The notes under the pieces are model-generated. The model had not been told where the DNA came from, did not search any database, and saw only the letters and a list, made by a program, of their open reading frames with translations. A program made the translations under genes and the position numbers. From NCBI RefSeq assembly GCF_013409065.1, contig NZ_JACBZP010000001.1:1054001-1118000 (forward strand): a stretch of 64,000 nucleotides of DNA, given 5' to 3'. Source of the stretch: Spelaeicoccus albus. Lineage in GTDB: Bacteria; Actinomycetota; Actinomycetes; Actinomycetales; Brevibacteriaceae. This document shows, piece by piece, positions 1 through 64,000 of the stretch (positions within the stretch are counted from its first letter, which is position 1; each line of letters begins with the position of its first letter).

Positions 1-1
1 C

Positions 2-2461
2 ATCGAGAACTCCGACGCCGATATTTGGAACACCGACAAGCTCCTCGGTGGCTCCGACATTAAGGAATTCGAGGGATGGACCGGGCAGAACAACTGGAAC
101 ACGTTCTACGAGAACATCTGGAAGAACAACCTGCCGACGAAATTCCTTCAGCACTACCAACTGCTCAACTGGAAGCCCGGAACATCGGCGCGTCTGACCG
201 GCGGGGTAAGCGTTGCGAAGAACGACGGCGTCCGCGAGATCTCGATGGGCGACGCCGTCGTATTGAAGGGAGACAAGTATTTGCTGCCCTGGGGCGACAC
301 GTCCAAGCCGGCGGGCACGACGTCACCGAGCCGCGCCGACAAGATGTACTACTACAATCCGGACGGCGGCCCGGCCACTTTCGACCTCACCCGCCAGTTC
401 CGGCGCACCCACGCGTTCAAGCTCTACAAACTCACCGATCAGGGCCGCGTGAGTGTCGGCGTCATCCATGCTCACCACGGAACCGTGACGTTGGACGGTG
501 ACAAGGGACAGCCCTACGTACTGGCACCGGCTCACGACAAGGCGCCGCATCGGAGTGCCGATTACGGGCAGGGAACGCTGATCAAGGATCCCGGATTCAA
601 CGCCGGAAGCCTCCGGGACTGGAGCGGCACGGGCGGCGCGAAGATAGCCACCACCGACAACGGCGATAATGTCGCGAGACTCGGTACCACCGCCTCCGGC
701 ATTCACCAGATGATCCGGGGCCTCACGCCGGGTAAGCAATACACGCTCAGCGCGAATATTGCGATCGGGCCGAAGGCCAAGCGCAGCACGACGCTTGGTG
801 TCGATACCGGTAAGCACTCCCCTCTTCGGCGCGGTTCGCGGGTATTCGACGAAGCCAACACGTTCGACGTCACGCCGGCGAAGAACTATATGGCGTCGGA
901 TGCCAAGAAGGGAACCTATTCGCAGCGTGCCAGTGTCACCTTTACGGCGCCGCGAAGCGGTCACGTCCTCGTCGGTGTTTCGGCGGCGGCAGGTAGGGCC
1001 CCCGTGACGATCGACGACGTGCGTGTCATGCCAAACGTGCCGAAAACATCCGTCGGCAACTCCACGACGGTCGTCGACGAAGACTTCGAAGGCAATCAGC
1101 CCGGCTGGGGGCCGTTCGTCAAAGGCGCCGCCGGGGGCACGAACGACCCGCGGACGAGCTACTCCGAGCTGCACGCGCCGTACTCGCAAAAGACGTGGAA
1201 GAACTCGCACGCTCCGTACGACTCCGGAACGGTGGACGGCAAGGCAGTGGATGACGTCCTTGACGGCAAGCACTCGCTGAAATCGCACGAGGAAAACAAG
1301 GGTCTCGTGTATCGCACCACGCCGTCGAGCGTTCCGCTGAAAAGTGGGCACTCGTACAGGGTGTCGTTCAAATACCAAACGAATGTGGCAGGGCAATGGC
1401 AGTGGATCACCGGCTCTGATTCGGTGTCCGGCGGAAAACTGACGACTACGGAACTGAAGCACACGGCGCTCCCCGTCGCACTGAAGACCACGAAGCTCAC
1501 CCAAACCGTTACCGCCGGGTGCGGCGATGACACATGGGTGGGTTTGAAAAAGGTCGGAGGAGCTCACGGCGCCGATTTCGTGATGGACGACTTCACCGTG
1601 ACCGATCTGGGCAAGACCGAGGGGGGTACGGCGTGTGCCGCGATGGGGGTGCCGGCATCGGCACAGTTGAACCCGGGGACGCCGATGGGTTACACAACGT
1701 CGTTTACGAACCACGAGACGACCGCCGCTACGAATGTGGCGATGACTCTTGGGAAACTACCCGACGGGTGGAAGGCCGAAGTGGCCGACAAGGACGGCAA
1801 CCTGTTCGACTCGGTCGCGCCCGGCCGGACTGTGAAAACGAAATGGCTTGTCACGCCGCCGAAGTCCGCCGCGGGCGAATCGGCAGCATTGGCTCCCGCG
1901 ACGACCTACTTCAACAAATGCGCAACGAAAACAGTTGGCGCGAACTCGGCCGTGGAGGTGACGAAACGGGCAGTCGTGCCTCCGGCATCGATTACGGCTA
2001 CGGCGGACTCGGAGAACTCCTCGCCCGAACGGCCCGTGACCAACGTGCTTGACGGCGATCCCGGAACGCTCTGGCATACGAATTACACCGGGTCGATCGC
2101 CGATTACCCGCACTGGGTGACCTTCAAACTGGATGGCACGAGCACGCTCGACGGGTTCGGCTACCAGGACCGGCAGTCCGGAGGCGATAACGGCAAAGTG
2201 AAGGACTATACGGTGTCGGTCTCCCGGGACGGCAAGACCTGGACCGAGGTGGCGTCCGGCACACTGAAGGACGCTTCCGATATGCAAGTGATCGACTTCG
2301 ATCCTGTGCAGGCCAAGTACGTGAAGTTCACCGCGACCAATGCGTTGAACGGGCTCCAGTACGCATCGGCCGCCGAAATGCGCGCATACGGCACCACGGC
2401 GAATGTGCCGACCGGCTACGCGCCGGGCAAACGCGGTGCCGACAAGCCCTGCACGCCGTAG
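2..2461 (+). CDS. Endo-alpha-N-acetylgalactosaminidase, GH101 (C-terminal part)
   Basis: The frame is open from base 2 to a TAG at 2459-2461, so the start and the catalytic residues lie left of the window and only the last 819 residues are seen. GH101 enzymes release the core-1 disaccharide Gal-GalNAc from Ser/Thr of mucin-type glycoproteins outside the cell. The first visible residues (EGWTGQNNW, LPTKFLQHYQLLNWK) match the end of the GH101 barrel. Then follow the family's beta-sandwich domain (about visible residues 82-185), a carbohydrate-binding-like module (about 190-345), a further jelly-roll module (about 355-545), a NEW3-like segment (about 550-625) and a C-terminal F5/8-type (CBM32-like) domain (about 670-797). 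No sorting motif or membrane anchor follows, so it is probably secreted or held by its binding modules. It converges on the nitrilase gene. Confidence 0.85.
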   Translation: MENSDADIWNTDKLLGGSDIKEFEGWTGQNNWNTFYENIWKNNLPTKFLQHYQLLNWKPGTSARLTGGVSVAKNDGVREISMGDAVVLKGDKYLLPWGDTSKPAGTTSPSRADKMYYYNPDGGPATFDLTRQFRRTHAFKLYKLTDQGRVSVGVIHAHHGTVTLDGDKGQPYVLAPAHDKAPHRSADYGQGTLIKDPGFNAGSLRDWSGTGGAKIATTDNGDNVARLGTTASGIHQMIRGLTPGKQYTLSANIAIGPKAKRSTTLGVDTGKHSPLRRGSRVFDEANTFDVTPAKNYMASDAKKGTYSQRASVTFTAPRSGHVLVGVSAAAGRAPVTIDDVRVMPNVPKTSVGNSTTVVDEDFEGNQPGWGPFVKGAAGGTNDPRTSYSELHAPYSQKTWKNSHAPYDSGTVDGKAVDDVLDGKHSLKSHEENKGLVYRTTPSSVPLKSGHSYRVSFKYQTNVAGQWQWITGSDSVSGGKLTTTELKHTALPVALKTTKLTQTVTAGCGDDTWVGLKKVGGAHGADFVMDDFTVTDLGKTEGGTACAAMGVPASAQLNPGTPMGYTTSFTNHETTAATNVAMTLGKLPDGWKAEVADKDGNLFDSVAPGRTVKTKWLVTPPKSAAGESAALAPATTYFNKCATKTVGANSAVEVTKRAVVPPASITATADSENSSPERPVTNVLDGDPGTLWHTNYTGSIADYPHWVTFKLDGTSTLDGFGYQDRQSGGDNGKVKDYTVSVSRDGKTWTEVASGTLKDASDMQVIDFDPVQAKYVKFTATNALNGLQYASAAEMRAYGTTANVPTGYAPGKRGADKPCTP

Positions 2462-2486
2462 TCGTCACCCACCCGCCGACAGTGCC

Positions 2487-3278
2487 TTAAAGACGCCGGT
2501 TGGCCAGTACGGGGAGCTTGTCGCGGGTCTGTCGGACGACGTCCGGATCGATATCGGCGACCAGCAACTCCTCGTTGCCGCCTGCTTGCTGCAGGACTTC
2601 ACCCAGCGGCGAGATGACGGCGCTGTGTCCGATTCCGAGTGGCGCGTTTTTGGGATTGTCGATGCCCAGCGTGGACGGATCGCCTTGTCCGGCCGCAAGA
2701 ACGTACGTCGTCGAGTCGAGGGCGCGGGCGCGAACAAGGAGATCCCACTGCTCGTTCTTGCCCGGCCCGGCGCCCCAGGAGGCGCACACGATATTGACCT
2801 GCGCGCCGGCGTCCGCGTTTGCCACGTACAGACCGGGAAAACGCACGTCGTAGCACGTCGTCAGGCCGAATGTGACGTTGTCCAGCTCGAAAGTCACCGG
2901 GCCGGTGCCGGGCTCGACGGTATCGGATTCCTTGAAGCCGAACGCGTCGTACAGGTGGATCTTGTCGTATTCGGTGTTGGCCTCGCGGCCGGCGACCAGC
3001 AGCGTATTGACGACGCGGCCCTCTCCGCCCGGGGTGAACATGCCGGCCACGACAGTAATGGAATGGGACGCCGCGATTTCGCGGATCCGCGCCGCCCACG
3101 GGCCCTCGATCGGCTCGGCGATGTCGACGAGTGAGTTGCCGAACGCCCGCATCGTGGCTTCCGGAAAGACGACCAGTGACGCGCCGGCATCGGCTGCGTC
3201 CGCGGCGTACCGCTCCACCTTTTCGAGGTTTGCCGCGGTATCGCGGCCCGTCACGATTTGAGCAAGTGCGATTCGCAT
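2487..3278 (-). CDS. Carbon-nitrogen hydrolase (nitrilase superfamily)
   Basis: A 263-residue cytoplasmic amidase of the nitrilase superfamily, normal size for a single-domain member. The catalytic Glu-Lys-Cys triad is visible in order: Glu in FPEATMRAFG, Lys in YDKIHLYDAF and Cys in LTTCYDVRFP. The ATG at 3278 was chosen because AGGAG lies 6 nt upstream; an ATG at 3284 abuts that ribosome site directly and is unlikely. Family members hydrolyse deaminated glutathione, omega-amides or carbamoyl compounds, and the sequence alone does not decide which. It ends tail-to-tail with the GH101 gene (25-nt gap), and its upstream neighbour on the same strand is the LysR-like gene. Confidence 0.85.
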   Translation of the reverse strand: MRIALAQIVTGRDTAANLEKVERYAADAADAGASLVVFPEATMRAFGNSLVDIAEPIEGPWAARIREIAASHSITVVAGMFTPGGEGRVVNTLLVAGREANTEYDKIHLYDAFGFKESDTVEPGTGPVTFELDNVTFGLTTCYDVRFPGLYVANADAGAQVNIVCASWGAGPGKNEQWDLLVRARALDSTTYVLAAGQGDPSTLGIDNPKNAPLGIGHSAVISPLGEVLQQAGGNEELLVADIDPDVVRQTRDKLPVLANRRL

Positions 3279-3321
3279 GGGCATCTCCTCTTTATGTCTT
3301 CTCATCCATGGTACGAGCCAG

Positions 3322-4074
3322 CTAGTGGCGGCGCGGCGGCCTGCCGCGCGGACGCCGTCCTGCCGGCCCCCACCTCTTGCCGGACTTTTTCGAACCCCTG
3401 GGGCCCGAGTCCTGCCCGCCGCGCTGCTTTTGCTCTCGCTTTTGTTGTTGCCGGGTCGAGGGCTGCCGTGAGCTGTTTGCCGTGCGGCCGCGCACGATGC
3501 CGATGAATTCCTCGAGCAGTTCGGCTCGCTTCATTCCGGCCGTGTCGTCGGTCGCTGAATCGCGCGCCGCGGCTTCGGGCTCCTTGGGCCAGACAAGCGC
3601 GATCCTGGTGCCCGCGACGTCCGGGATCGGCCGATAAACGACGTCCTTGCGTGCGTACAACCTGGCGATCGACATCGGTACGACGGCGACTCCCACGCCT
3701 GTCGCCACGAGTTCGATGAGCAGTTTGAAACCGTGCTCGTCGGCGCGCAACACGTTCTCGTCGTCGAGTTCGGCCTGCGTCACGTCGCCGCAAATCGTCA
3801 GCTCATGGTCGCGGCCCATCACGACGACGGCGGCCTCCATGTATAAGGGGATGACATGCAGCCCGGCATCGTCGATCGGCAGCCGGACGAAACTCATGTC
3901 GGCTTCGCCTTCTCGAAGCGGGGTCAACTGACCGGCCGCATCGGTCTGCCACGACGACAACGCGACTCCGGGCATCCGGCTCTTCCAGCGGCCGAACCAC
4001 TTGCCCGGGGTGACGCCCTCGACGTACGCGACAGTCAATGACCGCGGCGCAGCATTTTCGGCCGTGCCCTCCAT
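3322..4074 (-). CDS. LysR-type substrate-binding domain protein without HTH
   Basis: A 250-residue protein that begins directly with a LysR-type effector-binding fold (LTVAYVEGVTPGKWFGRWK near the N-terminus, then GVGVAVVPMSIARLYA and VVYRPIPDV). No winged-helix DNA-binding domain precedes it. The C-terminal ~50 residues are very basic and low in complexity (Arg, Lys, Gln, Gly, Pro), ending in PRGRPPRRH. The ATG at 4074 follows GAAGGGA by 5 nt; longer readings run across the divergent DUF5997 promoter and are rejected. It may be a ligand sensor that works without a canonical HTH, or the basic tail may bind nucleic acid; both are inference. It is divergent from the DUF5997 gene, 83 nt away. 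Confidence 0.75.
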   Translation of the reverse strand: MEGTAENAAPRSLTVAYVEGVTPGKWFGRWKSRMPGVALSSWQTDAAGQLTPLREGEADMSFVRLPIDDAGLHVIPLYMEAAVVVMGRDHELTICGDVTQAELDDENVLRADEHGFKLLIELVATGVGVAVVPMSIARLYARKDVVYRPIPDVAGTRIALVWPKEPEAAARDSATDDTAGMKRAELLEEFIGIVRGRTANSSRQPSTRQQQKREQKQRGGQDSGPRGSKKSGKRWGPAGRRPRGRPPRRH

Positions 4075-4144
4075 GATGTTCCCTTCGCCGACGTCAACAC
4101 GATATCGGACGGCGTGCGTCCGCCGGCCGGGCGGCGATGCCCGA

Positions 4145-4150
4145 TAGGGT
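4145..4150 (+). promoter_or_regulatory. -10 box of DUF5997 gene (leaderless arrangement)
   Basis: TAGGGT lies 7 nt before the ATG at 4158 and no Shine-Dalgarno sequence intervenes, so transcription would begin at or next to the start codon. No clear -35 box is visible. Confidence 0.5.
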
Positions 4151-4157
4151 TGGACGC

Positions 4158-4544
4158 ATGAGCGCGCAGAAGAAGCCCCAATCGATGAAGCCGGAGACCG
4201 CGGCGAAAAAACTCGGTATTTATGTGCCGGCCGCGCCCGAGGAGTTCCGCTCGTCGCCGGTGACGCGGGACGAGTTCGACGAACTGCGCACCGACCCGCC
4301 GGAGTGGCTGACCCGGCTGCGCGCAAACGGTCCGCACCCGCGCCCGGTCGTTGCGCACAAACTGGGCGTCTCCATCTCCGGCTTGGCTCGCGGCGGTGTC
4401 ACCGAACCCCTCACGACCGAACAGATCTCCGCGCTCTTATCCGAAATGCCCGAATGGCTGAAAAACGAGCGGGCGACACACGCGCGAGTGCGCGAAGAAG
4501 AACTGCGCGCCAAGGGCCGGTCGACCGGCAAGAGCGCCAAATAA
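4158..4544 (+). CDS. DUF5997 family protein
   Basis: A small 128-residue cytoplasmic protein with the features of the actinobacterial DUF5997 family: an N-terminal AQKKPQSMKPETAAKKLGIY segment, a central FDELRTDPPEWLTRLR block and a Lys/Arg-rich C-terminus. The function of the family is not known. The middle of the protein (PRPVVAHKLGVSISGLARGG) reads like a short helix-turn-helix, but that is only a sequence impression. The ATG at 4158 was chosen because it starts the family-like sequence and sits 7 nt after a TAGGGT box. It is divergent from the LysR-like gene, and the YqaJ-type gene follows 5 nt downstream, probably co-transcribed. Confidence 0.7.
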   Translation: MSAQKKPQSMKPETAAKKLGIYVPAAPEEFRSSPVTRDEFDELRTDPPEWLTRLRANGPHPRPVVAHKLGVSISGLARGGVTEPLTTEQISALLSEMPEWLKNERATHARVREEELRAKGRSTGKSAK

Positions 4545-4549
4545 CCCGC

Positions 4550-5179
4550 ATGAAAATAACGGACGCCGGGCATGAACCGTCGGCTTTGCGCGAGCATGCG
4601 CCGGTGCCGGATTGCCTTGCGCGGGTCGTCGCCGACCAAACCGACAGGATCGGCTGGCTCCGCGCCCGAGCTCAGGGCGTGACCGCCACCGATGTGGCAA
4701 AGCTGTCCACGCCGGCGTCCGTGCTTGCCGCGGCCAGGGCAAAACTGCACGGCTCGGGTTTCCGCGGCAACGCGTTCACCGAATACGGCAAGGTGCGCGA
4801 ACCGATCATTGCCGGGTGGATGCGGGCCAATTTCGGCATCCATTCGAGCACTCAGTTGTTCCGTTCGGCAGACGATCCGCGGCACTTGGCCACGCCCGAC
4901 GGCCTCGGGCCCGGCGACGACGGCGCGCTGGTACTTGCCGAGATCAAGACGACAGTCAAACCGTTCCGCTCGATCCCGCGCCATTATCTGCGCCAGATTT
5001 GGTGGCAGCAGTACGTGCTGGGCGCCGAGCGCACGTTGTTCATCTGGGAAGAACACCGCGACTTCGTCCCGGTCGGCGACGAACCCGTGTGCCGCTGGGT
5101 CGACCGGGACGACGCCGAGATCCGCAAACTCGTCGGGCTGGCCAATCGGTTGCTCGACGAGATCGCCGCAGGCATGTAG
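4550..5179 (+). CDS. YqaJ-type viral recombinase/exonuclease family protein
   Basis: A 209-residue protein with the PD-(D/E)xK nuclease core of the YqaJ/lambda-exonuclease family. In order it shows a helix segment WLRARAQGVTATDVAKLSTP, the TEYGKVREPIIAGWM block, an acidic residue in ATPDGLG, the catalytic E-x-K in LAEIKTT, and QIWWQQYVLGAERTLFIWEE. Such enzymes resect double-stranded DNA ends and are usual in phages. Here it stands without phage genes, directly after the DUF5997 gene, so it is probably a chromosomal member with a repair role or unknown role. The ATG at 4550 is 5 nt after the preceding stop. A large hairpin follows the gene. Confidence 0.8.
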   Translation: MKITDAGHEPSALREHAPVPDCLARVVADQTDRIGWLRARAQGVTATDVAKLSTPASVLAAARAKLHGSGFRGNAFTEYGKVREPIIAGWMRANFGIHSSTQLFRSADDPRHLATPDGLGPGDDGALVLAEIKTTVKPFRSIPRHYLRQIWWQQYVLGAERTLFIWEEHRDFVPVGDEPVCRWVDRDDAEIRKLVGLANRLLDEIAAGM

Positions 5180-5194
5180 TCGGGCGGCCACCCC

Positions 5195-5266
5195 CGCAAA
5201 ACGCCCCGCGCCGTAGAGAACGCGAAGTTATGACGGGGCGGGCTATACGCGGCGGGGCGTTTTGCG
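5195..5266. repeat. Long hairpin, copy 1 of a structured repeat
   Basis: Perfect 15-bp arms (5195-5209 CGCAAAACGCCCCGC and 5252-5266 GCGGGGCGTTTTGCG) enclose 42 nt. It lies between the convergent YqaJ and fucose-binding-protein genes and could stop transcription from both sides. The inner part shares GACGGGGCGGGCTATACG and the spaced blocks GAACGCG and GTT with a second copy at 12764-12837, so it is more than a simple terminator. Confidence 0.7.
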
Positions 5267-5314
5267 AACGGTGAGCATTGTCGCGTGGGCGAACCGGGTA
5301 GAGCGCAAACCCGC

Positions 5315-6289
5315 TCAGTGGTACAGGCAGGCCTGGATCTTCGCGTCGTTGATGTTCTTCTTGTCGTACCAGTAGAAGCCGGTGTCGACGAACTTCGGCA
5401 GATCCTTGCCCTTGATGGCCTTCAACGCCGAGGACACGACAAGGGCGCCCATCTTTTGCGGGTCCTGAGTGATCGATCCGGCCAGCACGCCCTTCTTGAT
5501 GGCATCGATCTGAGCTTGTCCGGAATCGAATCCGACGGCCTTCAGCCCCTTCTTGCCGCTTTCGGTAATACCCTTGGCGACGCCCTCCGCCGATGCCTCG
5601 TTGGATCCGTAGATTCCCGCAAGATCGTGGTTCGAGGCAATGATGGACTTCGTGATGTTTGCGGCCTTGCGCAAGTCGCTGTTGGTGTATTGCGGCGTGA
5701 GCATTTTGACGTCGGGTGCGTTCTTCTTCATCCAGTCCATGAATCCGTCGCGGCGATCGACGCCGGACTTGCTGGTCTGATCGTGAATGACCAACCCGAT
5801 GGTGCCCTTGTTGCCAATCAGCTTGGCCAGATGTTTGGCATCCGCAGCGGCTGCCGCCTTGTTGTCGGTGGCGGCCGTCGTGACCGGCACGTCCGAGTCG
5901 ACTCCCGAATCGAAGGCGATGACGGGGATCTTGTCGTTCTTGGCCTGCTGCATGAGCGGCGCGGCGGCCTTGCTGTCCAATGCCGCGAATCCCAGTGCGT
6001 CCGGCTTCTTGGCCAGCGCATTGGTCAACATCGTGACCTGCTGCTCGACGTCCGACTCCGTATCGGGGCCGACGAAGGTGATCCGCGCGCCCGACTTCTT
6101 CGCCTGCTTTTCGGCCCCCTTCTTCACGGCCTGCCAGTATTCCTGTGAAAAGCCCTTCGACACGATGGCGATATAGGGCTTCTTGCTGCCGGACGCGTCG
6201 TCCGACCCGCCGCGATTACAGGCTGCCAGCAATGACGCTGCCGAAACCGCTCCGGCCGCGCCGATCAACTGTCGACGGTTCATTTTCAT
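5315..6289 (-). CDS. Sugar ABC transporter substrate-binding lipoprotein (RbsB type)
   Basis: A 324-residue periplasmic-binding-protein-like lipoprotein of the ribose-binding (type I) family. The N-terminus NRRQLIGAAGAVSAASLLAAC carries a twin-Arg and a lipobox with Cys, so Tat or Sec export and lipid anchoring are likely. The ligand-binding fold follows (IAIVSKGFSQEYWQAVKKG, VIAFDSGVDSD, GIYGSNEASAEGVAKG). The ATG at 6289 follows a purine-rich AAAGAGAA site. It is the last gene of the operon that holds FucU and L-fuconate dehydratase, so L-fucose or a fucosylated sugar is the inferred ligand. The start lies 82 nt downstream of the permease gene. Confidence 0.88.
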   Translation of the reverse strand: MKMNRRQLIGAAGAVSAASLLAACNRGGSDDASGSKKPYIAIVSKGFSQEYWQAVKKGAEKQAKKSGARITFVGPDTESDVEQQVTMLTNALAKKPDALGFAALDSKAAAPLMQQAKNDKIPVIAFDSGVDSDVPVTTAATDNKAAAAADAKHLAKLIGNKGTIGLVIHDQTSKSGVDRRDGFMDWMKKNAPDVKMLTPQYTNSDLRKAANITKSIIASNHDLAGIYGSNEASAEGVAKGITESGKKGLKAVGFDSGQAQIDAIKKGVLAGSITQDPQKMGALVVSSALKAIKGKDLPKFVDTGFYWYDKKNINDAKIQACLYH

Positions 6290-6371
6290 GGTGTTCTCTT
6301 TTCTCTCACGGTGCTTCATTGGACGAGGAGGGCTGGATTGGACGGCGACGAACCGGCCACTGCGCAATCAG

Positions 6372-7379
6372 CTATGAGGCGGCTCGCTTGCGGCGAAGGT
6401 TGTCCGTGTAAACGGCGGCCAGAATCACAAGGCCCAGCACGACGTTCTGCCATTGCTGCGGCACCGAGATGATCTGCAGTCCGTTGTTGATCATGGACAT
6501 GATCAGCGCGCCGATGACGGTACCGACAATCGACCCCTTGCCGCCGAACAGCGACGTGCCGCCAATGACGACCGCCGCAATGGCCTGCAATTCGTAACCT
6601 TGGCCGAGAGCGGGCTGCGCCGAGCCGAGCCGAGCCGAGATCATCACGCCGGCAAGGCCGATGAACAGCCCGGCGAACGTGTAGATCATGATCTTCCACT
6701 TGGTCACGTTGATGCCCGAGATCGCCGTGGCATCCTCGTTGCTGCCGATCGAGTACGTATACCGGCCGAGCACCGTCTTGTTGAGGACGATGGCGCTGAT
6801 GATGGCGACGACCGCCAGGATGATGACGGCGTTGGGGAAGTGGACCCCCGGAATCAGCTCGCCTGTCGAGATCCCCGCGTAGTCGGGCACCTTGGTGAAG
6901 TAGATCGGCGTACTGTGCGAAATGACGAGAGCAAGCCCTTGGGCCACCAGCATCATGGCAAGAGTCGCGATGAACGGCGGGATCTTCAAGATTGCCACGT
7001 TGATCCCGTTGATGAGTCCGATCAGCCCGCCGAACAAGATCGCCAGGACGACGCCGAGAAGCAGCGGCAAGCCCCATTGCTGCAAGAAGACTCCGGACAT
7101 GACGGCGCACAGCGACATGCCGGTTCCGATCGACAGATCAATGCCGGCCGAGATGATCACGAACGTGGTGCCAATGGCCAGAGTGCCGATCACGACAGTT
7201 GAAAACAGGATCGACGTGAAGTTGCTGAACGTGACGAAGTCCGGGCTCAAAATCGCGAAGAAGATGTAGATCACTATCAAGCCGGCAAACGCCAGCAGCT
7301 GGTTCAGCTGGGCCTTCAGCCCGAGACGTCTGGACTGCTTGTCCGGCGCCGGGGTCTCGGTGGGGGCTGGAGCGGTCAT
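6372..7379 (-). CDS. Sugar ABC transporter permease (RbsC type)
   Basis: A 335-residue polytopic membrane protein of the ribose/xylose permease family (BPD_transp_2). Hydrophobic segments begin at about residue 28 (LLAFAGLIVIYIFFAIL) and continue to the C-terminus. Family motifs include ISAGIDLSIGTGMSL and AAVVIGGTSLFGGKGSI. Its ATG overlaps the stop of the ATPase gene by 4 nt (ATGA), so the two are translationally coupled. It forms the channel of the inferred L-fucose importer. Confidence 0.9.
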   Translation of the reverse strand: MTAPAPTETPAPDKQSRRLGLKAQLNQLLAFAGLIVIYIFFAILSPDFVTFSNFTSILFSTVVIGTLAIGTTFVIISAGIDLSIGTGMSLCAVMSGVFLQQWGLPLLLGVVLAILFGGLIGLINGINVAILKIPPFIATLAMMLVAQGLALVISHSTPIYFTKVPDYAGISTGELIPGVHFPNAVIILAVVAIISAIVLNKTVLGRYTYSIGSNEDATAISGINVTKWKIMIYTFAGLFIGLAGVMISARLGSAQPALGQGYELQAIAAVVIGGTSLFGGKGSIVGTVIGALIMSMINNGLQIISVPQQWQNVVLGLVILAAVYTDNLRRKRAAS

Positions 7380-8986
7380 GAGTTGTCTGCTTTCTCGTCG
7401 GTAGCGCCGGACGCCGGTCCGGCGGCGGACTGAGTGGTCAAGCCGAGTTCGGCGGCGTCCTGAGTATTTTCATCGGGCCGGAGCGTCGCATAATGCATGA
7501 TCGTCTCGCTGGTCGCCTCGCCGGCGTCGACGATGCCGGTGATACGTCCTTCGCTCATGACGACCACGCGGTGCGACATCCGCAGCACTTCCGGCAGCTC
7601 CGAAGAGATCATGATGATGGATTTGCCGGCTTGCGCCAGTTCGTTGAGCAGACCGTAGATCTCTTCTTTCGCTCCCACGTCGATCCCGCGGGTGGGCTCG
7701 TCGAAGATGAGGATGTCGCAATCCTTGATCAGCCATTTCGCGATGACGACCTTTTGCTGATTGCCGCCGGACAGGAACTTCGCGGTCTGCCCAGTCGACG
7801 GCGTCTTCACTTTCATGGTGTCGACGTATTCGGACGCCTTGGCCTGGATGGACTTCGACCTCATCAACCCCCACGTCGAGAACAGCTCGGTGACGGCACT
7901 GAGCACCATGTTCTCGCCGACGCTCCGCTCGAGCAGCAATCCGTACCGTTTGCGGTCTTCGGACAAATACCCGATCCGGAGTTTGGCCGCGTCGGCCGGG
8001 TTGCGGATTGTCACGGGCTTGCCCCGCAAGGTGATGGTCCCCGCGCTGCGCTTGTCCGCTCCCACGATGGCCCGCGCGACCTCGGTGCGGCCGGCGCCCA
8101 TGAGTCCGGCGAAGCCGAGGATTTCGCCCTCGCGCAGGTCGAAGGACACGTTTCGCAGCAGATCGCGTGTTTCCAGACCGTCGACAGTCAAGAGGACGTC
8201 GCGGTCCGAGCGCACGTTCTCGGGGGCCGCGTCGGTCGTGAGCTCGCGGCCGACCATCAGGTTGATGACCTCGGTCATCGAGGTGGAGGCGGTGTCGAGC
8301 GTGTCGATATATTTGCCGTCGCGGATGACCGTGACGCGGTCGGTGATCTGCTTGATTTCGTCCATCCGGTGCGAGATGTAGACGACGCCGGTGGTCGGCT
8401 GGATGAACCGGCGAATCAGGTCGTGCAGCGCCCCGACCTCGGCCTCGTTGAGCGCCGCGGTCGGCTCGTCCATGATCAACACGCGCGCTTCGAAGCTCAG
8501 CGCCTTGGCGATTTCCACCATCTGTTGTTTGGCGACAGTCAACTCGGACACCGTCGTCCGCGGATTCAGCGGCAACCCGAGGCGGTCGATCAGCTCGCCG
8601 GCGCGAGTGTTCAGCGCCCGCTCGCTGTTGAAGATACCGGCGCGGTGCGGCTCGCGGCCGACGAAGATGTTTTGCGCGACGGTCAGGTCGGGAATCAGGT
8701 TGAATTCCTGATGGATGATCGCGATGCCGAGTTCTTGCGCGTGCTTGGGCCCGGTCGCCAGCAGCGGCTCGCCGTTCAAGAAGAATTCGCCGGAATCCAC
8801 TGGGTAAATGCCCGACAGCACCTTCATGAGCGTGGACTTGCCTGCGCCGTTTTCGCCGACGAGCGCCAACACTTCACCGGGGTGGAGAGCCAGGTGCATG
8901 TTCGACAACGCCTTGACGCCGGGGAACGACTTGCTCACGTCGCGCACTTCCAGCAGCGGCGTGACCGCCCCGGGGGTCTCGGTCAT
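7376..8986 (-). CDS. Sugar ABC transporter ATP-binding protein (RbsA type)
   Basis: A 536-residue protein with two fused ABC domains, the usual form for carbohydrate uptake transporter 2 systems. Domain 1 has Walker A GENGAGKST (about residues 41-49) and Walker B LIMDEPTAAL. Domain 2 has a degenerate Walker A GLMGAGRTE, the signature LSGGNQQKVVIAKWL and Walker B LIFDEPTRG. It energises the permease encoded next, overlapping it by 4 nt, and itself overlaps fucU by 4 nt. The family and operon place suggest L-fucose import. Confidence 0.92.
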   Translation of the reverse strand: MTETPGAVTPLLEVRDVSKSFPGVKALSNMHLALHPGEVLALVGENGAGKSTLMKVLSGIYPVDSGEFFLNGEPLLATGPKHAQELGIAIIHQEFNLIPDLTVAQNIFVGREPHRAGIFNSERALNTRAGELIDRLGLPLNPRTTVSELTVAKQQMVEIAKALSFEARVLIMDEPTAALNEAEVGALHDLIRRFIQPTTGVVYISHRMDEIKQITDRVTVIRDGKYIDTLDTASTSMTEVINLMVGRELTTDAAPENVRSDRDVLLTVDGLETRDLLRNVSFDLREGEILGFAGLMGAGRTEVARAIVGADKRSAGTITLRGKPVTIRNPADAAKLRIGYLSEDRKRYGLLLERSVGENMVLSAVTELFSTWGLMRSKSIQAKASEYVDTMKVKTPSTGQTAKFLSGGNQQKVVIAKWLIKDCDILIFDEPTRGIDVGAKEEIYGLLNELAQAGKSIIMISSELPEVLRMSHRVVVMSEGRITGIVDAGEATSETIMHYATLRPDENTQDAAELGLTTQSAAGPASGATDEKADNS

Positions 8987-9447
8987 GAGGCAGTCCCTTC
9001 TCGTAACGGTGGGGCACTGTCGCCGGCCGGGTCCACCAGGCCCTTGCGAAGCAGGACGTTGCCGTACTGCCGCGTCTCGCCGGTGCGCACGATGACCGAG
9101 GAACCGGCTGCGGTCTCGTAGAAGTCGAACCTGTCGGTAAATCGGACGTGTTCGGCATCGACTCCCGCAACTCGCATGAGTTCTTGCTGCACGACCAGGA
9201 CGTCACCGGACGCCGACGCCATCAGATCGAGCGCGGGTGCGTCGTCCAGCGGGATGACTGTGCGAACGGCCGCCAGCATGTCGGGCGACCCAACTGCGGG
9301 GAAGTCGAGAACCGTGCCGGCGTTTTCGGCCGCGATCCGGGCGGCAGGAAAATGCGCGTCCGCGATCACGACGGAATCGGAGTGTCCGAGTCGATCGAGA
9401 CACCAAAGGAGCCGCCCGGTCAGCAGCGGATGAATACCTGTCAACAT
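8983..9447 (-). CDS. fucU: RbsD/FucU family mutarotase (L-fucose mutarotase)
   Basis: A 154-residue protein of the RbsD/FucU family, which interconverts alpha and beta anomers of the sugar. It matches FucU rather than RbsD in the N-terminal MLTGIHPLLTGRLLWCLDRL and in IADAHFPAARIA, with His residues placed as in the family. It lies between the lactonase gene and the transporter ATPase gene, whose start it overlaps by 4 nt. Its role would be to supply the anomer used by the downstream fucose dehydrogenase. Confidence 0.88.
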   Translation of the reverse strand: MLTGIHPLLTGRLLWCLDRLGHSDSVVIADAHFPAARIAAENAGTVLDFPAVGSPDMLAAVRTVIPLDDAPALDLMASASGDVLVVQQELMRVAGVDAEHVRFTDRFDFYETAAGSSVIVRTGETRQYGNVLLRKGLVDPAGDSAPPLREGTAS

Positions 9448-9490
9448 GCGGACTCCTCCCCATTAAGGACGCCGGGATAACGATTTCTGC

Positions 9491-10402
9491 TCATTGTAAG
9501 CGCCCAGGTTCCCTGCGACAATACTTCGCCGTGTCGAGTCGGTAGATTCGTGCTGCCGTGCCGCCGAGGAGCAGCGCCGCGTCGCTCGCCGGAAGCCGGT
9601 GAATCAGCTCGGACATCACGTGCCACGTGGGTGCGTAGCCGCCGTCCGGCACCACCATCGGCCAATCGCCGCCGTACATCAGCCGGCGCGGACCGAACGC
9701 CTCGAGCGCCGCGCTCCACGTATCGTCCAACGCGCCGACGTCGAACGGCGTCCCGGGCATGCGCAGCCCCGAGACCTTGGCTGCGACGTTCGGCAGCGCG
9801 GCCGCCCGGCTGATCGACCGGTGCCACGCACCGAAATCCTCGCTGCCGCGGGGCGGTTTGCCCAGGTGGTCGATGACGATTGTCAGATCGGGCAGCGCGG
9901 CGGCCAGATCGGCTGCGGCATCCAGATGCCGCGGCCACGCATCGGGCACATCGAACGTCAGGTCGCGCCCGGCCAGCATCGCCAGCGACTCGCGAACGGC
10001 TGGAAGGGCGAGAAAATCGTCGCGCGGGTCATTGTGCACGAGATGTCGGACGCCGACCAGTCGCCGGTTCTCGGCGAGGCGGTCGAGCGCACCGGCCGCG
10101 GCGGGCGGATCGTCGAGCGGGATCCATCCGACCACTCCGGCGACCCACGGGTGCTCGGCCGCCACGGTCAAGAGATGGTCGGTCTCCGCCATGGTGTCGT
10201 CGGCTTGGACGAGAACCGCGGCATCGAAGCCCGCCGCGTCGAGTTCGCCCTTTGCCTGTTCCGGCGTGAACGACGCGTACAGCTCGCCGTGCTCGGGAGT
10301 GAGCCACGGGTAGGCGGGCCGCCCGTCGACCGGCCCGCGGGGGAGGTCCCACACGTGCAGGTGCGCATCGATGCGCACGGATGGCCCGGGGCGCGGCGTC
10401 AT
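9491..10402 (-). CDS. Amidohydrolase 2 family lactonase, probable L-fuconolactonase
   Basis: A 303-residue TIM-barrel hydrolase of the amidohydrolase-2 family. The metal-binding HxH is in RIDAHLHVWDL, followed by VIDHLGKPP and the C-terminal MYGGDWPMV motif. The ATG at 10402 overlaps the stop of the aldo/keto reductase gene by 4 nt and begins just before the HxH motif; the frame's longer reading into the reductase gene is rejected. Next to L-fuconate dehydratase, the likely reaction is hydrolysis of L-fucono-lactone to L-fuconate. The 43-nt gap to fucU holds no hairpin. Confidence 0.82.
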   Translation of the reverse strand: MTPRPGPSVRIDAHLHVWDLPRGPVDGRPAYPWLTPEHGELYASFTPEQAKGELDAAGFDAAVLVQADDTMAETDHLLTVAAEHPWVAGVVGWIPLDDPPAAAGALDRLAENRRLVGVRHLVHNDPRDDFLALPAVRESLAMLAGRDLTFDVPDAWPRHLDAAADLAAALPDLTIVIDHLGKPPRGSEDFGAWHRSISRAAALPNVAAKVSGLRMPGTPFDVGALDDTWSAALEAFGPRRLMYGGDWPMVVPDGGYAPTWHVMSELIHRLPASDAALLLGGTAARIYRLDTAKYCRREPGRLQ

Positions 10403-11397
10403 GACTCGGCGTCCGCGCTCGCGGGAATCAGTCCCTCGCGGAACAAGGCCGACCAGAACTCGTCGGGGACGGCGGCGTCCATCCGAGCGGCGTTCTGGTG
10501 CATTTGTTCGGGATTGCGGGCACCGGCCACAACGGTCGTCACGACCGGATCGCGTAGGGAGAACTGGAGCGCGGCAGTGGGCACGTCGACGTCGAACTCG
10601 GCGCAAATCGCCGCAATCCGGCGGGTCCGCTCGAGCACGTCCGGGGGAGTGGCGCCGTAGTCGAACCGCGCGTCCGCGGGCTGTGCGTTCGTGGCCAGCA
10701 GGCCGGAGTTGAACACCGCGGCGTTGACGACGCCGATCCCGCGGCTGCGGCATTCGGGAAGTACCTCGTGGGCGGCCGGTTGATCGGCAAGCGTGTACCG
10801 GCCGGCGACCATCAGCAGGTCGATCGCGTCGGTCCGGGCCGCTTCGAGCAGCGTGCCGGTGGTCATCGACCCGACGCCGATTGCACGCACCAGGCCTTGG
10901 TCGCGCAATTCCGCAAGTGCTCGGACGCCGCGCGGTACAGCGCCGTCAATGCCGCTGCGTTCGGGATCGTGCAGGTACACCACGTCGATGCGGTCGATGC
11001 CGAGACGTTCCAGCGATGCGTCGATACTGGCGCGGATGCCGGCAGGGCTCAGATCGAACACGCGCCGCTGGTCGGCGGGCACGGCGAAGTCGTTGGCCGT
11101 GTCGAGGGTCCCGGCGCCGTCCGGATTGGGCACCAGCAGGCGACCGGCCTTGGTGGACAGGACGAATTGATCGCGCGGCTTGGTCTGCAGAAACGCTCCG
11201 AGCCGCCGTTCGGACAGCCCGAGACCGTAATGCGGGGCGGTGTCGAAATAGCGCACGCCGGATTCCCACGCGGCGTCCAGAACCTTCCAGGCCTCATCGT
11301 CGGTGAGAGCTCGGTAGAGATTGCCCACATTCGCCGCGCCGTAGCCCAGCCGGCCGAAGTCGATCGGGCCCGTGTCGATCATGGCTGTGTCGATCAT
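10399..11397 (-). CDS. Aldo/keto reductase, probable L-fucose (D-threo-aldose) 1-dehydrogenase
   Basis: A 332-residue AKR-fold oxidoreductase. Catalytic residues are visible: Asp and Tyr in [18 protein letters not shown], Lys in STKAGRLL and His in VVYLHDPE. The C-terminal cofactor loop is typical for NAD(P). The D-threo-aldose 1-dehydrogenase group oxidises L-fucose to the lactone, which fits the neighbouring lactonase and dehydratase. The start overlaps the dehydratase stop by 4 nt. A short in-frame duplication ([10 protein letters not shown]) gives a second possible ATG six codons later. Confidence 0.85.
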
Positions 11398-12686
11398 GCG
11401 ATGCCGTCCGGGCGGAAGGTGTAGGCGTCAATGCTGTCGGGCAGCATTTCCGTGCCGGCGCCGGGAGCGGTCGGTGTGACGTAATTACCGTTCTCGATGC
11501 GGACCGGCGTGACGAAGTGTTCGTGCAAATGGTCGACATATTCGATCATGCGGCCGTCGAGCTGCCCCGACACCGCCACATAGTCGAACATCGACAGGTG
11601 CTGGACCGCCTCGCAAAGTCCGACCCCGCCGGCATGCGGACAGACGCGGACGCCGAACTTCGCAGCCAGCAGCAGTGCGGCGATGTTCTCGTTGATGCCT
11701 GCCACCCGGGCAGAATCGATCTGCATCACCTGCAGCGCGTCGGCTTGCAGAAACTGCTTGAACATCACTCGGTTCGACATGTGTTCGCCGGTGGCGACCG
11801 GGACGGGCGCGATGCCGCGGGCGATGGCGGCGTGGCCCAGCACGTCGTCCGGACTTGTCGGCTCTTCGACCCAGGCCAGGTCGAACTCGGCGAGCCCGTT
11901 GATCCACTCGATGGCCTGGCCGACGTCCCACCGTTGATTTGCGTCCACGGCAATTCGGATGTCGGGGCCGACCGCCTCGCGCGCCAGCCTTAAACGTCGG
12001 TTGTCTTCGTCCGGATCGTTGCCGACCTTCAGTTTGATTTGGGTGAAGCCGGCAGCGACGGCTTCCCGGGACAAACGGGTGAGTTTGGCGTCGTCGTAAC
12101 CGAGCCACCCCGGCGTCGTCGTGTAAGCGGGATAGCCGGAATCGAGTAGGGCGGCTTCGCGCTCGGAGCGGCCCGGCTGCGCGCGCTTCAGGATCGCCAG
12201 CGCGTCGTCCGGAGTCAAAGCGTCGGTCAGGTAGCGGAAGTCGACGAGCGACACTATCTCTTCGGGGCTCATCCCTGCCAATAACTGCCAGAGCGGCTGC
12301 CCGGCACGTTTGGCCTTGAGATCCCAGAGCGCGTTGACGACGGCCCCGATGGCCATGTGCATGACGCCTTTTTCCGGGCCGAGCCAGCGGAGCGGAGAGT
12401 CGTAGACGAAGCCGCGCCAGGTGGCCCCCATGTCCGCCAGGACCTCTTCGGCGTTCCGGCCGACAAGGCGGTCGGCCAGTGCCTCGATCGCGGCGGCCTG
12501 TACATCGTTGCCGCGGCCGATGGTGAAAGTGAAGCCGTGGCCCGTCAGGCCGTCAACGGCATCGGTGCGGATCCGCACGTACGCGGCCGAGTAATCGGGG
12601 TCGGTATTCATGGCGTCCGAGCCGTCGAGCGACTTCGACGTCGGAAACCGCACGTCGGTGGTTTCCAGCGCGATTATCGTGCTCAC
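11394..12686 (-). CDS. L-fuconate dehydratase (enolase superfamily)
   Basis: A 430-residue mandelate-racemase-group enolase. The capping domain is followed by the barrel with the KxK motif in [10 protein letters not shown], metal ligands in [21 protein letters not shown] and VATGEHMSN, and the His of [11 protein letters not shown]. The N-terminus ([19 protein letters not shown]) and overall length match L-fuconate dehydratase, which makes 2-keto-3-deoxy-L-fuconate. The start is GTG at 12686 with GGAGGATGAGCT just upstream. It is the first gene of the operon. The enzymes that would split or oxidise the product are not in this window. Confidence 0.92.
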
Positions 12687-12721
12687 AGCTCATCCTCCGG
12701 GTTGATGGGTCTACCGCACCG

Positions 12722-12751
12722 AGCTTAAAGATCGGATGTCTAAGCTGTCAA
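12722..12751 (-). promoter_or_regulatory. Promoter and operator-like palindrome of the fucose operon
   Basis: On the minus strand TTGACA (12751-12746) is followed after 16-17 nt by a -10-like TTTAAG/TTAAGC (12729-12723). The spacer and -10 coincide with a 25-bp near-palindrome at 12722-12746, with AGCTTA and TAAGCT outer arms and 10 of 12 base pairs symmetric. That layout suits a repressor blocking RNA polymerase. No regulator gene lies next to it. Confidence 0.6.
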
Positions 12752-12763
12752 TAGCGGCTCCCC

Positions 12764-12837
12764 GCAAAACGCGGCGGCGCGTCGGGAACGCGCCGTTCCG
12801 ACGGGGCGGGCTATACGTTGTGGCGCGTCTTGCGGGT
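12764..12837. repeat. Structured repeat, copy 2
   Basis: Outer arms CCCGCAAAACGCG and CGCGTCTTGCGGG pair with one A-C mismatch on the plus strand, which is a G-U pair on the minus strand. An inner hairpin is formed by CGTCGGGAAC and GTTCCGACG. It shares GACGGGGCGGGCTATACG and flanking blocks with copy 1 at 5195-5266. It sits between the fucose-operon promoter and the methyltransferase gene. Confidence 0.65.
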
Positions 12838-12849
12838 CGATTCCGGCGA

Positions 12850-12855
12850 TAGGCT
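12850..12855 (+). promoter_or_regulatory. -10 box of methyltransferase gene (leaderless arrangement)
   Basis: TAGGCT ends 6 nt before the ATG at 12862 and there is no ribosome-binding site, so the transcript probably begins at the start codon. Confidence 0.5.
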
Positions 12856-12861
12856 TGGCAC

Positions 12862-13467
12862 ATGCGGGAAGAAACTCTGTGGGAATCGCAAAAGCGGCGG
12901 AATCCGGGACATTCGGCGTGGTACATCCAACGTTTCGAGATGATGCGAGAACGCGGCGACGATCTGGACGGCGAGGCCCGGTTGATTGATGCGCTGGCCG
13001 CACGCCGCAGCCGGATTCTGGACGCCGGATGCGGGCCGGGCCGAGTCGGCGGCGAGCTGGCGCGCCGCGGGCACGACGTCGTCGGCGTCGACGTCGATCC
13101 GGAACTCATCGAGGCGGCCGAGCGTGATTACCCGCGGGCCCGTTGGATTCTCGGCGACCTCACCGAATTGAACCTTGCGGCCGAGGGGATCGAGGGCAAA
13201 ATCGACGTGATCGTTTGTGCCGGTCAGGTCATGACGTTCGTTGCGCCCGGAACCGCTCCCGAGGTGTTGTCCCGATTTGCCGGCCATCTGGCGCCGGACG
13301 GTCGGGCCGTCATCGGATTCGGCACCGGCCGCGGGTACGACTTCGGCGAATTCCTGCAGGACGCCGACGAAGCCGGGCTGGTCTTGCAGTACCGGTTCTC
13401 GACCTGGGATTTGCGCCCGTTCGACGACTCGTCCGACTTCTTGGTTGCCGTTTTCGGCGCCGCTTGA
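12862..13467 (+). CDS. Class I SAM-dependent methyltransferase
   Basis: A 201-residue cytoplasmic methyltransferase. SAM-binding motif I is ILDAGCGPGRVGGELARRG, followed by the acidic end of strand 2 in VVGVDVDPELIEAAE and motif IV-like VIVCAGQVMTFV. The substrate is not evident from the sequence; the short N-terminal helix (ETLWESQKRR) and compact size fit small-molecule methyltransferases. It stands alone, preceded by a leaderless-type -10 box and followed by a hairpin shared with the convergent DUF4352 gene. Confidence 0.82.
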   Translation: MREETLWESQKRRNPGHSAWYIQRFEMMRERGDDLDGEARLIDALAARRSRILDAGCGPGRVGGELARRGHDVVGVDVDPELIEAAERDYPRARWILGDLTELNLAAEGIEGKIDVIVCAGQVMTFVAPGTAPEVLSRFAGHLAPDGRAVIGFGTGRGYDFGEFLQDADEAGLVLQYRFSTWDLRPFDDSSDFLVAVFGAA

Positions 13468-13552
13468 GTCGGTCGGCGAATCCGCGGACGGTTGACGCGG
13501 GCCGGCCCGGGGGCACGACGCGCGCCTGTGCCGTGATCCCGGGCCGACTTCT

Positions 13553-13587
13553 TCTCGGCCGGCCGTTTTGGGGGGAGCCGGCCGAGA
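13553..13587. terminator. Bidirectional hairpin between convergent genes
   Basis: A perfect 11-bp stem (TCTCGGCCGGC at 13553-13563 and GCCGGCCGAGA at 13577-13587) has a 13-nt loop containing TTTTGGGGG. It lies between the methyltransferase gene and the opposed DUF4352 gene. No strong T-tract follows, so termination may be partial or not of the simple intrinsic kind. Confidence 0.6.
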
Positions 13588-13599
13588 GCTTATGGGCGG

Positions 13600-14427
13600 C
13601 TAGCCCAGCGCTACCTTGACGGACGAGCTGAACAGGGCGCCGCTGAACTCGATGTACTTCGGCGTGATGGTCTTCGGCACGTCGAACACGATGGTGCCGT
13701 TGACCGTATTGCCCGGGTTGATGTCTTCGAGGAAACTATTGGACTCGTCCAGATAGATACCCGCCTCGTCGTCGGCGCTGTATTCCTTGCCCGCCTTGTC
13801 GAACAGCTTTTGCTCGCTTCCCATGAACATCTCCGACGAGTCCCCGACGTTCGTCACCTTCACGGACACCAGGACGAACTGCCCCTGCGCTTTTTCGCCC
13901 AGGTACGAATCACCGACCCTGGACACACCCTTTTGCACTTTCGTGACGGTGAACTTGAAATGACCGCTCGTGACCGAGTCGCCGATCTGCGCCATCGCGG
14001 GGGCCTTCTTTTTGGCTGCCGGTTTCTTGGCTGCCGGTTTGTTTCCCGCAGCGTCGTGAGCGGCGGCATTCGCGTCGTCGTTTTGGTGCGCCGAGGATGA
14101 CGTATCGGCCGAACCGGCCGCCTGATCCGAGCCGCCGCCGAAGCAACTGGCCATGATGCTCACCACAATGACGGCGAGAATCCAGAACCACACGCGTTGA
14201 TACCACTTCTTCTTGGGCTTCGGCGGCGGATACCCGGCCGGCGGGTACTGCCCTTGCCAATAACCGCCCGGGCCGCCGGGGTACTGTCCGGGCGGCGGCC
14301 CCTGCGGCGGCGGCCCCTGCGGCGGCGGGCCCTGCGGCGGCGGCCCCTGCGGCGGCGGGCCCTGGTAGCCCTGCGGCGGCTGCGCGCTTTGCTCGATGCC
14401 GGCTTGGTTGTTTGACCTGTGTCCCAT
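13600..14427 (-). CDS. Membrane-anchored DUF4352 domain protein with Gly-Pro-Gln repeat
   Basis: A 275-residue protein. Residues ~15-60 form a low-complexity cytoplasmic segment with repeated GPPPQ units ending in GQYPGGPGGY. One membrane segment follows (VWFWILAVIVVSIMASCF), then a Lys/Ala-rich linker (KPAAKKPAAKKKAP) and a C-terminal ~130-residue DUF4352 immunoglobulin-like domain starting at QIGDSVTSGHFKFTV and facing outside. DUF4352 proteins are actinobacterial and firmicute surface proteins of uncertain role. The ATG at 14427 was chosen because the protein starts as expected there, although only a weak GGGGA site precedes it. It is divergent from the histidine kinase. Confidence 0.78.
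   Translation of the reverse strand: MGHRSNNQAGIEQSAQPPQGYQGPPPQGPPPQGPPPQGPPPQGPPPGQYPGGPGGYWQGQYPPAGYPPPKPKKKWYQRVWFWILAVIVVSIMASCFGGGSDQAAGSADTSSSAHQNDDANAAAHDAAGNKPAAKKPAAKKKAPAMAQIGDSVTSGHFKFTVTKVQKGVSRVGDSYLGEKAQGQFVLVSVKVTNVGDSSEMFMGSEQKLFDKAGKEYSADDEAGIYLDESNSFLEDINPGNTVNGTIVFDVPKTITPKYIEFSGALFSSSVKVALG
14290..14375. repeat. In-frame coding repeat for GPPPQ units
   Basis: GC-rich units of 15-18 nt are repeated in tandem and encode the GPPPQ tract of the DUF4352 protein. Such a tract can change length by slippage. Confidence 0.6.
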
Positions 14428-14608
14428 GACGATCCCCGATCTCGGTAGCAATGAACTGATGACCCCAGTCCATCGCCGCGGGGCCCATCGCCACATCGCC
14501 CGATCGGTCAGACTCGGCACGCCGATCGGGGGACCCCTGTCACCACCGGGCGAGCCTGTCGGGCGAGGTGCCGTGTCGGTGCTCGCGGATACGCTTCACG
14601 ACGTGAAG

Positions 14609-15937
14609 ATGAACGATGGGCGCCCGGCTCGCACGCCGGCACAGCGCGTGACGGCGTGGGGGCTGAAGTGCCTCTGGATCGCCGGCACGCTCTGCGTGGC
14701 GTGGCTGTGCACAGCTTCGGCGATGTTCAGCCTGTACGCGCTGCCGATCGCCTTCCAAGGGGCCTATGACGATCCGCAGTCCGTCATCACGAATACCGGC
14801 ATGCTGCTGTTCATGCTGGCGTTAGCGTGCGATGTCACGCTGTTCTGGCGACGGCGAGTCCCGTGGCTTCCCGTTGCCGCCGGCCTGCTGCTGACCGTCG
14901 TCTTGCAAATGGACGCCTTGCTCGCCCTGGTCGGCGTCGCCTCCTTTGTCGGCCGACGGCGCGGAAAAGGAACAATGCTCTGGACGGCGGCGGCAATAGG
15001 TGCCGCGGCTTGGGCCGGCATCCGCGACGGACTCCGGCCGGCCGACCACTCCGCAACGTCGCTCATTCTCGACCTGGGCGATGAGACAGGTGCACAGCCG
15101 CAGCAATTCATCGTTGCAATCGTCGTGACGGCGGTTGCGATCGGCGCCGCCGTGGCCTACGGGCTGATCCGCCGGTCCCGACGCGAAGTGAAGGTCGCTG
15201 AGCAGCGCACGCTCGGCGAAAAGCGTCGCGGCGACTCGCTCTCGACGACAGTGGCGCGCCAAGACGAACGCGAAATGCTGGCCCAAGAGGTCCACGATGC
15301 GCTGGCGCACCGGCTGTCGCTGATATCGCTGCAATCCCAATCTCTGAAAGTCCTGGCGAAATCGGCCGATCCGGCAGTGGCGGCTGCGGCGACCGCGCTC
15401 CAGAGCAATGCACACAAATCGCTCGACGATCTGCGGAACCTCATCGGCGTGCTCCGCGAACCCGCCGCCGAGTCGCCGCGCCCACACGCCGAAGTGCCGC
15501 TGCCGCCCGGCGTCGGCCTCACCGACCTGCAGGAACTTGTCGAGACATCCCGGCGCGCCGGCATGACCATCAACTCATCGATACTGCTGTCCGACACGGC
15601 CGGCGCCAGCCCACTTCTCGACAAGGCCGCCTATCGCGTCGTCCAGGAGGCTCTCACCAATGTGCAGAAGCATTCGCCGTCGTCACCGGTTTGGCTTTGG
15701 GTACGCGCGGAAGCCGGCAACGGCGTGCTGATCCGAGTGGTCAACCCGATCGGCGCCGTTGGCCCGCTCGACGCGACCGGCTGCGGCGCCGGCGTGGTCG
15801 GTATGCGCGAACGCGCGGCAATGCTGGGAGGTACCACCGATATCGGCCCGGACGGCCACGGAAGCTTTCTCGTCGACGTCCACCTGCCATGGCACCAGGA
15901 GAGCGAGACCGCCGGCCGCCCGGTCGGTGCCGCCTGA
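14609..15937 (+). CDS. Two-component sensor histidine kinase (NarL/DesK-type, HisKA_3)
   Basis: About 442 residues. Four to five membrane segments occupy roughly residues 15-190 (WIAGTLCVAWLCTASAMF, LPVAAGLLLTVVLQM, FIVAIVVTAVAIGAAVAY). The HisKA_3 dimerisation box MLAQEVHDALAHRLSLIS holds the phosphorylated His near residue 229. The HATPase domain shows AYRVVQEALTNVQKHSP (N box) and GAGVVGMRERAAMLGG (G box). There is no large extracellular sensor domain. The start is uncertain: ATG 14609 or GTG 14603 are the likely choices, neither with a good ribosome site. Longer readings would overlap the divergent DUF4352 start. The response regulator follows after 36 nt. Confidence 0.85.
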   Translation: MNDGRPARTPAQRVTAWGLKCLWIAGTLCVAWLCTASAMFSLYALPIAFQGAYDDPQSVITNTGMLLFMLALACDVTLFWRRRVPWLPVAAGLLLTVVLQMDALLALVGVASFVGRRRGKGTMLWTAAAIGAAAWAGIRDGLRPADHSATSLILDLGDETGAQPQQFIVAIVVTAVAIGAAVAYGLIRRSRREVKVAEQRTLGEKRRGDSLSTTVARQDEREMLAQEVHDALAHRLSLISLQSQSLKVLAKSADPAVAAAATALQSNAHKSLDDLRNLIGVLREPAAESPRPHAEVPLPPGVGLTDLQELVETSRRAGMTINSSILLSDTAGASPLLDKAAYRVVQEALTNVQKHSPSSPVWLWVRAEAGNGVLIRVVNPIGAVGPLDATGCGAGVVGMRERAAMLGGTTDIGPDGHGSFLVDVHLPWHQESETAGRPVGAA

Positions 15938-15973
15938 TCATTTCCGGCATTGTCAGTGCCGGCGGATAGCGTC

Positions 15974-16696
15974 ATGATCATGACAATCATCGACGACGCT
16001 CCGGCAGACGTTCGCAGACCAACTCACGTCGCCGCTCCGGCCCGCACAACGCGGATCATGCTGGTGGACGACGACGCCATGGTGCGTACCGGAGTGCGCA
16101 CCATCCTCGAACAATCGGATCGGTTGAGCGTGGTCGCGGAGGCTTCGGACGGCGACGAAGTCGTCCAATCCGTGTTCGCGCACCGACCGGACGTCATTTT
16201 CATGGACCTGCACATGAAGCGCATGGGTGGGCTCGACGCAATCCGGGCCCTGGCCACCGTGCCGGCCGCGCCGAAGGTCATTGCGCTGACAAGTTTCGAC
16301 CTCGATGCGTACGTCTTCCAAGCGCTTGAGGTCGGAGCCGTCGGGTTCTTGCTGAAGGACTCCACCGCCGACGAACTGATCGGGGCCGTCGACGTCGTCT
16401 TGGCCGGCAACTCGATCTTGTCGCCGCGTTCGACAGCGCACTTGGTGCGGCACTTCGCGCACGGCACCGCGCAGGCCGAACGCGCCGAGGCGTTTGCTGC
16501 ATGCCGGCTGCTCACCGAGCGCGAACGCGACGTCGCGGTACTGGTCGCCGCCGGCTTGTCGAATGCCGAGATCGGCGATCGGCTCTTTTGCAGCGCGGCC
16601 ACCGTCAAGACACATCTGACCAAGGCCATGGCGAAGCTGGACGCCGGCAGCAGGGTTCAGGTCGCGCTAGTCATGCAAAAGGCCGGTCTCGTCTAG
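15974..16696 (+). CDS. LuxR-family two-component response regulator
   Basis: A 240-residue NarL/FixJ-type regulator. The receiver domain has the acidic pocket IMLVDDDAMV, the phosphoacceptor Asp in VIFMDLHMKRMGG (about residue 78), a Thr/Ser in IALTSFD and Lys in GFLLKDSTADEL. The C-terminal LuxR-type HTH is LLTERERDVAVLVAAGLSNA followed by CSAATVKTHLTKAMAKL. The ATG at 15974 has GGCGGA upstream; other in-frame starts exist at 15950 and 15980. It pairs with the kinase just upstream. Its targets cannot be told from the sequence. It converges on the aspA gene with an 11-nt gap. Confidence 0.88.
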   Translation: MIMTIIDDAPADVRRPTHVAAPARTTRIMLVDDDAMVRTGVRTILEQSDRLSVVAEASDGDEVVQSVFAHRPDVIFMDLHMKRMGGLDAIRALATVPAAPKVIALTSFDLDAYVFQALEVGAVGFLLKDSTADELIGAVDVVLAGNSILSPRSTAHLVRHFAHGTAQAERAEAFAACRLLTERERDVAVLVAAGLSNAEIGDRLFCSAATVKTHLTKAMAKLDAGSRVQVALVMQKAGLV

Positions 16697-16707
16697 GTCG
16701 AGCCGCC

Positions 16708-18141
<1,434 letters not shown>

Positions 18142-18215
18142 AATGTCCTCTCATACGGGGATCGAGCCGCTCTGACCAACCTATCGCGCCCGAAATCGCC
18201 GGCGAAGCCGGTTGT

Positions 18216-18221
18216 TAGCCT
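18216..18221 (+). promoter_or_regulatory. -10 box of CynX-type MFS gene (leaderless arrangement)
   Basis: TAGCCT ends 6 nt before the GTG start at 18228 and no ribosome-binding site is present. Confidence 0.45.
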
Positions 18222-18227
18222 TGACTG

Positions 18228-19472
18228 GTGGACGCGGCATCCGGCAACATCGTGGCGCGCCGGGCCGACTCGTTCGTCCGGGTGGGCGCGTTCGTTGGCT
18301 TGTGCATATTCATGCGCCTGCCCGTCGTCGGCGTGGCCCCGATCATCGATGTCATCCAACGCGACCTGGGCTTCTCGTCGGCCGCCGCGGGCCTACTCAC
18401 CAGCATCCCGGTGTTGTGCTTTGCCGCGTTCACGCCTGTTGCGTCGGCGATCCTGGCCCGGGCCGGCATCAACGCCGGCGTGATCATGTGCTTGATTGCC
18501 ATCATCGTCGGCTCCGGGATCCGCTCGGTCAGCGCCACCAGCGCGGTTCTGATCGGAACCGTCATCCTCGGATGTGCGCTGGCAATCGCCAACGTCGCGG
18601 TGCCGACGCTGGTGGCCCGCGACTACCGACACCGTGCATCGATGATGACCGGTCTGCAAACTGCCGGCACCAACCTCGGATCGATGGCGGTGTCGGCGCT
18701 GATCGCGCCGACGGCGGCGCTGCTCGGATGGCAGCTCGGCTTGTTCAGCTGGTCGGCTGCGGCAATCTTTGCCTTGGCGCTGTGGTTGATTGCGTTGACC
18801 AAGCCGTTCCGTCGCAGCGCCCTGTCCCGGGTAGAGCCATCCACCGCAACGTCGAGCGTGCCGCGAATCGACGAATCCGGTCGCGGACGGCTGCAACGCC
18901 TCTTCCGCAGCCCATTAGCCGTGACCCTGGCGGTCGCGTTCGCGTGCCACAATTTCGCCTATTACGCCGTGACGGCGTGGCTGCCGGTGTTGCTCATCGA
19001 CGCCCAAGGCAGGTCGGCCTCCACGGCCGGCTGGTACTCCAGCCTGTTCCAGGCGCTGGGAGTCGCCGGCACCTTCGCCGTGCCGGTGTTGACCGGGTGG
19101 CGGCGTTGGCCGGCATCCCGATTGCTGATCGTCGTGGCCTCGTGCTGGGTCTTGCTGCCGCTGGGCCTTCTGACGGTTCCGGCGCTGTCGGTGGTGTGGA
19201 TCATTGCCGGCGGCGTGGCGCAGGGCGGAACTTTCACCTTGATCACGGTGGTGATCATTACGCGTTCGGTCACCATGTCCGAAAGTCGGCGGCTGACGGC
19301 GTTCGTGCAGACGATCGGCTACGGAACGGCGTCCGTCGGGCCCGTCCTGCTGGGCGGCATCCACGACGCGGCAGGCAACTGGGTGGTGCCGTTCCTGGTT
19401 GTCCTGGCGGCGACTATCGGAGTCGGCGCGGCAGGACTTTACGCCACGAAGACGCGCGCCGAGGCCCGCTGA
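18228..19472 (+). CDS. MFS transporter, CynX/NimT type
   Basis: A 414-residue polytopic transporter with about 12 membrane segments. The arrangement of the first segments (FVRVGAFVGLCIFMRLPVVG, IDVIQRDLGFSSAAAGLLTS, GLQTAGTNLGSMAVSALIAP) is that of the CynX/NimT group, which handle cyanate, nitroimidazoles or unknown anions. The GTG start at 18228 lies 6 nt after a TAGCCT box. It converges on the MHS-type transporter gene, and a 54-bp palindrome fills the gap. Confidence 0.85.
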   Translation: MDAASGNIVARRADSFVRVGAFVGLCIFMRLPVVGVAPIIDVIQRDLGFSSAAAGLLTSIPVLCFAAFTPVASAILARAGINAGVIMCLIAIIVGSGIRSVSATSAVLIGTVILGCALAIANVAVPTLVARDYRHRASMMTGLQTAGTNLGSMAVSALIAPTAALLGWQLGLFSWSAAAIFALALWLIALTKPFRRSALSRVEPSTATSSVPRIDESGRGRLQRLFRSPLAVTLAVAFACHNFAYYAVTAWLPVLLIDAQGRSASTAGWYSSLFQALGVAGTFAVPVLTGWRRWPASRLLIVVASCWVLLPLGLLTVPALSVVWIIAGGVAQGGTFTLITVVIITRSVTMSESRRLTAFVQTIGYGTASVGPVLLGGIHDAAGNWVVPFLVVLAATIGVGAAGLYATKTRAEAR

Positions 19473-19484
19473 CCTCCCCGCCGG

Positions 19485-19538
19485 GAGTGGAGTTGTTGTC
19501 GCCTCCGGGCCCGAAAAACCGACAACTACTCCACACTC
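19485..19538. repeat. Palindromic repeat, copy A
   Basis: The left arm GAGTGGAGTTGTTGTCG and right arm CGACAACTACTCCACACTC surround an 18-nt loop with GGGCCCGAAAAAC. The element differs at only about two positions from copy B at 20861-20922. It overlaps the last codons and stop (19526-19528) of the MHS-type transporter gene and may also end transcription of both convergent genes. Confidence 0.75.
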
Positions 19539-20839
19539 GACGAGACTGCGGGCAAGCCGAGTCGCTCGGTGGGGACCCGAAAGGTCTCTCGGGCCGTGGC
19601 GGCCGCGACCGCGGACAGCAAGCAGACCCCGGCCGTCAGCCACGCGATCGGCCCCCAATGAGCGGCGTCGCCACCGGTCAACCACGACCCGATGGCCGGG
19701 CTGAATCCGGCCATCAGAAGACCGAGCATGAGGCAGATCGCCATTCCGGTATAGCGACGTTGCACCGGGAACAATTCCGGAAAGTATGCCGGGTAGACGG
19801 CGTTAGGCATGGCGTAAAAGATGCCGTTCATCAAGATGCCGGCACCGTAGATGACCGGCCAGTTCCCGGTGGCGATTCCGCCGAAGAACGCGAAGACGGA
19901 CGCACCGCACCCCACACAGCCCACGATGAACACCGGCTTGCGGCCGACTCGGTCGGACAGGTAGGCAAAGGCCGGTTGCGTCACGACCGTGATGAGATTG
20001 ACCACGCCGATCATGATCAGCATGTCGGATTCATCCAGCTTGACCACGCCGACGGCGAACGACAGCGCAAAAACGGTGAACACCGTGCTCACCATGGTGA
20101 ACAGCGCGCAAATCGTGACCCGGATGACGTTTGCCCAGTCGTGGATCAGCAGGTCCACCACCGGCATCCGAGCCGTCTGCCCCTCGTCCTTGATCTCTTC
20201 GAAGACCTCGGCATCGCTGAGCTTGCGGCGCACAAAGTAAGCGACGAACGTGATCACGGCGCTGAGCAGAAACGGAATGCGCCATCCCCACGACAAGAGA
20301 ACGTCGTCCGGCAGCTTACTGATCGGCACGAACACGGCGCTGGAGATCACTATCCCGAATTGGACGCCGGAAAGCGTGAAACTCGTGAAGAACGCGCGCA
20401 GGCGCTCCGGGGCGTGCTCGACCGTCAGCGAGCTCGAGCCGGGTGATTCGCCGCCTGCCGAGAGACCCTGGATGAGCCTGAGCACGACCAGCAGGATGGG
20501 CGCTGCCACGCCGATCTGACCGTACGTCGGCAAGCAGCCGATCAGGAAGGTCGAACCGCCCATCATCACGAGCGTCAGAACGAGGACGTCACGGCGGCTC
20601 AATTTGTCGCCCAGATGGCCCCAGAGGACGGCGCCGAACGGTCGGGCCACGTAGGCGACGCCCAATGTGGCCAGAGAGATCAGCGCGCTGACGGTCCCGG
20701 TGTCCGGGAAGAACAATTTGTCGAAGAACAGCGCTGCGGCCGAGCCGTAGATGAAGAAGTCGTAGTATTCCAGCGTGCTGCCCAGGAACCCCGCTATCGC
20801 GGCGCGTCTGGCTTTGTGGCTGGGGGACGTCTCGGCCAT
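19526..20839 (-). CDS. MFS transporter, metabolite:H+ symporter (MHS) type
   Basis: A 437-residue, 12-segment transporter of the MHS group (proline/betaine, shikimate, alpha-ketoglutarate symporters). Diagnostic segments are GSTLEYYDFFIYG near residue 20, GVAYVARPFGAVLWGHLGD, the loop RLIQGLSAGGESPGSS and SWGWRIPFLLSA. The ligand is not evident. The ATG at 20839 lies 8 nt after TATAGT on the minus strand and lacks a ribosome site. The last three codons (Ser-Val-Glu) and the stop are encoded by palindrome copy A; copy B lies just upstream of the start, so the gene is bracketed by the repeat. Confidence 0.88.
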   Translation of the reverse strand: MAETSPSHKARRAAIAGFLGSTLEYYDFFIYGSAAALFFDKLFFPDTGTVSALISLATLGVAYVARPFGAVLWGHLGDKLSRRDVLVLTLVMMGGSTFLIGCLPTYGQIGVAAPILLVVLRLIQGLSAGGESPGSSSLTVEHAPERLRAFFTSFTLSGVQFGIVISSAVFVPISKLPDDVLLSWGWRIPFLLSAVITFVAYFVRRKLSDAEVFEEIKDEGQTARMPVVDLLIHDWANVIRVTICALFTMVSTVFTVFALSFAVGVVKLDESDMLIMIGVVNLITVVTQPAFAYLSDRVGRKPVFIVGCVGCGASVFAFFGGIATGNWPVIYGAGILMNGIFYAMPNAVYPAYFPELFPVQRRYTGMAICLMLGLLMAGFSPAIGSWLTGGDAAHWGPIAWLTAGVCLLSAVAAATARETFRVPTERLGLPAVSSSVE

Positions 20840-20847
20840 GAATACGC

Positions 20848-20853
20848 ACTATA
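20848..20853 (-). promoter_or_regulatory. -10 box of MHS transporter gene (leaderless arrangement)
   Basis: On the minus strand TATAGT ends 8 nt before the ATG at 20839. Palindrome copy B begins 8 nt further upstream, over the region where a -35 box would lie. Confidence 0.45.
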
Positions 20854-20860
20854 CCGCCCC

Positions 20861-20922
20861 GCCGAGAGTGGAGTTGTTGTCGCCTCTGGGCCCGAAAAAC
20901 CGACAACTACTCCACTCTCGGC
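20861..20922. repeat. Palindromic repeat, copy B
   Basis: 22-nt arms (20861-20882 and 20901-20922), GCCGAGAGTGGAGTTGTTGT... and its complement, pair with a single mismatch around an 18-nt loop. The core matches copy A at 19485-19538 at nearly every base. It lies between the MHS transporter start and the end of the isomerase gene. Confidence 0.75.
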
Positions 20923-20933
20923 TAAAGGGACGG

Positions 20934-21818
20934 CTACAAATATGGCTGGACGAGTTCGACAAAGCGTCGGGTCATGGTCGCCACGACTTCTTCAGCGGGC
21001 GCTGCCCACACGTCGGCATTGAATATCTCGACTTCAATGTCGCCCTCGTAGCCCGCGCGAGCCACGGCCCTGGTCAGGTTGCTGAAGTCGATGTGGCCGT
21101 CGCCCATCATGCCGCGGGCCAGTAGTGCGTCGGCCGGCAGCGGAGTGATCCAGTCACACACTTGGTACGACGCGATACGTTTGCCGGCACGAAGGATCTG
21201 CTCCTCCACATCGGGTTCCCACCAGACGTGGAACGTGTCGACGACGACGCCGACGTCGTCCCCGGTCGCTTCGGCGATATCGAGGGCCTGGGAGAGCGTC
21301 GAGATGACGCCGCGGTCGGCTGCGTAGATGGGATTCATCGGCTCGATCGCGAGCGTGACGCCATGATCGCGGGCGTACGGCGCGAGCCGTTCGAGCGCCG
21401 CCGTCACCTCTTCGCGGGCGGCGCGCAGGTCGCGGCTTCCCGCCGGGAGTCCGCCCGGCACGAGCACGAGAGCCGGAGCTCCGAGCGCGGCGGCCTCGTC
21501 GATCGCCGCGATATTCGATTCATGGGCCTCGTCCGCTCGGGCGGGGTCGGTGAAGAACCCTCCGCGGCACAGCGACGACACGCGCACTTCGGCGGCATCG
21601 AGCCATTCGCGAACGGCTTGGATCCCCGCCTCGGCCACCGGCTCTCGCCACAACCCGATCGACGACAATCCGGCGCTGCGGCACCCGGCGATCGCATCGG
21701 CGACCGACCAGTCGGCCGTCGTCCGCTGGTTGAGGGAAAGCCGGGCGAGCCGCGGATCGCCCGGCGCCGGAGTCGGCACGGTTGCGGGTTCGCCGCTCGG
21801 TACGTCCCGCGCGGTCAT
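20934..21818 (-). CDS. Sugar phosphate isomerase/epimerase (xylose isomerase-like TIM barrel)
   Basis: A 294-residue AP-endonuclease-2/xylose-isomerase-type TIM barrel. Typical features are LSLNQRTTADWSVADAIAG at the N-terminus, LAIEPMNPIYAADRG with a metal-ligand Glu, VGVVVDTFHVWWEPD with Asp and His, and the C-terminal EVEIFNADVW. The ATG at 21818 overlaps the stop of the DUF993 gene by 4 nt; the first ~25 residues are extra and Pro/Ala-rich. It ends the operon that begins at 24155. The substrate is unknown, but the partners (Gfo/Idh and DUF993) point to conversion of an oxidised sugar or inositol-like compound. Confidence 0.8.
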   Translation of the reverse strand: MTARDVPSGEPATVPTPAPGDPRLARLSLNQRTTADWSVADAIAGCRSAGLSSIGLWREPVAEAGIQAVREWLDAAEVRVSSLCRGGFFTDPARADEAHESNIAAIDEAAALGAPALVLVPGGLPAGSRDLRAAREEVTAALERLAPYARDHGVTLAIEPMNPIYAADRGVISTLSQALDIAEATGDDVGVVVDTFHVWWEPDVEEQILRAGKRIASYQVCDWITPLPADALLARGMMGDGHIDFSNLTRAVARAGYEGDIEVEIFNADVWAAPAEEVVATMTRRFVELVQPYL

Positions 21819-22972
21819 GACCGCACACCGTACGTGTCGAGCAGCGCGGTCATCCGCGCCGCGGCAAGATCGGGGTCGGGTATCAGGCCGGCGCCGTCCG
21901 CGAGCCGGAGGATGTGCGCAAGATGCGGAAGGCTGCGAGCCCACTGCAATCCGCCGACCATCGTGAATGCCGGCTGCCGGCCCGTGATCCAGGACATGAA
22001 CGCGATCCCCGTCTTGTAGTAGTAGGTCGGCTCCGCGAAGATATGCCGAGAGAGCGCGAGCGTCGGATCCAGAATGCGGCTGAATTCGTCGGCGTCGCCG
22101 TCGTCGAGCGCCGTGAGGGCCGCCGAGGCGGCCGGCGCGATGGCGGCGAACGCTCCAAGCAAGGCGTCGGAGTGGTGGGTGCCGTCACCGCGGATCAACT
22201 CGGGATAGTTGAAATCGTCGCCGGTGTAGAGCCGGACGCCGTCCGGAAGCTTCGCGCGCAACTGCTTTTCGTGCTCGGCGGAGAGCAGCGACACCTTGAC
22301 CCCGTCGACCTTGTCCGACCGGCTGCGGACGAGGTCGAGAAAGGTCTCGGTCGCGGCCGCGACATCGGTCGAGCCCCAGTAGCCGCGCAATTGCGGGTCG
22401 AAGACGTCGCCGAGCCAGTGCAGGATCACCGGCGCGTCGACATCGCTCAGCAGCGAGTCGTAGACGCGCAGGTAATCGTCCGGGGCGTTGGCGACGGACG
22501 CGAGCTGTCTCGAAGCCATCAGGATCACGCGGGAACCGACGCCCTGCACGAACTCGAGCTGTTCGCGGTAGGCGGCCGTGACGGCGTCCGTCGACTCCTG
22601 CGCTCCGACGTGGTCGGTGCCGACCCCGGAGAAAATCCGTCCGCCGAGGGCGCGCGCCTGGTCGGTACTGCGGCGGATCAATTCCTGCGTCGCGGGCCAG
22701 TCGAGGCCCATATTTCGCTGCGCGGTGTCCATCGCCTCCGCGACGCCGAATCCGTAGTCGAAGAGGTGTCGCCGGAATGCCAGCGTCGCGTCCCAGTCGA
22801 CGACCGCCGGCTTGCCCGGCGTGTTGTCGGCGAGCGGATTGGCGACGACGTGGGCCGCTGCGTACACCTCCCGCGACCGGTACGGCTCGGGGTGGGCCGG
22901 CCAGTTGCGCGGCTCGCCGAGTTCGATGCGTTCGACGGTGCCGTGCGATGTCGGCAGATCGAGCTTACTCAT
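21815..22972 (-). CDS. DUF993 family protein
   Basis: A 385-residue protein with the traits of DUF993, a TIM-barrel-like family of unknown function often found in carbohydrate operons. Visible blocks are WDATLAFRRHLFDYGFGVAEA, IFSGVGTDHVGAQ, PVILHWLGDVFDPQLRGYWG, VDGVKVSLLS and LYTGDDFNYPELIRGDG. The conserved Lys in DGVKVS is where a class I aldolase would have its Schiff-base Lys, but that is inference. The ATG at 22972 overlaps the upstream oxidoreductase gene by 8 nt, and its stop overlaps the isomerase start by 4 nt, so all three are coupled. Confidence 0.78.
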   Translation of the reverse strand: MSKLDLPTSHGTVERIELGEPRNWPAHPEPYRSREVYAAAHVVANPLADNTPGKPAVVDWDATLAFRRHLFDYGFGVAEAMDTAQRNMGLDWPATQELIRRSTDQARALGGRIFSGVGTDHVGAQESTDAVTAAYREQLEFVQGVGSRVILMASRQLASVANAPDDYLRVYDSLLSDVDAPVILHWLGDVFDPQLRGYWGSTDVAAATETFLDLVRSRSDKVDGVKVSLLSAEHEKQLRAKLPDGVRLYTGDDFNYPELIRGDGTHHSDALLGAFAAIAPAASAALTALDDGDADEFSRILDPTLALSRHIFAEPTYYYKTGIAFMSWITGRQPAFTMVGGLQWARSLPHLAHILRLADGAGLIPDPDLAAARMTALLDTYGVRS

Positions 22973-24155
22973 CGTTGGCGCTCCCGGAGCCGTCGCGGGG
23001 GAGTTCGACACGCCGTCCGGTCTCGGACGAGCGCAGCCCGGCGTCCACGAGTTGCAGTCCGCGAACTCCCGCGGCGAAGTCGTAGCGATGCGGTCTGCCG
23101 GCGAGCACGTCGCGCAAGTACTCCTCCCACTGGGCACGGAATCCGTTGCCGAATTCCTGGTTGTCCGGGATTTGTTCCCATTGGCTCCGGAAGTCCTCGG
23201 CGGTTGGCACGTCGGGGTTCCACGACGGCTTCGGCGTGCGCTCCCGCGGCTGGATGCGGCAGCCGAAAAGTCCCGCGACGGCGGAGCCGCGGGTACCGTC
23301 GACCTGGAATTCGACCAACTCGCCGCGATCCACGCGAACCGCCCAGGACGAGTTGATCTGCGCGATGATGTCGCCGTCCAGCTCGAAGATGCCGTACGCG
23401 GCGTCGTCCGCGGTGGCCGTGTAGCGTTCGCCACTCTCGTCCCAGCGCTCCGGAATGTGCGTGACGGCCTTGGCCGTGACGGCGCGCACCCGCCCGAACA
23501 GATTCTCCATCACGTAGTTCCAGTGGCAGAACATGTCCAAGACCATGCCGCCGCCGTCTTCCTTGCGGTAATTCCAACTGGGACGCTGCGCTTGCTGCAG
23601 GTCGCCTTCGAAGACCCAGTAGCCGAATTCGCCGCGCACCGACAGGATGCGGCCGAAGAACCCGGAGTCGATGAGACGGCGGAGCTTGAGCAGACCGGGC
23701 AGGAAGAGCTTGTCGTGGACGACGCCGCCGATGGTGCCGGCATTTTCGGCCGCATCGACGAGCGCGAGACCGTCGGCGACGGATTCGGCGATCGGCTTTT
23801 CCGTGTAGACGTGTTTGCCTGCGGCGATCGCCTTCAAAATGGCTTTCGTGCGTTCGGAGGTGACCTGGGCGTCGAAGTAGATCCGTGCGGTGTCGTCTGC
23901 GAGTGCGGCGTCCAAATCCGTCGTGTATTCGGAGATCCCGTGCTTCCGGGCGAGGTCGGCGAGTTTGGCCGCACTGCGTCCGACGAGCACGGGCTCGACC
24001 TGCTGCCGGGTGCCGTCGGCGCGCAGCAGTCCGCCGTCGTCCCGGATCGCGAGGATCGAACGCAAGAGATGCTGCCGGTAGCCCATCCGCCCGGTGACGC
24101 CGTTCATGATGATTCGGATCGGCCCGTTCGGGTCGATGGTCGGGGTGGAGCTCAT
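22965..24155 (-). CDS. Gfo/Idh/MocA family oxidoreductase
   Basis: A 396-residue NAD(P)-dependent dehydrogenase. The N-terminal Rossmann domain has IIMNGVTGRMGYRQHLLRS in place of the usual GxGxxG, then HVYTEKPIAESV with the catalytic-site Lys-Pro. The C-terminal domain includes GEFGYWVFEGDL and GGGMVLDMFCHWNYVMENL. The ATG at 24155 follows a strong GGAGGA; an ATG 30 nt upstream lacks one. It is the first gene of the operon with DUF993 and the isomerase, and divergent from a LacI gene across an operator-like palindrome at 24219-24237. Confidence 0.85.
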   Translation of the reverse strand: MSSTPTIDPNGPIRIIMNGVTGRMGYRQHLLRSILAIRDDGGLLRADGTRQQVEPVLVGRSAAKLADLARKHGISEYTTDLDAALADDTARIYFDAQVTSERTKAILKAIAAGKHVYTEKPIAESVADGLALVDAAENAGTIGGVVHDKLFLPGLLKLRRLIDSGFFGRILSVRGEFGYWVFEGDLQQAQRPSWNYRKEDGGGMVLDMFCHWNYVMENLFGRVRAVTAKAVTHIPERWDESGERYTATADDAAYGIFELDGDIIAQINSSWAVRVDRGELVEFQVDGTRGSAVAGLFGCRIQPRERTPKPSWNPDVPTAEDFRSQWEQIPDNQEFGNGFRAQWEEYLRDVLAGRPHRYDFAAGVRGLQLVDAGLRSSETGRRVELPRDGSGSANDE

Positions 24156-24218
24156 GAATTCCTCCGATCGGTCGGCCCACGGCATCGTTGACGACGGCTC
24201 GCGACCCGAGTGTTAACA

Positions 24219-24237
24219 TTGGGAATACGCTTTCCAA
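24219..24237. promoter_or_regulatory. LacI-type operator-like palindrome
   Basis: TTGGGAATACGCTTTCCAA is a 19-bp near-palindrome lying between the divergent Gfo/Idh operon and the LacI gene. Its GGAAAGCG half resembles the sites at 28804-28819, 28906-28921 and 40688-40706. It probably binds the adjacent LacI protein. Confidence 0.65.
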
Positions 24238-24352
24238 TAAGATAAACAGCACAGCAAGCCGCCGTCAAACGTCGGTGGCCAGTAATATGACGGCGCTAGA
24301 GCAGTGTGGCGAAAATCGAGCGTCGAGATAGGGGTTGGAGCATGACGAGGCG

Positions 24353-25417
24353 ATGGCAATGGCGGCCGTGACGCTTAGCCAGGTCGCACATGCGGCGGGA
24401 GTATCCCAAGCAACGGCGTCGCGTGTCCTCAATGGCTCGACCCGAGTGCCCGGCGAAGACGTGGCCGAACGTGTGCGCAGCACGGCGGAACGCCTGGGGT
24501 ACGTCGCCAATGCGCAGGCGCAAGCATTGGCCAGGTCATCGACGCGGCTGCTCGGCCTCGTGGTGCAGGACATCGCCGACCCGTACTTCTCCAGCATTGC
24601 CCGCGGCGTGCAAGCCGCGTCGCGCGAACTGCAACGACAAGTGCTGCTGGCCAGCAGCGAACGCGACCTGACCCTGCAATTGGAATCGGTCCTGGCATTG
24701 ATCGCCCACCGCGCGGACGCCATCATCATGGCCGGGTCGCTGTGGGACGAGGAATCGGTCGGCAATCTGCGACATGCGTTATCCGGTTACGCGGACAACG
24801 GTGGACGGGTGGCGACGATCGGGCAGCCGATCGGCGTGGGCCGGACCGTCGAACCGGCGAACTCCGATGGGGCCGCCGAGCTGGCGGATGCGCTGGTCGA
24901 CGCCGGGCACTCGAGGTTCGCGATCATTTGCGGGCCGGCTGAGATGCGCACGTCAAAGGACCGGGTACGGGGGTTCACGGCGTCGCTGACTCGGCACGGG
25001 TTCAGGCCCGAGGCGATAGTGTCGGCGGACTTCAGCCGGGACGGCGGGTTCGACGCCGCGGGCCGGCTGATCGAGGAAACTAACTTGCCCGGTTCCGGCG
25101 GCGCACCGCTGTGCGTCTTTGCGGCCAGCGACGTCATGGCGATCGGCGCGATCGCCGGATGGCGTGCCCGGGGCATTGGAGTGCCTCGGGACGTCGCTGT
25201 TGCGGGATTCGACGACATTCCCACATTGCGTGATCACACTCCGCACCTGACCAGCGTTGAACTGCCGCTCGAATGGATGGGGCGCCAGGCCGCGAGGCTC
25301 GCCCTGTCCGGGAGCGAATCGGGTGCTGCGAACGACGTCATCGGCGAGGCGGCGGTCCGATTGCGAGAAAGCACATCGCTCGCAGTGAACAGCGGACGAC
25401 ACGGACGGCGCGAATGA
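24353..25417 (+). CDS. LacI family transcriptional regulator
   Basis: A 354-residue repressor. The N-terminal HTH reads VTLSQVAHAAGVSQATASRV and continues LNGSTRVPGEDVAERV, with the hinge region near RLGYVANAQAQALA. The ligand-binding domain follows (LLGLVVQDIADPYFSSIARG, VFAASDVMAIGAIAGW, VAGFDDIPTLRDHTPHLTSV). The start is uncertain among ATG 24353, ATG 24359 and TTG 24335; GAGG just upstream favours one of the ATGs. It is divergent from the Gfo/Idh-DUF993-isomerase operon and overlaps the fused Gfo/Idh-DUF6807 gene by 4 nt. It probably senses the sugar metabolised by both. Confidence 0.88.
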   Translation: MAMAAVTLSQVAHAAGVSQATASRVLNGSTRVPGEDVAERVRSTAERLGYVANAQAQALARSSTRLLGLVVQDIADPYFSSIARGVQAASRELQRQVLLASSERDLTLQLESVLALIAHRADAIIMAGSLWDEESVGNLRHALSGYADNGGRVATIGQPIGVGRTVEPANSDGAAELADALVDAGHSRFAIICGPAEMRTSKDRVRGFTASLTRHGFRPEAIVSADFSRDGGFDAAGRLIEETNLPGSGGAPLCVFAASDVMAIGAIAGWRARGIGVPRDVAVAGFDDIPTLRDHTPHLTSVELPLEWMGRQAARLALSGSESGAANDVIGEAAVRLRESTSLAVNSGRHGRRE

Positions 25418-27414
25418 CGGCGCGAATGACGGCGGCCGGGCGTGTACGGCTTGCCCTTGTCGGGGTGCACGGGTACGGCGACGTTCACCTTGAGAACATT
25501 CGCCGGCTGGTCGAAGCCGGACGCGTCGACTTCGTGGCGGCCGCCGATTCGGTACCGCCCGCGCCTGACTCGTATGCGGCCACGACCGACGTGTACTCAT
25601 CGCTCGACGAACTGATAACCGCCGCCGGACCGGTCGACGTCGTCGTCCTGGCCACCCCCATCCATACGCATGCGGCACTGGCGCGCCAGGCACTTGCCGC
25701 CGGCGCGCACGTGTACGTGGAGAAACCGCCGCTTACGTCTCTGGCCGAATACGACGACCTCGCCGCGGCCGCGGCCGACCACGGCCGATCGGTTCAAGTC
25801 GGATTCCAGGCGTCCGGATCGCATGCCGTGACTGCGGCCGCCGAGCATATGGCCGCCGGTGAGCTCGGCGAGATCCTCGCCATCAGCGCAACCGGCTTGT
25901 GGACGCGGCCGGGGTCGTATTTCACCCGGTCGCGGTGGGCGGGCAGGCGAGTGCTGGACGGCAACGACGTCGTCGACGGTGCCGTGACGAACCCGTTCGC
26001 GCACGCCGTCCAGGCCGCGCTGACGCTTGCCGGCGCGACAAGCGCGGACGACGTCGGCACCGTGACGACCGATTTATACCGTGCGAACGACATCGACAGC
26101 GACGACACCTCGGTGGTGCGGATCGGCTCGGGAGGGCCCGACATCACATGCGCATTCACCCTGTGTGCGGAAACGTCCGAGGATCCGTACGTCACGGTGT
26201 ACGGCTCCATCGCAAACGCGGTGCTGCACTATACGCGCGATGAACTGACCATCCGGCCCGGCGGGAAGACGGGGGACGCCGCGTCGGCCGTTACGCGTGA
26301 ATATGGCCGTGACGACTTGCTCGAAAATCTCATCGACCACGCGCTGCACGACGCCGAATTGATCAGTCCGCTGGCGGCGACGGGCGCATTCATGCGCGTG
26401 GTCGAGGCTATTCGGCTTGCTCCCGATCCCGCACCGATCCCGGACGAGGCCATCCGATTCCTGGACGATACGAACTGGTCGGGCACAGGCCGGGACACTC
26501 GCGCGGTCGTCGATGACATTGACGCGTTGGTATGTCGAGCCTGCGCCGCCGGTGCCACCTTTGCCGAGATCGGCCCGAAGTGGGCCGATCAGCTCGTTGA
26601 CTCCATCGACTTGCCCGGTTCTGCCGCCGGCGACGGCGCTGCGGCCATGACGCGTCGCTCGGGCAAGACGCTGCCTCTGCGGCTTTCCCCGCGGCCGTAC
26701 CTTCACCCGGTGACGAGCAGGAGCGGCGTTGTCGTGACCGACGCGATGCCGACGGACCATCCATGGCATCTGGGTGCGGGTGTCGCCGTTCAAGACGTGG
26801 ACGGCATTAACTTCTGGGGTGGGCGCACCTACCGCCCGGGGACCGGATACGTGTGGCGGAACGATCACGGACGCATCGTGACGATCGGGTTGGAGAAGAT
26901 GCCCGGCGGACTCGTCGAGGAGTTGTCCTGGTTGGCTCCGACACCCGCGGGTGAGGACGAATTGCTCCGGGAGAGCCGTCGATGGTCGTGGGAGGACATC
27001 GACGGCGGCTGGTCGCTCGACCTAACTTTCGAGCTGGCGCCGGGATCCGGCGCCGATCCGGACGGCGTGCTCCTCGGCAGCCCCGGAAGCAATGGACGCG
27101 CCGGGGGCGGCTACGGCGGATTCTTTTGGCGGATGGCACCATGTACCGACATCGACGTCCGCGCTGACGCCGTGACGGGTACCGACTCGGTGCATGGGGC
27201 CATTGCACCGTCATTGTCCTGGTCGGCCCGATTCGGTGGGAAGCCGGTACGCCTCGACTTCCACAGCGACGACGGTGATCCGTGGTTCGTGCGGACGGGT
27301 GAATACCCCGGCGTCGGACTCGCACTCGCGTGGGAAGATTCCGCCGCCGTGTCCGCCGTGTCCGCCGAGTCGCCGTTGCGGCGCAAAATGCGCGTCGAGA
27401 TCCGTGACACGTGA
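25414..27414 (+). CDS. Fusion: Gfo/Idh/MocA oxidoreductase and DUF6807 (PmoA-like) domain
   Basis: A 666-residue protein of two parts. Residues ~8-370 are a Gfo/Idh/MocA oxidoreductase (RLALVGVHGYGDVHLENI, AGAHVYVEKPPLTSLAEYDD, VVDGAVTNPFAHAVQAAL). Residues ~410-660 match DUF6807/PmoA-like proteins (LSPRPYLHPVTSRSG, TDHPWHLGAGVAVQDVDG, INFWGGRTYRP, GGYGGFFWRM). The frame is open without a break across the joint, so this is a genuine fusion. A separate DUF6807 protein with the same HPWH-type and FWGG motifs is encoded at 39731-40669. The ATG at 25414 overlaps the LacI stop by 4 nt. The substrate is unknown. Confidence 0.83.
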   Translation: MTARMTAAGRVRLALVGVHGYGDVHLENIRRLVEAGRVDFVAAADSVPPAPDSYAATTDVYSSLDELITAAGPVDVVVLATPIHTHAALARQALAAGAHVYVEKPPLTSLAEYDDLAAAAADHGRSVQVGFQASGSHAVTAAAEHMAAGELGEILAISATGLWTRPGSYFTRSRWAGRRVLDGNDVVDGAVTNPFAHAVQAALTLAGATSADDVGTVTTDLYRANDIDSDDTSVVRIGSGGPDITCAFTLCAETSEDPYVTVYGSIANAVLHYTRDELTIRPGGKTGDAASAVTREYGRDDLLENLIDHALHDAELISPLAATGAFMRVVEAIRLAPDPAPIPDEAIRFLDDTNWSGTGRDTRAVVDDIDALVCRACAAGATFAEIGPKWADQLVDSIDLPGSAAGDGAAAMTRRSGKTLPLRLSPRPYLHPVTSRSGVVVTDAMPTDHPWHLGAGVAVQDVDGINFWGGRTYRPGTGYVWRNDHGRIVTIGLEKMPGGLVEELSWLAPTPAGEDELLRESRRWSWEDIDGGWSLDLTFELAPGSGADPDGVLLGSPGSNGRAGGGYGGFFWRMAPCTDIDVRADAVTGTDSVHGAIAPSLSWSARFGGKPVRLDFHSDDGDPWFVRTGEYPGVGLALAWEDSAAVSAVSAESPLRRKMRVEIRDT

Positions 27415-27426
27415 CGACGATTAAAC

Positions 27427-27472
27427 GACCTCGGGTGAATCCGGCGTGGATTCAGAGGCTTCTCCCGAGGTC
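27427..27472. terminator. Nested hairpin between convergent genes
   Basis: GACCTCGGG (27427-27435) pairs with CCCGAGGTC (27464-27472), and inside it TGAATCC pairs with GGATTCA around a 5-nt loop. It lies between the fusion gene and the opposed Gfo/Idh gene and includes the stop codon of the latter (27452-27454). Confidence 0.5.
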
Positions 27473-28789
27473 CAGATCGGCGATGTCCACGGCCTCGCCC
27501 GTCGCGAGCGAAGCGTTTCCGGCGATGCCGACGGCGATCGCGCGCAACCCGTCGTCGAGCCCGGCGGGTCGACCGAGCGGGTCGTCGCCCGGGCCGTCGA
27601 GGACGTCGCGCAAAAGCAGGTCGTCGCCGCCGCCATGCGCGCCGGCCGCGGCGAATTCGTCAACGCCTCGCGCGACGTCCCAATGCGTTTGTACGACAAG
27701 CCGTTCGCCGGTGGGCCGGACGGAGTTCGTTTCGGCGGCGGGCGTCGCGCTCGGATCGAGTGTGACCGTGCCATCGGCGTCGGGGATGACGGCCCCGCGC
27801 TCGACCACATCGAGTTCGGCGCGGCCCTTCGTGCCATTGACGGCGACCCGATAGCCCTCCCACGGGCAGTGCGCGTTGAGAGAGTAGCTCATCGACGGCC
27901 CGCCGGCATAGTCCACGACGAGTGACAAATTGTCCTCGATGGTGATGCCGGTGCCGAAGACGTCCAGGTCGCGGCGGTAGCCGTCATACGATTCGTTGTC
28001 GACGTAGAGCTCCCGAAGCCGGTCATCACAGCGCGCGTCGAGCGCGAACGGTGTTTGTTGCGGGCGGTCGCGCGGATCATTGTGGTCGATGCCGCGTTTC
28101 CGTGCGTTTTGGTCCCCATAAAACCGCAGACCGCCGGAGGCGAAGACGCGCCTCGGAACGTCGTCGATCCACCAGTTGACCAGATCGAAGTGGTGCGAAG
28201 CCTTGTGCACGAGAAGGCCGCCGGAATTGGCCTTGAGCCGGTGCCATCGACGGAAATAGTCCGCCCCGTGCACCGTGTCCAGCATCCAGTGGAAATCCAC
28301 CGAGGTCACAGCGCCGATCCGACCGGAGGCGATCACCTCCTTCAGTGCACTGTTGCGCGGGGAGTAACGATAGTTGAAGGTGACGACGACGTTGCGGCCG
28401 GTATCGTCGATGGCTGCGACGATGCTTCGAGCTCCGGCCGGATCGATCGTCAACGGCTTCTCCACGACGACGTCGGCACCGGCGCGCAGCGCCCGGACGA
28501 TGTATTCGGCGTGGGTGAAGTCGGGACTGGTGACAATGACTCGATCGATGTCGTGGCCGGCGATGACGCGTTCGAGTTCACTCGGGTCGAACCCGACAGG
28601 AGCGGGCCCCCCGTCGGTGATCGCCTCGACTCGGCGTCGGTAGTGCGCTGCGCGCCCGGCATTCGAATCGCCGATTGCGATCAGCCGAGATTCCGCCCGA
28701 CGGCTGACGGCGTCGATGTACATCTGTGCTCGCGATCCGGCCCCGACCAGGGCGTACCGGTGCTGCCGAGGTGCAGTGGATTCAGACAT
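27452..28789 (-). CDS. Gfo/Idh/MocA family oxidoreductase
   Basis: A 445-residue NAD(P)-dependent oxidoreductase. The nucleotide-binding motif YALVGAGSRAQMYIDAV is at the N-terminus, the EKP motif is in ADVVVEKPLTIDPAG, and the C-terminal substrate domain has FNYRYSPRNSALKEVI and GGLLVHKASHHFDLVNWW. The HKASHHFDL segment and the long insert with several His/Asp residues recall dehydrogenases and glycosidases acting on sugar or amino-sugar derivatives, but no specific reaction can be assigned. The ATG at 28789 has GAGGAG 5 nt upstream. A LacI-type palindrome at 28804-28819 overlaps its promoter region. Confidence 0.83.
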   Translation of the reverse strand: MSESTAPRQHRYALVGAGSRAQMYIDAVSRRAESRLIAIGDSNAGRAAHYRRRVEAITDGGPAPVGFDPSELERVIAGHDIDRVIVTSPDFTHAEYIVRALRAGADVVVEKPLTIDPAGARSIVAAIDDTGRNVVVTFNYRYSPRNSALKEVIASGRIGAVTSVDFHWMLDTVHGADYFRRWHRLKANSGGLLVHKASHHFDLVNWWIDDVPRRVFASGGLRFYGDQNARKRGIDHNDPRDRPQQTPFALDARCDDRLRELYVDNESYDGYRRDLDVFGTGITIEDNLSLVVDYAGGPSMSYSLNAHCPWEGYRVAVNGTKGRAELDVVERGAVIPDADGTVTLDPSATPAAETNSVRPTGERLVVQTHWDVARGVDEFAAAGAHGGGDDLLLRDVLDGPGDDPLGRPAGLDDGLRAIAVGIAGNASLATGEAVDIADLDLGRSL

Positions 28790-28803
28790 GGGAACTCCTC
28801 GAT

Positions 28804-28819
28804 TGGAATGCGCTTACCA
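28804..28819. promoter_or_regulatory. LacI-type operator-like site
   Basis: TGGAATGCGCTTACCA is symmetric at 6 of 8 base pairs and centred on GC. It lies 15-30 nt upstream of the Gfo/Idh start on the minus strand, where a bound repressor would block transcription. Confidence 0.55.
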
Positions 28820-28868
28820 TTATACTCATCAACAATTGAATCGTTTTAGAATTTCGCATCGTCTGTGA

Positions 28869-28921
28869 TTGACATCACCGCCGTGCGATGCAATAGTCGT
28901 AGCGGTGGATAGCGCTTTCCA
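28869..28921 (+). promoter_or_regulatory. Promoter and LacI-type operator of the ABC importer operon
   Basis: TTGACA (28869-28874), 17 nt, then AATAGT (28892-28897). The palindrome TGGATAGCGCTTTCCA (28906-28921, 7 of 8 pairs symmetric) covers the expected transcription start, the classical place for a repressor. The start codon of the binding-protein gene is at 29015. Confidence 0.7.
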
Positions 28922-29014
28922 AAGTTTTGGCGAAGCGGCTGAGAGCCGGACCGAACATCGGCGCTCGTCAAGGTGGTTTCGCGCAGCGGTAGTCGATTTC
29001 AAGGGAGAAACGCA

Positions 29015-30295
29015 ATGAAACGCAAACTGGGCTGGGCACTTGCCGCCGGTGTTGTGGCAGTGTCATTGACGATGTCTGGGTGCGGCGGAAGTTCGTCCGA
29101 CTCGGGCTCCGGCGATCTGAGCGTCGCATGGTGGGGGTCGCAGGACCGGAACAACTATACCGTGAAGATGTTCAAGAAATTCGATGCGGCCCATTCGGGC
29201 ATCGAGGTCACGCCGCAGTTCACCGGCTGGGATGGCTACTGGTCGAAGATGTCCACGGAATTCGGCGGGGGCTCTGCGCCGGACGTGCTACAGATGGACA
29301 AACAGTATTTGCGAAGCTATGCCGACAAAGGCACCTTGACCGCGCTCAAGAATGCCGGCGTGAACCTCGGCAAATTGGACAAGAACAGCCTCGCGACCGG
29401 CACCATCGACGACAAGCTCTATGCGATCCCTTCCGGCGTCAATGCGATCGCGATGTTCTACGACCCGGCAATCTTGAAGAAGGCCGGTGTCGATTTCGAC
29501 CCCGATTCGACCATGACATGGGCGCAGTTCGCAAAGATCGCGGCTCAGGTGACGAAGAACGACAAAGGCGTGTACGGCACCCAGAACATGATGGGCTGGC
29601 TCCCCGGTCTGAAACTCTTCGCGCGGGACAACGGGCAGGAGTTGTACGCGGACGACGTGAAAAAACTCGCCGTTTCGAAGAGCACCGTCACGAAATGGTT
29701 CGAGTACTGGCTTGATCTGCAGAACAAGGAGTACACCCCGCCCGCGTCGGCCAGCGCTTCGGTGGGCTGGGGCGAGATTCAGAAATTCCCGATCGTGAAG
29801 AAGAAGGCGGCGTTCGGGTTCGCCTGGAACAGCCAGTACACGGCGTTCAAGCAACTCGTGAACCGTCCGCTCGGAATGACGCTGGCCCCCGGTCTCGGCA
29901 ACGGCAACAAGGCGTACTTCCTGAAGCCGAGCATGTACTGGTCCATCTCCAAGACGAGCAAGAGCCCCAAGGCGGCGGCGAAACTCGTCGACTATCTCGT
30001 GAACAGCCCGAAGGCATCGAAGTTCATCGGGACTGATCGCGGCGTGCCGATCAACAAGGATGTCCGGAAGTCGTTGGAGAAGAAGGCCACGGGAAACGAC
30101 AAGAAGGTCATTTCCTTCATCAGCCGGGTCGACAAGATCGCCGGACAGGCTCCGCCGGTCGACCCGTCATCGACAAGCCAGATCCTCGACTTATACCACA
30201 AGATCGTCCAGCAAGTGGAGTTCAAGAAGATTAGCCCGAGCGCGGGAGCAGCGAACTTCATCAAGCAGGCGAATTCGATTCTGCAGCAAGGGTGA
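29015..30295 (+). CDS. Extracellular sugar-binding lipoprotein (ABC, family 1)
   Basis: A 426-residue binding protein. The signal peptide (MKRKLGWALAAGVVAVSLTM) ends in the lipobox SGC. The mature protein shows the family 1 features LSVAWWGSQDRNN, FTGWDGYWSKMSTEFGGG and APDVLQMDKQYLRSYADKG. The ATG at 29015 follows AAGGGAGAAA. It is closely similar to the second binding protein of this cluster (34947-36239) over its whole length, and both would work with the single permease pair that follows. Oligosaccharides from an acidic plant or microbial polysaccharide are the inferred ligand. Confidence 0.9.
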   Translation: MKRKLGWALAAGVVAVSLTMSGCGGSSSDSGSGDLSVAWWGSQDRNNYTVKMFKKFDAAHSGIEVTPQFTGWDGYWSKMSTEFGGGSAPDVLQMDKQYLRSYADKGTLTALKNAGVNLGKLDKNSLATGTIDDKLYAIPSGVNAIAMFYDPAILKKAGVDFDPDSTMTWAQFAKIAAQVTKNDKGVYGTQNMMGWLPGLKLFARDNGQELYADDVKKLAVSKSTVTKWFEYWLDLQNKEYTPPASASASVGWGEIQKFPIVKKKAAFGFAWNSQYTAFKQLVNRPLGMTLAPGLGNGNKAYFLKPSMYWSISKTSKSPKAAAKLVDYLVNSPKASKFIGTDRGVPINKDVRKSLEKKATGNDKKVISFISRVDKIAGQAPPVDPSSTSQILDLYHKIVQQVEFKKISPSAGAANFIKQANSILQQG

Positions 30296-30301
30296 TCTGT
30301 C

Positions 30302-31285
30302 GTGACAGTTGAATCCGACATGCGCAAAGCCGCGGGCACTCGTCGGGCGCAGAGCGCCCGGCGGGGCCCGGAGCCGCCGCGGAGGTCGTCGGCGATGCGG
30401 TCCATCCGCCAGAGCATGGTTGCCTACCGCTTCCTCATTCCGTGGCTCATCGGTCTGCTCACACTGACGCTCGGGTCGTTCGCGTATTCGATCTACCTGT
30501 CGTTCACCGACTACAATCTGCTGTCGAGCCCGAAGTGGACCGGTCTCGCGAACTACACGCAGATGTTCAACGACGAGTTGTTCTTGAAATCGCTCGGTGT
30601 GACCATCCTCTACGTCGTGGTGTCCGTGCCGGCGAGACTGATCGTGTCCTTGCTTATCGCGGTTCTGCTCAGCCAAGACATCAAGGGTATTGGAATCTAT
30701 CGCACGATCTTCTACATTCCCTCGCTGATCGGCACCAGCGTCGGAGTGGCCATCATGTGGCAGAACATCTTCAGCGATAACGGCCTGTTCAACATGATCC
30801 TGGGCCTCCTCGGCGTCGACAACGCGCCGGCTTGGGTTGCGAGCCCGCACTACGCGATCTACGTCATCGTGTTGCTCAGCGTGTGGCAGTTCGGCTCCGA
30901 AATGATCATCTTTCTCGCCGGTATCAAACAGATACCGGATCCGCTGTACGAAGCCGCCACCATGGACGGTGCGTCGAAGATCAAGCAGTTCTTCAGCATC
31001 ACCATCCCGATGCTGTCTCCGGTCATCTTCTTCAACCTCGTCATGGGCACGATCAACGCGTTCATGGTCTTCACGCAGGGATACATCATCACCCAGGGCG
31101 GTCCGATGGACTCGACGCTGTTCTATGTCCTGTACCTGTATCGGCAGGGCTTCCAGTACTTCCACATGGGATATGCGGCAGCTCTTGCGGTCGTCTTCCT
31201 CATCGTGGTGGCCGTTTTCGCCGGATTCCTCTTCCTTACCTCCAAGTTCTGGGTGCATTACGAGGATACGGAGGAAGCGAAATGA
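30302..31285 (+). CDS. Sugar ABC transporter permease (MalF/UgpA type)
   Basis: A 327-residue inner-membrane permease with six or so membrane segments beginning near residue 42 (YRFLIPWLIGLLTLTLGSF). The EAA loop is YEAATMDGASKIKQFFSITI. The first ~40 residues are a basic, Arg-rich cytoplasmic tail. The GTG start at 30302 is 6 nt after the binding-protein stop. It pairs with the next permease, whose ATG overlaps its stop by 4 nt. No ATPase gene lies in the cluster, so a shared MsiK-like ATPase elsewhere is likely. Confidence 0.9.
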   Translation: MTVESDMRKAAGTRRAQSARRGPEPPRRSSAMRSIRQSMVAYRFLIPWLIGLLTLTLGSFAYSIYLSFTDYNLLSSPKWTGLANYTQMFNDELFLKSLGVTILYVVVSVPARLIVSLLIAVLLSQDIKGIGIYRTIFYIPSLIGTSVGVAIMWQNIFSDNGLFNMILGLLGVDNAPAWVASPHYAIYVIVLLSVWQFGSEMIIFLAGIKQIPDPLYEAATMDGASKIKQFFSITIPMLSPVIFFNLVMGTINAFMVFTQGYIITQGGPMDSTLFYVLYLYRQGFQYFHMGYAAALAVVFLIVVAVFAGFLFLTSKFWVHYEDTEEAK

Positions 31286-32136
31286 CCGCCGCGACAAAAC
31301 GCCGGACTAAACTCGCCGGAACCCACGCCATCCTGATCGTGCTGAGCATCGTCATGATCTATCCAGTGCTCTGGATGCTGTCCTCCTCGTTCAAACCGAC
31401 GTCGGAGATCTTCTCCTCGCCCGGGCTACTGCCCGATCACTGGACGCTCGAAAATTACGTCTCCGGATGGCAGGGTGTCGGCGGAGTCTCGTTCGGCACC
31501 TTCTTCCTGAACTCCTTGATCATCTCGGTGTGCGTCGTGATCGGCAGTCTGTTCATCGCGAGCTTGACGGGCTTCGCGTTCGCTCGCCTGAAGTTCAAGC
31601 TGCGCGGCGTGATGTTCGCGATGATGCTTGCGACGATCATGCTGCCGATTCAGGTCACGCTAATTCCGCAGTACGTGATCTTCCACAAGCTCGGGTGGGT
31701 CAACACGTTCCTGCCGCTCATCGTGCCGAGCTTCGTCGGCGTGAGCATTACCCCGTTCTTCATCTTTCTGATGGTTCAGTTCATTCGCGGACTGCCGAAG
31801 GAACTCGACGAGGCAGCGACGATCGACGGATGCAGCACCTTCCAGCTCTTCTGGCGCATCGTTCTACCCCTGTCCAAACCGGCAATGATCACCATCTCGA
31901 TCTTTGCTTTCTATTGGACGTGGGACGACTTCTTCAGCCAGCTGATCTATTTGAGCGACCCGAACAAGTTCACGGCGTCGACCGGTCTGAACTTGTTCCT
32001 GAGCAACGCCGGCAACAGTCAATGGGGCGCACTCTTCGCGATGTCGATCCTCTCGGTCATCCCCGTCATCGTCGTCTTCGTCATCTTCCAGAAGCACCTC
32101 GTGAAGGGGGTGTCCACCACCGGCATGAAGCTGTGA
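31282..32136 (+). CDS. Sugar ABC transporter permease (MalG/UgpE type)
   Basis: A 284-residue permease, partner of the preceding gene, with six membrane segments (ILIVLSIVMIYPVLWMLSSS first). The EAA loop is LDEAATIDGCSTFQLFWRIV. The start overlaps the previous stop as ATGA. The next gene begins 52 nt downstream after an AAGGAGG site. Confidence 0.9.
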   Translation: MTAATKRRTKLAGTHAILIVLSIVMIYPVLWMLSSSFKPTSEIFSSPGLLPDHWTLENYVSGWQGVGGVSFGTFFLNSLIISVCVVIGSLFIASLTGFAFARLKFKLRGVMFAMMLATIMLPIQVTLIPQYVIFHKLGWVNTFLPLIVPSFVGVSITPFFIFLMVQFIRGLPKELDEAATIDGCSTFQLFWRIVLPLSKPAMITISIFAFYWTWDDFFSQLIYLSDPNKFTASTGLNLFLSNAGNSQWGALFAMSILSVIPVIVVFVIFQKHLVKGVSTTGMKL

Positions 32137-32188
32137 CGACTACGCATCTAGGCGAGGATACGCCGCCCGGCGCAAGGAGGACACACGA

Positions 32189-34888
32189 ATGAACGCACCG
32201 ATCGAAGCCAGCCGTCGAGCATTCATGCTCGGAATGTCCGCAATCGGCGTCGGCACCGCTGCGGCGCACCGAAGTACGGACACCGCAGCAACACGGATAA
32301 CGCCGATCAAAGCGCCGACAGCCGACGAAGGCGTGACAGTGCGCTGGCTCGAAGAGGCACCGAAGACGACAACCGGATCCTCGTGGGGCGTGCCCTGGGC
32401 GCGCGGCACAGTCCGGAAAGGGATGGAATTCGCGCTGTCGACGAAAAGTGGTCGAACAGTCCCGGTACAGACATGGCCGCTGGCCTATTGGCCGGACGGC
32501 AGCATCAAATGGACCGGTCACGCCGTCGGCACGGACGCCGGGCGTGAAACGACGCTCCACCTGAAAAAGGGAAAACCCGCGGCGGCACAGCACTCGGTGT
32601 CGGTGCGACGTCACGGCGACCGCATCATCATGGCAAACGGTGTTGTAAAAGTTGTCCTCAACACCTCCGGCCGCACTCTGATCGAAAAGGTCGAACGCGG
32701 CGGCCGAGTCACCGGATCCGATGGCCGACTCATCATGACGACGACGAATTCGCCTGACGGGACCCGACACACGCACGAATCAGCCGGCCGGATCGAGGCT
32801 GCCGACGTCGAACAACACGGCCCCGTCCGCGGCGTCGTGAAGCTCACGGGGCATTACAGCCCGCGCCGCGGCAAGCACGCGATTCCCTGGTCCGTCCGGG
32901 TGTATCTCGGCGCGGACGGCGAGTCGTTCCGGATCGTGCACAGCTTCACCTGGCGCGGTGATCCCGAGAAGACATTCATTTCGGGCCTCGGATTGCGACT
33001 GGATGTTCCCATGGACGATCCGACCCACAATCGGCACGTGCGATTTTCCGGAGCCGACCGTGGAGTGTGGGGCGAACCAGTGCGTGTCCTCACCGGGCTG
33101 CGGCGCGAGCCGGGCGAGAAGGTCGACGCTGCACAGGTCGCCGGAAAAGCGACACCGCCGGTGTCGGACTGGGCCGAAGAAGTGCGGGACGGATACCGGG
33201 ACCTCGCCGAATGGAACGATTTCAGTCTGATCCAGAGTTCCGCCGACAGCTTCACGGTGCGCAAACGCACGTCGGAGAAATACCGATGGCTCGCCGACGC
33301 GGGTTACGGAGATCGCGCGTCCGGCTTCGCCTACGTCGGCGGAGTCAGCGGGGGCCTCGGAGTCGGCATCCGCAATTTCTGGCAGCAATTTCCGCGTGCC
33401 CTGGACATTGGCAACGCGGCAGGGGATGTCGCGACCGTCACTTTGTGGTCGTGGTCACCACATGCCGCTCCAATGGACATGCGCCCGTACGACGGGGCAG
33501 GGCACGGGCTCGCGCTCGCCTATGAGGACGGCCGCTACGGATTCGGGCGCCCGGACGGCGTGTCGCGCTCGACCGATATGGAAATCTGGGCGTTCGAAGC
33601 AACCCCGGAACGGAACCGGATAGCCGATCTCGCTGCGACGTTGTCCGCACCGCCGCAGCTTGTGACAACGCCTCAGACCTACCACGCGGCGGGCGTGTTC
33701 GGACAATGGAGTCTTCCGGACAGATCGACCAAAGCCCTCCGAACACTGGAATCCGGCGTGGACGCCACCATCGACTTCTACATCAGCCAGGTCGAGCAGC
33801 GCCACTGGTACGGCTTTTGGAACTTCGGCGACGTGATGCACACCTACGACGCCGATCGCCACTCATGGCGATACGACGTGGGTGGGTACGCATGGGACAA
33901 CGCCGAGCTCGGCAGCGACGCGATGCTCTGGTATTCGTTCCTGCGCACGGGCCAAGCGAAAACATTCCGCCTCGCACATGCCATGACGCGTCACGTTTCC
34001 GAGTCCGACACCTACCATGCCGGTGACTTCGTCGGGCTCGGGTCGCGGCACAACGTGTTGCACTGGGGCTGCGGCGCCAAGGAGGCGCGCGTCTCCGAGT
34101 CGTTCACCAAGCGTTTCATGTACTACACAACGGCGGACGAGCTCGTCGGCGACTGGATGCGCACCTCGTTGAAAGTCGACGAGACGCTGCTGAAGTTCGA
34201 TCCGCTCCGAGACATCCTGGACGACCAGCACCGGGCACCGACACGATTGCGCATCGGCCCCGACTGGTACGCGCTCGTCAGCAATTGGCTCACTGAATGG
34301 GAACGCACCGGCGACACGAAATGGCGCGACCGGATCACTACCGGAATGAAAGACATCGCATCGTTCCCGGCCGGACTGTTCACGGGAGAAGCCGGCGGCG
34401 TCGTCGGTTTCGATCCGAAGACCGCGCACCTGACGAACTTCCACAAGGGTGATTACAAGGGCGGATACAACCTGGCCATGGCGTTCTGCGGTGATCTGAT
34501 CCTGTTCGAGGCGATCGACCTCGTCAAGCAGAAGGACTTCCGCGACAAGGTGCTTGAATTCGCGCGGTACGTGCAAGCGCCGTCAAAGGAGAAAATCAAG
34601 CACTTCGGCTTCGACTTCAACCCGAAGGTGTTCAAAACGATCTACTCGCGGGTCACCGCGTGGGCCGGCGCGCAGTTAGACGAGCCGACCGTCCGCAAAC
34701 GCGGCTGGCAGGAGTATCTCGACGATCCGGCAGGTAAACCATGGCCTGCCGCCGAACACGTCTCCGGAACCGAGGTCTTGGTTCCGATCGACGAAATACC
34801 CGCCGGCGACATCGCCACGAACGATGCCGCACAACGGGGACTTGCTCTGTTCGAACTACTGGCGATCGCCCCGCACGAAGCACCGTGA
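32189..34888 (+). CDS. Exo-rhamnogalacturonan lyase-like protein (PL26/YetA family)
   Basis: An 899-residue protein. The N-terminus has a twin-Arg segment EASRRAFMLGMSAIGVGTAAA, suggesting Tat export, though without a clear cleavage motif. The next ~90 residues (VRWLEEAPKTTTGSSWGVPW, VQTWPLAYWPDGSIKWTGHA) match the N-terminal RIFT-barrel domain of the PcRGLX/YetA family. An alpha-barrel-like second half follows (RHWYGFWNFGDVMHTYD, YAWDNAELGSDAMLWYS, LGSRHNVLHWGCGAKEARVS). The founding fungal enzyme is an exo-acting rhamnogalacturonan lyase; whether this distant homologue has the same substrate is unproven. It lies between the permeases and the second binding-protein gene. Confidence 0.75.
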   Translation: MNAPIEASRRAFMLGMSAIGVGTAAAHRSTDTAATRITPIKAPTADEGVTVRWLEEAPKTTTGSSWGVPWARGTVRKGMEFALSTKSGRTVPVQTWPLAYWPDGSIKWTGHAVGTDAGRETTLHLKKGKPAAAQHSVSVRRHGDRIIMANGVVKVVLNTSGRTLIEKVERGGRVTGSDGRLIMTTTNSPDGTRHTHESAGRIEAADVEQHGPVRGVVKLTGHYSPRRGKHAIPWSVRVYLGADGESFRIVHSFTWRGDPEKTFISGLGLRLDVPMDDPTHNRHVRFSGADRGVWGEPVRVLTGLRREPGEKVDAAQVAGKATPPVSDWAEEVRDGYRDLAEWNDFSLIQSSADSFTVRKRTSEKYRWLADAGYGDRASGFAYVGGVSGGLGVGIRNFWQQFPRALDIGNAAGDVATVTLWSWSPHAAPMDMRPYDGAGHGLALAYEDGRYGFGRPDGVSRSTDMEIWAFEATPERNRIADLAATLSAPPQLVTTPQTYHAAGVFGQWSLPDRSTKALRTLESGVDATIDFYISQVEQRHWYGFWNFGDVMHTYDADRHSWRYDVGGYAWDNAELGSDAMLWYSFLRTGQAKTFRLAHAMTRHVSESDTYHAGDFVGLGSRHNVLHWGCGAKEARVSESFTKRFMYYTTADELVGDWMRTSLKVDETLLKFDPLRDILDDQHRAPTRLRIGPDWYALVSNWLTEWERTGDTKWRDRITTGMKDIASFPAGLFTGEAGGVVGFDPKTAHLTNFHKGDYKGGYNLAMAFCGDLILFEAIDLVKQKDFRDKVLEFARYVQAPSKEKIKHFGFDFNPKVFKTIYSRVTAWAGAQLDEPTVRKRGWQEYLDDPAGKPWPAAEHVSGTEVLVPIDEIPAGDIATNDAAQRGLALFELLAIAPHEAP

Positions 34889-34946
34889 TCGCCGGCACCG
34901 AAGCGCCCATCGACAAAGAGGCGCGCAAAAGAAAAGGAGAATGACC

Positions 34947-36239
34947 ATGTCTCGGCGAAAAGCAATGATGCTTGGGATCGGCGCGGCAATGAGCTCCGTT
35001 GCCCTGGTACTGACAGGGTGCTCGGGGGGCACCGGCGGCTCCACAAACGGAAAAACGACGATTCAACTCGCCTGGTGGGGATCGAAGACGCGCAATGATG
35101 CGACCGTCGCCGTCATCAAGAAATTCGAGAAGAAATATCCGAAGATCGACGTCAAACCGGTGTTCACCGGCTGGGAAGGCTACTGGTCCAAACTTTCGAC
35201 GCAGGTGGCGGGAGGTACCGCACCGGATGTCATTCAAATGAGTACGACCGATCTGCGGTCGTACGCTGACAAGAGCGTCCTCGCGGACATGAGCAAGTTG
35301 CCCATCAACACGTCGTCGCTTGACAAAAGCGCGCTCAAAGCCGGGACGGTCGACGGCAAACTCTACGCGATCCCGTCGGGCATGAACACGCCCGTGATGA
35401 TGTACGACCCGGCGATCTTGAAAAAGGCAGGGGTCAGCATTGATCCTACGCAGCAACTGACGTGGACGAAGTTCGCCAAGCTCGCACAAAAGATCCACAA
35501 GTCGGATCCGAAAGTGTACGGCACGCCGAACGACATGGACCTGTTCCATGTGCTGAAGCTGTACGTGCGCAATCGGGGCCAAGACTTCTACTCCGCCGAC
35601 GGGAAATCTCTCGGATTTTCCAAGTCCGTGCTCCGCGACTGGTTCAATTACTGGATGAAGCTGCAAAAGGAGGGTGTCGCGCCGTCGGCCGAGTATTCGG
35701 CGTCGTACGCGTACGGAGAAGTCCAGAAGTTCCCCATTGTCAAGAAGAAGACCGCGTTCGACTTCGGACTGTCCAACCAGTTCACGACGTTCGCGCAACT
35801 GGCGAATCGTCCGCTGAAGATGACCCTCGTGCCGAAGATGGACAACGGTAAGAACGAATACTTCTTGACGCCGAACATGTTCTGGTCCATCTCGGCGAAG
35901 ACGGAGTCGGCGAAGGCGAGCGCGAAGTTGGTCGACTTTCTCCTGCACAACAAATCCGCGATCAAAAAGATCGGTACCGATCGAGGAATCCCGATCAATG
36001 CCGCGGCTCGGAAGCAACTCGCGTCGAATGCGAGCGGCGACGAGAAGTCGGTCATCGACTTCGTCAGCGATGTGAAGAAGACCGCCGGCCCGCCATTGCC
36101 GGTCCTCCCAGCCGGCTCGGGCCACATCCTCGACCTGCTGCACTCGGTCGGCCAGAAAGTCGAATTCGGGAAGCTCACAACCTCCGAGGGCGTGGACGAA
36201 TTCTTTTCGAAGGCCAAGTCGATCCTGCAGAAAGGATAG
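34947..36239 (+). CDS. Extracellular sugar-binding lipoprotein (ABC, family 1), paralogue
   Basis: A 430-residue lipoprotein with signal MSRRKAMMLGIGAAMSSVAL and lipobox LTGC. Its body parallels the protein at 29015-30295 (LAWWGSKTRNDATV, FTGWEGYWSKLSTQVAGG, APDVIQMSTTDLRSYADKS, KFPIVKKKTAFDFG). The ATG at 34947 has AGGAGA 6 nt upstream; the ATG at 34941 abuts that site and is less likely. It sits after the PL26-like gene without its own permeases and probably shares the pair at 30302-32136. It may widen the ligand range of that importer. Confidence 0.88.
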   Translation: MSRRKAMMLGIGAAMSSVALVLTGCSGGTGGSTNGKTTIQLAWWGSKTRNDATVAVIKKFEKKYPKIDVKPVFTGWEGYWSKLSTQVAGGTAPDVIQMSTTDLRSYADKSVLADMSKLPINTSSLDKSALKAGTVDGKLYAIPSGMNTPVMMYDPAILKKAGVSIDPTQQLTWTKFAKLAQKIHKSDPKVYGTPNDMDLFHVLKLYVRNRGQDFYSADGKSLGFSKSVLRDWFNYWMKLQKEGVAPSAEYSASYAYGEVQKFPIVKKKTAFDFGLSNQFTTFAQLANRPLKMTLVPKMDNGKNEYFLTPNMFWSISAKTESAKASAKLVDFLLHNKSAIKKIGTDRGIPINAAARKQLASNASGDEKSVIDFVSDVKKTAGPPLPVLPAGSGHILDLLHSVGQKVEFGKLTTSEGVDEFFSKAKSILQKG

Positions 36240-36246
36240 TGTCGCG

Positions 36247-36912
36247 ATGGTTCCGATCGACCCGACGAGCACCGTGGTTTTTACCGGCGACTCCATTACG
36301 GACTGCGGTCGCCGGACGGCCGCGGAGGAGTGTCCGCTCGGATCGGGGTTCCCGCTGCTCGTCGCCGCGGAGTGGGCTGCGAAGCACCCGGCCGCGGCGC
36401 CGAACTGGGTGAACACGGGCGTCTCCGGCGACCGTATCCGTGAACTCGCGGCGCGCTGGACGGCCGACGTCCTCGAGCGGCATCCGACGCATCTGACGAT
36501 TTTGATCGGCATCAACGACGTCGGGAGACGATACAAGACGGGCGACCGAACCGATATCGACGAGTTCCGAGGGACGTACGCGGAACTGCTGGGCACGGTC
36601 GCCGGAGTCGATCTGACCCTCATTGAGCCGTTTCTCGTGCCGGCGTTGCCGGAACTCGAACAGTGGCGCGAAGATCTCGATCCGAAACGCGCGGTCGTCC
36701 GTGAGCTCGCCGCCGAACACGGGGCGCGGCTGATCCGTGCAGACGACATCTTCGCGAAGGCGGCGGCCAAAGCGCCGCCGTCAGCATGGGCTCCCGACGG
36801 GGTGCACCCGACGCCGGGCGGTCACCGCTTGCTCGCCGAGGCGTGGCTGGACGGGGCCGAGCCCGGTGGCGTGTCCACTGTCGCCGGTGTTACCGCGGCG
36901 CGGGACCGGTAG
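36247..36912 (+). CDS. SGNH/GDSL-type esterase
   Basis: A 221-residue SGNH hydrolase without a signal peptide. Block I is VVFTGDSITDCGRR with the nucleophile Ser near residue 16; block III has Asn in LIGINDVGRR; block V is DGVHPTPGGH with catalytic Asp and His near residues 183-186. The shape resembles rhamnogalacturonan or xylan acetylesterases. The intracellular location suggests deacetylation of imported oligosaccharides. It starts 7 nt after the binding-protein stop, is the last gene of the plus-strand operon, and overlaps the end of the convergent LacI gene by 23 nt. Confidence 0.85.
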   Translation: MVPIDPTSTVVFTGDSITDCGRRTAAEECPLGSGFPLLVAAEWAAKHPAAAPNWVNTGVSGDRIRELAARWTADVLERHPTHLTILIGINDVGRRYKTGDRTDIDEFRGTYAELLGTVAGVDLTLIEPFLVPALPELEQWREDLDPKRAVVRELAAEHGARLIRADDIFAKAAAKAPPSAWAPDGVHPTPGGHRLLAEAWLDGAEPGGVSTVAGVTAARDR

Positions 36913-37903
36913 AACGGCGCAGAATCAGTCGGCCGTGCGGCACGGTGGGCGACGGCTTCGGCGGCTCGCCGCGAATGCGCTCGATGAGCCTTTCGATGGC
37001 GAGCCGGCCGAGCTGTGCACGGTCGACGGCAACCGTCGACAGCGGCGGGTCGGTGAACGCGGCGATCTGTACGTCGTCCCAGCCGAAGACGCTCATATCG
37101 GTGGGTACGCTGATTCCGCGCGCGGCCAAACCGCGCAGTACGCCGAATGCGACGTGGTCGTTGGCCGCGACGATCGCCGTCACGCCTGAATCGACCGGCA
37201 ATTCGACTGCGGCGCGATATCCCGATTCCACCGACCAATCGCCTGACACGACTCCGTACGAACTCAGACCCAGATCTCGGACCGCCGACAGGTAGACGGC
37301 GCGACGATTGCGGGCGGACGCCCAATCGGACGGCCCGGCGACGTGCAGAAGACACCGATGCCCGAGCGATGCGAGGTGCTTGACGATGTCCGCCGTCAGC
37401 GCGCCGTCCGCGTAAGCTCCCGTCGTGCGCATCCGGTCGTCGTACTCACCGACGACGACGATCGGCGGAAGCGCATCGCTCGGAGAGTCCGGTGCGCTGA
37501 TCGACGTGAACGCGAGAATTCCCTCCACCCGATCGTTTCCGCACAGATCGATCACGCGTGCACGGCGCGCGGCCTCGTCGCCGGGCAGTCCGACGACGTC
37601 CAGGGCGTAGCCGGCCTCACGGGCTGCGGCGGATGAGCCTACCAGATCCGCGGGAACAAAGTCGGAGATCTCCGGAAGTACGAGAGCGATTCGGCCCGAA
37701 CGGCGCGTGCGCATCGATCGCGCGATCGGATCCGGGCGGAAGCCGAGTTCGGCCACCGCCCGTTCGATGCGCGCCGACGTCGCCGGCTTCAGGCCGCCGT
37801 CGTGCCGCATATATCGGGAGACCGTTTGGTGTGACACGCCCGCTCGGGCCGCGACGTCCACCATGGTGACCCGCCCTGGCTTCGACGCGTGCCCGGCCGG
37901 CAT
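36890..37903 (-). CDS. LacI family transcriptional regulator
   Basis: A 337-residue repressor. The HTH is VTMVDVAARAGVSHQTVSRY followed by MRHDGGLKPATSARIERAV, with the hinge at LGFRPDPIARSMRTRR. The effector domain includes IALVLPEISDFVPADLVGSS, TAIVAANDHVAFGVLRGL and VFGWDDVQIAAFTDPPLSTV. The ATG at 37903 overlaps the Gfo/Idh stop as TGATG. The frame stays open far upstream, but that part is antisense-like Arg-rich sequence and was left out. It is the last gene of the operon starting at 40669, so it may repress its own operon through 40688-40706 and perhaps the importer through 28906-28921. Confidence 0.88.
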   Translation of the reverse strand: MPAGHASKPGRVTMVDVAARAGVSHQTVSRYMRHDGGLKPATSARIERAVAELGFRPDPIARSMRTRRSGRIALVLPEISDFVPADLVGSSAAAREAGYALDVVGLPGDEAARRARVIDLCGNDRVEGILAFTSISAPDSPSDALPPIVVVGEYDDRMRTTGAYADGALTADIVKHLASLGHRCLLHVAGPSDWASARNRRAVYLSAVRDLGLSSYGVVSGDWSVESGYRAAVELPVDSGVTAIVAANDHVAFGVLRGLAARGISVPTDMSVFGWDDVQIAAFTDPPLSTVAVDRAQLGRLAIERLIERIRGEPPKPSPTVPHGRLILRRSTGPAPR

Positions 37904-38988
37904 CAGGCGCTCGCGGCCGCTCGGGCCGTGCGGCCGGGATTCATCGATCGCCAGACGGCGCTCGAGGACGTCAACTCGGTGCACGACACCGCCCGATTCT
38001 GTGCGGCCGAGGCGTAGATCGCGGCAGCGAACTCCAAGGTGTGAAGGGCGTTGCGTGCGGACACCTCCGGGACCCGTCCGGCGGCCAGTGCGCGGTAATA
38101 GTCGTCGAACTGGGCTGCGTGTCCGCTCGGCCGCCCGGTGAGCAGGTCGCCCCAGGTTTCGGCGAGTTCTTCGTGACCCGGCGCCGGCGTGAACGTCCAC
38201 GCCGAATCGTCGTAGCCGTACAAGTGCACGAGCTCGATTGTGGCGAATTCGAAGTCGAAGCGGAGCCGGGACTCTTGGCGCGGCGACACGACTGAGTTGA
38301 CCACGGTCGCAAGCGCGCCCGATGCGAATCGGACGACGGCCGCCGAGATGTCTTCGGTCTCGACTGGACGAGTGCGCCGGGCCGTCATACTGCTCACCTG
38401 CTCCCATCGGCCGAGTACGGAGAGCATGAGATCGAACTGGTGAATGCCGTGGCCCATCGTGGGTCCGCCTCCCTCGGCGGCCCACGTGCCGTGCCATGGG
38501 ACCGCGTAATAGGCGTCGTCCCGGTACCACTGGGTGTCGCAGGTCGTCACCGTCGGCTTGCCGAGTTTGCCGGTTGACGCGAGTTGGCGGAGTGCCGTGG
38601 CTCCCGACCCGAAGCGGTGTTGGAAGATCACGGACGCCGTCGCCGTCGATGAGTCGACTGCGGAGATGAGTTCGTGGTGTTCGGCGAGTGACAGGGCGGG
38701 AGGCTTTTCAAGGAGCACGTGCACGCCGCCCGCCAATGCTTCGCGTGCGAGCGGCAGATGCGTGGCCGGCGGCGTGCATAGGTGGATCACATCGATGTCT
38801 TCGGAGGCGAGCGCGTCGGTGAGTGAAGTGAAGGTTCTCGGTATCTCCCAGTTGCGCGCGAACTCATGCACGCGGTCGTCAGCGACGTCGATCGCCGCGG
38901 CGGCCGTAACGTCGCTTCGGCCGCGAAGTGCGGCGATGTGTGACGCGGCGATACCGCCGGTGCCCACGATGGCGGCTCGGTAGGTCAT
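37903..38988 (-). CDS. Gfo/Idh/MocA family oxidoreductase
   Basis: A 361-residue NAD(P)-dependent oxidoreductase with the N-terminal motif YRAAIVGTGGIAASHIAALR, EKP in GVHVLLEKPPALSLAEHHE, and the substrate-domain segment EGGGPTMGHGIHQFDLMLSV. The ATG at 38988 overlaps the cupin stop by 4 nt, and its own stop abuts the LacI start. The four coupled genes (DUF6807, cupin, Gfo/Idh, LacI) suggest stepwise conversion of one modified sugar, but no specific substrate is visible. Confidence 0.85.
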   Translation of the reverse strand: MTYRAAIVGTGGIAASHIAALRGRSDVTAAAAIDVADDRVHEFARNWEIPRTFTSLTDALASEDIDVIHLCTPPATHLPLAREALAGGVHVLLEKPPALSLAEHHELISAVDSSTATASVIFQHRFGSGATALRQLASTGKLGKPTVTTCDTQWYRDDAYYAVPWHGTWAAEGGGPTMGHGIHQFDLMLSVLGRWEQVSSMTARRTRPVETEDISAAVVRFASGALATVVNSVVSPRQESRLRFDFEFATIELVHLYGYDDSAWTFTPAPGHEELAETWGDLLTGRPSGHAAQFDDYYRALAAGRVPEVSARNALHTLEFAAAIYASAAQNRAVSCTELTSSSAVWRSMNPGRTARAAASA

Positions 38989-39734
38989 GCTTTTCTCGTT
39001 TCGTCGGTGGCTGTGTCGTACTTGCGCAGTGCGCCGCACATTCCGGGACTGATGGATGCAGGGCCGCCGAGATGCCGGACGAAGCCGCCGGCCGAACCGT
39101 CGGCGTCCGGCGGGTTCGTTCCTCCGGCGATGGCCCGCGCGGTCTCGATCGCCGTGGTTGCGTCGTCGAGCGGGCCGGAGGCGATCAGGTCGGGCCAGGT
39201 GGAGGCGCGCTCGCGTACGACCGCGTACGCGCGGGCCAGGAAGCGTTCGAACGGGCCGGTGTCCCCGCGTTTCGCTGCGGCGACAAGCGACATGAACCCG
39301 GTCACCGCCAGATCGCGTCGACGGCGCGCGCGATCGAAACGCTCCGATGTCGTGCCGTCGCCGAGATCGACGGCGGTGCGGTATGCCGCCGCGTCGGCGA
39401 GGACGTCGTCCGGCACGGTGAGGACAGCGTCGCCTGCCTCAGGGAGCCCGGCGTTCTGCATGATCACGATAGCGCGCAGGTCGCCGTCATTGACGGCACG
39501 GTGCACCGTGCCCGGGCCGAACCATGACACGTCGCCCGGCGCGAGCTCGACCTCGTCGAACCCCTGCCTGCTGAGTGTCTGCAGCCGACCTTTGCCGCTC
39601 GTCACGACGTATGCTTCGGTACATACCGTGTGCATATGCGGCGATCCGCCGGGAATGCCATCCGGGGCAACGCTCTCGTACACGTCGAGAGAGCTGATAC
39701 CGACGGATCCGGGGAAATGCTGTGATCCGGTCAT
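38985..39734 (-). CDS. Cupin domain protein
   Basis: A 249-residue protein. Residues ~30-110 form a cupin with metal-binding motif 1 GSPHMHTVCTEAYVVTSGKG (two His and Glu) and motif 2 in LAPGDVSWFGPGTVHRAVN. The C-terminal ~130 residues are mainly helical and not recognised. Related cupins in sugar operons act as isomerases or epimerases, or bind ligands, and the role here is open. The ATG at 39734 overlaps the DUF6807 stop by 4 nt. Confidence 0.75.
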   Translation of the reverse strand: MTGSQHFPGSVGISSLDVYESVAPDGIPGGSPHMHTVCTEAYVVTSGKGRLQTLSRQGFDEVELAPGDVSWFGPGTVHRAVNDGDLRAIVIMQNAGLPEAGDAVLTVPDDVLADAAAYRTAVDLGDGTTSERFDRARRRRDLAVTGFMSLVAAAKRGDTGPFERFLARAYAVVRERASTWPDLIASGPLDDATTAIETARAIAGGTNPPDADGSAGGFVRHLGGPASISPGMCGALRKYDTATDETRKA

Positions 39735-40669
39735 CGCCGGTTCGCCTCGGCAATGACCGAGAGTTCGGCGGCGTCGCGACGCCCGGAAATCAGCAGCATG
39801 CGGTGCCTGAGCCGCAGCGTGTCGGCAGCCGGTAGATCGAACGTCTCGTCGAACGCCGGTGACGGCGCCATAGCGGGGATCGGCGTGGATCGCGCGAACC
39901 ACCGCGAGCCGGGGCCGCGGTCCGAGTCTGCGGCGTACATCAAGACGGTGGCCGTGCCGTCGACCTCGTCGGATTCGCCGGCGAGCGCCAGCCAGTCCGA
40001 CGTCGTCCCCATCGCCTCATCGCCGAGCGTGCTGCGGTCGGGTGCGGCGAATCGTTCACCGACCCACGAGCGGGGTCCGCGCCAGAACAGGCCCGTATAG
40101 CCGGCAGCCGGTCTGCCCAACGTCGTCGGGCTGCCGAATTCGAGGGAGGATCCGGAAACGTTCGTCAGCTCGGTGTCGAGGTCGAGGGCCCAAACGCCGC
40201 GGTCGGCATCGGCGCCGGAAACGCGTATCGACCGGCGTTCGGTGAGCCACTTCGCGCCTGCGGCTGTTATCCAGGACAGGCGTTCGTCGATGGCTATTTC
40301 GGCGGGGTCGCCGTCCAGCCGGTCGAAGCCGTCGTGCTGTTGGCTGCCGATGTTGTCCTTCCAGACGTACCCATTGTTGCCACCCTTCTGCGCCGACGCA
40401 TCGAAGGTCGGCCCACCCCAGAAGTTCTCGCCGGAGACTTCGCTCCACGTCATTGCCAGCCCCTTATGCCACCGATGATCCGCGGGCCGGAAGGCCGTCG
40501 CGCAGGTGCCGTCGAGGGCGCGCAGCGGATGGAAGAACGGCTTCGGAGCCTCGGCGGCAGGGCTGTCAGGAGCGTAGTGATACTCGGCGATCCGGACATC
40601 GCCGCAGGTTATGTCGAGTTTCCCGGATTCTTTATCGTTGCGGACTGCGAGTGCGGTGGTGGGAGTCAT
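39731..40669 (-). CDS. DUF6807 (PmoA-like) family protein
   Basis: A 312-residue stand-alone DUF6807 protein. Key blocks are PKPFFHPLRALDGTC, RPADHRWHKGLAMTWSEV, GENFWGGPTFDA and PAAGYTGLFWRGPRSW. They line up with the C-terminal domain of the fusion protein at 25414-27414 (HP, HPWHLG and FWGG). The family is named after a methane-oxidation neighbour but has no proven reaction; its occurrence in carbohydrate operons suggests a sugar-related role. The ATG at 40669 has GAGGAA 3 nt upstream. It is the first gene of a four-gene coupled operon. Confidence 0.75.
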   Translation of the reverse strand: MTPTTALAVRNDKESGKLDITCGDVRIAEYHYAPDSPAAEAPKPFFHPLRALDGTCATAFRPADHRWHKGLAMTWSEVSGENFWGGPTFDASAQKGGNNGYVWKDNIGSQQHDGFDRLDGDPAEIAIDERLSWITAAGAKWLTERRSIRVSGADADRGVWALDLDTELTNVSGSSLEFGSPTTLGRPAAGYTGLFWRGPRSWVGERFAAPDRSTLGDEAMGTTSDWLALAGESDEVDGTATVLMYAADSDRGPGSRWFARSTPIPAMAPSPAFDETFDLPAADTLRLRHRMLLISGRRDAAELSVIAEANRR

Positions 40670-40687
40670 AATTCCTCGGTTAGACGC

Positions 40688-40738
40688 CTGGAAAGGGCTT
40701 TCCCAGATGAATTTAGTGAACGTTCACTTTTCTGTCAA
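40688..40738 (-). promoter_or_regulatory. Promoter with two operator-like palindromes
   Basis: On the minus strand TTGACA (40738-40733), 17 nt, then TAAATT (40715-40710). The spacer holds a perfect 14-bp palindrome AGTGAACGTTCACT (40715-40728). Downstream, over the likely transcription start, lies CTGGAAAGGGCTTTCCCAG (40688-40706). Two different sites suggest control by two regulators. Confidence 0.7.
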
Positions 40739-40777
40739 TCCTTTGCGGGAACTCGACTAAACGGTGATACCGAGTGA

Positions 40778-42355
40778 TCAGCGGCCGGTGAGAGCGCGAA
40801 TGTCGGGACGCAACTGCCGGGACAGCGGACCGTCCAACGGGCGGTAGTCGACGCCCGCGGAGTCCAGACGTTCCAAATGTCCGCCGCGAAGGCGCCGCTC
40901 GAAATCGGCGTACTCGCCGGGCTCGCTCCACGCCAGCTCGGCGAAGGCAGCTAGGCGCGGGTAGGCGTGGTAGTCGCGAATGCCTTGGGTGTCGAGCCAT
41001 TCGGTCCACAGCTGTGCCTGAATGCCGGCGATCTGCGCGCCGCTTTGATCGGCAGCTGTGCGCATGCCGGGCGTCACGGCGTCGAATTCGTATAGCGTGC
41101 GCATCGGCAGCACCGGCTCGCAGGCGCTGGGCTCGTCGCCCGAATCACTCGGCCGGTAATCGAGGTACAGGTGCGAGCAGCACGAGACAATTGTGTCGTA
41201 GCCGGCCCCCAGGCAAGCTTCGACGCCGTCCGCGTTCGACCATGCGTTCACGAGAGCGCTGGTCGGCAGCGCGGCCGACACCGCTTCGTGCCACACGCCG
41301 GCCCGACGCCCGCGGGCTTCGATATGAGCCACCAGCTGGGCCAGGAACCAGCCGTGCAGCTCTTCGACCGAGTTCAGACCGACGTCCGTGGCGCGCTGCC
41401 GGACGTCTGCCGACTCCTGCCAGCGCCGGTACGGCACCTCGTCGCCGCCGATGTGGATGACCGGCGACGGGAAGACGTCCATCACTTCGTCCAGGACCGT
41501 GCGGAAGAAATCGAGCGTGTAGTCGGATGGGTCCAGGATGCAATCGTTGACGCCCCAGTCCGTCCACACGTCGACGTCGGGGGCGCCGACCCCGAGCCGC
41601 GGGTAGGCGGAAATCGCCGCGACGGAATGCCCGGGCACGTCGATTTCCGGAATGACCGTGACGCCGCGCTCGGCCGCAAATGCGACGATTTCGCGCAAAT
41701 CCTGTTTGGTGTAGAAACCCCCGTGCGGCCGGCCGGCATAATGTGCCGTGCCGTCCGGAGCCCAGGCCGCGAGACTGTCGGCGCGGTAGGAGGCAGCCTC
41801 GGTCAGCAGCGGAAACGCGTCGATGGGCATCCGCCATCCCTGGTCTTCGGTCAGGTGCAGGTGCAGTGCGCTCAACTTGTGCGCGGCGGCGATGTCGATG
41901 AACCGCAACACTTCCGCTTTGGGAACGAAGTGCCGGGCGACGTCCAGATGTACGCCGCGGAAGCCGAACCGGGGCGCATCCTCGATCTCGGCGCGCGCAA
42001 GGCGCACCGGCGCAGTACGCGGGGCCGGAGCCGATGCGAATGCCTCGGGCCCGGCGAATTGGCGCAGCGTCTGCAGCGCGTGGAGCACGCCGATTTCGCC
42101 GGCAGCTTCGATCCGGACGGTTTCGTCGATGACGAGCCGGTACGAGCCGTCCTGCAACGCGTCGTCCCGCGTCAGCATCAGCCACGCGTCGGCGTCGACG
42201 AGCTCGGTGGGGGAGCCGAGCCAGTCTTCGACAAACCGTCGCTGCACGGTCGTCAGCGGCAGGTCGCCGGCGATCCGGACGACGCCGGGCACCTCGACGT
42301 CGCCGCCGGTCTCGCGTGCGGACGTCGGGCTGGGCACCAAGGGAGGCATGGTCAT
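40778..42355 (-). CDS. Beta-N-acetylhexosaminidase, GH20
   Basis: A 525-residue GH20 enzyme without a signal peptide, so probably intracellular. It has the N-terminal GH20b-like domain (to about residue 125), then the catalytic barrel with FGFRGVHLDVARHFVP, LHLHLTEDQGWRMPID, VTVIPEIDVPGHSVAAIS and the catalytic Asp-Glu in VIHIGGDEVPYRRW (about residues 302-303). The C-terminal part has IQAQLWTEW. It would remove terminal GlcNAc or GalNAc from imported glycans. The start overlaps the upstream GH20 gene by 4 nt. It is the last gene of the LacI-GH20-GH20 operon. Confidence 0.92.
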   Translation of the reverse strand: MTMPPLVPSPTSARETGGDVEVPGVVRIAGDLPLTTVQRRFVEDWLGSPTELVDADAWLMLTRDDALQDGSYRLVIDETVRIEAAGEIGVLHALQTLRQFAGPEAFASAPAPRTAPVRLARAEIEDAPRFGFRGVHLDVARHFVPKAEVLRFIDIAAAHKLSALHLHLTEDQGWRMPIDAFPLLTEAASYRADSLAAWAPDGTAHYAGRPHGGFYTKQDLREIVAFAAERGVTVIPEIDVPGHSVAAISAYPRLGVGAPDVDVWTDWGVNDCILDPSDYTLDFFRTVLDEVMDVFPSPVIHIGGDEVPYRRWQESADVRQRATDVGLNSVEELHGWFLAQLVAHIEARGRRAGVWHEAVSAALPTSALVNAWSNADGVEACLGAGYDTIVSCCSHLYLDYRPSDSGDEPSACEPVLPMRTLYEFDAVTPGMRTAADQSGAQIAGIQAQLWTEWLDTQGIRDYHAYPRLAAFAELAWSEPGEYADFERRLRGGHLERLDSAGVDYRPLDGPLSRQLRPDIRALTGR

Positions 42356-43860
42356 GAGGGTTCCAATCGGTTGATGCTGGCTCTATCAGATTTGGCGCCG
42401 ATTCTCCGGCAATCCAATGTGAACGTCGAATAGTTCGCCGGTGACGGTGAGTCCCAAACGCGCTGGCTGAACGACTGCAACCAGCCGAGAACGTTTTCGG
42501 CGACTTCCTGCTCGGTCATCGTCGCGGGCGAATCGCACCAGATCGACAGCACGGCTCCGTCGACAGAGGCGGACCGATCGAGGTCCTGATCGCTCCCGCC
42601 CGCAGTGCCCATGAAGCGGCGCACGTGCCAATTCCGGTATATGCCCTCCGGACTCTTTCGGATGTCGTGTCCGGGAGGCTCATCCGCCGAGAGGATGAAG
42701 TACAAGTAGTCGCCATTTCGGTTGACAAGGGAATAGCCGGCCTGAGCCAATTCCGCGGCGGACGGAAACGACGCGTTCCACCGAATCCAGCAGTCGATTT
42801 GCACTGAGCCGGCGATCGCGATGCTTCCGGTGCGTGGATCGACGTGATCGTTCCACATCTTTGCTCGCTTCCCGCGGGAATGGACGAGGTCGGCCAGGTC
42901 GTTCATGTAGATCGTGTAGCCGTCGTGAGCTGACAACGGGCGCCCTCGACGGTCGGAAGCATACGCGGCGAGACAGGGAAACAGCCCGGGGTCGCGCAGC
43001 GATTCATCTTCCCAGGGAGCCGCGAAGAACTCGTCCCCGCCGATGTCGAACCATCGGCCGTCAAAAAGATCGGCCCATTCGGTGATGACACGCTCCACGA
43101 GCCTCCGCGCGGCCGGCAACGAGAAGTCGAGCTTGTCGAAGTGCATCCGTCCGTGCCTGTCTCGCAGCGCGAATTCGGGATGCGCGCGGGTGATCGCTCG
43201 CGCGTGCGCCGGCGAATCGAATTCGGGTATGACAGTGACGTGATGCGCCGCGGCCGTGTCGAGGATCGACGCGAGGTCCTCGCGGCTGAGCGCCGGTGTG
43301 CTCACGATCTCGGGGTGGGCGCGGCATTCGAGCCCGACGCCGCTGTTGTCGTTCAAGTGCAGATGCAGGGTATTGAGTTTGAGCCAGCCGAGTTCCCTGA
43401 TGAATTTCTTGATCCAGCCGGGGGTGAAGTACTTGCGCCCGATATCGAGCATGACGCCGCGTTGCGGATAAACCGGCCAGTCGACGATATCCGCGTCGAC
43501 TCCACCCGTTCGCACAAGCTGCAACACGGTGCGCGTTGCGTAGTAGACGCCGGCAGGATGTCGCGCCGATACGACGACGGCTTCGTCCGTCGCGATTCGA
43601 TAGCCCTCCTCGTTCCCGTTTTCGACGTCATTGCCGACTGGTTCCTCGGAGTACGCGAGTTCTAGGCACAGGTCGCCGCGCTCTCGCGCCGCATCGACGA
43701 CGACGGGCACGGTATCGGGAGCAAGTTCTGCCTGCACCATCACCGCCAGCCCACGGAGTTCCGGAGCATCACGTCGACTGAGCACAATTCTCTTGAAGTC
43801 CGTGACGACGCCCGTGGCCGGACGCCGGACCTGCACGGCCGGGACAGTAGCGGAACTCAT
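42352..43860 (-). CDS. GH20 family glycosidase (beta-N-acetylhexosaminidase-like)
   Basis: A 502-residue GH20 protein with no signal peptide. The barrel has PQRGVMLDIGRKYFTPGWIK, LNTLHLHLNDNSGVG, VIPEFDSPAHARA and the catalytic Asp-Glu in WFDIGGDEFFAAPW (about residues 274-275). It is clearly divergent from the GH20 encoded next, so another linkage is likely (for example lacto-N-biose or beta-GlcNAc in another context). The ATG at 43860 overlaps the LacI stop by 4 nt. The frame remains open to 44514 upstream, but that part is antisense to the LacI gene and Arg-rich, so it was excluded. Confidence 0.88.
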   Translation of the reverse strand: MSSATVPAVQVRRPATGVVTDFKRIVLSRRDAPELRGLAVMVQAELAPDTVPVVVDAARERGDLCLELAYSEEPVGNDVENGNEEGYRIATDEAVVVSARHPAGVYYATRTVLQLVRTGGVDADIVDWPVYPQRGVMLDIGRKYFTPGWIKKFIRELGWLKLNTLHLHLNDNSGVGLECRAHPEIVSTPALSREDLASILDTAAAHHVTVIPEFDSPAHARAITRAHPEFALRDRHGRMHFDKLDFSLPAARRLVERVITEWADLFDGRWFDIGGDEFFAAPWEDESLRDPGLFPCLAAYASDRRGRPLSAHDGYTIYMNDLADLVHSRGKRAKMWNDHVDPRTGSIAIAGSVQIDCWIRWNASFPSAAELAQAGYSLVNRNGDYLYFILSADEPPGHDIRKSPEGIYRNWHVRRFMGTAGGSDQDLDRSASVDGAVLSIWCDSPATMTEQEVAENVLGWLQSFSQRVWDSPSPANYSTFTLDCRRIGAKSDRASINRLEPS

Positions 43861-44861
43861 GGCCTCGTCGAGCCTCGAACTGTCAGCCCAGGCGTCGGTT
43901 CGTCGACGCCGTGAGCTGGTTTGCCATCCAAGAGATCGAGCAGTGCGGCGGCCGAACGTCGTCCGAGTGCAAACGGGTCGCGGCGTAGCGCTGTCAGCTG
44001 CGGAACGGTTGCCGTGCAGATCACGTGATCTTCCCACGAGACGATCGCCACGTCGCCGGGAACCGAGAGGCCCGCCGCATGGATCGTCGACATGCCCGAG
44101 ACAGCCAGGATTTCGTTGTCGAAGACTATTGCTGTCGGTCGGTTCGGCAGGGCAAGTAGTTGGCGCGTGGCTTCCACGCCGGAGCTTTCCGAGTAATCGG
44201 TGGACTGGCTGCCGATCGTCGTGATGCCCAAAGAGCTTGTCGCAGACCGAAAGGCATCGATACGGCGTCGCGTATGCGCCAGGTCGGCGGGTCCACAGAC
44301 ATGGGCGATGTTCCGGTGACCCTCTTCCGCCAAATGCGCAACGATGGCGTTCATGGCGGGTGTGTCGTCGATGGCGATGCCCGGGATGGACGAGTTGCCC
44401 GGGTCGCCGATGACGACGGCCGGCATGCGAAGGGCGGCAATCATTTCGGGCCGGGGGTCGTCGGTGCGCAGGTCGACGAGCAGGACGCCGTCGACGCGCC
44501 GTTCGGACCACCAACGGCGGTAGGTATTCATTTCGTCGTCAACCGACGGCGCAATCTGTAAAACGAGAGCAAGCGAAAGCTTGGCCAGAGCCGATTCGAT
44601 GCCGGCGATGAGCTGTAGGAAGAACGATTCGCTGCCGACGCGCTCCGGCGAGCGGGCGATCACCAAGCCGACCGCGCGGGCCTTGTCGGCTGACAGCGCG
44701 CGGGCCGCGACGTTGGGATGCCAGCCGAGTGCTTCGGCGCTGGCGCGGATTCGACTCCGCGTGTCGGCGGACACGCCAGGCTTGTCGTTGAGCGCGAACG
44801 ACACCGCCGCCTCGGAGACCCCGGCAGCGATGGCGATGTCCTTGATGGTGGCGCGGGTCAT
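43857..44861 (-). CDS. LacI family regulator of the N-glycan locus
   Basis: A 334-residue repressor. The HTH reads ATIKDIAIAAGVSEAAVSFA followed by LNDKPGVSADTRSRI, with the hinge LGWHPNVAARALSADK. The effector domain includes VGLVIARSPERVGSESFF and VDGVLLVDLRTDD. The start has AGAGGA just upstream. It heads an operon with two GH20 genes and is divergent from the ABC importer. The CTTAnnCGnnTAAG sites between them, and again before the GH85 gene, are its probable operators. Confidence 0.9.
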   Translation of the reverse strand: MTRATIKDIAIAAGVSEAAVSFALNDKPGVSADTRSRIRASAEALGWHPNVAARALSADKARAVGLVIARSPERVGSESFFLQLIAGIESALAKLSLALVLQIAPSVDDEMNTYRRWWSERRVDGVLLVDLRTDDPRPEMIAALRMPAVVIGDPGNSSIPGIAIDDTPAMNAIVAHLAEEGHRNIAHVCGPADLAHTRRRIDAFRSATSSLGITTIGSQSTDYSESSGVEATRQLLALPNRPTAIVFDNEILAVSGMSTIHAAGLSVPGDVAIVSWEDHVICTATVPQLTALRRDPFALGRRSAAALLDLLDGKPAHGVDEPTPGLTVRGSTRP

Positions 44862-44906
44862 GTCCTCTGCTTCTGTGGTTGACAGGTGAAAAACCAGTGT
44901 ACCCGG

Positions 44907-44960
44907 TTGCTGCTAAATCGGTTAAGTGTTTTAATGAGACGCGTCACTTAACCGCATAAG
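44907..44960 (+). promoter_or_regulatory. Promoter and paired operator-like sites, LacI/importer divergence
   Basis: TTGCTG (44907-44912), 17 nt, TTTAAT (44930-44935) reads toward the importer. CTAAATCGGTTAAG (44913-44926) and CTTAACCGCATAAG (44947-44960) fit CTTAnnCGnnTAAG with one and no mismatches. They also contain 10-bp arms CGGTTAAGTG/CACTTAACCG at 44919-44928 and 44945-44954. Confidence 0.7.
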
Positions 44961-45000
44961 TAATTGTTGCACCTGGACCCTCGTATCAAAGGAGAACGTG

Positions 45001-46293
45001 ATGAAGTTCGGCATACCAAGAAGGCGGGTGCTTGCCTGCATCAGCATTGCTGCGGCCGGAGCGCTCGGCTTGAGCGCGTGCGGCTCCGGAGGCGGCTCCG
45101 ACTCCGCATCCGGCAAGATCGAGGGCACCATCACGTTCCAGACGTGGAACTTGAAAGCCGGATATTCGAAGTACTTCAAGGGTCTGATCAAGGATTTCGA
45201 GAAGGCGCATCCCGGCGCACACGTGAAATGGCAGGATCAGCCCGCCGACAACTACGACAAAAAGGTCCAGTCGCAAGCTACGAACCACGATATGCCTGAT
45301 GTTCTCAACACCACGCCTGATTTGGCGTACCCGCTAGCCAAAGCAGGCGTCCTCATGAACGTCAGCGACGAAGATCCTGACGCCAAGAAGCTGTATCTGC
45401 CCGGTTCCTGGAAGTCGCTGACATACAAGGACCCCAAAGGCGTCTTTGCGTATCCGTGGTACCTGAACACGGGCCCGAACTTCTTCGACAAGAAACTGTT
45501 CAAAAAGGCCGGACTTGATCCGGAGAACCCGCCGGTATCTTACGACGAGATGCTTGCCGACGCCGTCACGCTGGGCAAGAACGTGAAAGGTAAGTACTAC
45601 TTGTGGGGCAATGTGCCGTCTATCAACGACATTGCGCTGTGGGGAGCTCCGCTGATGAACAAGGACGAAACTAAATTTACGTTCAACACGGACGAAGCGG
45701 CAGCCATGGTCGATAAGTACCGCAAGGCATACAAGGCTGGCGGCTTTCTGCCGGCCGGGCTCAACATGAAGTACACGGGCGTCGGCAAAGCCTTCATGAG
45801 TGGCAAGGTAGCCATGAACTCCGGCAGTGCCTATGACTTGCAGAACTTCAAGAAAAACGCGCCGACGCTGGCCAAGCATCTAGGAATCGGACCGGCGTTT
45901 ACCAATACCGGTAAGTATGAGATGTCCGTCCAAAGTATTTCCGTGGCCTCTCAGAGCGATCACTTGGCCACGGCCAAGGCATTCGCCCGGTTCGTGACGA
46001 ACGAGAAGAACCAAATGGCATTTGCCAAATTGGTCAATATCTTTCCGTCGACCGCTGGCACGTTAGACAAGCCGTTCTTCCGCAAATTGGATGGCACGAA
46101 GAATACCGAGCTGAGGGTTAAAGCCGCCAAACAGCTCAAGTCGGCTGTGGAGTACACGCCGATCAAGTTCACCCCGGAAATGGCCACTTATTTGCAACAA
46201 CAGCTCTCGGACGCGATTTTGGGCAAAGAACCGTCCAAGCAGGCGCTCGATAAGACCGTAGCGAAGGCCAACTCGTTGTTGGCGCAGGGCTGA
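45001..46293 (+). CDS. Oligosaccharide-binding lipoprotein (ABC, family 1)
   Basis: A 430-residue binding protein. The signal MKFGIPRRRVLACISIAAAG ends near the lipobox LSACGSGG. The mature part has ITFQTWNLKAGYSKYFKG, HPGAHVKWQDQPADNYDKKV and PDVLNTTPDLAYPLAKAG, typical of family 1 carbohydrate receptors. The ATG at 45001 has AGGAG 6 nt upstream; the GTG at 44998 is less well placed. The two permease genes follow. By position next to GH38, GH5_18 and GH20 genes it probably captures N-glycan fragments. Its stretches AAATTTACG and GTCAATATC look less GC-rich than the neighbours, a weak hint of different origin. Confidence 0.9.
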   Translation: MKFGIPRRRVLACISIAAAGALGLSACGSGGGSDSASGKIEGTITFQTWNLKAGYSKYFKGLIKDFEKAHPGAHVKWQDQPADNYDKKVQSQATNHDMPDVLNTTPDLAYPLAKAGVLMNVSDEDPDAKKLYLPGSWKSLTYKDPKGVFAYPWYLNTGPNFFDKKLFKKAGLDPENPPVSYDEMLADAVTLGKNVKGKYYLWGNVPSINDIALWGAPLMNKDETKFTFNTDEAAAMVDKYRKAYKAGGFLPAGLNMKYTGVGKAFMSGKVAMNSGSAYDLQNFKKNAPTLAKHLGIGPAFTNTGKYEMSVQSISVASQSDHLATAKAFARFVTNEKNQMAFAKLVNIFPSTAGTLDKPFFRKLDGTKNTELRVKAAKQLKSAVEYTPIKFTPEMATYLQQQLSDAILGKEPSKQALDKTVAKANSLLAQG

Positions 46294-46295
46294 CT

Positions 46296-47258
46296 ATGGC
46301 AGGCGTCAACACGGCGGCCGGCGCACGGCGTGCCGAGGCCGAGATCGCTGGTCCGGCCGCCCGTCCCGAGAGGCGGGCGGTGGCCAAGCTCAACGGGCAG
46401 TTTTCACCGTGGCTGTTTCTGGCCCCCGCCCTCATCATCACGCTGGCATTTGTGGTGTACCCGTTCCTTCGAACGATCACCACGTCATTCACGTCGGCGA
46501 CACCGTTCGATGCCGGGGAGTTCGTCGGCATCGACAATTACCGGCAGCTGTTTGCCGATCCGCTATTCTGGGTGGCGCTTCGCAATAGCGTGCTCTATCT
46601 GGCGGTCGTGCCGGTCATGGTGGTGCTGCCGTTGCTGCTGGCTCTGCTCGTGCAAAAAACCGTGCCGGGAATCGGGCTGTTCAGGACTGCGATCTATACG
46701 CCGGTCGTCGCCTCGATGGTCGTCGTGGTCGTCATCTGGCAATGGATGTTCGACGACCGCGGGCTGATCAACAGCTTGTTGCAAACGCTGCACGTCATCT
46801 CCAGCCCGATTCCGTTCCTCTCCAATGCCTGGCTCATCTTGGTGTGCGCCATGATTGTGACGATCTGGAAGGGCCTCGGTTATTACATGATCGTGTACCT
46901 GGCCGTGCTGGCGAACGTTCCCCGTGAATTGAACGAAGCAGCCGAAATCGACGGTGCCGGCCCGATTCGCCGCTTCATGACCGTGACGGTGCCTGCCATG
47001 CGGTCGACCATGGTGCTGATCGGCGTGATCTCGTCGGTTGCAGCGTTTCGCGTTTTCACTGAAGTGTATTTGCTTGCCGGCCCCACAGCGGGGCCCGGCG
47101 GTCAGGACTCCACCCTCGTCACGCTGATCGAGTCGTCGGGGACGGGCCTCACCGCGCGGCTCGGCTATTCGTCGGCGGTCTCAGTAGTGCTGTTCGTGTT
47201 GACAATCGGACTGCTTCTGATCAACCTTCGCGTCACGCGCAGTAAGGACAAATCATGA
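46296..47258 (+). CDS. Sugar ABC transporter permease (MalF/UgpA type)
   Basis: A 320-residue permease with six membrane segments from about residue 38 (PWLFLAPALIITLAFVVYPF). The EAA loop is LNEAAEIDGAGPIRRFMTVT. The first ~35 residues are a basic Ala/Arg-rich tail. The ATG at 46296 is 3 nt after the binding-protein stop, and its own stop overlaps the next start by 4 nt. There is no ATPase gene nearby, as usual for MsiK-dependent systems. Confidence 0.9.
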   Translation: MAGVNTAAGARRAEAEIAGPAARPERRAVAKLNGQFSPWLFLAPALIITLAFVVYPFLRTITTSFTSATPFDAGEFVGIDNYRQLFADPLFWVALRNSVLYLAVVPVMVVLPLLLALLVQKTVPGIGLFRTAIYTPVVASMVVVVVIWQWMFDDRGLINSLLQTLHVISSPIPFLSNAWLILVCAMIVTIWKGLGYYMIVYLAVLANVPRELNEAAEIDGAGPIRRFMTVTVPAMRSTMVLIGVISSVAAFRVFTEVYLLAGPTAGPGGQDSTLVTLIESSGTGLTARLGYSSAVSVVLFVLTIGLLLINLRVTRSKDKS

Positions 47259-48148
47259 GCGCCGCGTCCGATCTCGCCCGGCCGCGACGTCGGCGGCGCC
47301 GCTTCACCACCGCCGGCGGCGACAAGCTGACCCGTACCGAACTCGTCGTCCGGTACACGTTGTTGCTGGTCGTCGTGGCAATCACGATCGGGCCGTTCGT
47401 GTGGGAATTCCTGACTTCCATCAAGGGCCACGGAGACGATCTGTACGCCCAGCCCCCGCAATGGCTGCCGAAGGACGCGAACTTCGACAATTACGTGCGC
47501 GTCAACAACGTGATTCCCGTGCTGCGATTCGTGCTCAATTCGCTCGTCGTGGCAACCGCGAACGTGGCAATGAACGTCATGGGATCAGCGCTCGCCGGCT
47601 ATGCGCTTGCCCGGCTGAAGTTCCGCGGCCGGAAGGTCGCCTTCGGGGTATTCCTCGCCGCACTGCTCATCCCGCAGGAAGCGGCGATCATCTCGGTGCT
47701 GCAGATGGTCAACCACATCCACCTGTCCAACACCCTCGTCGCGGTCGTCCTGCCCGGCTGCATTGCCTCGCTCAACGTGCTGCTCATGATGAACGCGTTC
47801 TCGGCCATCCCCAAAGAGATCGACGAAGCCGCGGTCATCGACGGCGCGAATGCGTGGAAGCGGTTTTGGCGGATCGGCCTGCCGGCCGTGAAGGGCACGA
47901 TGGCAGTCGTCGGCCTGCTGTCGTTCATGGGCGGATGGGACGACTTCTTGTGGCCGCTGCTGGTACTGAACGACACGGACAAGTACACGCTGACAGTAGG
48001 ATTGAATTACCTGCAGGGCACCTTCAACCAGGATCCCCGAGTAGTCGCGGCGGGCACGATCATTGCCGTGGCCCCTCTCATTGCCCTGTTCCTCATTCTG
48101 CAAAAACAGTTCTTCAAAGGCGTCGGTGAAGGCGCGATTAAGGGTTAA
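47255..48148 (+). CDS. Sugar ABC transporter permease (MalG/UgpE type)
   Basis: A 297-residue permease with six membrane segments (VVRYTLLLVVVAITIGPFVW first). The EAA loop is IDEAAVIDGANAWKRFWRIG. It pairs with the upstream permease, with ATGA coupling. The GH38 gene starts 6 nt after its stop, which links import directly to mannose trimming. Confidence 0.9.
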   Translation: MSAASDLARPRRRRRRFTTAGGDKLTRTELVVRYTLLLVVVAITIGPFVWEFLTSIKGHGDDLYAQPPQWLPKDANFDNYVRVNNVIPVLRFVLNSLVVATANVAMNVMGSALAGYALARLKFRGRKVAFGVFLAALLIPQEAAIISVLQMVNHIHLSNTLVAVVLPGCIASLNVLLMMNAFSAIPKEIDEAAVIDGANAWKRFWRIGLPAVKGTMAVVGLLSFMGGWDDFLWPLLVLNDTDKYTLTVGLNYLQGTFNQDPRVVAAGTIIAVAPLIALFLILQKQFFKGVGEGAIKG

Positions 48149-48153
48149 TCCAC

Positions 48154-51100
48154 ATGCACCACAATGAAACACTCACCATGGGCCGGCTGCGCCGCGTGCT
48201 CGCCGAGCGCATCAGGCCGGTCGTCCACGAGGCCGTCGCGCCGCTCGCGATCGAAGCATGGCATGTCGGCGACGGGCGCGGCGAACCGGTGCCGCCGGCA
48301 GTCGCGCTGCCGGGCGGCGACCCGGAAGCCGCCGCCGCTGCCGGCGTGCGCTACGAGCCATTCGCCGTCGGCCGGAAGTGGGGGCCGGCGTGGGGCACCA
48401 CGTGGTTCCACGTCACGGGCAATGTTCCGGACGACGCGGGGGACGACGTCGAGCTCATCGTCGATTTGGGCTGGCAGGACCACTCGCCGGGCTTTCAAGC
48501 CGAGGGCCTCGTCTACCGGCCCGACGGCAGCGTCGTCAAGGCGTTGAACCCGCGCAATGCGTGGATTCCGGCAGTAGCCGGCGAGTCCGTCGATCTTTAT
48601 ATCGAAGCCGCCGCAAATCCGCTGCTGCTCGACGTCCACCCGTTTCTCCCGACCGAGGACGGCGACAAGGCCACTGCCCGGGCCGAGCCGATCTACACGC
48701 TTGCCCGGGCCGACATCAACGTCTTTCACCGGCACGTGTGGGAGCTCGTGGGCGACTTCGAGGTGCTCGGCGGACTGGCCGCCGAACTCGGCGATACCGG
48801 ACGCGGCCGCGAACTCCTCGGCGCGATTGCCGGAGCGCTGGACGCCGTCGACCTCGGCGACGTGGCTGGAAGCGCGTCGGCCGCCCGGGCGCGGCTGGCC
48901 CCCATGTTCGACAGGCCCGCCGCGGCGAGCGCACACCGGCTCACTGCCATCGGCCACGCCCATATCGACTCGGCGTGGCTGTGGCCGGTCCGTGAAACAG
49001 TGCGCAAGGTGGCCCGAACCAGTTCGAACGTGCTGGGGCTCTTGGACTCCGATCCGGATTTCAAGTTCGCCATGTCCTCGGCCCAACAATACGAGTGGAT
49101 CAAGGATCACCGGCCCGAACTGTGGGACCGGGTCAAGGACGCCGTCGCCGGCGGCAGGTTCATCCCCGTCGGCGGAATGTGGGTCGAATCGGACACCAAC
49201 ATGGTCGGCTCGGAGGCCATGGCCCGGCAATTCATTTACGGGCAGCGGTTCTTCCGGGAAAACTTCGGCGTGACGTGCAAAGAGGTATGGCTTCCCGATT
49301 CGTTCGGCTATTCGGCGGCGCTGCCGCAAATAGTGAAGTCGGCAGGTGCCCGGTGGTTCTTGACGCAAAAGATTTCCTGGAACCAAGAGAACCCGTTCCC
49401 GCATCACACGTTCCAATGGGAAGGCATCGACGGCACCCGGGTGTTCACGCACTTCCCGCCGGCCGACACGTACAACTCGGACCTTTCGGCGAAGGAAATC
49501 GGACACGCTGAACGCAACTTCCGCGACAAGGGAGCCGCAACCCGGTCGCTCGTCCCGTTCGGATGGGGCGACGGAGGCGGGGGCCCGACCCGGGAGATGC
49601 TTGCCCGCGCCAAGCGGACGCACGACCTGGAAGGCTCGGCACGCGTCAGTATTGAAAGCCCGCGCGAGTTCTTTGAAGCTGCCGAAGCCGAATACCCCGA
49701 CGCCCCGGTGTGGAAGGGCGAGCTCTACCTCGAACTGCACCGCGGCACCTACACGTCGCAAGCGCTGACCAAACAGGGCAACCGCCGTAGCGAACATCTG
49801 CTGGCCGAAGCCGAACTGTGGTCGGCCACCGCCGCCGTGTACGCCGGGCATGCGTATCCGTATGACGACTTGGAACGGCTGTGGAAGCTCGTGCTGCTGC
49901 AACAATTCCACGACATCCTGCCGGGCTCGTCGATCGCCTGGGTGCACCGCGAGGCCGCCGAGAACTACGCGCAGGTCGCTGCCGAGCTGCGCCGGCTGAT
50001 CGATGCCGCGCAGTCCGCCTTGGACGCCGGCCGGCAGCTGGAGTTCAACGCGTCCCCATTTGCCCGCCACGGCGTCCCTGCGCACGCGGCGGCGGCGCCA
50101 AGCGCCATTAAACAAACCCGCGGGGTGAGCGTCGCGGAAGACGGCGGTGACGTCGTCCTCGACAACGGCGTCATCCGGGCGCGGCTCGATGCCCGCGGCC
50201 TGCTGACCTCCGTCTACGACATCGACGCCCGCCGCGAACTCATTCCGGACGGCCGGGCCGGCAACCTGCTGCAGCTGCATCAGGACTTCCCGAACATGTG
50301 GGACGCCTGGGATATCGACAGATTCTACAAGAACACGGCGGTCGACCTGACCGTTGTCGACGGCATCGACACCGACGGCACGGCAGTCGTCGTGCGGCAT
50401 TCATTCGGCGCCTCGACCATCACGCAGCGCATCAGCATCGAACCGGGATCCCGCCGCGTCGACTTCGAAAACGACATCGACTGGCACGAGTCCGAGAAAC
50501 TACTCAAGCTGGCGTTCCCCATCGACGTGCACGCGGATTCCGCAGCGTACGAAACGCAATTCGGGCACATTTTCCGGCCCACGCACGAGAACACGTCGTG
50601 GGACAACGCTCGGTTCGAGGTGTGCGCGCACCGGTGGGTACACGTCGGCGAAACCGGATACGGCGCTGCCGTGGCAAACGACTCGACCTATGGCCACGAC
50701 GTGTCCCGGCACCCGAGCATTGCCGGCGGCACGTATTCGACGGTGCGGCTCTCGCTGGTGCGCGGGCCGAAATTCCCCGATCCGCGCACTGACCAGGGCC
50801 GGCACGTCACTCGCTGCAGCCTCGTGGTCGGCGCCGAGATTCCGGACGCCGTCGAGGCCGGATACGCGTTGAATCTTCCCGAACGCGCGGCCGGCGACTC
50901 CGACGACTCGGCATCACCGGCGGCCGTCGCCCCGCTGCTGAGCGTGGCCGAGGGACACGTCATCGTCGAGACCGTGAAGCTTGCCGAAGACCGCAGCGGC
51001 GACGTCATCGCACGCGTGTACGAGCCGTACGGTGCCCGGGCTCGCGCTCGGCTTTCCGCCGGATTCCCGGTGGCCAACGTCGTGCAGACCAACCTGCTCG

Positions 51101-51219
51101 AGGACGAGACCCGGCCGGACGGCGTCCGCGCGCAGGGCGACGGGATCGAACTGACGCTACGGCCGTTCCAGATCGTCACGGTGCGCTTGACGCCGGCAGA
51201 TGCGGATGGCCGGCGTTGA
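48154..51219 (+). CDS. Alpha-mannosidase, GH38
   Basis: A 1021-residue cytoplasmic GH38 enzyme, full length for the family. The Zn-binding His-Asp pair is in AIGHAHIDSAWLWPVRET (about residues 267-272), the nucleophile Asp in WLPDSFGYSAALPQI (about 380), and the later Zn ligand His in LLQQFHDILPGSS (about 585). The C-terminal beta domains are present (SVYDIDARRELIPDGRAGNL, ENDIDWHESEKLLKL). It hydrolyses alpha-linked mannose; in this operon the likely substrate is the arms of imported high-mannose N-glycans. The ATG at 48154 was taken as start. Its stop and the GH5_18 start overlap as TGATG. Confidence 0.92.
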   Translation: MHHNETLTMGRLRRVLAERIRPVVHEAVAPLAIEAWHVGDGRGEPVPPAVALPGGDPEAAAAAGVRYEPFAVGRKWGPAWGTTWFHVTGNVPDDAGDDVELIVDLGWQDHSPGFQAEGLVYRPDGSVVKALNPRNAWIPAVAGESVDLYIEAAANPLLLDVHPFLPTEDGDKATARAEPIYTLARADINVFHRHVWELVGDFEVLGGLAAELGDTGRGRELLGAIAGALDAVDLGDVAGSASAARARLAPMFDRPAAASAHRLTAIGHAHIDSAWLWPVRETVRKVARTSSNVLGLLDSDPDFKFAMSSAQQYEWIKDHRPELWDRVKDAVAGGRFIPVGGMWVESDTNMVGSEAMARQFIYGQRFFRENFGVTCKEVWLPDSFGYSAALPQIVKSAGARWFLTQKISWNQENPFPHHTFQWEGIDGTRVFTHFPPADTYNSDLSAKEIGHAERNFRDKGAATRSLVPFGWGDGGGGPTREMLARAKRTHDLEGSARVSIESPREFFEAAEAEYPDAPVWKGELYLELHRGTYTSQALTKQGNRRSEHLLAEAELWSATAAVYAGHAYPYDDLERLWKLVLLQQFHDILPGSSIAWVHREAAENYAQVAAELRRLIDAAQSALDAGRQLEFNASPFARHGVPAHAAAAPSAIKQTRGVSVAEDGGDVVLDNGVIRARLDARGLLTSVYDIDARRELIPDGRAGNLLQLHQDFPNMWDAWDIDRFYKNTAVDLTVVDGIDTDGTAVVVRHSFGASTITQRISIEPGSRRVDFENDIDWHESEKLLKLAFPIDVHADSAAYETQFGHIFRPTHENTSWDNARFEVCAHRWVHVGETGYGAAVANDSTYGHDVSRHPSIAGGTYSTVRLSLVRGPKFPDPRTDQGRHVTRCSLVVGAEIPDAVEAGYALNLPERAAGDSDDSASPAAVAPLLSVAEGHVIVETVKLAEDRSGDVIARVYEPYGARARARLSAGFPVANVVQTNLLEDETRPDGVRAQGDGIELTLRPFQIVTVRLTPADADGRR

Positions 51220-52463
51220 TGCCGCAGTCGACGCCTCAGCCGCCATCGCCGCGTTGGGGCGTCAATTACACGCCTCGCAATTCGTGGTTCCACTCGTGGC
51301 TCGATCTGAACCTGGACGACGTGCGCGCCGACTTCGATGCGATCGCCGGTTTGGGAGTCGACCATGTGCGGATCTTCCCGCTTTGGCCGATCTTGCAGCC
51401 GTCGCGCAGCCTGATCAACGCCAAGGCGGTCGGTGACGTCGGACGCGTCATCGACGCCGCGGCCGAGCGCGGGCTGGACGTGGCAATCGATGCCTTGCAG
51501 GGCCACCTGTCCAGCTTCGACTTCCTGCCGTCGTGGACGCGGACCTGGCATCGGCGCAACATCTTCACCGATCCGGCAGTCGTGGCGGCGCAAGCCGACC
51601 TGATCACGGCCCTCGGGCGCGCGGCCGCAAGCCGACCGAACGTGATCGGGTTGACGGTCGGCAACGAGACGAACCAGTTCTCCGCCGGCAGACATCCGGA
51701 TCCCGATGCCGTGACCACCGGGCAGATGTCCGAGTGGCTGGGACGCATGCTGGACGCATCCCGCAGCGGGCAGCCGGCCGGCATGCATCAGCATTCGTTC
51801 GACGACGAGGCCTTCTTCAATGACACGTCTGCCGTGACGCCGTCGATGGCCGGCCGAATCGGGGATACGACTGCCGTGCATTCGTGGGTGTTCACCGGCG
51901 TGGCCCGGCATTATGGCGCCGGGCACCCGGCAGTGCCCAACTTCGCCGACTACCTGGTCCAGTTGGGCAGTGCCTGGTCGGGCCCCGGCCGGCCCGTCTG
52001 GTTGCAGGAGATCGGCGCCCCCGCCCCCATCGTGCCGGCGACCGACGCGGCCGGCTTCCTCGATTCGAGCATTCGCAACACGATGGATAGTCCGGGGTTG
52101 TGGGGTGTCACCTGGTGGTGCTCGCACGACGTCGACAGGGGCCTCGCGGACTTCCCGGAACTCGAGTATTCCCTCGGGCTGATCGATTCCGGCGGTGCCG
52201 TCAAGCCGGCCGGGGCCGCGTTTGCCGAGCTGATCGCGGACCAACGAGCCCACCCCGTCCCGCCCCGACCGCGAACCGTCGCGGTCGCTTTCGACGACGC
52301 CGAGTCGCAGCGGTCGCTGACGGCGCCCGGCGGCCCCGTGCTGGACACCTGGATCGATCTTGTCCGCGGCGGCATCCGGCCCACACTGGTCCGGTCGAGC
52401 CTGGCGACGGACGCCGCGCATCTGGCCGCGCGCGGCGTCACCGAGGTGGTCTCGGCGCGCTAA
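51219..52463 (+). CDS. GH5 (subfamily 18-like) beta-mannosidase
   Basis: A 414-residue TIM-barrel glycosidase without a signal peptide. GH5-type features are VNYTPRNSWFHSWLDLNLDD at the N-terminus, GVDHVRIFPLWPIL, the acid/base Glu in LTVGNETNQFS (about residue 148) and the nucleophile Glu in VWLQEIGAPAP (about 263). The N-terminal block resembles GH5_18, whose bifidobacterial member splits Man-beta-1,4-GlcNAc, the core left after alpha-mannosidase and ENGase action. That fits its place right after GH38. The C-terminal ~65 residues (VAVAFDDAESQRSL onwards) are extra. ATG 51219 is preferred over TTG 51216. It ends tail-to-tail with the porter gene (4-nt overlap). Confidence 0.85.
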   Translation: MPQSTPQPPSPRWGVNYTPRNSWFHSWLDLNLDDVRADFDAIAGLGVDHVRIFPLWPILQPSRSLINAKAVGDVGRVIDAAAERGLDVAIDALQGHLSSFDFLPSWTRTWHRRNIFTDPAVVAAQADLITALGRAAASRPNVIGLTVGNETNQFSAGRHPDPDAVTTGQMSEWLGRMLDASRSGQPAGMHQHSFDDEAFFNDTSAVTPSMAGRIGDTTAVHSWVFTGVARHYGAGHPAVPNFADYLVQLGSAWSGPGRPVWLQEIGAPAPIVPATDAAGFLDSSIRNTMDSPGLWGVTWWCSHDVDRGLADFPELEYSLGLIDSGGAVKPAGAAFAELIADQRAHPVPPRPRTVAVAFDDAESQRSLTAPGGPVLDTWIDLVRGGIRPTLVRSSLATDAAHLAARGVTEVVSAR

Positions 52464-53905
52464 TTGCTTTCATGCAGGGTTTTGCCCGTCATGTGTTCGA
52501 GTTCGGCGCCGGTGGTCTCGGGAATCTTCGATTTGACGAAGAAGAACGAGATGACCGCGAACGCGGCGTAGACGCAGTAGACCGTGCCGAGGCCGATGTG
52601 TTGAGCCAAGAACGGGAACGACACGCTGACGAGGAAGTTGCACAGCCAGTTGCCGACCGCGCCGATGGCCAGCGCGTACGAGCGCATATTGTTCGGGAAC
52701 ATTTCGCCCAGAAGCACCCAGACCAACGGTCCCCAGGTCGCAGCGAAGAAGATGACGAAAAGATTCGCGCCGATCAGCGCGATGATGCCCCACGGTTCGG
52801 GCAGTGAAATGTTGTCGCCGCTGCCGACCGCGTGAAAGAACGACAAGGACGCCGCACCGAGGCCGACGAACATGCCGCACGAGCCGATCAACAGCAGCAG
52901 ACGACGTCCGAACTTGTCGACCCAGATGATTGCCACGAATGTGAGCGCCACGTTGATCACGGACGTGATGACGGATGTGATGAACGAATCCGATTCGCTG
53001 AACCCGACGGACTTCCACAAGGTCGTCGAATAGTAGAAGATCGCGTTGATGCCGACGAGTTGTTGCAGTCCGGCCAAGATGATGCCGACCCAGACGAGCG
53101 GTTTCAGACCGAACCGATGACCCTTGATATCACGGAAGCTGGTGCGCGCCTCTTGATGCAGGCTGCTGCGGATGTCGACGATTTTCCGGTCCGGATCGGG
53201 GTCGCCCACGACGGACCGCAGCACTCGAGCGGCCTCGATGTCCTTGCCGGCACGCACCAGGTATCGCGGTGATTCGGGGATGAGCAGCGACAGGATGCCG
53301 TACACGATTGCGGGAATCGCCCCAATGAGGAACATCCATCGCCATGCCGGCGCGCCCAGCCACAGCGTGTCGCCGGCGCCTCCGGCAGTGTGCGCGACCA
53401 ATGCATCGGACAACAACGCCGCGAAAATGCCGATCGTGATGGCCAGCTGATGGACGGACGTCAGAGCACCACGGATCTTTGCCGGTGCGATCTCGGAAAT
53501 ATAGGCCGGGGAGATGACTGACGCGATACCGATCCCGATGCCGCCGATGATGCGCCAGAGCATCAAGTCCCAGACGGTGAACGCGATGCCCGACCCGATC
53601 GAACTGAGAAGGAAGAGGACGGCGCCGAGCACCATCACGCGTTTGCGGCCCAGCCGGTCCGCAAGCTGTCCGGCATACCAGGCGCCGACGGCACAGCCGA
53701 GGAGGGCGACGGCGACCGCGAAGCCTTCGACGAAGGAACTCAGCGCGAAGTGGGCGCTGAGCGAGTCGACGGCCCCGTTGATGACCGCCGAGTCGAAGCC
53801 GAACAAGAATGCGCCGACGGCCGCCGAGATGCTCGCGGCGATGACCCTGCCGTGTCCAACCCGCTGTCCACCGTGCGACGCGCCGGGCTCTGCCTTGTCG
53901 GTCAT
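52460..53905 (-). CDS. MFS sugar porter
   Basis: A 481-residue, 12-segment transporter of the sugar porter family. Diagnostic motifs are GFDSAVINGAV, GQLADRLGRKRVMVLG, PAYISEIAPAKIRGALTS, PESPRYLVRAGK, GLQQLVGINAIFYYSTTLW and the C-terminal PETTGAELEHM. The ATG at 53905 has GGAGG 5 nt upstream; the longer open frame upstream is rejected. Its place between GH5_18 and GH85 suggests uptake of a monosaccharide such as mannose, but proton-coupled uptake of another hexose is equally possible. Confidence 0.9.
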   Translation of the reverse strand: MTDKAEPGASHGGQRVGHGRVIAASISAAVGAFLFGFDSAVINGAVDSLSAHFALSSFVEGFAVAVALLGCAVGAWYAGQLADRLGRKRVMVLGAVLFLLSSIGSGIAFTVWDLMLWRIIGGIGIGIASVISPAYISEIAPAKIRGALTSVHQLAITIGIFAALLSDALVAHTAGGAGDTLWLGAPAWRWMFLIGAIPAIVYGILSLLIPESPRYLVRAGKDIEAARVLRSVVGDPDPDRKIVDIRSSLHQEARTSFRDIKGHRFGLKPLVWVGIILAGLQQLVGINAIFYYSTTLWKSVGFSESDSFITSVITSVINVALTFVAIIWVDKFGRRLLLLIGSCGMFVGLGAASLSFFHAVGSGDNISLPEPWGIIALIGANLFVIFFAATWGPLVWVLLGEMFPNNMRSYALAIGAVGNWLCNFLVSVSFPFLAQHIGLGTVYCVYAAFAVISFFFVKSKIPETTGAELEHMTGKTLHESN

Positions 53906-54003
53906 GTCTGCCTCCAGTGCGTGCGCGCCAATTGCCGAACGTTCCGACACTACCGCCGACTCAGTGGATAGCCGTGAATTTCGATATCGCGAAATGGTTG
54001 CTG

Positions 54004-56199
54004 TTATGTCTCGCTGAGAGTTCGATGTGCCAGGACGCCGCGGCCGCGCGTTCCGTCTTGGGCGATGGGCACGATTTCCACACTGAGCCGGCCGGCGTCG
54101 ATCGGCAGATCGTGAGCGTAATACACGTTGCGGTGGACCCGCCCGATCCATATGCGTGAGCGGCCGTGTACGGCAAAGAGGTCATATGCCCAGCATCGCC
54201 GACCGAGCTCCCAGGATAAGTAGGCAGACGTCGTGTGGCGCGTGGTATCGACCCGGTCGATGCGGAAGCGGCGCGGGGGTTCGGGCCGCCGGGCAGCCGA
54301 TGGATCAACAGCCTTGAACTGGCCGATGTTCATGTCGATGGTTCCGCGGTGATCACCGTGGATCCTGAGTGAGATTTTGGCAACTGTGCGGCCGCGCTGG
54401 TGGTGCAGACGGGCGGACACGGTTCGCCATGCACCGCTTGGACGACCGTGCAGCGGAATCCACTCGGGTGATTCGGGGTCGTCCCGGAAGGTCAGTCCGA
54501 GCTCAATGCGGCCGGACGTGCCGGAGACCTTGATGGACACCTCCGATTCCCGGTGCAGCCGGACCTCGGTCTTGAAAAGGTGGAGCGTCACGGAATCCCG
54601 GTGCCGCGCGGTACCGGTGAGCTTGAGTGAATGGCCGCCGTCCCACGCTGTGGTCTCGTCCAGAGCGACGGCGGAGGTCGCATGGCCGCTCTCCTCGGTC
54701 CAGTACTGCCACGTCAGCGACGGGTCGGCGATGCCCGCGTTGTTCCACGGCCGGCGACCGGCGCGACGTCCTTCGATGGCAAATGCGGAGCCGACGCCGA
54801 TATTGAAGTTCGTGACAAGCGGCAGCGACGATATCGCCGATTTTTCCACGATGCTGTGCGCGACGCCGTCCCAGACGCGGGTATTGAGGATATCGGTGCG
54901 GTACGGCGGTTTGCGTGGTTCCAGTTTCCCGCTTTGGGAGGGATCGCCCTTGGGACCGGACCAGAATTTTTGTTCGTAGTCCCGATACTTCGCCCGTCCG
55001 GTCGCCGTGTCGGTGATGCCCTTTTGCGCGGCAGTGTTCCAATATTCGTTTTCGACGAACAAGGCCCAGCTGACCGGCGCCTTCGTATTCGGATTGGCGT
55101 ATGCGGAGAAATTCTCGCGCGGATTGAAACCACCCTGTTGGCATTCGGTCGATCCGAACGCTGCGGTCTTCGGGTCGAACCCGTGCCGTTTGACAGTATC
55201 CCGGCTGCCGGTGAGATCGGGATCGACTTTGGGCCAGTCGTAATTCATGAATATCGAATCGACTCCCGGGTCGGCGGGTGTACCGAGGGAGCCGACGTTC
55301 TTTTCGTTGATTTCGTTCTGGTAGTCGAGTTTGCCGCTGCCCGGCAGATCCGCGTCGTAATACTGGATGTACACATCGTCGTCGAGAGTTTTCATGTATC
55401 GGAACATCTCAAAAAGCGCCGTGATTTGAGCCTTTGTCACTGCCGCTTCCTGATTGATGAAATAGCCGTCGAAGCCAAAGTATTTCTTGATCTCGACGAG
55501 CTTCTTCCCGGCGGGAAACCCTCCGGACGCGTCCTTGTACACCCACTTGTCGAAATCGTCGTTCCGCGGCCAGAACCAGCAACCGATGGTGCGGGCGCCG
55601 TTCTTGTGGGCGGCCTCGGTCCAGCCCGGGTTTGGGATGTCGATGACTCCGTACCGGAGATCGTCATCGCCCGGATCCGGGTTCTTGTCCGAGGGAACGA
55701 CCTGGCCGTGCCAGCTGCTGAAAATGTCGATATACGGCCAAAAACGCTGCGTGTAAACCTGATCCTGACCACCGATGGGCTGAGCTCGGATGTCGTACAC
55801 GTCGCCGCGATAATCGCCGGAGACGGTGAGCAATTGCGTCGTGGGATCAAGGTCGGGATGTGCCTGGGTGGCGGTGAACGGCGCTATTCGCTTGGCCCGC
55901 GGGATCAGACACCGGAAGTGCCGCGCGTATTCGTCGGACTCCGGTGACCAGTTCAGCACGTCGTCGGAGAGGAATCCGTGAGTTGACGGGCCGGGCGGCA
56001 GGCCGCCGCTGCTCGGTGCGGGATATCCGGTGTCGTCCGCGTGAGCCGGCGTCGCGCCGACAATTTGCGGAGCGATAGCGGCTGCGGCAGTTCCGGCAAT
56101 GGCGACGCGCAGAAACGTGCTGCGCGTCATTCCGGCGTTGGCCGGCGGTCGGGGGTCGGCGAAATCCTTGGAGTGGGCGCGCGGGGATGAGACGGTCAT
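54004..56199 (-). CDS. Secreted endo-beta-N-acetylglucosaminidase, GH85
   Basis: A 731-residue enzyme with an N-terminal export signal (MTRSTFLRVAIAGTAAAAIA, cleavage near AHA-DD). The GH85 barrel shows YTQRFWPYIDIFSSWHGQVV, GWTEAAHKNGARTIGCWFWP, the catalytic Asn-x-Glu in FDGYFINQEAAV (about residues 247-249), DVYIQYYDADLPGSGKLDYQN and IFMNYDWPK. Beta-sandwich modules fill the C-terminal ~250 residues. The enzyme cuts the chitobiose core of N-glycans, freeing the glycan and leaving one GlcNAc on protein. The ATG at 56199 has GGAG 4 nt upstream. It lies apart from the importer operon but shares its operator motif. Confidence 0.88.
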   Translation of the reverse strand: MTVSSPRAHSKDFADPRPPANAGMTRSTFLRVAIAGTAAAAIAPQIVGATPAHADDTGYPAPSSGGLPPGPSTHGFLSDDVLNWSPESDEYARHFRCLIPRAKRIAPFTATQAHPDLDPTTQLLTVSGDYRGDVYDIRAQPIGGQDQVYTQRFWPYIDIFSSWHGQVVPSDKNPDPGDDDLRYGVIDIPNPGWTEAAHKNGARTIGCWFWPRNDDFDKWVYKDASGGFPAGKKLVEIKKYFGFDGYFINQEAAVTKAQITALFEMFRYMKTLDDDVYIQYYDADLPGSGKLDYQNEINEKNVGSLGTPADPGVDSIFMNYDWPKVDPDLTGSRDTVKRHGFDPKTAAFGSTECQQGGFNPRENFSAYANPNTKAPVSWALFVENEYWNTAAQKGITDTATGRAKYRDYEQKFWSGPKGDPSQSGKLEPRKPPYRTDILNTRVWDGVAHSIVEKSAISSLPLVTNFNIGVGSAFAIEGRRAGRRPWNNAGIADPSLTWQYWTEESGHATSAVALDETTAWDGGHSLKLTGTARHRDSVTLHLFKTEVRLHRESEVSIKVSGTSGRIELGLTFRDDPESPEWIPLHGRPSGAWRTVSARLHHQRGRTVAKISLRIHGDHRGTIDMNIGQFKAVDPSAARRPEPPRRFRIDRVDTTRHTTSAYLSWELGRRCWAYDLFAVHGRSRIWIGRVHRNVYYAHDLPIDAGRLSVEIVPIAQDGTRGRGVLAHRTLSET

Positions 56200-56231
56200 A
56201 TCGCTCCAATTCGAGTGTGATCCAGATAACG

Positions 56232-56260
56232 CTTATAGGTTAATCGCTTAAGTTCTTAAG
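56232..56260 (-). promoter_or_regulatory. Operator-like sites and -10 box of the GH85 gene
   Basis: GTTAATCGCTTAAG (56239-56252) fits CTTAnnCGnnTAAG with one mismatch, and the perfect palindrome CTTAAGTTCTTAAG (56247-56260) overlaps it. On the minus strand TATAAG (56237-56232) could be the -10 box, with the operators where a -35 box would lie. Confidence 0.6.
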
Positions 56261-56333
56261 TAAAAGAGGAGTAAAAGAGGTATGCGCAGTAGAGGATCGG
56301 CGCCAGGACGCTGCACGGCATGCGACGCACCCG

Positions 56334-56339
56334 TAGGCT
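56334..56339 (+). promoter_or_regulatory. -10 box of DoxX-like gene (leaderless arrangement)
   Basis: TAGGCT ends 6 nt before the GTG start at 56346 with no ribosome-binding site between. Confidence 0.45.
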
Positions 56340-56345
56340 GAAGTC

Positions 56346-56702
56346 GTGAAACGACGAGCAATGGCGATGGCCTGTCTGCTGGGTGCCGCAGGCGTCACAC
56401 ACTTCGTTCGCCCTGCCACTTTCGACTCGATCGTGCCGCCCGGGCTCGGCAACAGGCGGTTCTGGACGTATGCCAGCGGCCTCGCCGAACTCAGTTGCGC
56501 CGCAATGATTGCCGCTCCCGCGACCCGGCGATTTGGCGGATTGTGCACGGCAGCCCTGATGGTTGCCGTCTATCCGGCGAACATCTACACCGTGGCAAAG
56601 CACTGGCGGAGCCCGAAGGGGCGCTCGATTGCGCTGGCGCGGTTGCCGCTGCAAGTGCCGCTCGTCAAAGTGGCGTGGGAAATCGCCGAGGAGAGTCGAT
56701 GA
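56346..56702 (+). CDS. DoxX-like family membrane protein
   Basis: A 118-residue membrane protein with four short hydrophobic segments (AMACLLGAAGVTHFVRP, FWTYASGLAELSCAAMIAA, GLCTAALMVAVYPANIY). The GVTHFVRPATFDSIVPPGL segment is typical of DoxX-like proteins. The role of such proteins is not settled; some are linked to redox stress. The GTG start sits 6 nt after a TAGGCT box. Its stop overlaps the hydrolase start by 4 nt. Confidence 0.75.
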   Translation: MKRRAMAMACLLGAAGVTHFVRPATFDSIVPPGLGNRRFWTYASGLAELSCAAMIAAPATRRFGGLCTAALMVAVYPANIYTVAKHWRSPKGRSIALARLPLQVPLVKVAWEIAEESR

Positions 56703-57568
56703 CGTTTGCCGCTCACGAACCGTTTGGCTCGTATCCACTCGCCGGCGGTGTCGACGTCGTCGGCATCCCGGCCCGGGTCGGCACGTTGACGGCGTTCCAT
56801 GCCGCACCGGCGACAAACAAGGGCGCGGTGAGCCGACCTGCCGTCCTCATCATCCCGGGGTTCTCCGGGTCGAAAGAGGACTTCCGCGAATTCGTGCCGA
56901 AGCTTGCCGGGGCCGAATGGGACGCGTGGGCGTACAGCCAACGCGGCCAAGCCGACTCGGCCGCCCCGCCGGGCATCGACAACTACCGGGCCGAGGACCT
57001 TGCCGCGGACGCCGTCGAAGTGGCCGGCCTGATCTCCCCGGAGCGCCCGGTGCACCTGGTCGGCCACAGCCTCGGCGGCGTCATCGCCCAGAACGCCGCG
57101 ATCATGCGACCGGACCGGTGGGCAAGCGTGACGCTGCTTTGCTCCGGACCGCACGGGTGGCCCGGCCGGCACGACGACACCTACGACGCAGTCACGGCCC
57201 ACGGCGGCGAAGAAGTCTGGCGGCTTGGCAATCCGGCGCTCGCCGACCTGCCGGATTCGGAATTGAGTACGGACGACGTGTTTTGGCGCCGGCGCTTCCG
57301 GTCCACTTCCGACGACAACCTGCGTGCCGGGGCCAGACTGCTGCGCGATCATCGCGACCTGACCGACGAACTTCGGGCAACCGCGCTACCGTTCCACGTG
57401 GCGCACGGCGAATTCGACACGGCATGGCCCATCGACTGGCAGCGCGAGATGGCCGAACGGCTCGGCGCGACGTACAGCGTCCTGGCCGGCGGGGAGCACT
57501 CGCCGCAGTTCGAAGCCCCGGACGAAACGCTTGCCGCGCTGACCGATTTTTGGAGTCGGTGTGCCTGA
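56699..57568 (+). CDS. Alpha/beta hydrolase
   Basis: A 289-residue hydrolase. The oxyanion region is LIIPGFSGSKEDF, the nucleophile elbow is LVGHSLGGVIAQ (Ser near residue 124), and the catalytic Asp and His lie in HGEFDTAWP and GGEHSPQFE. It is cytoplasmic and of esterase/lipase-like or haloperoxidase-like type, with no substrate evident. The ATG overlaps the DoxX-like stop, and its C-terminus overlaps the FAD oxidoreductase start by 8 nt. Confidence 0.85.
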   Translation: MTFAAHEPFGSYPLAGGVDVVGIPARVGTLTAFHAAPATNKGAVSRPAVLIIPGFSGSKEDFREFVPKLAGAEWDAWAYSQRGQADSAAPPGIDNYRAEDLAADAVEVAGLISPERPVHLVGHSLGGVIAQNAAIMRPDRWASVTLLCSGPHGWPGRHDDTYDAVTAHGGEEVWRLGNPALADLPDSELSTDDVFWRRRFRSTSDDNLRAGARLLRDHRDLTDELRATALPFHVAHGEFDTAWPIDWQREMAERLGATYSVLAGGEHSPQFEAPDETLAALTDFWSRCA

Positions 57569-58859
57569 CGCAATCGTCATCGGGGCCGGAATCATGGGCG
57601 CTTCGATAGCCCTGGAACTTGCCAAGACACGCAGGCGCGTCGTCGTGCTGGACAAGTCGGGCGGGCCCGGGAACGGGTCGACGTCCGCGTCGAGCTCCGT
57701 CGTCCGGTTCAACTATTCGACGCTCGACGGCGTCGCCACCGCATGGGAAGCACGCCACTGCTGGGCCGCGTGGCACGACCATCTCGGGTTCACCGACCCG
57801 GCTGGCACGGCCGCATTCAAACGGACCGGAATGCTTTGCCTGGATTCCCCGCCGGCACCCCGCTCCGACGTGCTGGCGCATTTCGACACGGCCGGCGTCC
57901 CCTACCGCGAATACACCACCGGCGAGCTGGCGGCAGCGTTTCCGATGCTCGACACCGGCAGCTATTGGCCGAACAAACCCGTGACGGACGACGCGTTCTG
58001 GTCCGATCCGACCGGCCGCTTGGGCGGGTATCTGACGCCGGACGCCGGGTACATCGACGATCCGCAGCTGGCGGCGCACAATCTCGCGGCCGCGGCGACG
58101 GACCGCGGCGCCGAATTCCGGTTCCACGCCCAAGTGAGCGCGATCGACACCGCACCCGGTGGCGTCCGGCGGGTACGCCTGGCCGGCGGCGACCAGGTCG
58201 AGGCACCCATCGTGGTCAATGCGGCAGGGCCATGGTCGGCGGCTGTGAATCGGCTGGCCGGGGTCGGCGATGATTTCACGGTGACGGTGCGTCCGATGCG
58301 CCAAGAGGTTCATCAGATCGATTCGCCGGACGGCGTCACGCCGCCGGGCGGACTCGACGTGGCTCTCGCCGACGTCGACCTGGGCACGTATATGCGCCCG
58401 GGAGCGCATCATTCGCTGCTGATCGGCGGCACGGAGCCCGAATGCGACGGATTCGAATGGCTCGCCGACCCGGACGAGGCAAATCCGGCGGCGACCCGCG
58501 GGCGGTTCGAGGCGCAAGTGCTGCGTGCTGCACGCCGGCTTCCGGGGCTGACGGTACCGACCCGAGTCAAAGGGGTGGCGGGCGTCTACGACGTGGCAAG
58601 TGATTGGACGCCCATCTATGACAAGACCGATGCCCCGGGGTTCTACGTGGCTATGGGCACGAGCGGCAACCAGTTCAAGAACGCGCCGTTGGTCGGCAGG
58701 TTCATGGCCGCCATCATCGGCCACACGGAGGACGGGTACGACCACGACGCCGACCCGGCCGGCTACGAGTGCGAATTCACCGGCGGCCGGGTGAACCTTG
58801 CGGCGTTCTCACGCAAACGGCCGGTCAATCGGGCCAACTCCGGCACCGTCATGGGGTGA
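57561..58859 (+). CDS. FAD-dependent amino-acid/sarcosine oxidase-type oxidoreductase (DAO family)
   Basis: A 432-residue flavoprotein. The dinucleotide-binding motif AIVIGAGIMGASIALELAK is at the N-terminus, and the C-terminal FAD region has GVAGVYDVASDWTPIYDKT and GFYVAMGTSGNQFKNAPLVG. It resembles sarcosine/dimethylglycine or D-amino-acid oxidases. The substrate cannot be fixed. The GTG start at 57561 overlaps the hydrolase by 8 nt. It ends one base before the end of the opposed PLP-enzyme gene. Confidence 0.82.
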   Translation: MPDAIVIGAGIMGASIALELAKTRRRVVVLDKSGGPGNGSTSASSSVVRFNYSTLDGVATAWEARHCWAAWHDHLGFTDPAGTAAFKRTGMLCLDSPPAPRSDVLAHFDTAGVPYREYTTGELAAAFPMLDTGSYWPNKPVTDDAFWSDPTGRLGGYLTPDAGYIDDPQLAAHNLAAAATDRGAEFRFHAQVSAIDTAPGGVRRVRLAGGDQVEAPIVVNAAGPWSAAVNRLAGVGDDFTVTVRPMRQEVHQIDSPDGVTPPGGLDVALADVDLGTYMRPGAHHSLLIGGTEPECDGFEWLADPDEANPAATRGRFEAQVLRAARRLPGLTVPTRVKGVAGVYDVASDWTPIYDKTDAPGFYVAMGTSGNQFKNAPLVGRFMAAIIGHTEDGYDHDADPAGYECEFTGGRVNLAAFSRKRPVNRANSGTVMG

Positions 58860-60053
58860 TCATCCGAGGGCTGCAATCCCGTCGAGCAGCCGCCCGACAT
58901 CGCCGGACGTCGTGTACGGGGCAATGCCGGCACGGACGCCGCCCTCCGGTAGGCCGGCGGCAGCCGCGGCCTCCTGCGCGTAGAAGTGGCCGCCGCCGAC
59001 ACAAATGTCGTGGGCACCAAGCCGTGCCGCGACCTCGGCAGGCGTGAACCCGTCCACAGTGAACAGCGCCGTCGGCGTGCGCCGGGCGGGGCTGCCGATC
59101 AGTGCGACGTTGTCGTACCGCGCCAGCCCGTCGATGAGTTGGGCGAACACGTCGTCCTCGTGCGCTTTCAGTGCCGCATACGAGGACGTCAGCCGCTCGC
59201 GCAACGTTCCGGTTGTGCCCGCCAGCGAGGCGAGGAACTCGACGGCGGCGCTCGTCCCGGCGATTGCCTCGTACGGCAGCGTGCCAAGCTCGAACCGCTC
59301 GGGCACGTCGTTCGACGACGGGGCAAGCTTGTACGGAGCTATCGCCTCGAGGACTGCCGGCTTGCCGGCCAGCACGCCCAGATGCGGGCCGCAAAATTTG
59401 TACGGCGAGCACACGAACAAGTCCGCGCCGACCCGGCCGAAGTCGACGAGGTCGTGCGGCGTCAGGTGCACGCCGTCCACGTAGAACAGCGCGCCGACCG
59501 CGTGGACTATTTCGGCGATTGCCGGAAGGTCGGGCATCGTGCCGAAGAAATTGGACGCGCCGGTCAGCGCCACGACCTTGGTGCGCTCGCCGACGACGTC
59601 CCGCACGGCGTCCGGATTCACGTCGCCGGTCGCTCGGTCGAACTCGATCCACCGCACCGTGGCACCCTTGTCTGCGGCCGCCGTGATCCACGGCCGGATG
59701 TTCGAGTCGTGATCGATCCGCGAGACGACCACCTCGTCGCCCGGACCCCACTCGCGAGCTAACGCACGGGAGATGTCGGTGGTGAACTGAGTGGCGCTTC
59801 GGCCGAATGCGATGCCTGCCGGTTCGGCGCCGAGCAACGCGGCAAGCGAGTCCCGCCCAGCGCGCACGACGTCGTCCGCATTGCGCGCGGACGTCGTGTC
59901 GGTACCGCGGTTGGACAGCGGACGGGTCATCGTGCCGGCAATGGCGTCGGCGACCCGGCTGGGGGTCTGGGTGCCGCCGGGCCCGTCGAAGAAGGCGGTG
60001 CCGCCGGCCAAGGCCGGGAACTGCCGGCGTAATTCATGGGCGTCGTAAGTCAT
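58860..60053 (-). CDS. Cysteine desulfurase-like PLP enzyme (class V aminotransferase fold)
   Basis: A 397-residue PLP protein. The N-terminus LRRQFPALAGGTAFFDGPGG and the TQTPSRVADAIAGTM segment are typical of the cysteine-desulfurase-like subgroup. VSRIDHDSNIRPW contains the His that stacks on PLP, VDGVHLTPHD has the PLP-binding Asp, and the Schiff-base Lys is in FVCSPYKFCGPH. A mobile catalytic Cys loop of IscS type is not evident, so it may not be a true desulfurase. It stands as a single gene; a TAGGGT box lies 6 nt before its ATG on the minus strand. Confidence 0.82.
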   Translation of the reverse strand: MTYDAHELRRQFPALAGGTAFFDGPGGTQTPSRVADAIAGTMTRPLSNRGTDTTSARNADDVVRAGRDSLAALLGAEPAGIAFGRSATQFTTDISRALAREWGPGDEVVVSRIDHDSNIRPWITAAADKGATVRWIEFDRATGDVNPDAVRDVVGERTKVVALTGASNFFGTMPDLPAIAEIVHAVGALFYVDGVHLTPHDLVDFGRVGADLFVCSPYKFCGPHLGVLAGKPAVLEAIAPYKLAPSSNDVPERFELGTLPYEAIAGTSAAVEFLASLAGTTGTLRERLTSSYAALKAHEDDVFAQLIDGLARYDNVALIGSPARRTPTALFTVDGFTPAEVAARLGAHDICVGGGHFYAQEAAAAAGLPEGGVRAGIAPYTTSGDVGRLLDGIAALG

Positions 60054-60059
60054 GGCTCA

Positions 60060-60065
60060 ACCCTA
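60060..60065 (-). promoter_or_regulatory. -10 box of the PLP-enzyme gene (leaderless arrangement)
   Basis: On the minus strand TAGGGT ends 6 nt before the ATG at 60053, with no ribosome-binding site between. Confidence 0.5.
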
Positions 60066-60144
60066 GACCCGGGGCCGCGTCCCGGCACGACCGACGGCGC
60101 CGCCCGTCTCTGTGCCGGCGCGCTCAAACCGGGCATCGACGACC

Positions 60145-60176
60145 GGGGCACCGACGTCGGATTACGTCGGTGCCCC
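60145..60176. terminator. Hairpin at the end of the IclR gene
   Basis: A perfect 13-bp stem GGGGCACCGACGT/ACGTCGGTGCCCC with a 6-nt loop. The IclR stop codon (60162-60164) lies in it, so the last codons are part of the stem. No T-tract follows, but the position suits a terminator between the IclR and PLP-enzyme genes. Confidence 0.65.
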
Positions 60177-60929
60177 GAGACTGCGTGAAATCGTCCGAGC
60201 TGAGGTGCGGACCAGCGCGATGAACGCGTGGACGCGGGTATTCGATCCCGGTACGACTATCGAGAGCGCCGCCGCGATTTCTCCCGATCTGTCGAAAATC
60301 GGCGCAGCTACAGCCACGGTCTTGGACGGCGCGGAACGGCGGACGACGGCAGCGCCCTGCCTCCGGGCATCCGCCAGCACTCGCCGAGTCTCGTCGGCGC
60401 CAATGACCGGCATCCCCGGTTCAGTGTCCGCCGGGGCGGCCAGAACGCTTTCAACGAATCCCGGGTTCGAATACGCCAAGAGCACGCGCCCGCCCGCCGT
60501 TGACCGTAGCGGCATTCGGCCGCCGACCCGGTAGGCTACCTCGGTCGCCGCCCTGCCGGACAGCCTGTCGATGAGTACTCCATCGCCTCGATCGACGACG
60601 GTGAGCAGCACATGGTGCCGCGTCACCTCGTACAGATCTTCCAGGTACGGCAACGCCACCTGTCGAAGGCCGTTGCCGCGCGGAGCCAGCGACGCGATTT
60701 CCCAGAGCCGAACCCCGACCACGTACTGACCGCTCGGCAAACGTTCGAGGGCACCCCAGTCGGTGAGATGACCAAGGAGCCGGAACACGGTGGCCGGTGC
60801 GAGTCCCGACCGCCGCGACAATTCCGACAGCGTCAGCGCCCGCCGACGATCGGAAAACTGTTCGAGTAGACGCAAGGCTCGCGGCAGTACGGATGCCGGA
60901 GTGTCCCCGGCCATGGGCTGCGCGCGCAT
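60162..60929 (-). CDS. IclR family transcriptional regulator
   Basis: A 255-residue regulator. The winged HTH is LTLSELSRRSGLAPATVFRL with a wing near LERLPSGQYVVGVRLWEI. The effector domain contains RVGGRMPLRSTAGGRVLLAY and VAAPIFDRSGEIAAALSIV. The ATG at 60929 follows GGGAG by 5 nt; the ATG at 60941 and the far start at 60971 are less well placed. IclR proteins commonly control aromatic catabolism, and this one is divergent from an AAHS transporter and flavin monooxygenase, its likely targets. Confidence 0.88.
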   Translation of the reverse strand: MRAQPMAGDTPASVLPRALRLLEQFSDRRRALTLSELSRRSGLAPATVFRLLGHLTDWGALERLPSGQYVVGVRLWEIASLAPRGNGLRQVALPYLEDLYEVTRHHVLLTVVDRGDGVLIDRLSGRAATEVAYRVGGRMPLRSTAGGRVLLAYSNPGFVESVLAAPADTEPGMPVIGADETRRVLADARRQGAAVVRRSAPSKTVAVAAPIFDRSGEIAAALSIVVPGSNTRVHAFIALVRTSARTISRSLGAPT

Positions 60930-61069
60930 TTCTACTCCCATCCGAGAACTCTGCCGCAGAATGTTTTTCACTCAGTGAAAATATAGCTGATGTGTCGCTG
61001 AGCTCTCATGCGACTCTTGTCACCAGCGATATTTACGCATGCAACTCCACGACAAACGATTGGATAACG

Positions 61070-62395
61070 ATGTCCATCACAGCCAGGCGGCCACGCATGT
61101 CGGGTGCGCTCATAGGCGTCTTCGTCGTATCGTGGCTCGGACTGCTCGCCGACGGCTACGACCTGTATGTTTACGGCGCGACAATTCCCGGAATTCTCGG
61201 CGGGCACGGTTTCGACGTCACCACGGCCGACGTCGGGTTGGTCGGAAGCATAGCCCTCGTCGGTATGCTGTGCGGCTCGCTCGTCGTCGGTATCCTTACC
61301 GACAGACTCGGCCGCCGCCGCATCTTCATCTCGTTCCTGACGCTGTTCTCCCTGATGATGCTTGCCTGCGCCATCGCGCCGAACTGGACGTCGTTCGCCG
61401 CCTTCCGGTTTGTTGCCTGTTTCGGGGTGGGCGGCCTGCTCCCGACCGCGGTCGCGGTCGCTCATGAATTCGCACCGGCCGGCCGAAAGTCCATAGTGGT
61501 CGGAATCGTACTCACGGGCCCCGCAGCCGGCACCGTCATCGCTTCCCTGACAGCCCTCGGCCTCCTGGAAACGCACGGTTTCCGTCCGGTCTACGCGATC
61601 GCCGGGTTGGCGCTGCTGATTGTCCCGGCATGCTGGAGGCTGTTGCCCGAGTCTCCGTCTTATCTGCGCTCGCGAGGCAGGGTTGAGGAGGCCGAGCGCG
61701 TGGCCGGGCGATTCGGCGTCCCCGTCGAGGAGAATGCTCCGGTGATGGCGGCGACGATCGCCTCATCCACTCGTGCCCTTTTTCATGGCGGCCGAACGCG
61801 TACGACGATCGTGCTGTGGATGGTGTGCCTGCTGAGCCTGCTGACAATCTTTGGCGTGAGCACGTGGCTGCCGCAGATTATGCGCGAAGCAGGATACGGG
61901 GTCGGATCGTCGGTCTCGTTCTTGCTCGCATACTCCGTCGGCGCGATCATCGGCACCATCATCGCTGCGCTGCTCGGTCAGCGATTCGGGCCAAAGCCGA
62001 TGGTGATGACCGGATTCGTTGCCGCCGCCGTCGCGCTCGGACTGATGGCCACCAACCCGTCCGGCATCGCCATCGCGGTGTTGTCGGCGGTGGCCGGCTT
62101 CGGCGGCCTCGGCACGCAGAACATGATCAACGACTACGTCGCGCAGTACTATCCCGCCGGAAGCCGCGCCACGGGTCTCGGGTGGGCGCTCGCCGTTGGA
62201 CGGATCGGTGCAATTGTCGGGCCGACGTACGGAGCGTTCATCATCGGACTGGGCGGCGGCGTCTCCGTTGCGGCGATCTCGTTTGCAGTTCCCGCGCTGT
62301 TCGGCGCCGCGCTCATGTTCGCCGTCGGCCAGATCAAGTCCGACTCCGGGGCCGGCGTCGTGGAACCCGCACCAACGCGGTCCGCGGCCATCTGA
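61070..62395 (+). CDS. MFS transporter, aromatic acid:H+ symporter (AAHS) type
   Basis: A 441-residue, 12-segment transporter. AAHS features are SWLGLLADGYDLYVYGATIP near the N-terminus, the conserved Asp-Gly-Tyr-Asp in it, GILTDRLGRRRIF in the first cytoplasmic loop and GVGGLLPTAVAVAHEFAP. The ATG at 61070 was preferred; the frame is open further upstream, but that region overlaps the IclR promoter. No strong ribosome site is visible. The flavin monooxygenase follows 32 nt downstream, so import and ring hydroxylation of an aromatic acid are the inferred pair. Confidence 0.87.
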   Translation: MSITARRPRMSGALIGVFVVSWLGLLADGYDLYVYGATIPGILGGHGFDVTTADVGLVGSIALVGMLCGSLVVGILTDRLGRRRIFISFLTLFSLMMLACAIAPNWTSFAAFRFVACFGVGGLLPTAVAVAHEFAPAGRKSIVVGIVLTGPAAGTVIASLTALGLLETHGFRPVYAIAGLALLIVPACWRLLPESPSYLRSRGRVEEAERVAGRFGVPVEENAPVMAATIASSTRALFHGGRTRTTIVLWMVCLLSLLTIFGVSTWLPQIMREAGYGVGSSVSFLLAYSVGAIIGTIIAALLGQRFGPKPMVMTGFVAAAVALGLMATNPSGIAIAVLSAVAGFGGLGTQNMINDYVAQYYPAGSRATGLGWALAVGRIGAIVGPTYGAFIIGLGGGVSVAAISFAVPALFGAALMFAVGQIKSDSGAGVVEPAPTRSAAI

Positions 62396-62427
62396 AATCC
62401 GGCTACCAACGAAAGTCAGCGCTAGAC

Positions 62428-64000
62428 ATGATCACCGACACCCTCTTCGGCCTTCCCGGTCACGCGCCGATAGTCATCGTCGGCGGAGGGCCGAGCGGCC
62501 TCTTTCTGTCGCTCGACCTGGCCCGCTACGGCGTGCCGAGCGTCGTTCTCGATGGCCGCCGGCACATCGACGCGAACCGGCCGCGGGCAAAAACCACCAA
62601 TACACGCACCATGACCCATTTGCGTCGGCTCGGCCTTGCGGAATCGCTGCGCCGGGCAGCCCCGCTGCCGGTGGATTACAGCGAAGACGTCATCTTCTGC
62701 ACGAGCGCTACCGGTTATGAGCTCACCCGGTTTCACGAAGCGTTCCAGCTGCACCGCGGCCGGTACGATCTGCAGCCGGAAAGCGGACAGCAAGTCGGCC
62801 AACCCGTTGTGGAAACGGTGCTGCGCGAGGCGGTCGCCGCCGAACCGCTGGTCACGGCGTACGTCGGCGCTCGGGTCGATTCGATAGACACCCCGGATGG
62901 CGGCTATCGGCTGTTTGTGCGGCACGACGACGGCCGACGATCGATAAGCGCCGACTACCTCGTCGGCGCCGACGGTGGTTCTTCGGTCGTGCGCAAATCC
63001 ATCGGGCTGCGTTTGGAGGGCTCCTCTGCCGCACGGTCGAACCTCAACGTGCTGTTCCGGTCGCGCGAACTTGCCGACACCATCACCCTCGACAAGGCCG
63101 TGCAGTACTGGATCACCAATCCCGCTGCGCCGGGCATGCTCGGCCCACTCGACCTCGACGGCACGTGGTGGACGATTCTGCAAGGTGTCGACTCCGACGA
63201 CGTCGTCGCTGACCCGGTTCCTTCCATCCGTGCCATGGTTGGGGCAGAAATCGACATCGACGTGATTGAGAAGGATCCGTGGACGGCACGGATGCTGCTC
63301 GCGGACCACTACCGCTCGGGCAACGCCTTCTTGGTCGGAGATGCAGCACACCTCAATCCTCCGTGGGGCGGTCACGGGTTCAACACCTGCATCGGGGATG
63401 CCGCGAACCTCGCGTGGAAACTTGCCGCAAGTGTCAAGGGGTGGGCCGGACCCGTACTGCTGAACAGCTACGAGGCCGAACGACGTCCGGTCGCTGCCCG
63501 CACGATCCGGGACGCAGCCGCGAACGGTAACTCGCTGGCATACGATTTCGCGGACGCCGAATTGCTGGACGACGGGCCGGCCGGGCAGGCGGCCAGGGAC
63601 GCGGCAGCAGCCAATCTGGTCGTCAAGACGAGCGAGTTTCATTCGCTCGGCCTCGTCCTCGGTTACGAGTACTCCGACTCGCCGCTCAGCGGAAAAGGTG
63701 ACGTCGTTCCGCCGTCCGACCCTGTCCGGTACACGCCGAGTGCCGCCCCGGGATGCCTGCTGCCACACACCTGGCTGGCTGACGGGTCCTCTATCTACGA
63801 CATGCTCGGCCCGGGATTCACGCTGCTGTATGAGATTGGCCGAATCCCGACAGGCCAGCCGGAAGAGCTGTCGTTGGCGGCGGGCCGGTACGGGATACCG
63901 CTCACGGTCCGCGCGATTACGGAGTCGTGCAGTGTCTGGGGCGTGGCGGCCGTACTGGTCCGCCCCGACCAGCACACCGTGTGGCGCGGCAGCGATCTCT
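62428..64000 (+). CDS. FAD-binding aromatic monooxygenase (partial, runs off the window)
   Basis: At least 524 residues are visible and the frame is open at the right edge. The GxGxxG motif PIVIVGGGPSGLFLSLDLAR is at residues ~15-34, the DG motif is in LVGADGGSSVVRKSIGL and the second FAD motif is in FLVGDAAHLNPPWGGHGFNT. This is a class A flavoprotein hydroxylase of the PHBH/PheA-MhpA type, using NAD(P)H and O2. A C-terminal thioredoxin-like domain seems to start at the window end (VWGVAAVLVRPDQHTVWR), as in phenol hydroxylase and MhpA relatives. It is downstream of the AAHS transporter. Confidence 0.85.
   Translation, partial: MITDTLFGLPGHAPIVIVGGGPSGLFLSLDLARYGVPSVVLDGRRHIDANRPRAKTTNTRTMTHLRRLGLAESLRRAAPLPVDYSEDVIFCTSATGYELTRFHEAFQLHRGRYDLQPESGQQVGQPVVETVLREAVAAEPLVTAYVGARVDSIDTPDGGYRLFVRHDDGRRSISADYLVGADGGSSVVRKSIGLRLEGSSAARSNLNVLFRSRELADTITLDKAVQYWITNPAAPGMLGPLDLDGTWWTILQGVDSDDVVADPVPSIRAMVGAEIDIDVIEKDPWTARMLLADHYRSGNAFLVGDAAHLNPPWGGHGFNTCIGDAANLAWKLAASVKGWAGPVLLNSYEAERRPVAARTIRDAAANGNSLAYDFADAELLDDGPAGQAARDAAAANLVVKTSEFHSLGLVLGYEYSDSPLSGKGDVVPPSDPVRYTPSAAPGCLLPHTWLADGSSIYDMLGPGFTLLYEIGRIPTGQPEELSLAAGRYGIPLTVRAITESCSVWGVAAVLVRPDQHTVWRGSDL

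Follow-up and report, generated by a model that had tools for sequence, protein, structure and literature searches.

Three palindromic sites in the window, a 64,000-nucleotide stretch of the Spelaeicoccus albus genome, very probably serve as operators for the LacI-family regulator whose gene lies at 43857-44861. From the sequence, this protein is predicted to repress its own gene and a local regulon for N-glycan utilisation. The predicted regulon comprises lacI with two GH20 genes, the importer operon (solute-binding protein, permeases, GH38 and GH5_18) and GH85, probably together with a sugar porter. The predicted genes of the locus and the sites are as follows.

40778..42355, minus strand: GH20 (PF00728), 4-base overlap with the GH20 gene at 42352..43860
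42352..43860, minus strand: GH20 (PF00728), 4-base overlap with lacI
43857..44861, minus strand: LacI-family regulator (PF00356, 2.7e-13, residues 5-50; PF13377, 2.8e-31, residues 174-332), helix VSEAAVSFALN
44998..46293, plus strand: ABC importer solute-binding protein (PF01547), alternative ATG at 45001
46296..47258, plus strand: ABC importer permease 1 (PF00528)
47255..48148, plus strand: ABC importer permease 2 (PF00528)
48154..51219, plus strand: GH38 alpha-mannosidase (PF01074, PF07748 and others)
51216..52463, plus strand: GH5_18 beta-mannosidase, no Pfam match (PDB 7lr7, E 5.5e-151; 6gvb, E 1.1e-105)
52460..53905, minus strand: MFS sugar porter (TIGR00879, 377.6 bits, cut-off 237.8), likely start 53905
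54004..56199, minus strand: GH85 endo-beta-N-acetylglucosaminidase (PF03644, E 1.6e-53; PDB 2vtf, E 5.7e-31)
44913..44926, no strand: candidate operator 1, CTAAATCGGTTAAG, between lacI and the importer (divergent promoter), rank 1 with the relatives' model (20.9 bits)
44947..44960, no strand: candidate operator 2, CTTAACCGCATAAG, 34 bp centre to centre from operator 1, rank 2 (14.9 bits)
56239..56252, no strand: candidate operator 3, GTTAATCGCTTAAG, 40-53 bp upstream of GH85, rank 3 (12.3 bits)
56247..56260, no strand: overlapping palindrome, CTTAAGTTCTTAAG, two mismatches, lacking the central CG (5.7 bits), doubtful as an operator

The regulator has the architecture of the LacI family, an N-terminal HTH and an effector domain resembling periplasmic binding proteins, and all three sites are palindromes with a central CG near predicted regulated promoters, as is usual for operators of this family. 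An earlier note on this DNA had placed two sites in the divergent lacI/importer promoter and one upstream of GH85. This placement was correct, and a recount confirmed one, zero and one mismatch to the motif of that note at 44913-44926, 44947-44960 and 56239-56252, respectively. By contrast, the porter gene, described there as oppositely oriented, lies on the same strand as GH85 and starts 98 bp beyond its end. Due to this short gap and the common orientation, the porter is probably on the GH85 transcript. GH85 as the sole distant target was therefore rejected. Compared to the genes originally proposed, the predicted regulon is larger by GH38 and GH5_18, both in the importer operon, and probably by the porter. 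The synteny of lacI with genes for GH38, GH5_18, the solute-binding protein and two permeases is the same here as in the loci of relatives. Moreover, the genes predicted for an endoglycosidase, an importer, an alpha-mannosidase, a GH5_18 beta-mannosidase and a hexosaminidase, a set for N-glycan utilisation of the Cutibacterium acnes or Bifidobacterium longum type, are found together.

For the motif model, palindromes were sought in 14 syntenic loci from other genomes, in each of which a LacI homologue lies beside GH38, GH5_18 and an ABC importer, while the window was left out of training. The resulting motif, CTAAANCGNTTTAG, reached a log-likelihood of 174.7, compared to 28.2-38.0 in ten dinucleotide shuffles. 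In the 64-kb window, the model ranked operators 1, 2 and 3 first to third. Operators 2 and 3 scored below most of the relatives' sites, which is a point against the assignment. Among the five training loci containing a GH85 homologue, three had an operator of its own for this gene. The model was then applied to 40 further loci, for whose selection GH5_18 was used instead of the regulator (40 of 76 matches listed, with those already used and some lower ones omitted). Sites of at least 13 bits were present in 25 of these loci and absent from 15, part of the test genomes being kin of the training genomes. Two hundred column-permuted models hit 2.3 loci on average; seven of them reached at least 10 loci and two reached 21, but none attained 25. 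In the test loci, 37 of 41 sites fell within the 300 bp preceding a gene of the locus, a space making up 2.6% of the sequence, and none lay inside such a gene; the remaining four stand before GH125, GH92 or GlcNAc-epimerase genes. In a bifidobacteria-like locus (L160), whose GH5_18 is closest to BlGH5_18 (E 1.2e-227), the motif precedes GH38, the importer and GH125-epimerase. The earlier proposal of a small LacI regulon is supported by these data, since a motif obtained without the window ranks the three sites highest and is found ahead of the corresponding genes in many relatives. Footprinting inside the organism's own family yielded nothing, as a LacI homologue at E<=1e-50 was found in none of 59 other genomes.

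The presence of the motif goes along with the class of the recognition helix, as defined by one residue. It was detected in 32 of 35 loci with F, 11 of 11 with L and 12 of 20 with Y, but in none of six with H, K or M at this position; without the 14 training loci, the numbers were 19 of 22 for F and 11 of 19 for Y. The 40 regions chosen by LacI were taken from the upper part of the homologue list, not strictly in order. The third base of the half-site was T in 18, A in one and G in one case with Y helices (CTTAA), while F or L helices went with 60 A, 15 T and 3 G (mostly CTAAA). The window LacI carries F, yet has T in five of six half-sites, a poor fit to the latter rule. It is only 37-50% identical to the proteins of the relatives. 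In a tree of 73 proteins, it falls into a group of 20 rows, in which 17 others are from N-glycan loci (support 91/90, under the starred level). Its nearest neighbours are Microlunatus proteins (sisters, 81/61) from loci in which the remaining window genes have no homologue. The low identity and these neighbours count against the assignment, as does the scattered position of LacI proteins from N-glycan loci in the tree. Those of L062, L063, L070, L084, L091, L093, L146, L148, L149, L165 and the f11 group stand outside the window group. The assignment to a LacI-family N-glycan regulon follows from the motif, its placement in the 40 test loci and the lack of sites with H, K or M helices, evidence which comes from outside the window.

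It is improbable that the sites belong to another LacI paralogue or a global regulator and that the adjacent LacI has other targets. The genome encodes 23 LacI-type HTHs, and four loci (L155-L158) carry the motif before such genes although the region holds no LacI homologue, which shows that the regulator can be encoded elsewhere. However, the helix type xxAVSFALN, which is the partner of the motif in relatives, was found in none of the other 22 HTHs, and strong sites number no more than three or four genome-wide, unlike in a global regulon.

Putative promoters are suggested at the following positions.

44896..44925, minus strand: putative lacI promoter, TTAACC-18-TACACT, 8/12 matches, -35 element within operator 1
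44907..44935, plus strand: putative importer promoter, TTGCTG-17-TTTAAT, 8/12 matches, operator 1 in the spacer
56232..56259, minus strand: putative GH85 promoter, TTAAGA-16-TATAAG, 9/12 matches, operator 3 in the spacer

Stricter scans revealed no promoter in the regions upstream of lacI/importer or GH85. The majority of LacI-family members are repressors. That LacI, once bound to the sites, activates transcription or acts both ways is highly improbable. The 34-bp spacing of two operators in one divergent promoter allows more complex control, but the sites are situated within or just past the elements of the putative promoters, as would fit a repressor so far as these weak promoter calls go, and repression is the usual mode in this family.

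Scanning of the whole 4.03-Mb genome, as the earlier note had suggested, was performed with IUPAC patterns approximating the full weight matrix. With CTTAANCGNTTAAG, at most two mismatches were encountered at 13 places, and the only ones with a single mismatch, none being closer, were 44913, 44947 and 56239. CTTANNCGNNTAAG with at most one mismatch also gave 13 places, three of which are the window sites, and the single perfect match of the genome is operator 2 (44947). For CTWAANCGNTTWAG, 57 places were detected with up to two mismatches; the single perfect one is operator 1 (44913), and those with one mismatch are 44947, 56239 and 3678237. What is unusual about the matches in the window is their low mismatch number and their placement, while a loose pattern with at most two mismatches was not enriched in the 64 kb (8 matches, 6.8 expected, with 36 of 100 shuffles reaching 8). 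Sixteen of 18 other places inspected are covered by an ORF of at least 100 aa, though such mechanically called ORFs are a weak criterion in GC-rich DNA; places 115571 and 511192 are outside any such ORF. At place 645842, a 217-aa ORF begins 19 bp downstream. The surroundings of 3678237 are AT-rich and revealed no recognisable sugar gene by eye in a 3-kb stretch. A genome-wide regulon was rejected because strong sites are few, most other places are covered by ORFs and 3678237 has no such gene nearby. The palindrome at 56247-56260, reported earlier, is indeed present, but it is probably not an operator alone since the near-invariant central CG is absent; with 5.7 bits compared to 12.3-20.9, a separate role was rejected. 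A scan for tandem repeats gave nothing useful. Chance occurrence of short AT-rich palindromes in AT-richer intergenic DNA, with which the unenriched loose pattern would agree, is already strongly disfavoured by the ranking with a window-blind model, by the lowest CTTAANCGNTTAAG mismatch numbers of the whole genome and by equal site placement in other genomes.

On the reading as a local repressor, LacI dimers would, as long as no inducer is present, occupy the two operators of the divergent lacI/importer promoter as well as operator 3 upstream of GH85 and prevent transcription. The inducer, probably a mannose-containing breakdown product entering via the importer, would release LacI. GH85 would then be made and cut N-glycans off glycoproteins, Man(n)GlcNAc would enter through the importer and may be taken apart by GH38 and GH5_18, and the two GH20 enzymes may act on GlcNAc-capped chains.

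What this system shares with the LacI-family local sugar regulons described in parts of PMC4052901 and PMC4746261 is the LacI protein, the palindrome with central CG and the local, autoregulated importer/glycoside hydrolase regulon. An N-glycan regulon is absent from the pathways in Table 2 of PMC4746261, in which 18 groups have no assigned pathway, and none was found in the portion of the PMC4052901 survey considered. Nor was a named LacI regulon for N-glycan utilisation found in the literature searched. N-glycan-processing locus 1 of Cutibacterium acnes similarly comprises GH38, GH5_18, GH20, ABC permeases, a solute-binding protein and a regulator gene; contrary to the window, this locus does not include GH85, and the sections of PMC6160142 considered do not give the regulator family, motif or operator. 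The high-mannose N-glycan operon of B. longum also serves N-glycan import and breakdown with GH38, but it has at least two GH38 enzymes plus GH125, and its regulation is not described in the relevant part of PMC10154615. NglR of B. longum subsp. infantis is likewise a predicted regulator of N-glycan genes in a cluster but, according to the excerpt of PMC9599254, is a paralogue of the ROK-family NagR rather than a LacI protein. The N-glycan genes of Streptococcus pneumoniae under TCS07 likewise mediate an inducible breakdown of host N-glycans, whereas their control, in the portions of PMC9603416 and PMC7075642 considered, is exerted by a two-component system and not by a LacI repressor.

The regulator type is ordinary in itself. 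In relatives, the motif widens the regulon past the core cluster to GH125, GH92 and GlcNAc 2-epimerase. It is rather likely that a single LacI regulog (GH38, GH5_18, importer, GH85, GH92, GH125-epimerase) governs the breakdown of N-glycans throughout the actinobacterial order, also in bifidobacteria-like genomes, with an operator specificity set by one residue of the recognition helix. The motif can be used to search for further regulon members, and the analysis provides a concrete, testable candidate regulator and operator for actinobacterial N-glycan foraging genes, including those of bifidobacteria-like loci.

The lacI gene and the putative operators are arranged in the window as follows.

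43857-44861, minus strand, lacI (Pfam)
44913-44926 and 44947-44960, putative operators 1 and 2, their centres 34 bp from each other, both within the 136 bp that separate lacI from the importer operon
from 44998 or 45001, plus strand, importer operon with the SBP gene first (Pfam: SBP and two permeases)
51216-52463, GH5_18 beta-mannosidase (no Pfam match; PDB 7lr7, E 5.5e-151)
56239-56252, putative operator 3, 40-53 bp ahead of GH85, which starts at 56199 on the minus strand

The Pfam families of the locus are LacI, two GH20, SBP, two permeases, GH38, an MFS sugar porter and GH85. Each junction between lacI and the two GH20 genes shows a 4-base overlap. GH5_18 is similar to the characterised C. 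acnes enzyme 6gvb (E 1.1e-105), and GH85 resembles solved endo-beta-N-acetylglucosaminidases (2vtf, E 5.7e-31). The likely porter start is at 53905, with GGAGG ahead. Since the porter gene lies 98 bp past the GH85 end on the same strand, operator 3 probably governs both genes. The best solved-structure matches of the GH20 protein encoded at 42352-43860 are lacto-N-biosidases (9fyn, E 6.4e-42; 4h04, E 3.3e-37); the substrate may therefore differ from plain terminal GlcNAc.

The earlier note had proposed the three operators and a palindrome overlapping the third (56247-56260) as sites of this LacI protein, and all four positions were borne out by the window sequence. A loose pattern was not enriched within the window (eight matches, 6.8 expected); the case therefore rests on close matches and their placement. 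The genome (4.03 Mb, single contig, window included) contained 13 places matching CTTANNCGNNTAAG with at most one mismatch, three of them being the proposed operators, and the sole perfect match of the 13 is one of these three. CTTAANCGNTTAAG with at most two mismatches also gave 13 places, and the three with one mismatch are the same three sites. For CTWAANCGNTTWAG, 57 places had at most two mismatches, the only perfect one being 44913, with one mismatch at 44947, 56239 and 3678237. Reversed-pattern controls for the three patterns yielded 124, 107 and 353 places, respectively. ORFs of at least 100 aa covered 16 of 18 other places inspected, which is weak evidence as these ORFs were called mechanically. 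Because the sites themselves had partly determined the scan patterns, a window-blind test was sought.

LacI homologues (E<=1e-55) were detected in 154 of the 396 genomes of the order, the own genome included. Forty regions from the upper part of this list and two Microlunatus loci made up 42 loci, 14 of which possess GH38, GH5_18 and SBP homologues in the same region. For these 14 loci, 48 upstream regions were submitted to a palindromic EM search with the window excluded, the palindromic form imposed and the letters left free; it resulted in CTAAANCGNTTTAG with a log-likelihood of 174.7 (ten dinucleotide shuffles: 28.2-38.0). Sites of at least 13 bits under the derived weight model were present in all 14 training loci (25/48 upstream regions). 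Applied to the 64 kb, the model ranked 44913 first (20.9 bits), 44947 second (14.9) and 56239 third (12.3), followed by 28836 (9.2) and 56247 (5.7). Operators 2 and 3 score below most sites of the relatives. GH85 has its own operator in three relatives' loci (L061, L068, L083); in two (L062, L070) it is located behind the importer genes and is oriented like them. The fourth-ranking place, 28836-28849 (TTGAATCGTTTTAG), is flanked by a GFO/IDH/MocA oxidoreductase gene (27452-28789, minus strand) and a plus-strand ORF from 28973, whose start resembles a lipoprotein SBP. Since the coding sequence of a further LacI HTH is located at about 24371-24511, this place may be the operator of that regulator.

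GH5_18 homologues occur in 66 of the 396 genomes (own included). Forty fetched regions out of 76 listed matches, none used in training, served as test set, which is not wholly independent, some of its genomes being closely related to genomes of the training set. Sites of at least 13 bits were found in 25/40 loci and of at least 15 bits in 20/40, while 15/40 had no site of at least 13 bits. Two hundred column-permuted models reached a mean of 2.3 loci (median 1); seven attained at least 10 loci, two attained 21, one of which merely swaps near-equal columns and the other does not, and none attained 25. Of 41 sites of at least 13 bits, 37 fall at most 300 bp upstream of a locus gene, zones constituting 2.6% of the 744,211 bases, and none lies inside a locus gene. 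The remaining four are directly upstream of genes for GH125 (L160, position 16921; L166, 3284), GH92 (L149, 17417) and GlcNAc 2-epimerase (L163, 17190). By their placement, the regulon predicted in relatives is wider than the core locus and includes these three functions. Behind GH125 in L160 and L166 there is a GlcNAc 2-epimerase gene, and an EndoS-like GH18 gene is near GH92 of L149.

The tie between motif and protein was assessed in 72 loci with a qualifying LacI homologue, counting sites of at least 11 bits by the recognition-helix residue that follows AVS. Sites were present in 32/35 loci with F, 11/11 with L, 12/20 with Y and 0/6 with H, K or M. When the 14 training loci are left out, the values are 19/22 for F and 11/19 for Y. 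Among the 23 LacI-type HTHs encoded in the genome, only that of the window LacI has this helix; the other 22 differ. At the third base of each half-site, the letter varies with the helix residue (Y: 18 T, 1 A; F or L: 15 T, 60 A); the Fisher p of 1.8e-9 overstates this association, as the proteins share descent. The window fits this pattern badly: its helix has F, yet five of its six half-sites carry T. A qualifying LacI homologue was missing from ten further regions; the motif was present in four (L155-L158) and absent from six. These four are GH5_18-GH38 loci with sites of 20.8-21.1 bits, and the regions fetched for them contain no LacI homologue. For L155 and L156, a second GH5_18 locus, with LacI, exists in the same genome (L142 and L135), which suggests putative control in trans. 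Six Y-helix relatives (L058, L065, L072, L073, L075, L078) have CTTAAnCGnTTAAG-type sites, e.g. CTTAAGCGGTTAAG in L075, and their lacI genes adjoin a different ABC importer without GH38 or GH5_18. It seems from these sites that a sister regulator for another sugar uses nearly the same operator.

The window LacI is 37-50% identical to its relatives. In the tree, LacI proteins from N-glycan loci are scattered; the group of the window protein has a support of 91/90, its sisters being Microlunatus proteins whose loci lack homologues of the other window genes. These closest relatives found (L053 and L054, 49-50%) have a site CTAAGGCGCTTAAG right after the lacI gene (11023 and 11020), which in L054 precedes a gene with an ABC permease domain. 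No LacI homologue at E<=1e-50 was detected in the 59 other genomes of the family, making close footprinting impossible.

Weak promoter matches agree at 8, 8 and 9 of 12 positions for the importer, lacI and GH85, respectively; a stricter promoter scan found none. Operator 1 occupies the spacer of the putative importer promoter and also covers the -35 of the putative lacI promoter, operator 2 lies just past the putative importer start, and operator 3 is within the spacer of the putative GH85 promoter. This predicted layout suits steric repression and autoregulation: LacI dimers at the operators would block transcription sterically, including that of lacI itself. The inducer and the direction of regulation are what we infer, and GH85 is assumed from its role to be secreted.

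Local sugar regulons under a LacI repressor are a known kind. Within the literature searched, none was found with a name that ties it to N-glycan use. In the accessible part of PMC9599254, NglR is said to control an N-glycan cluster but is paralogous to NagR, a ROK protein, whereas the window regulator belongs to the LacI family. Table 2 of a Bifidobacterium survey does not list an N-glycan pathway and has 18 groups without assigned pathway (PMC4746261). The N-glycan locus of C. acnes, according to the available text (PMC6160142), comprises GH38, GH5_18, GH20, ABC genes and a regulator, all of which it shares with the window. Judged by its families, the window gene set would serve the cutting, import and dismantling of N-glycans.
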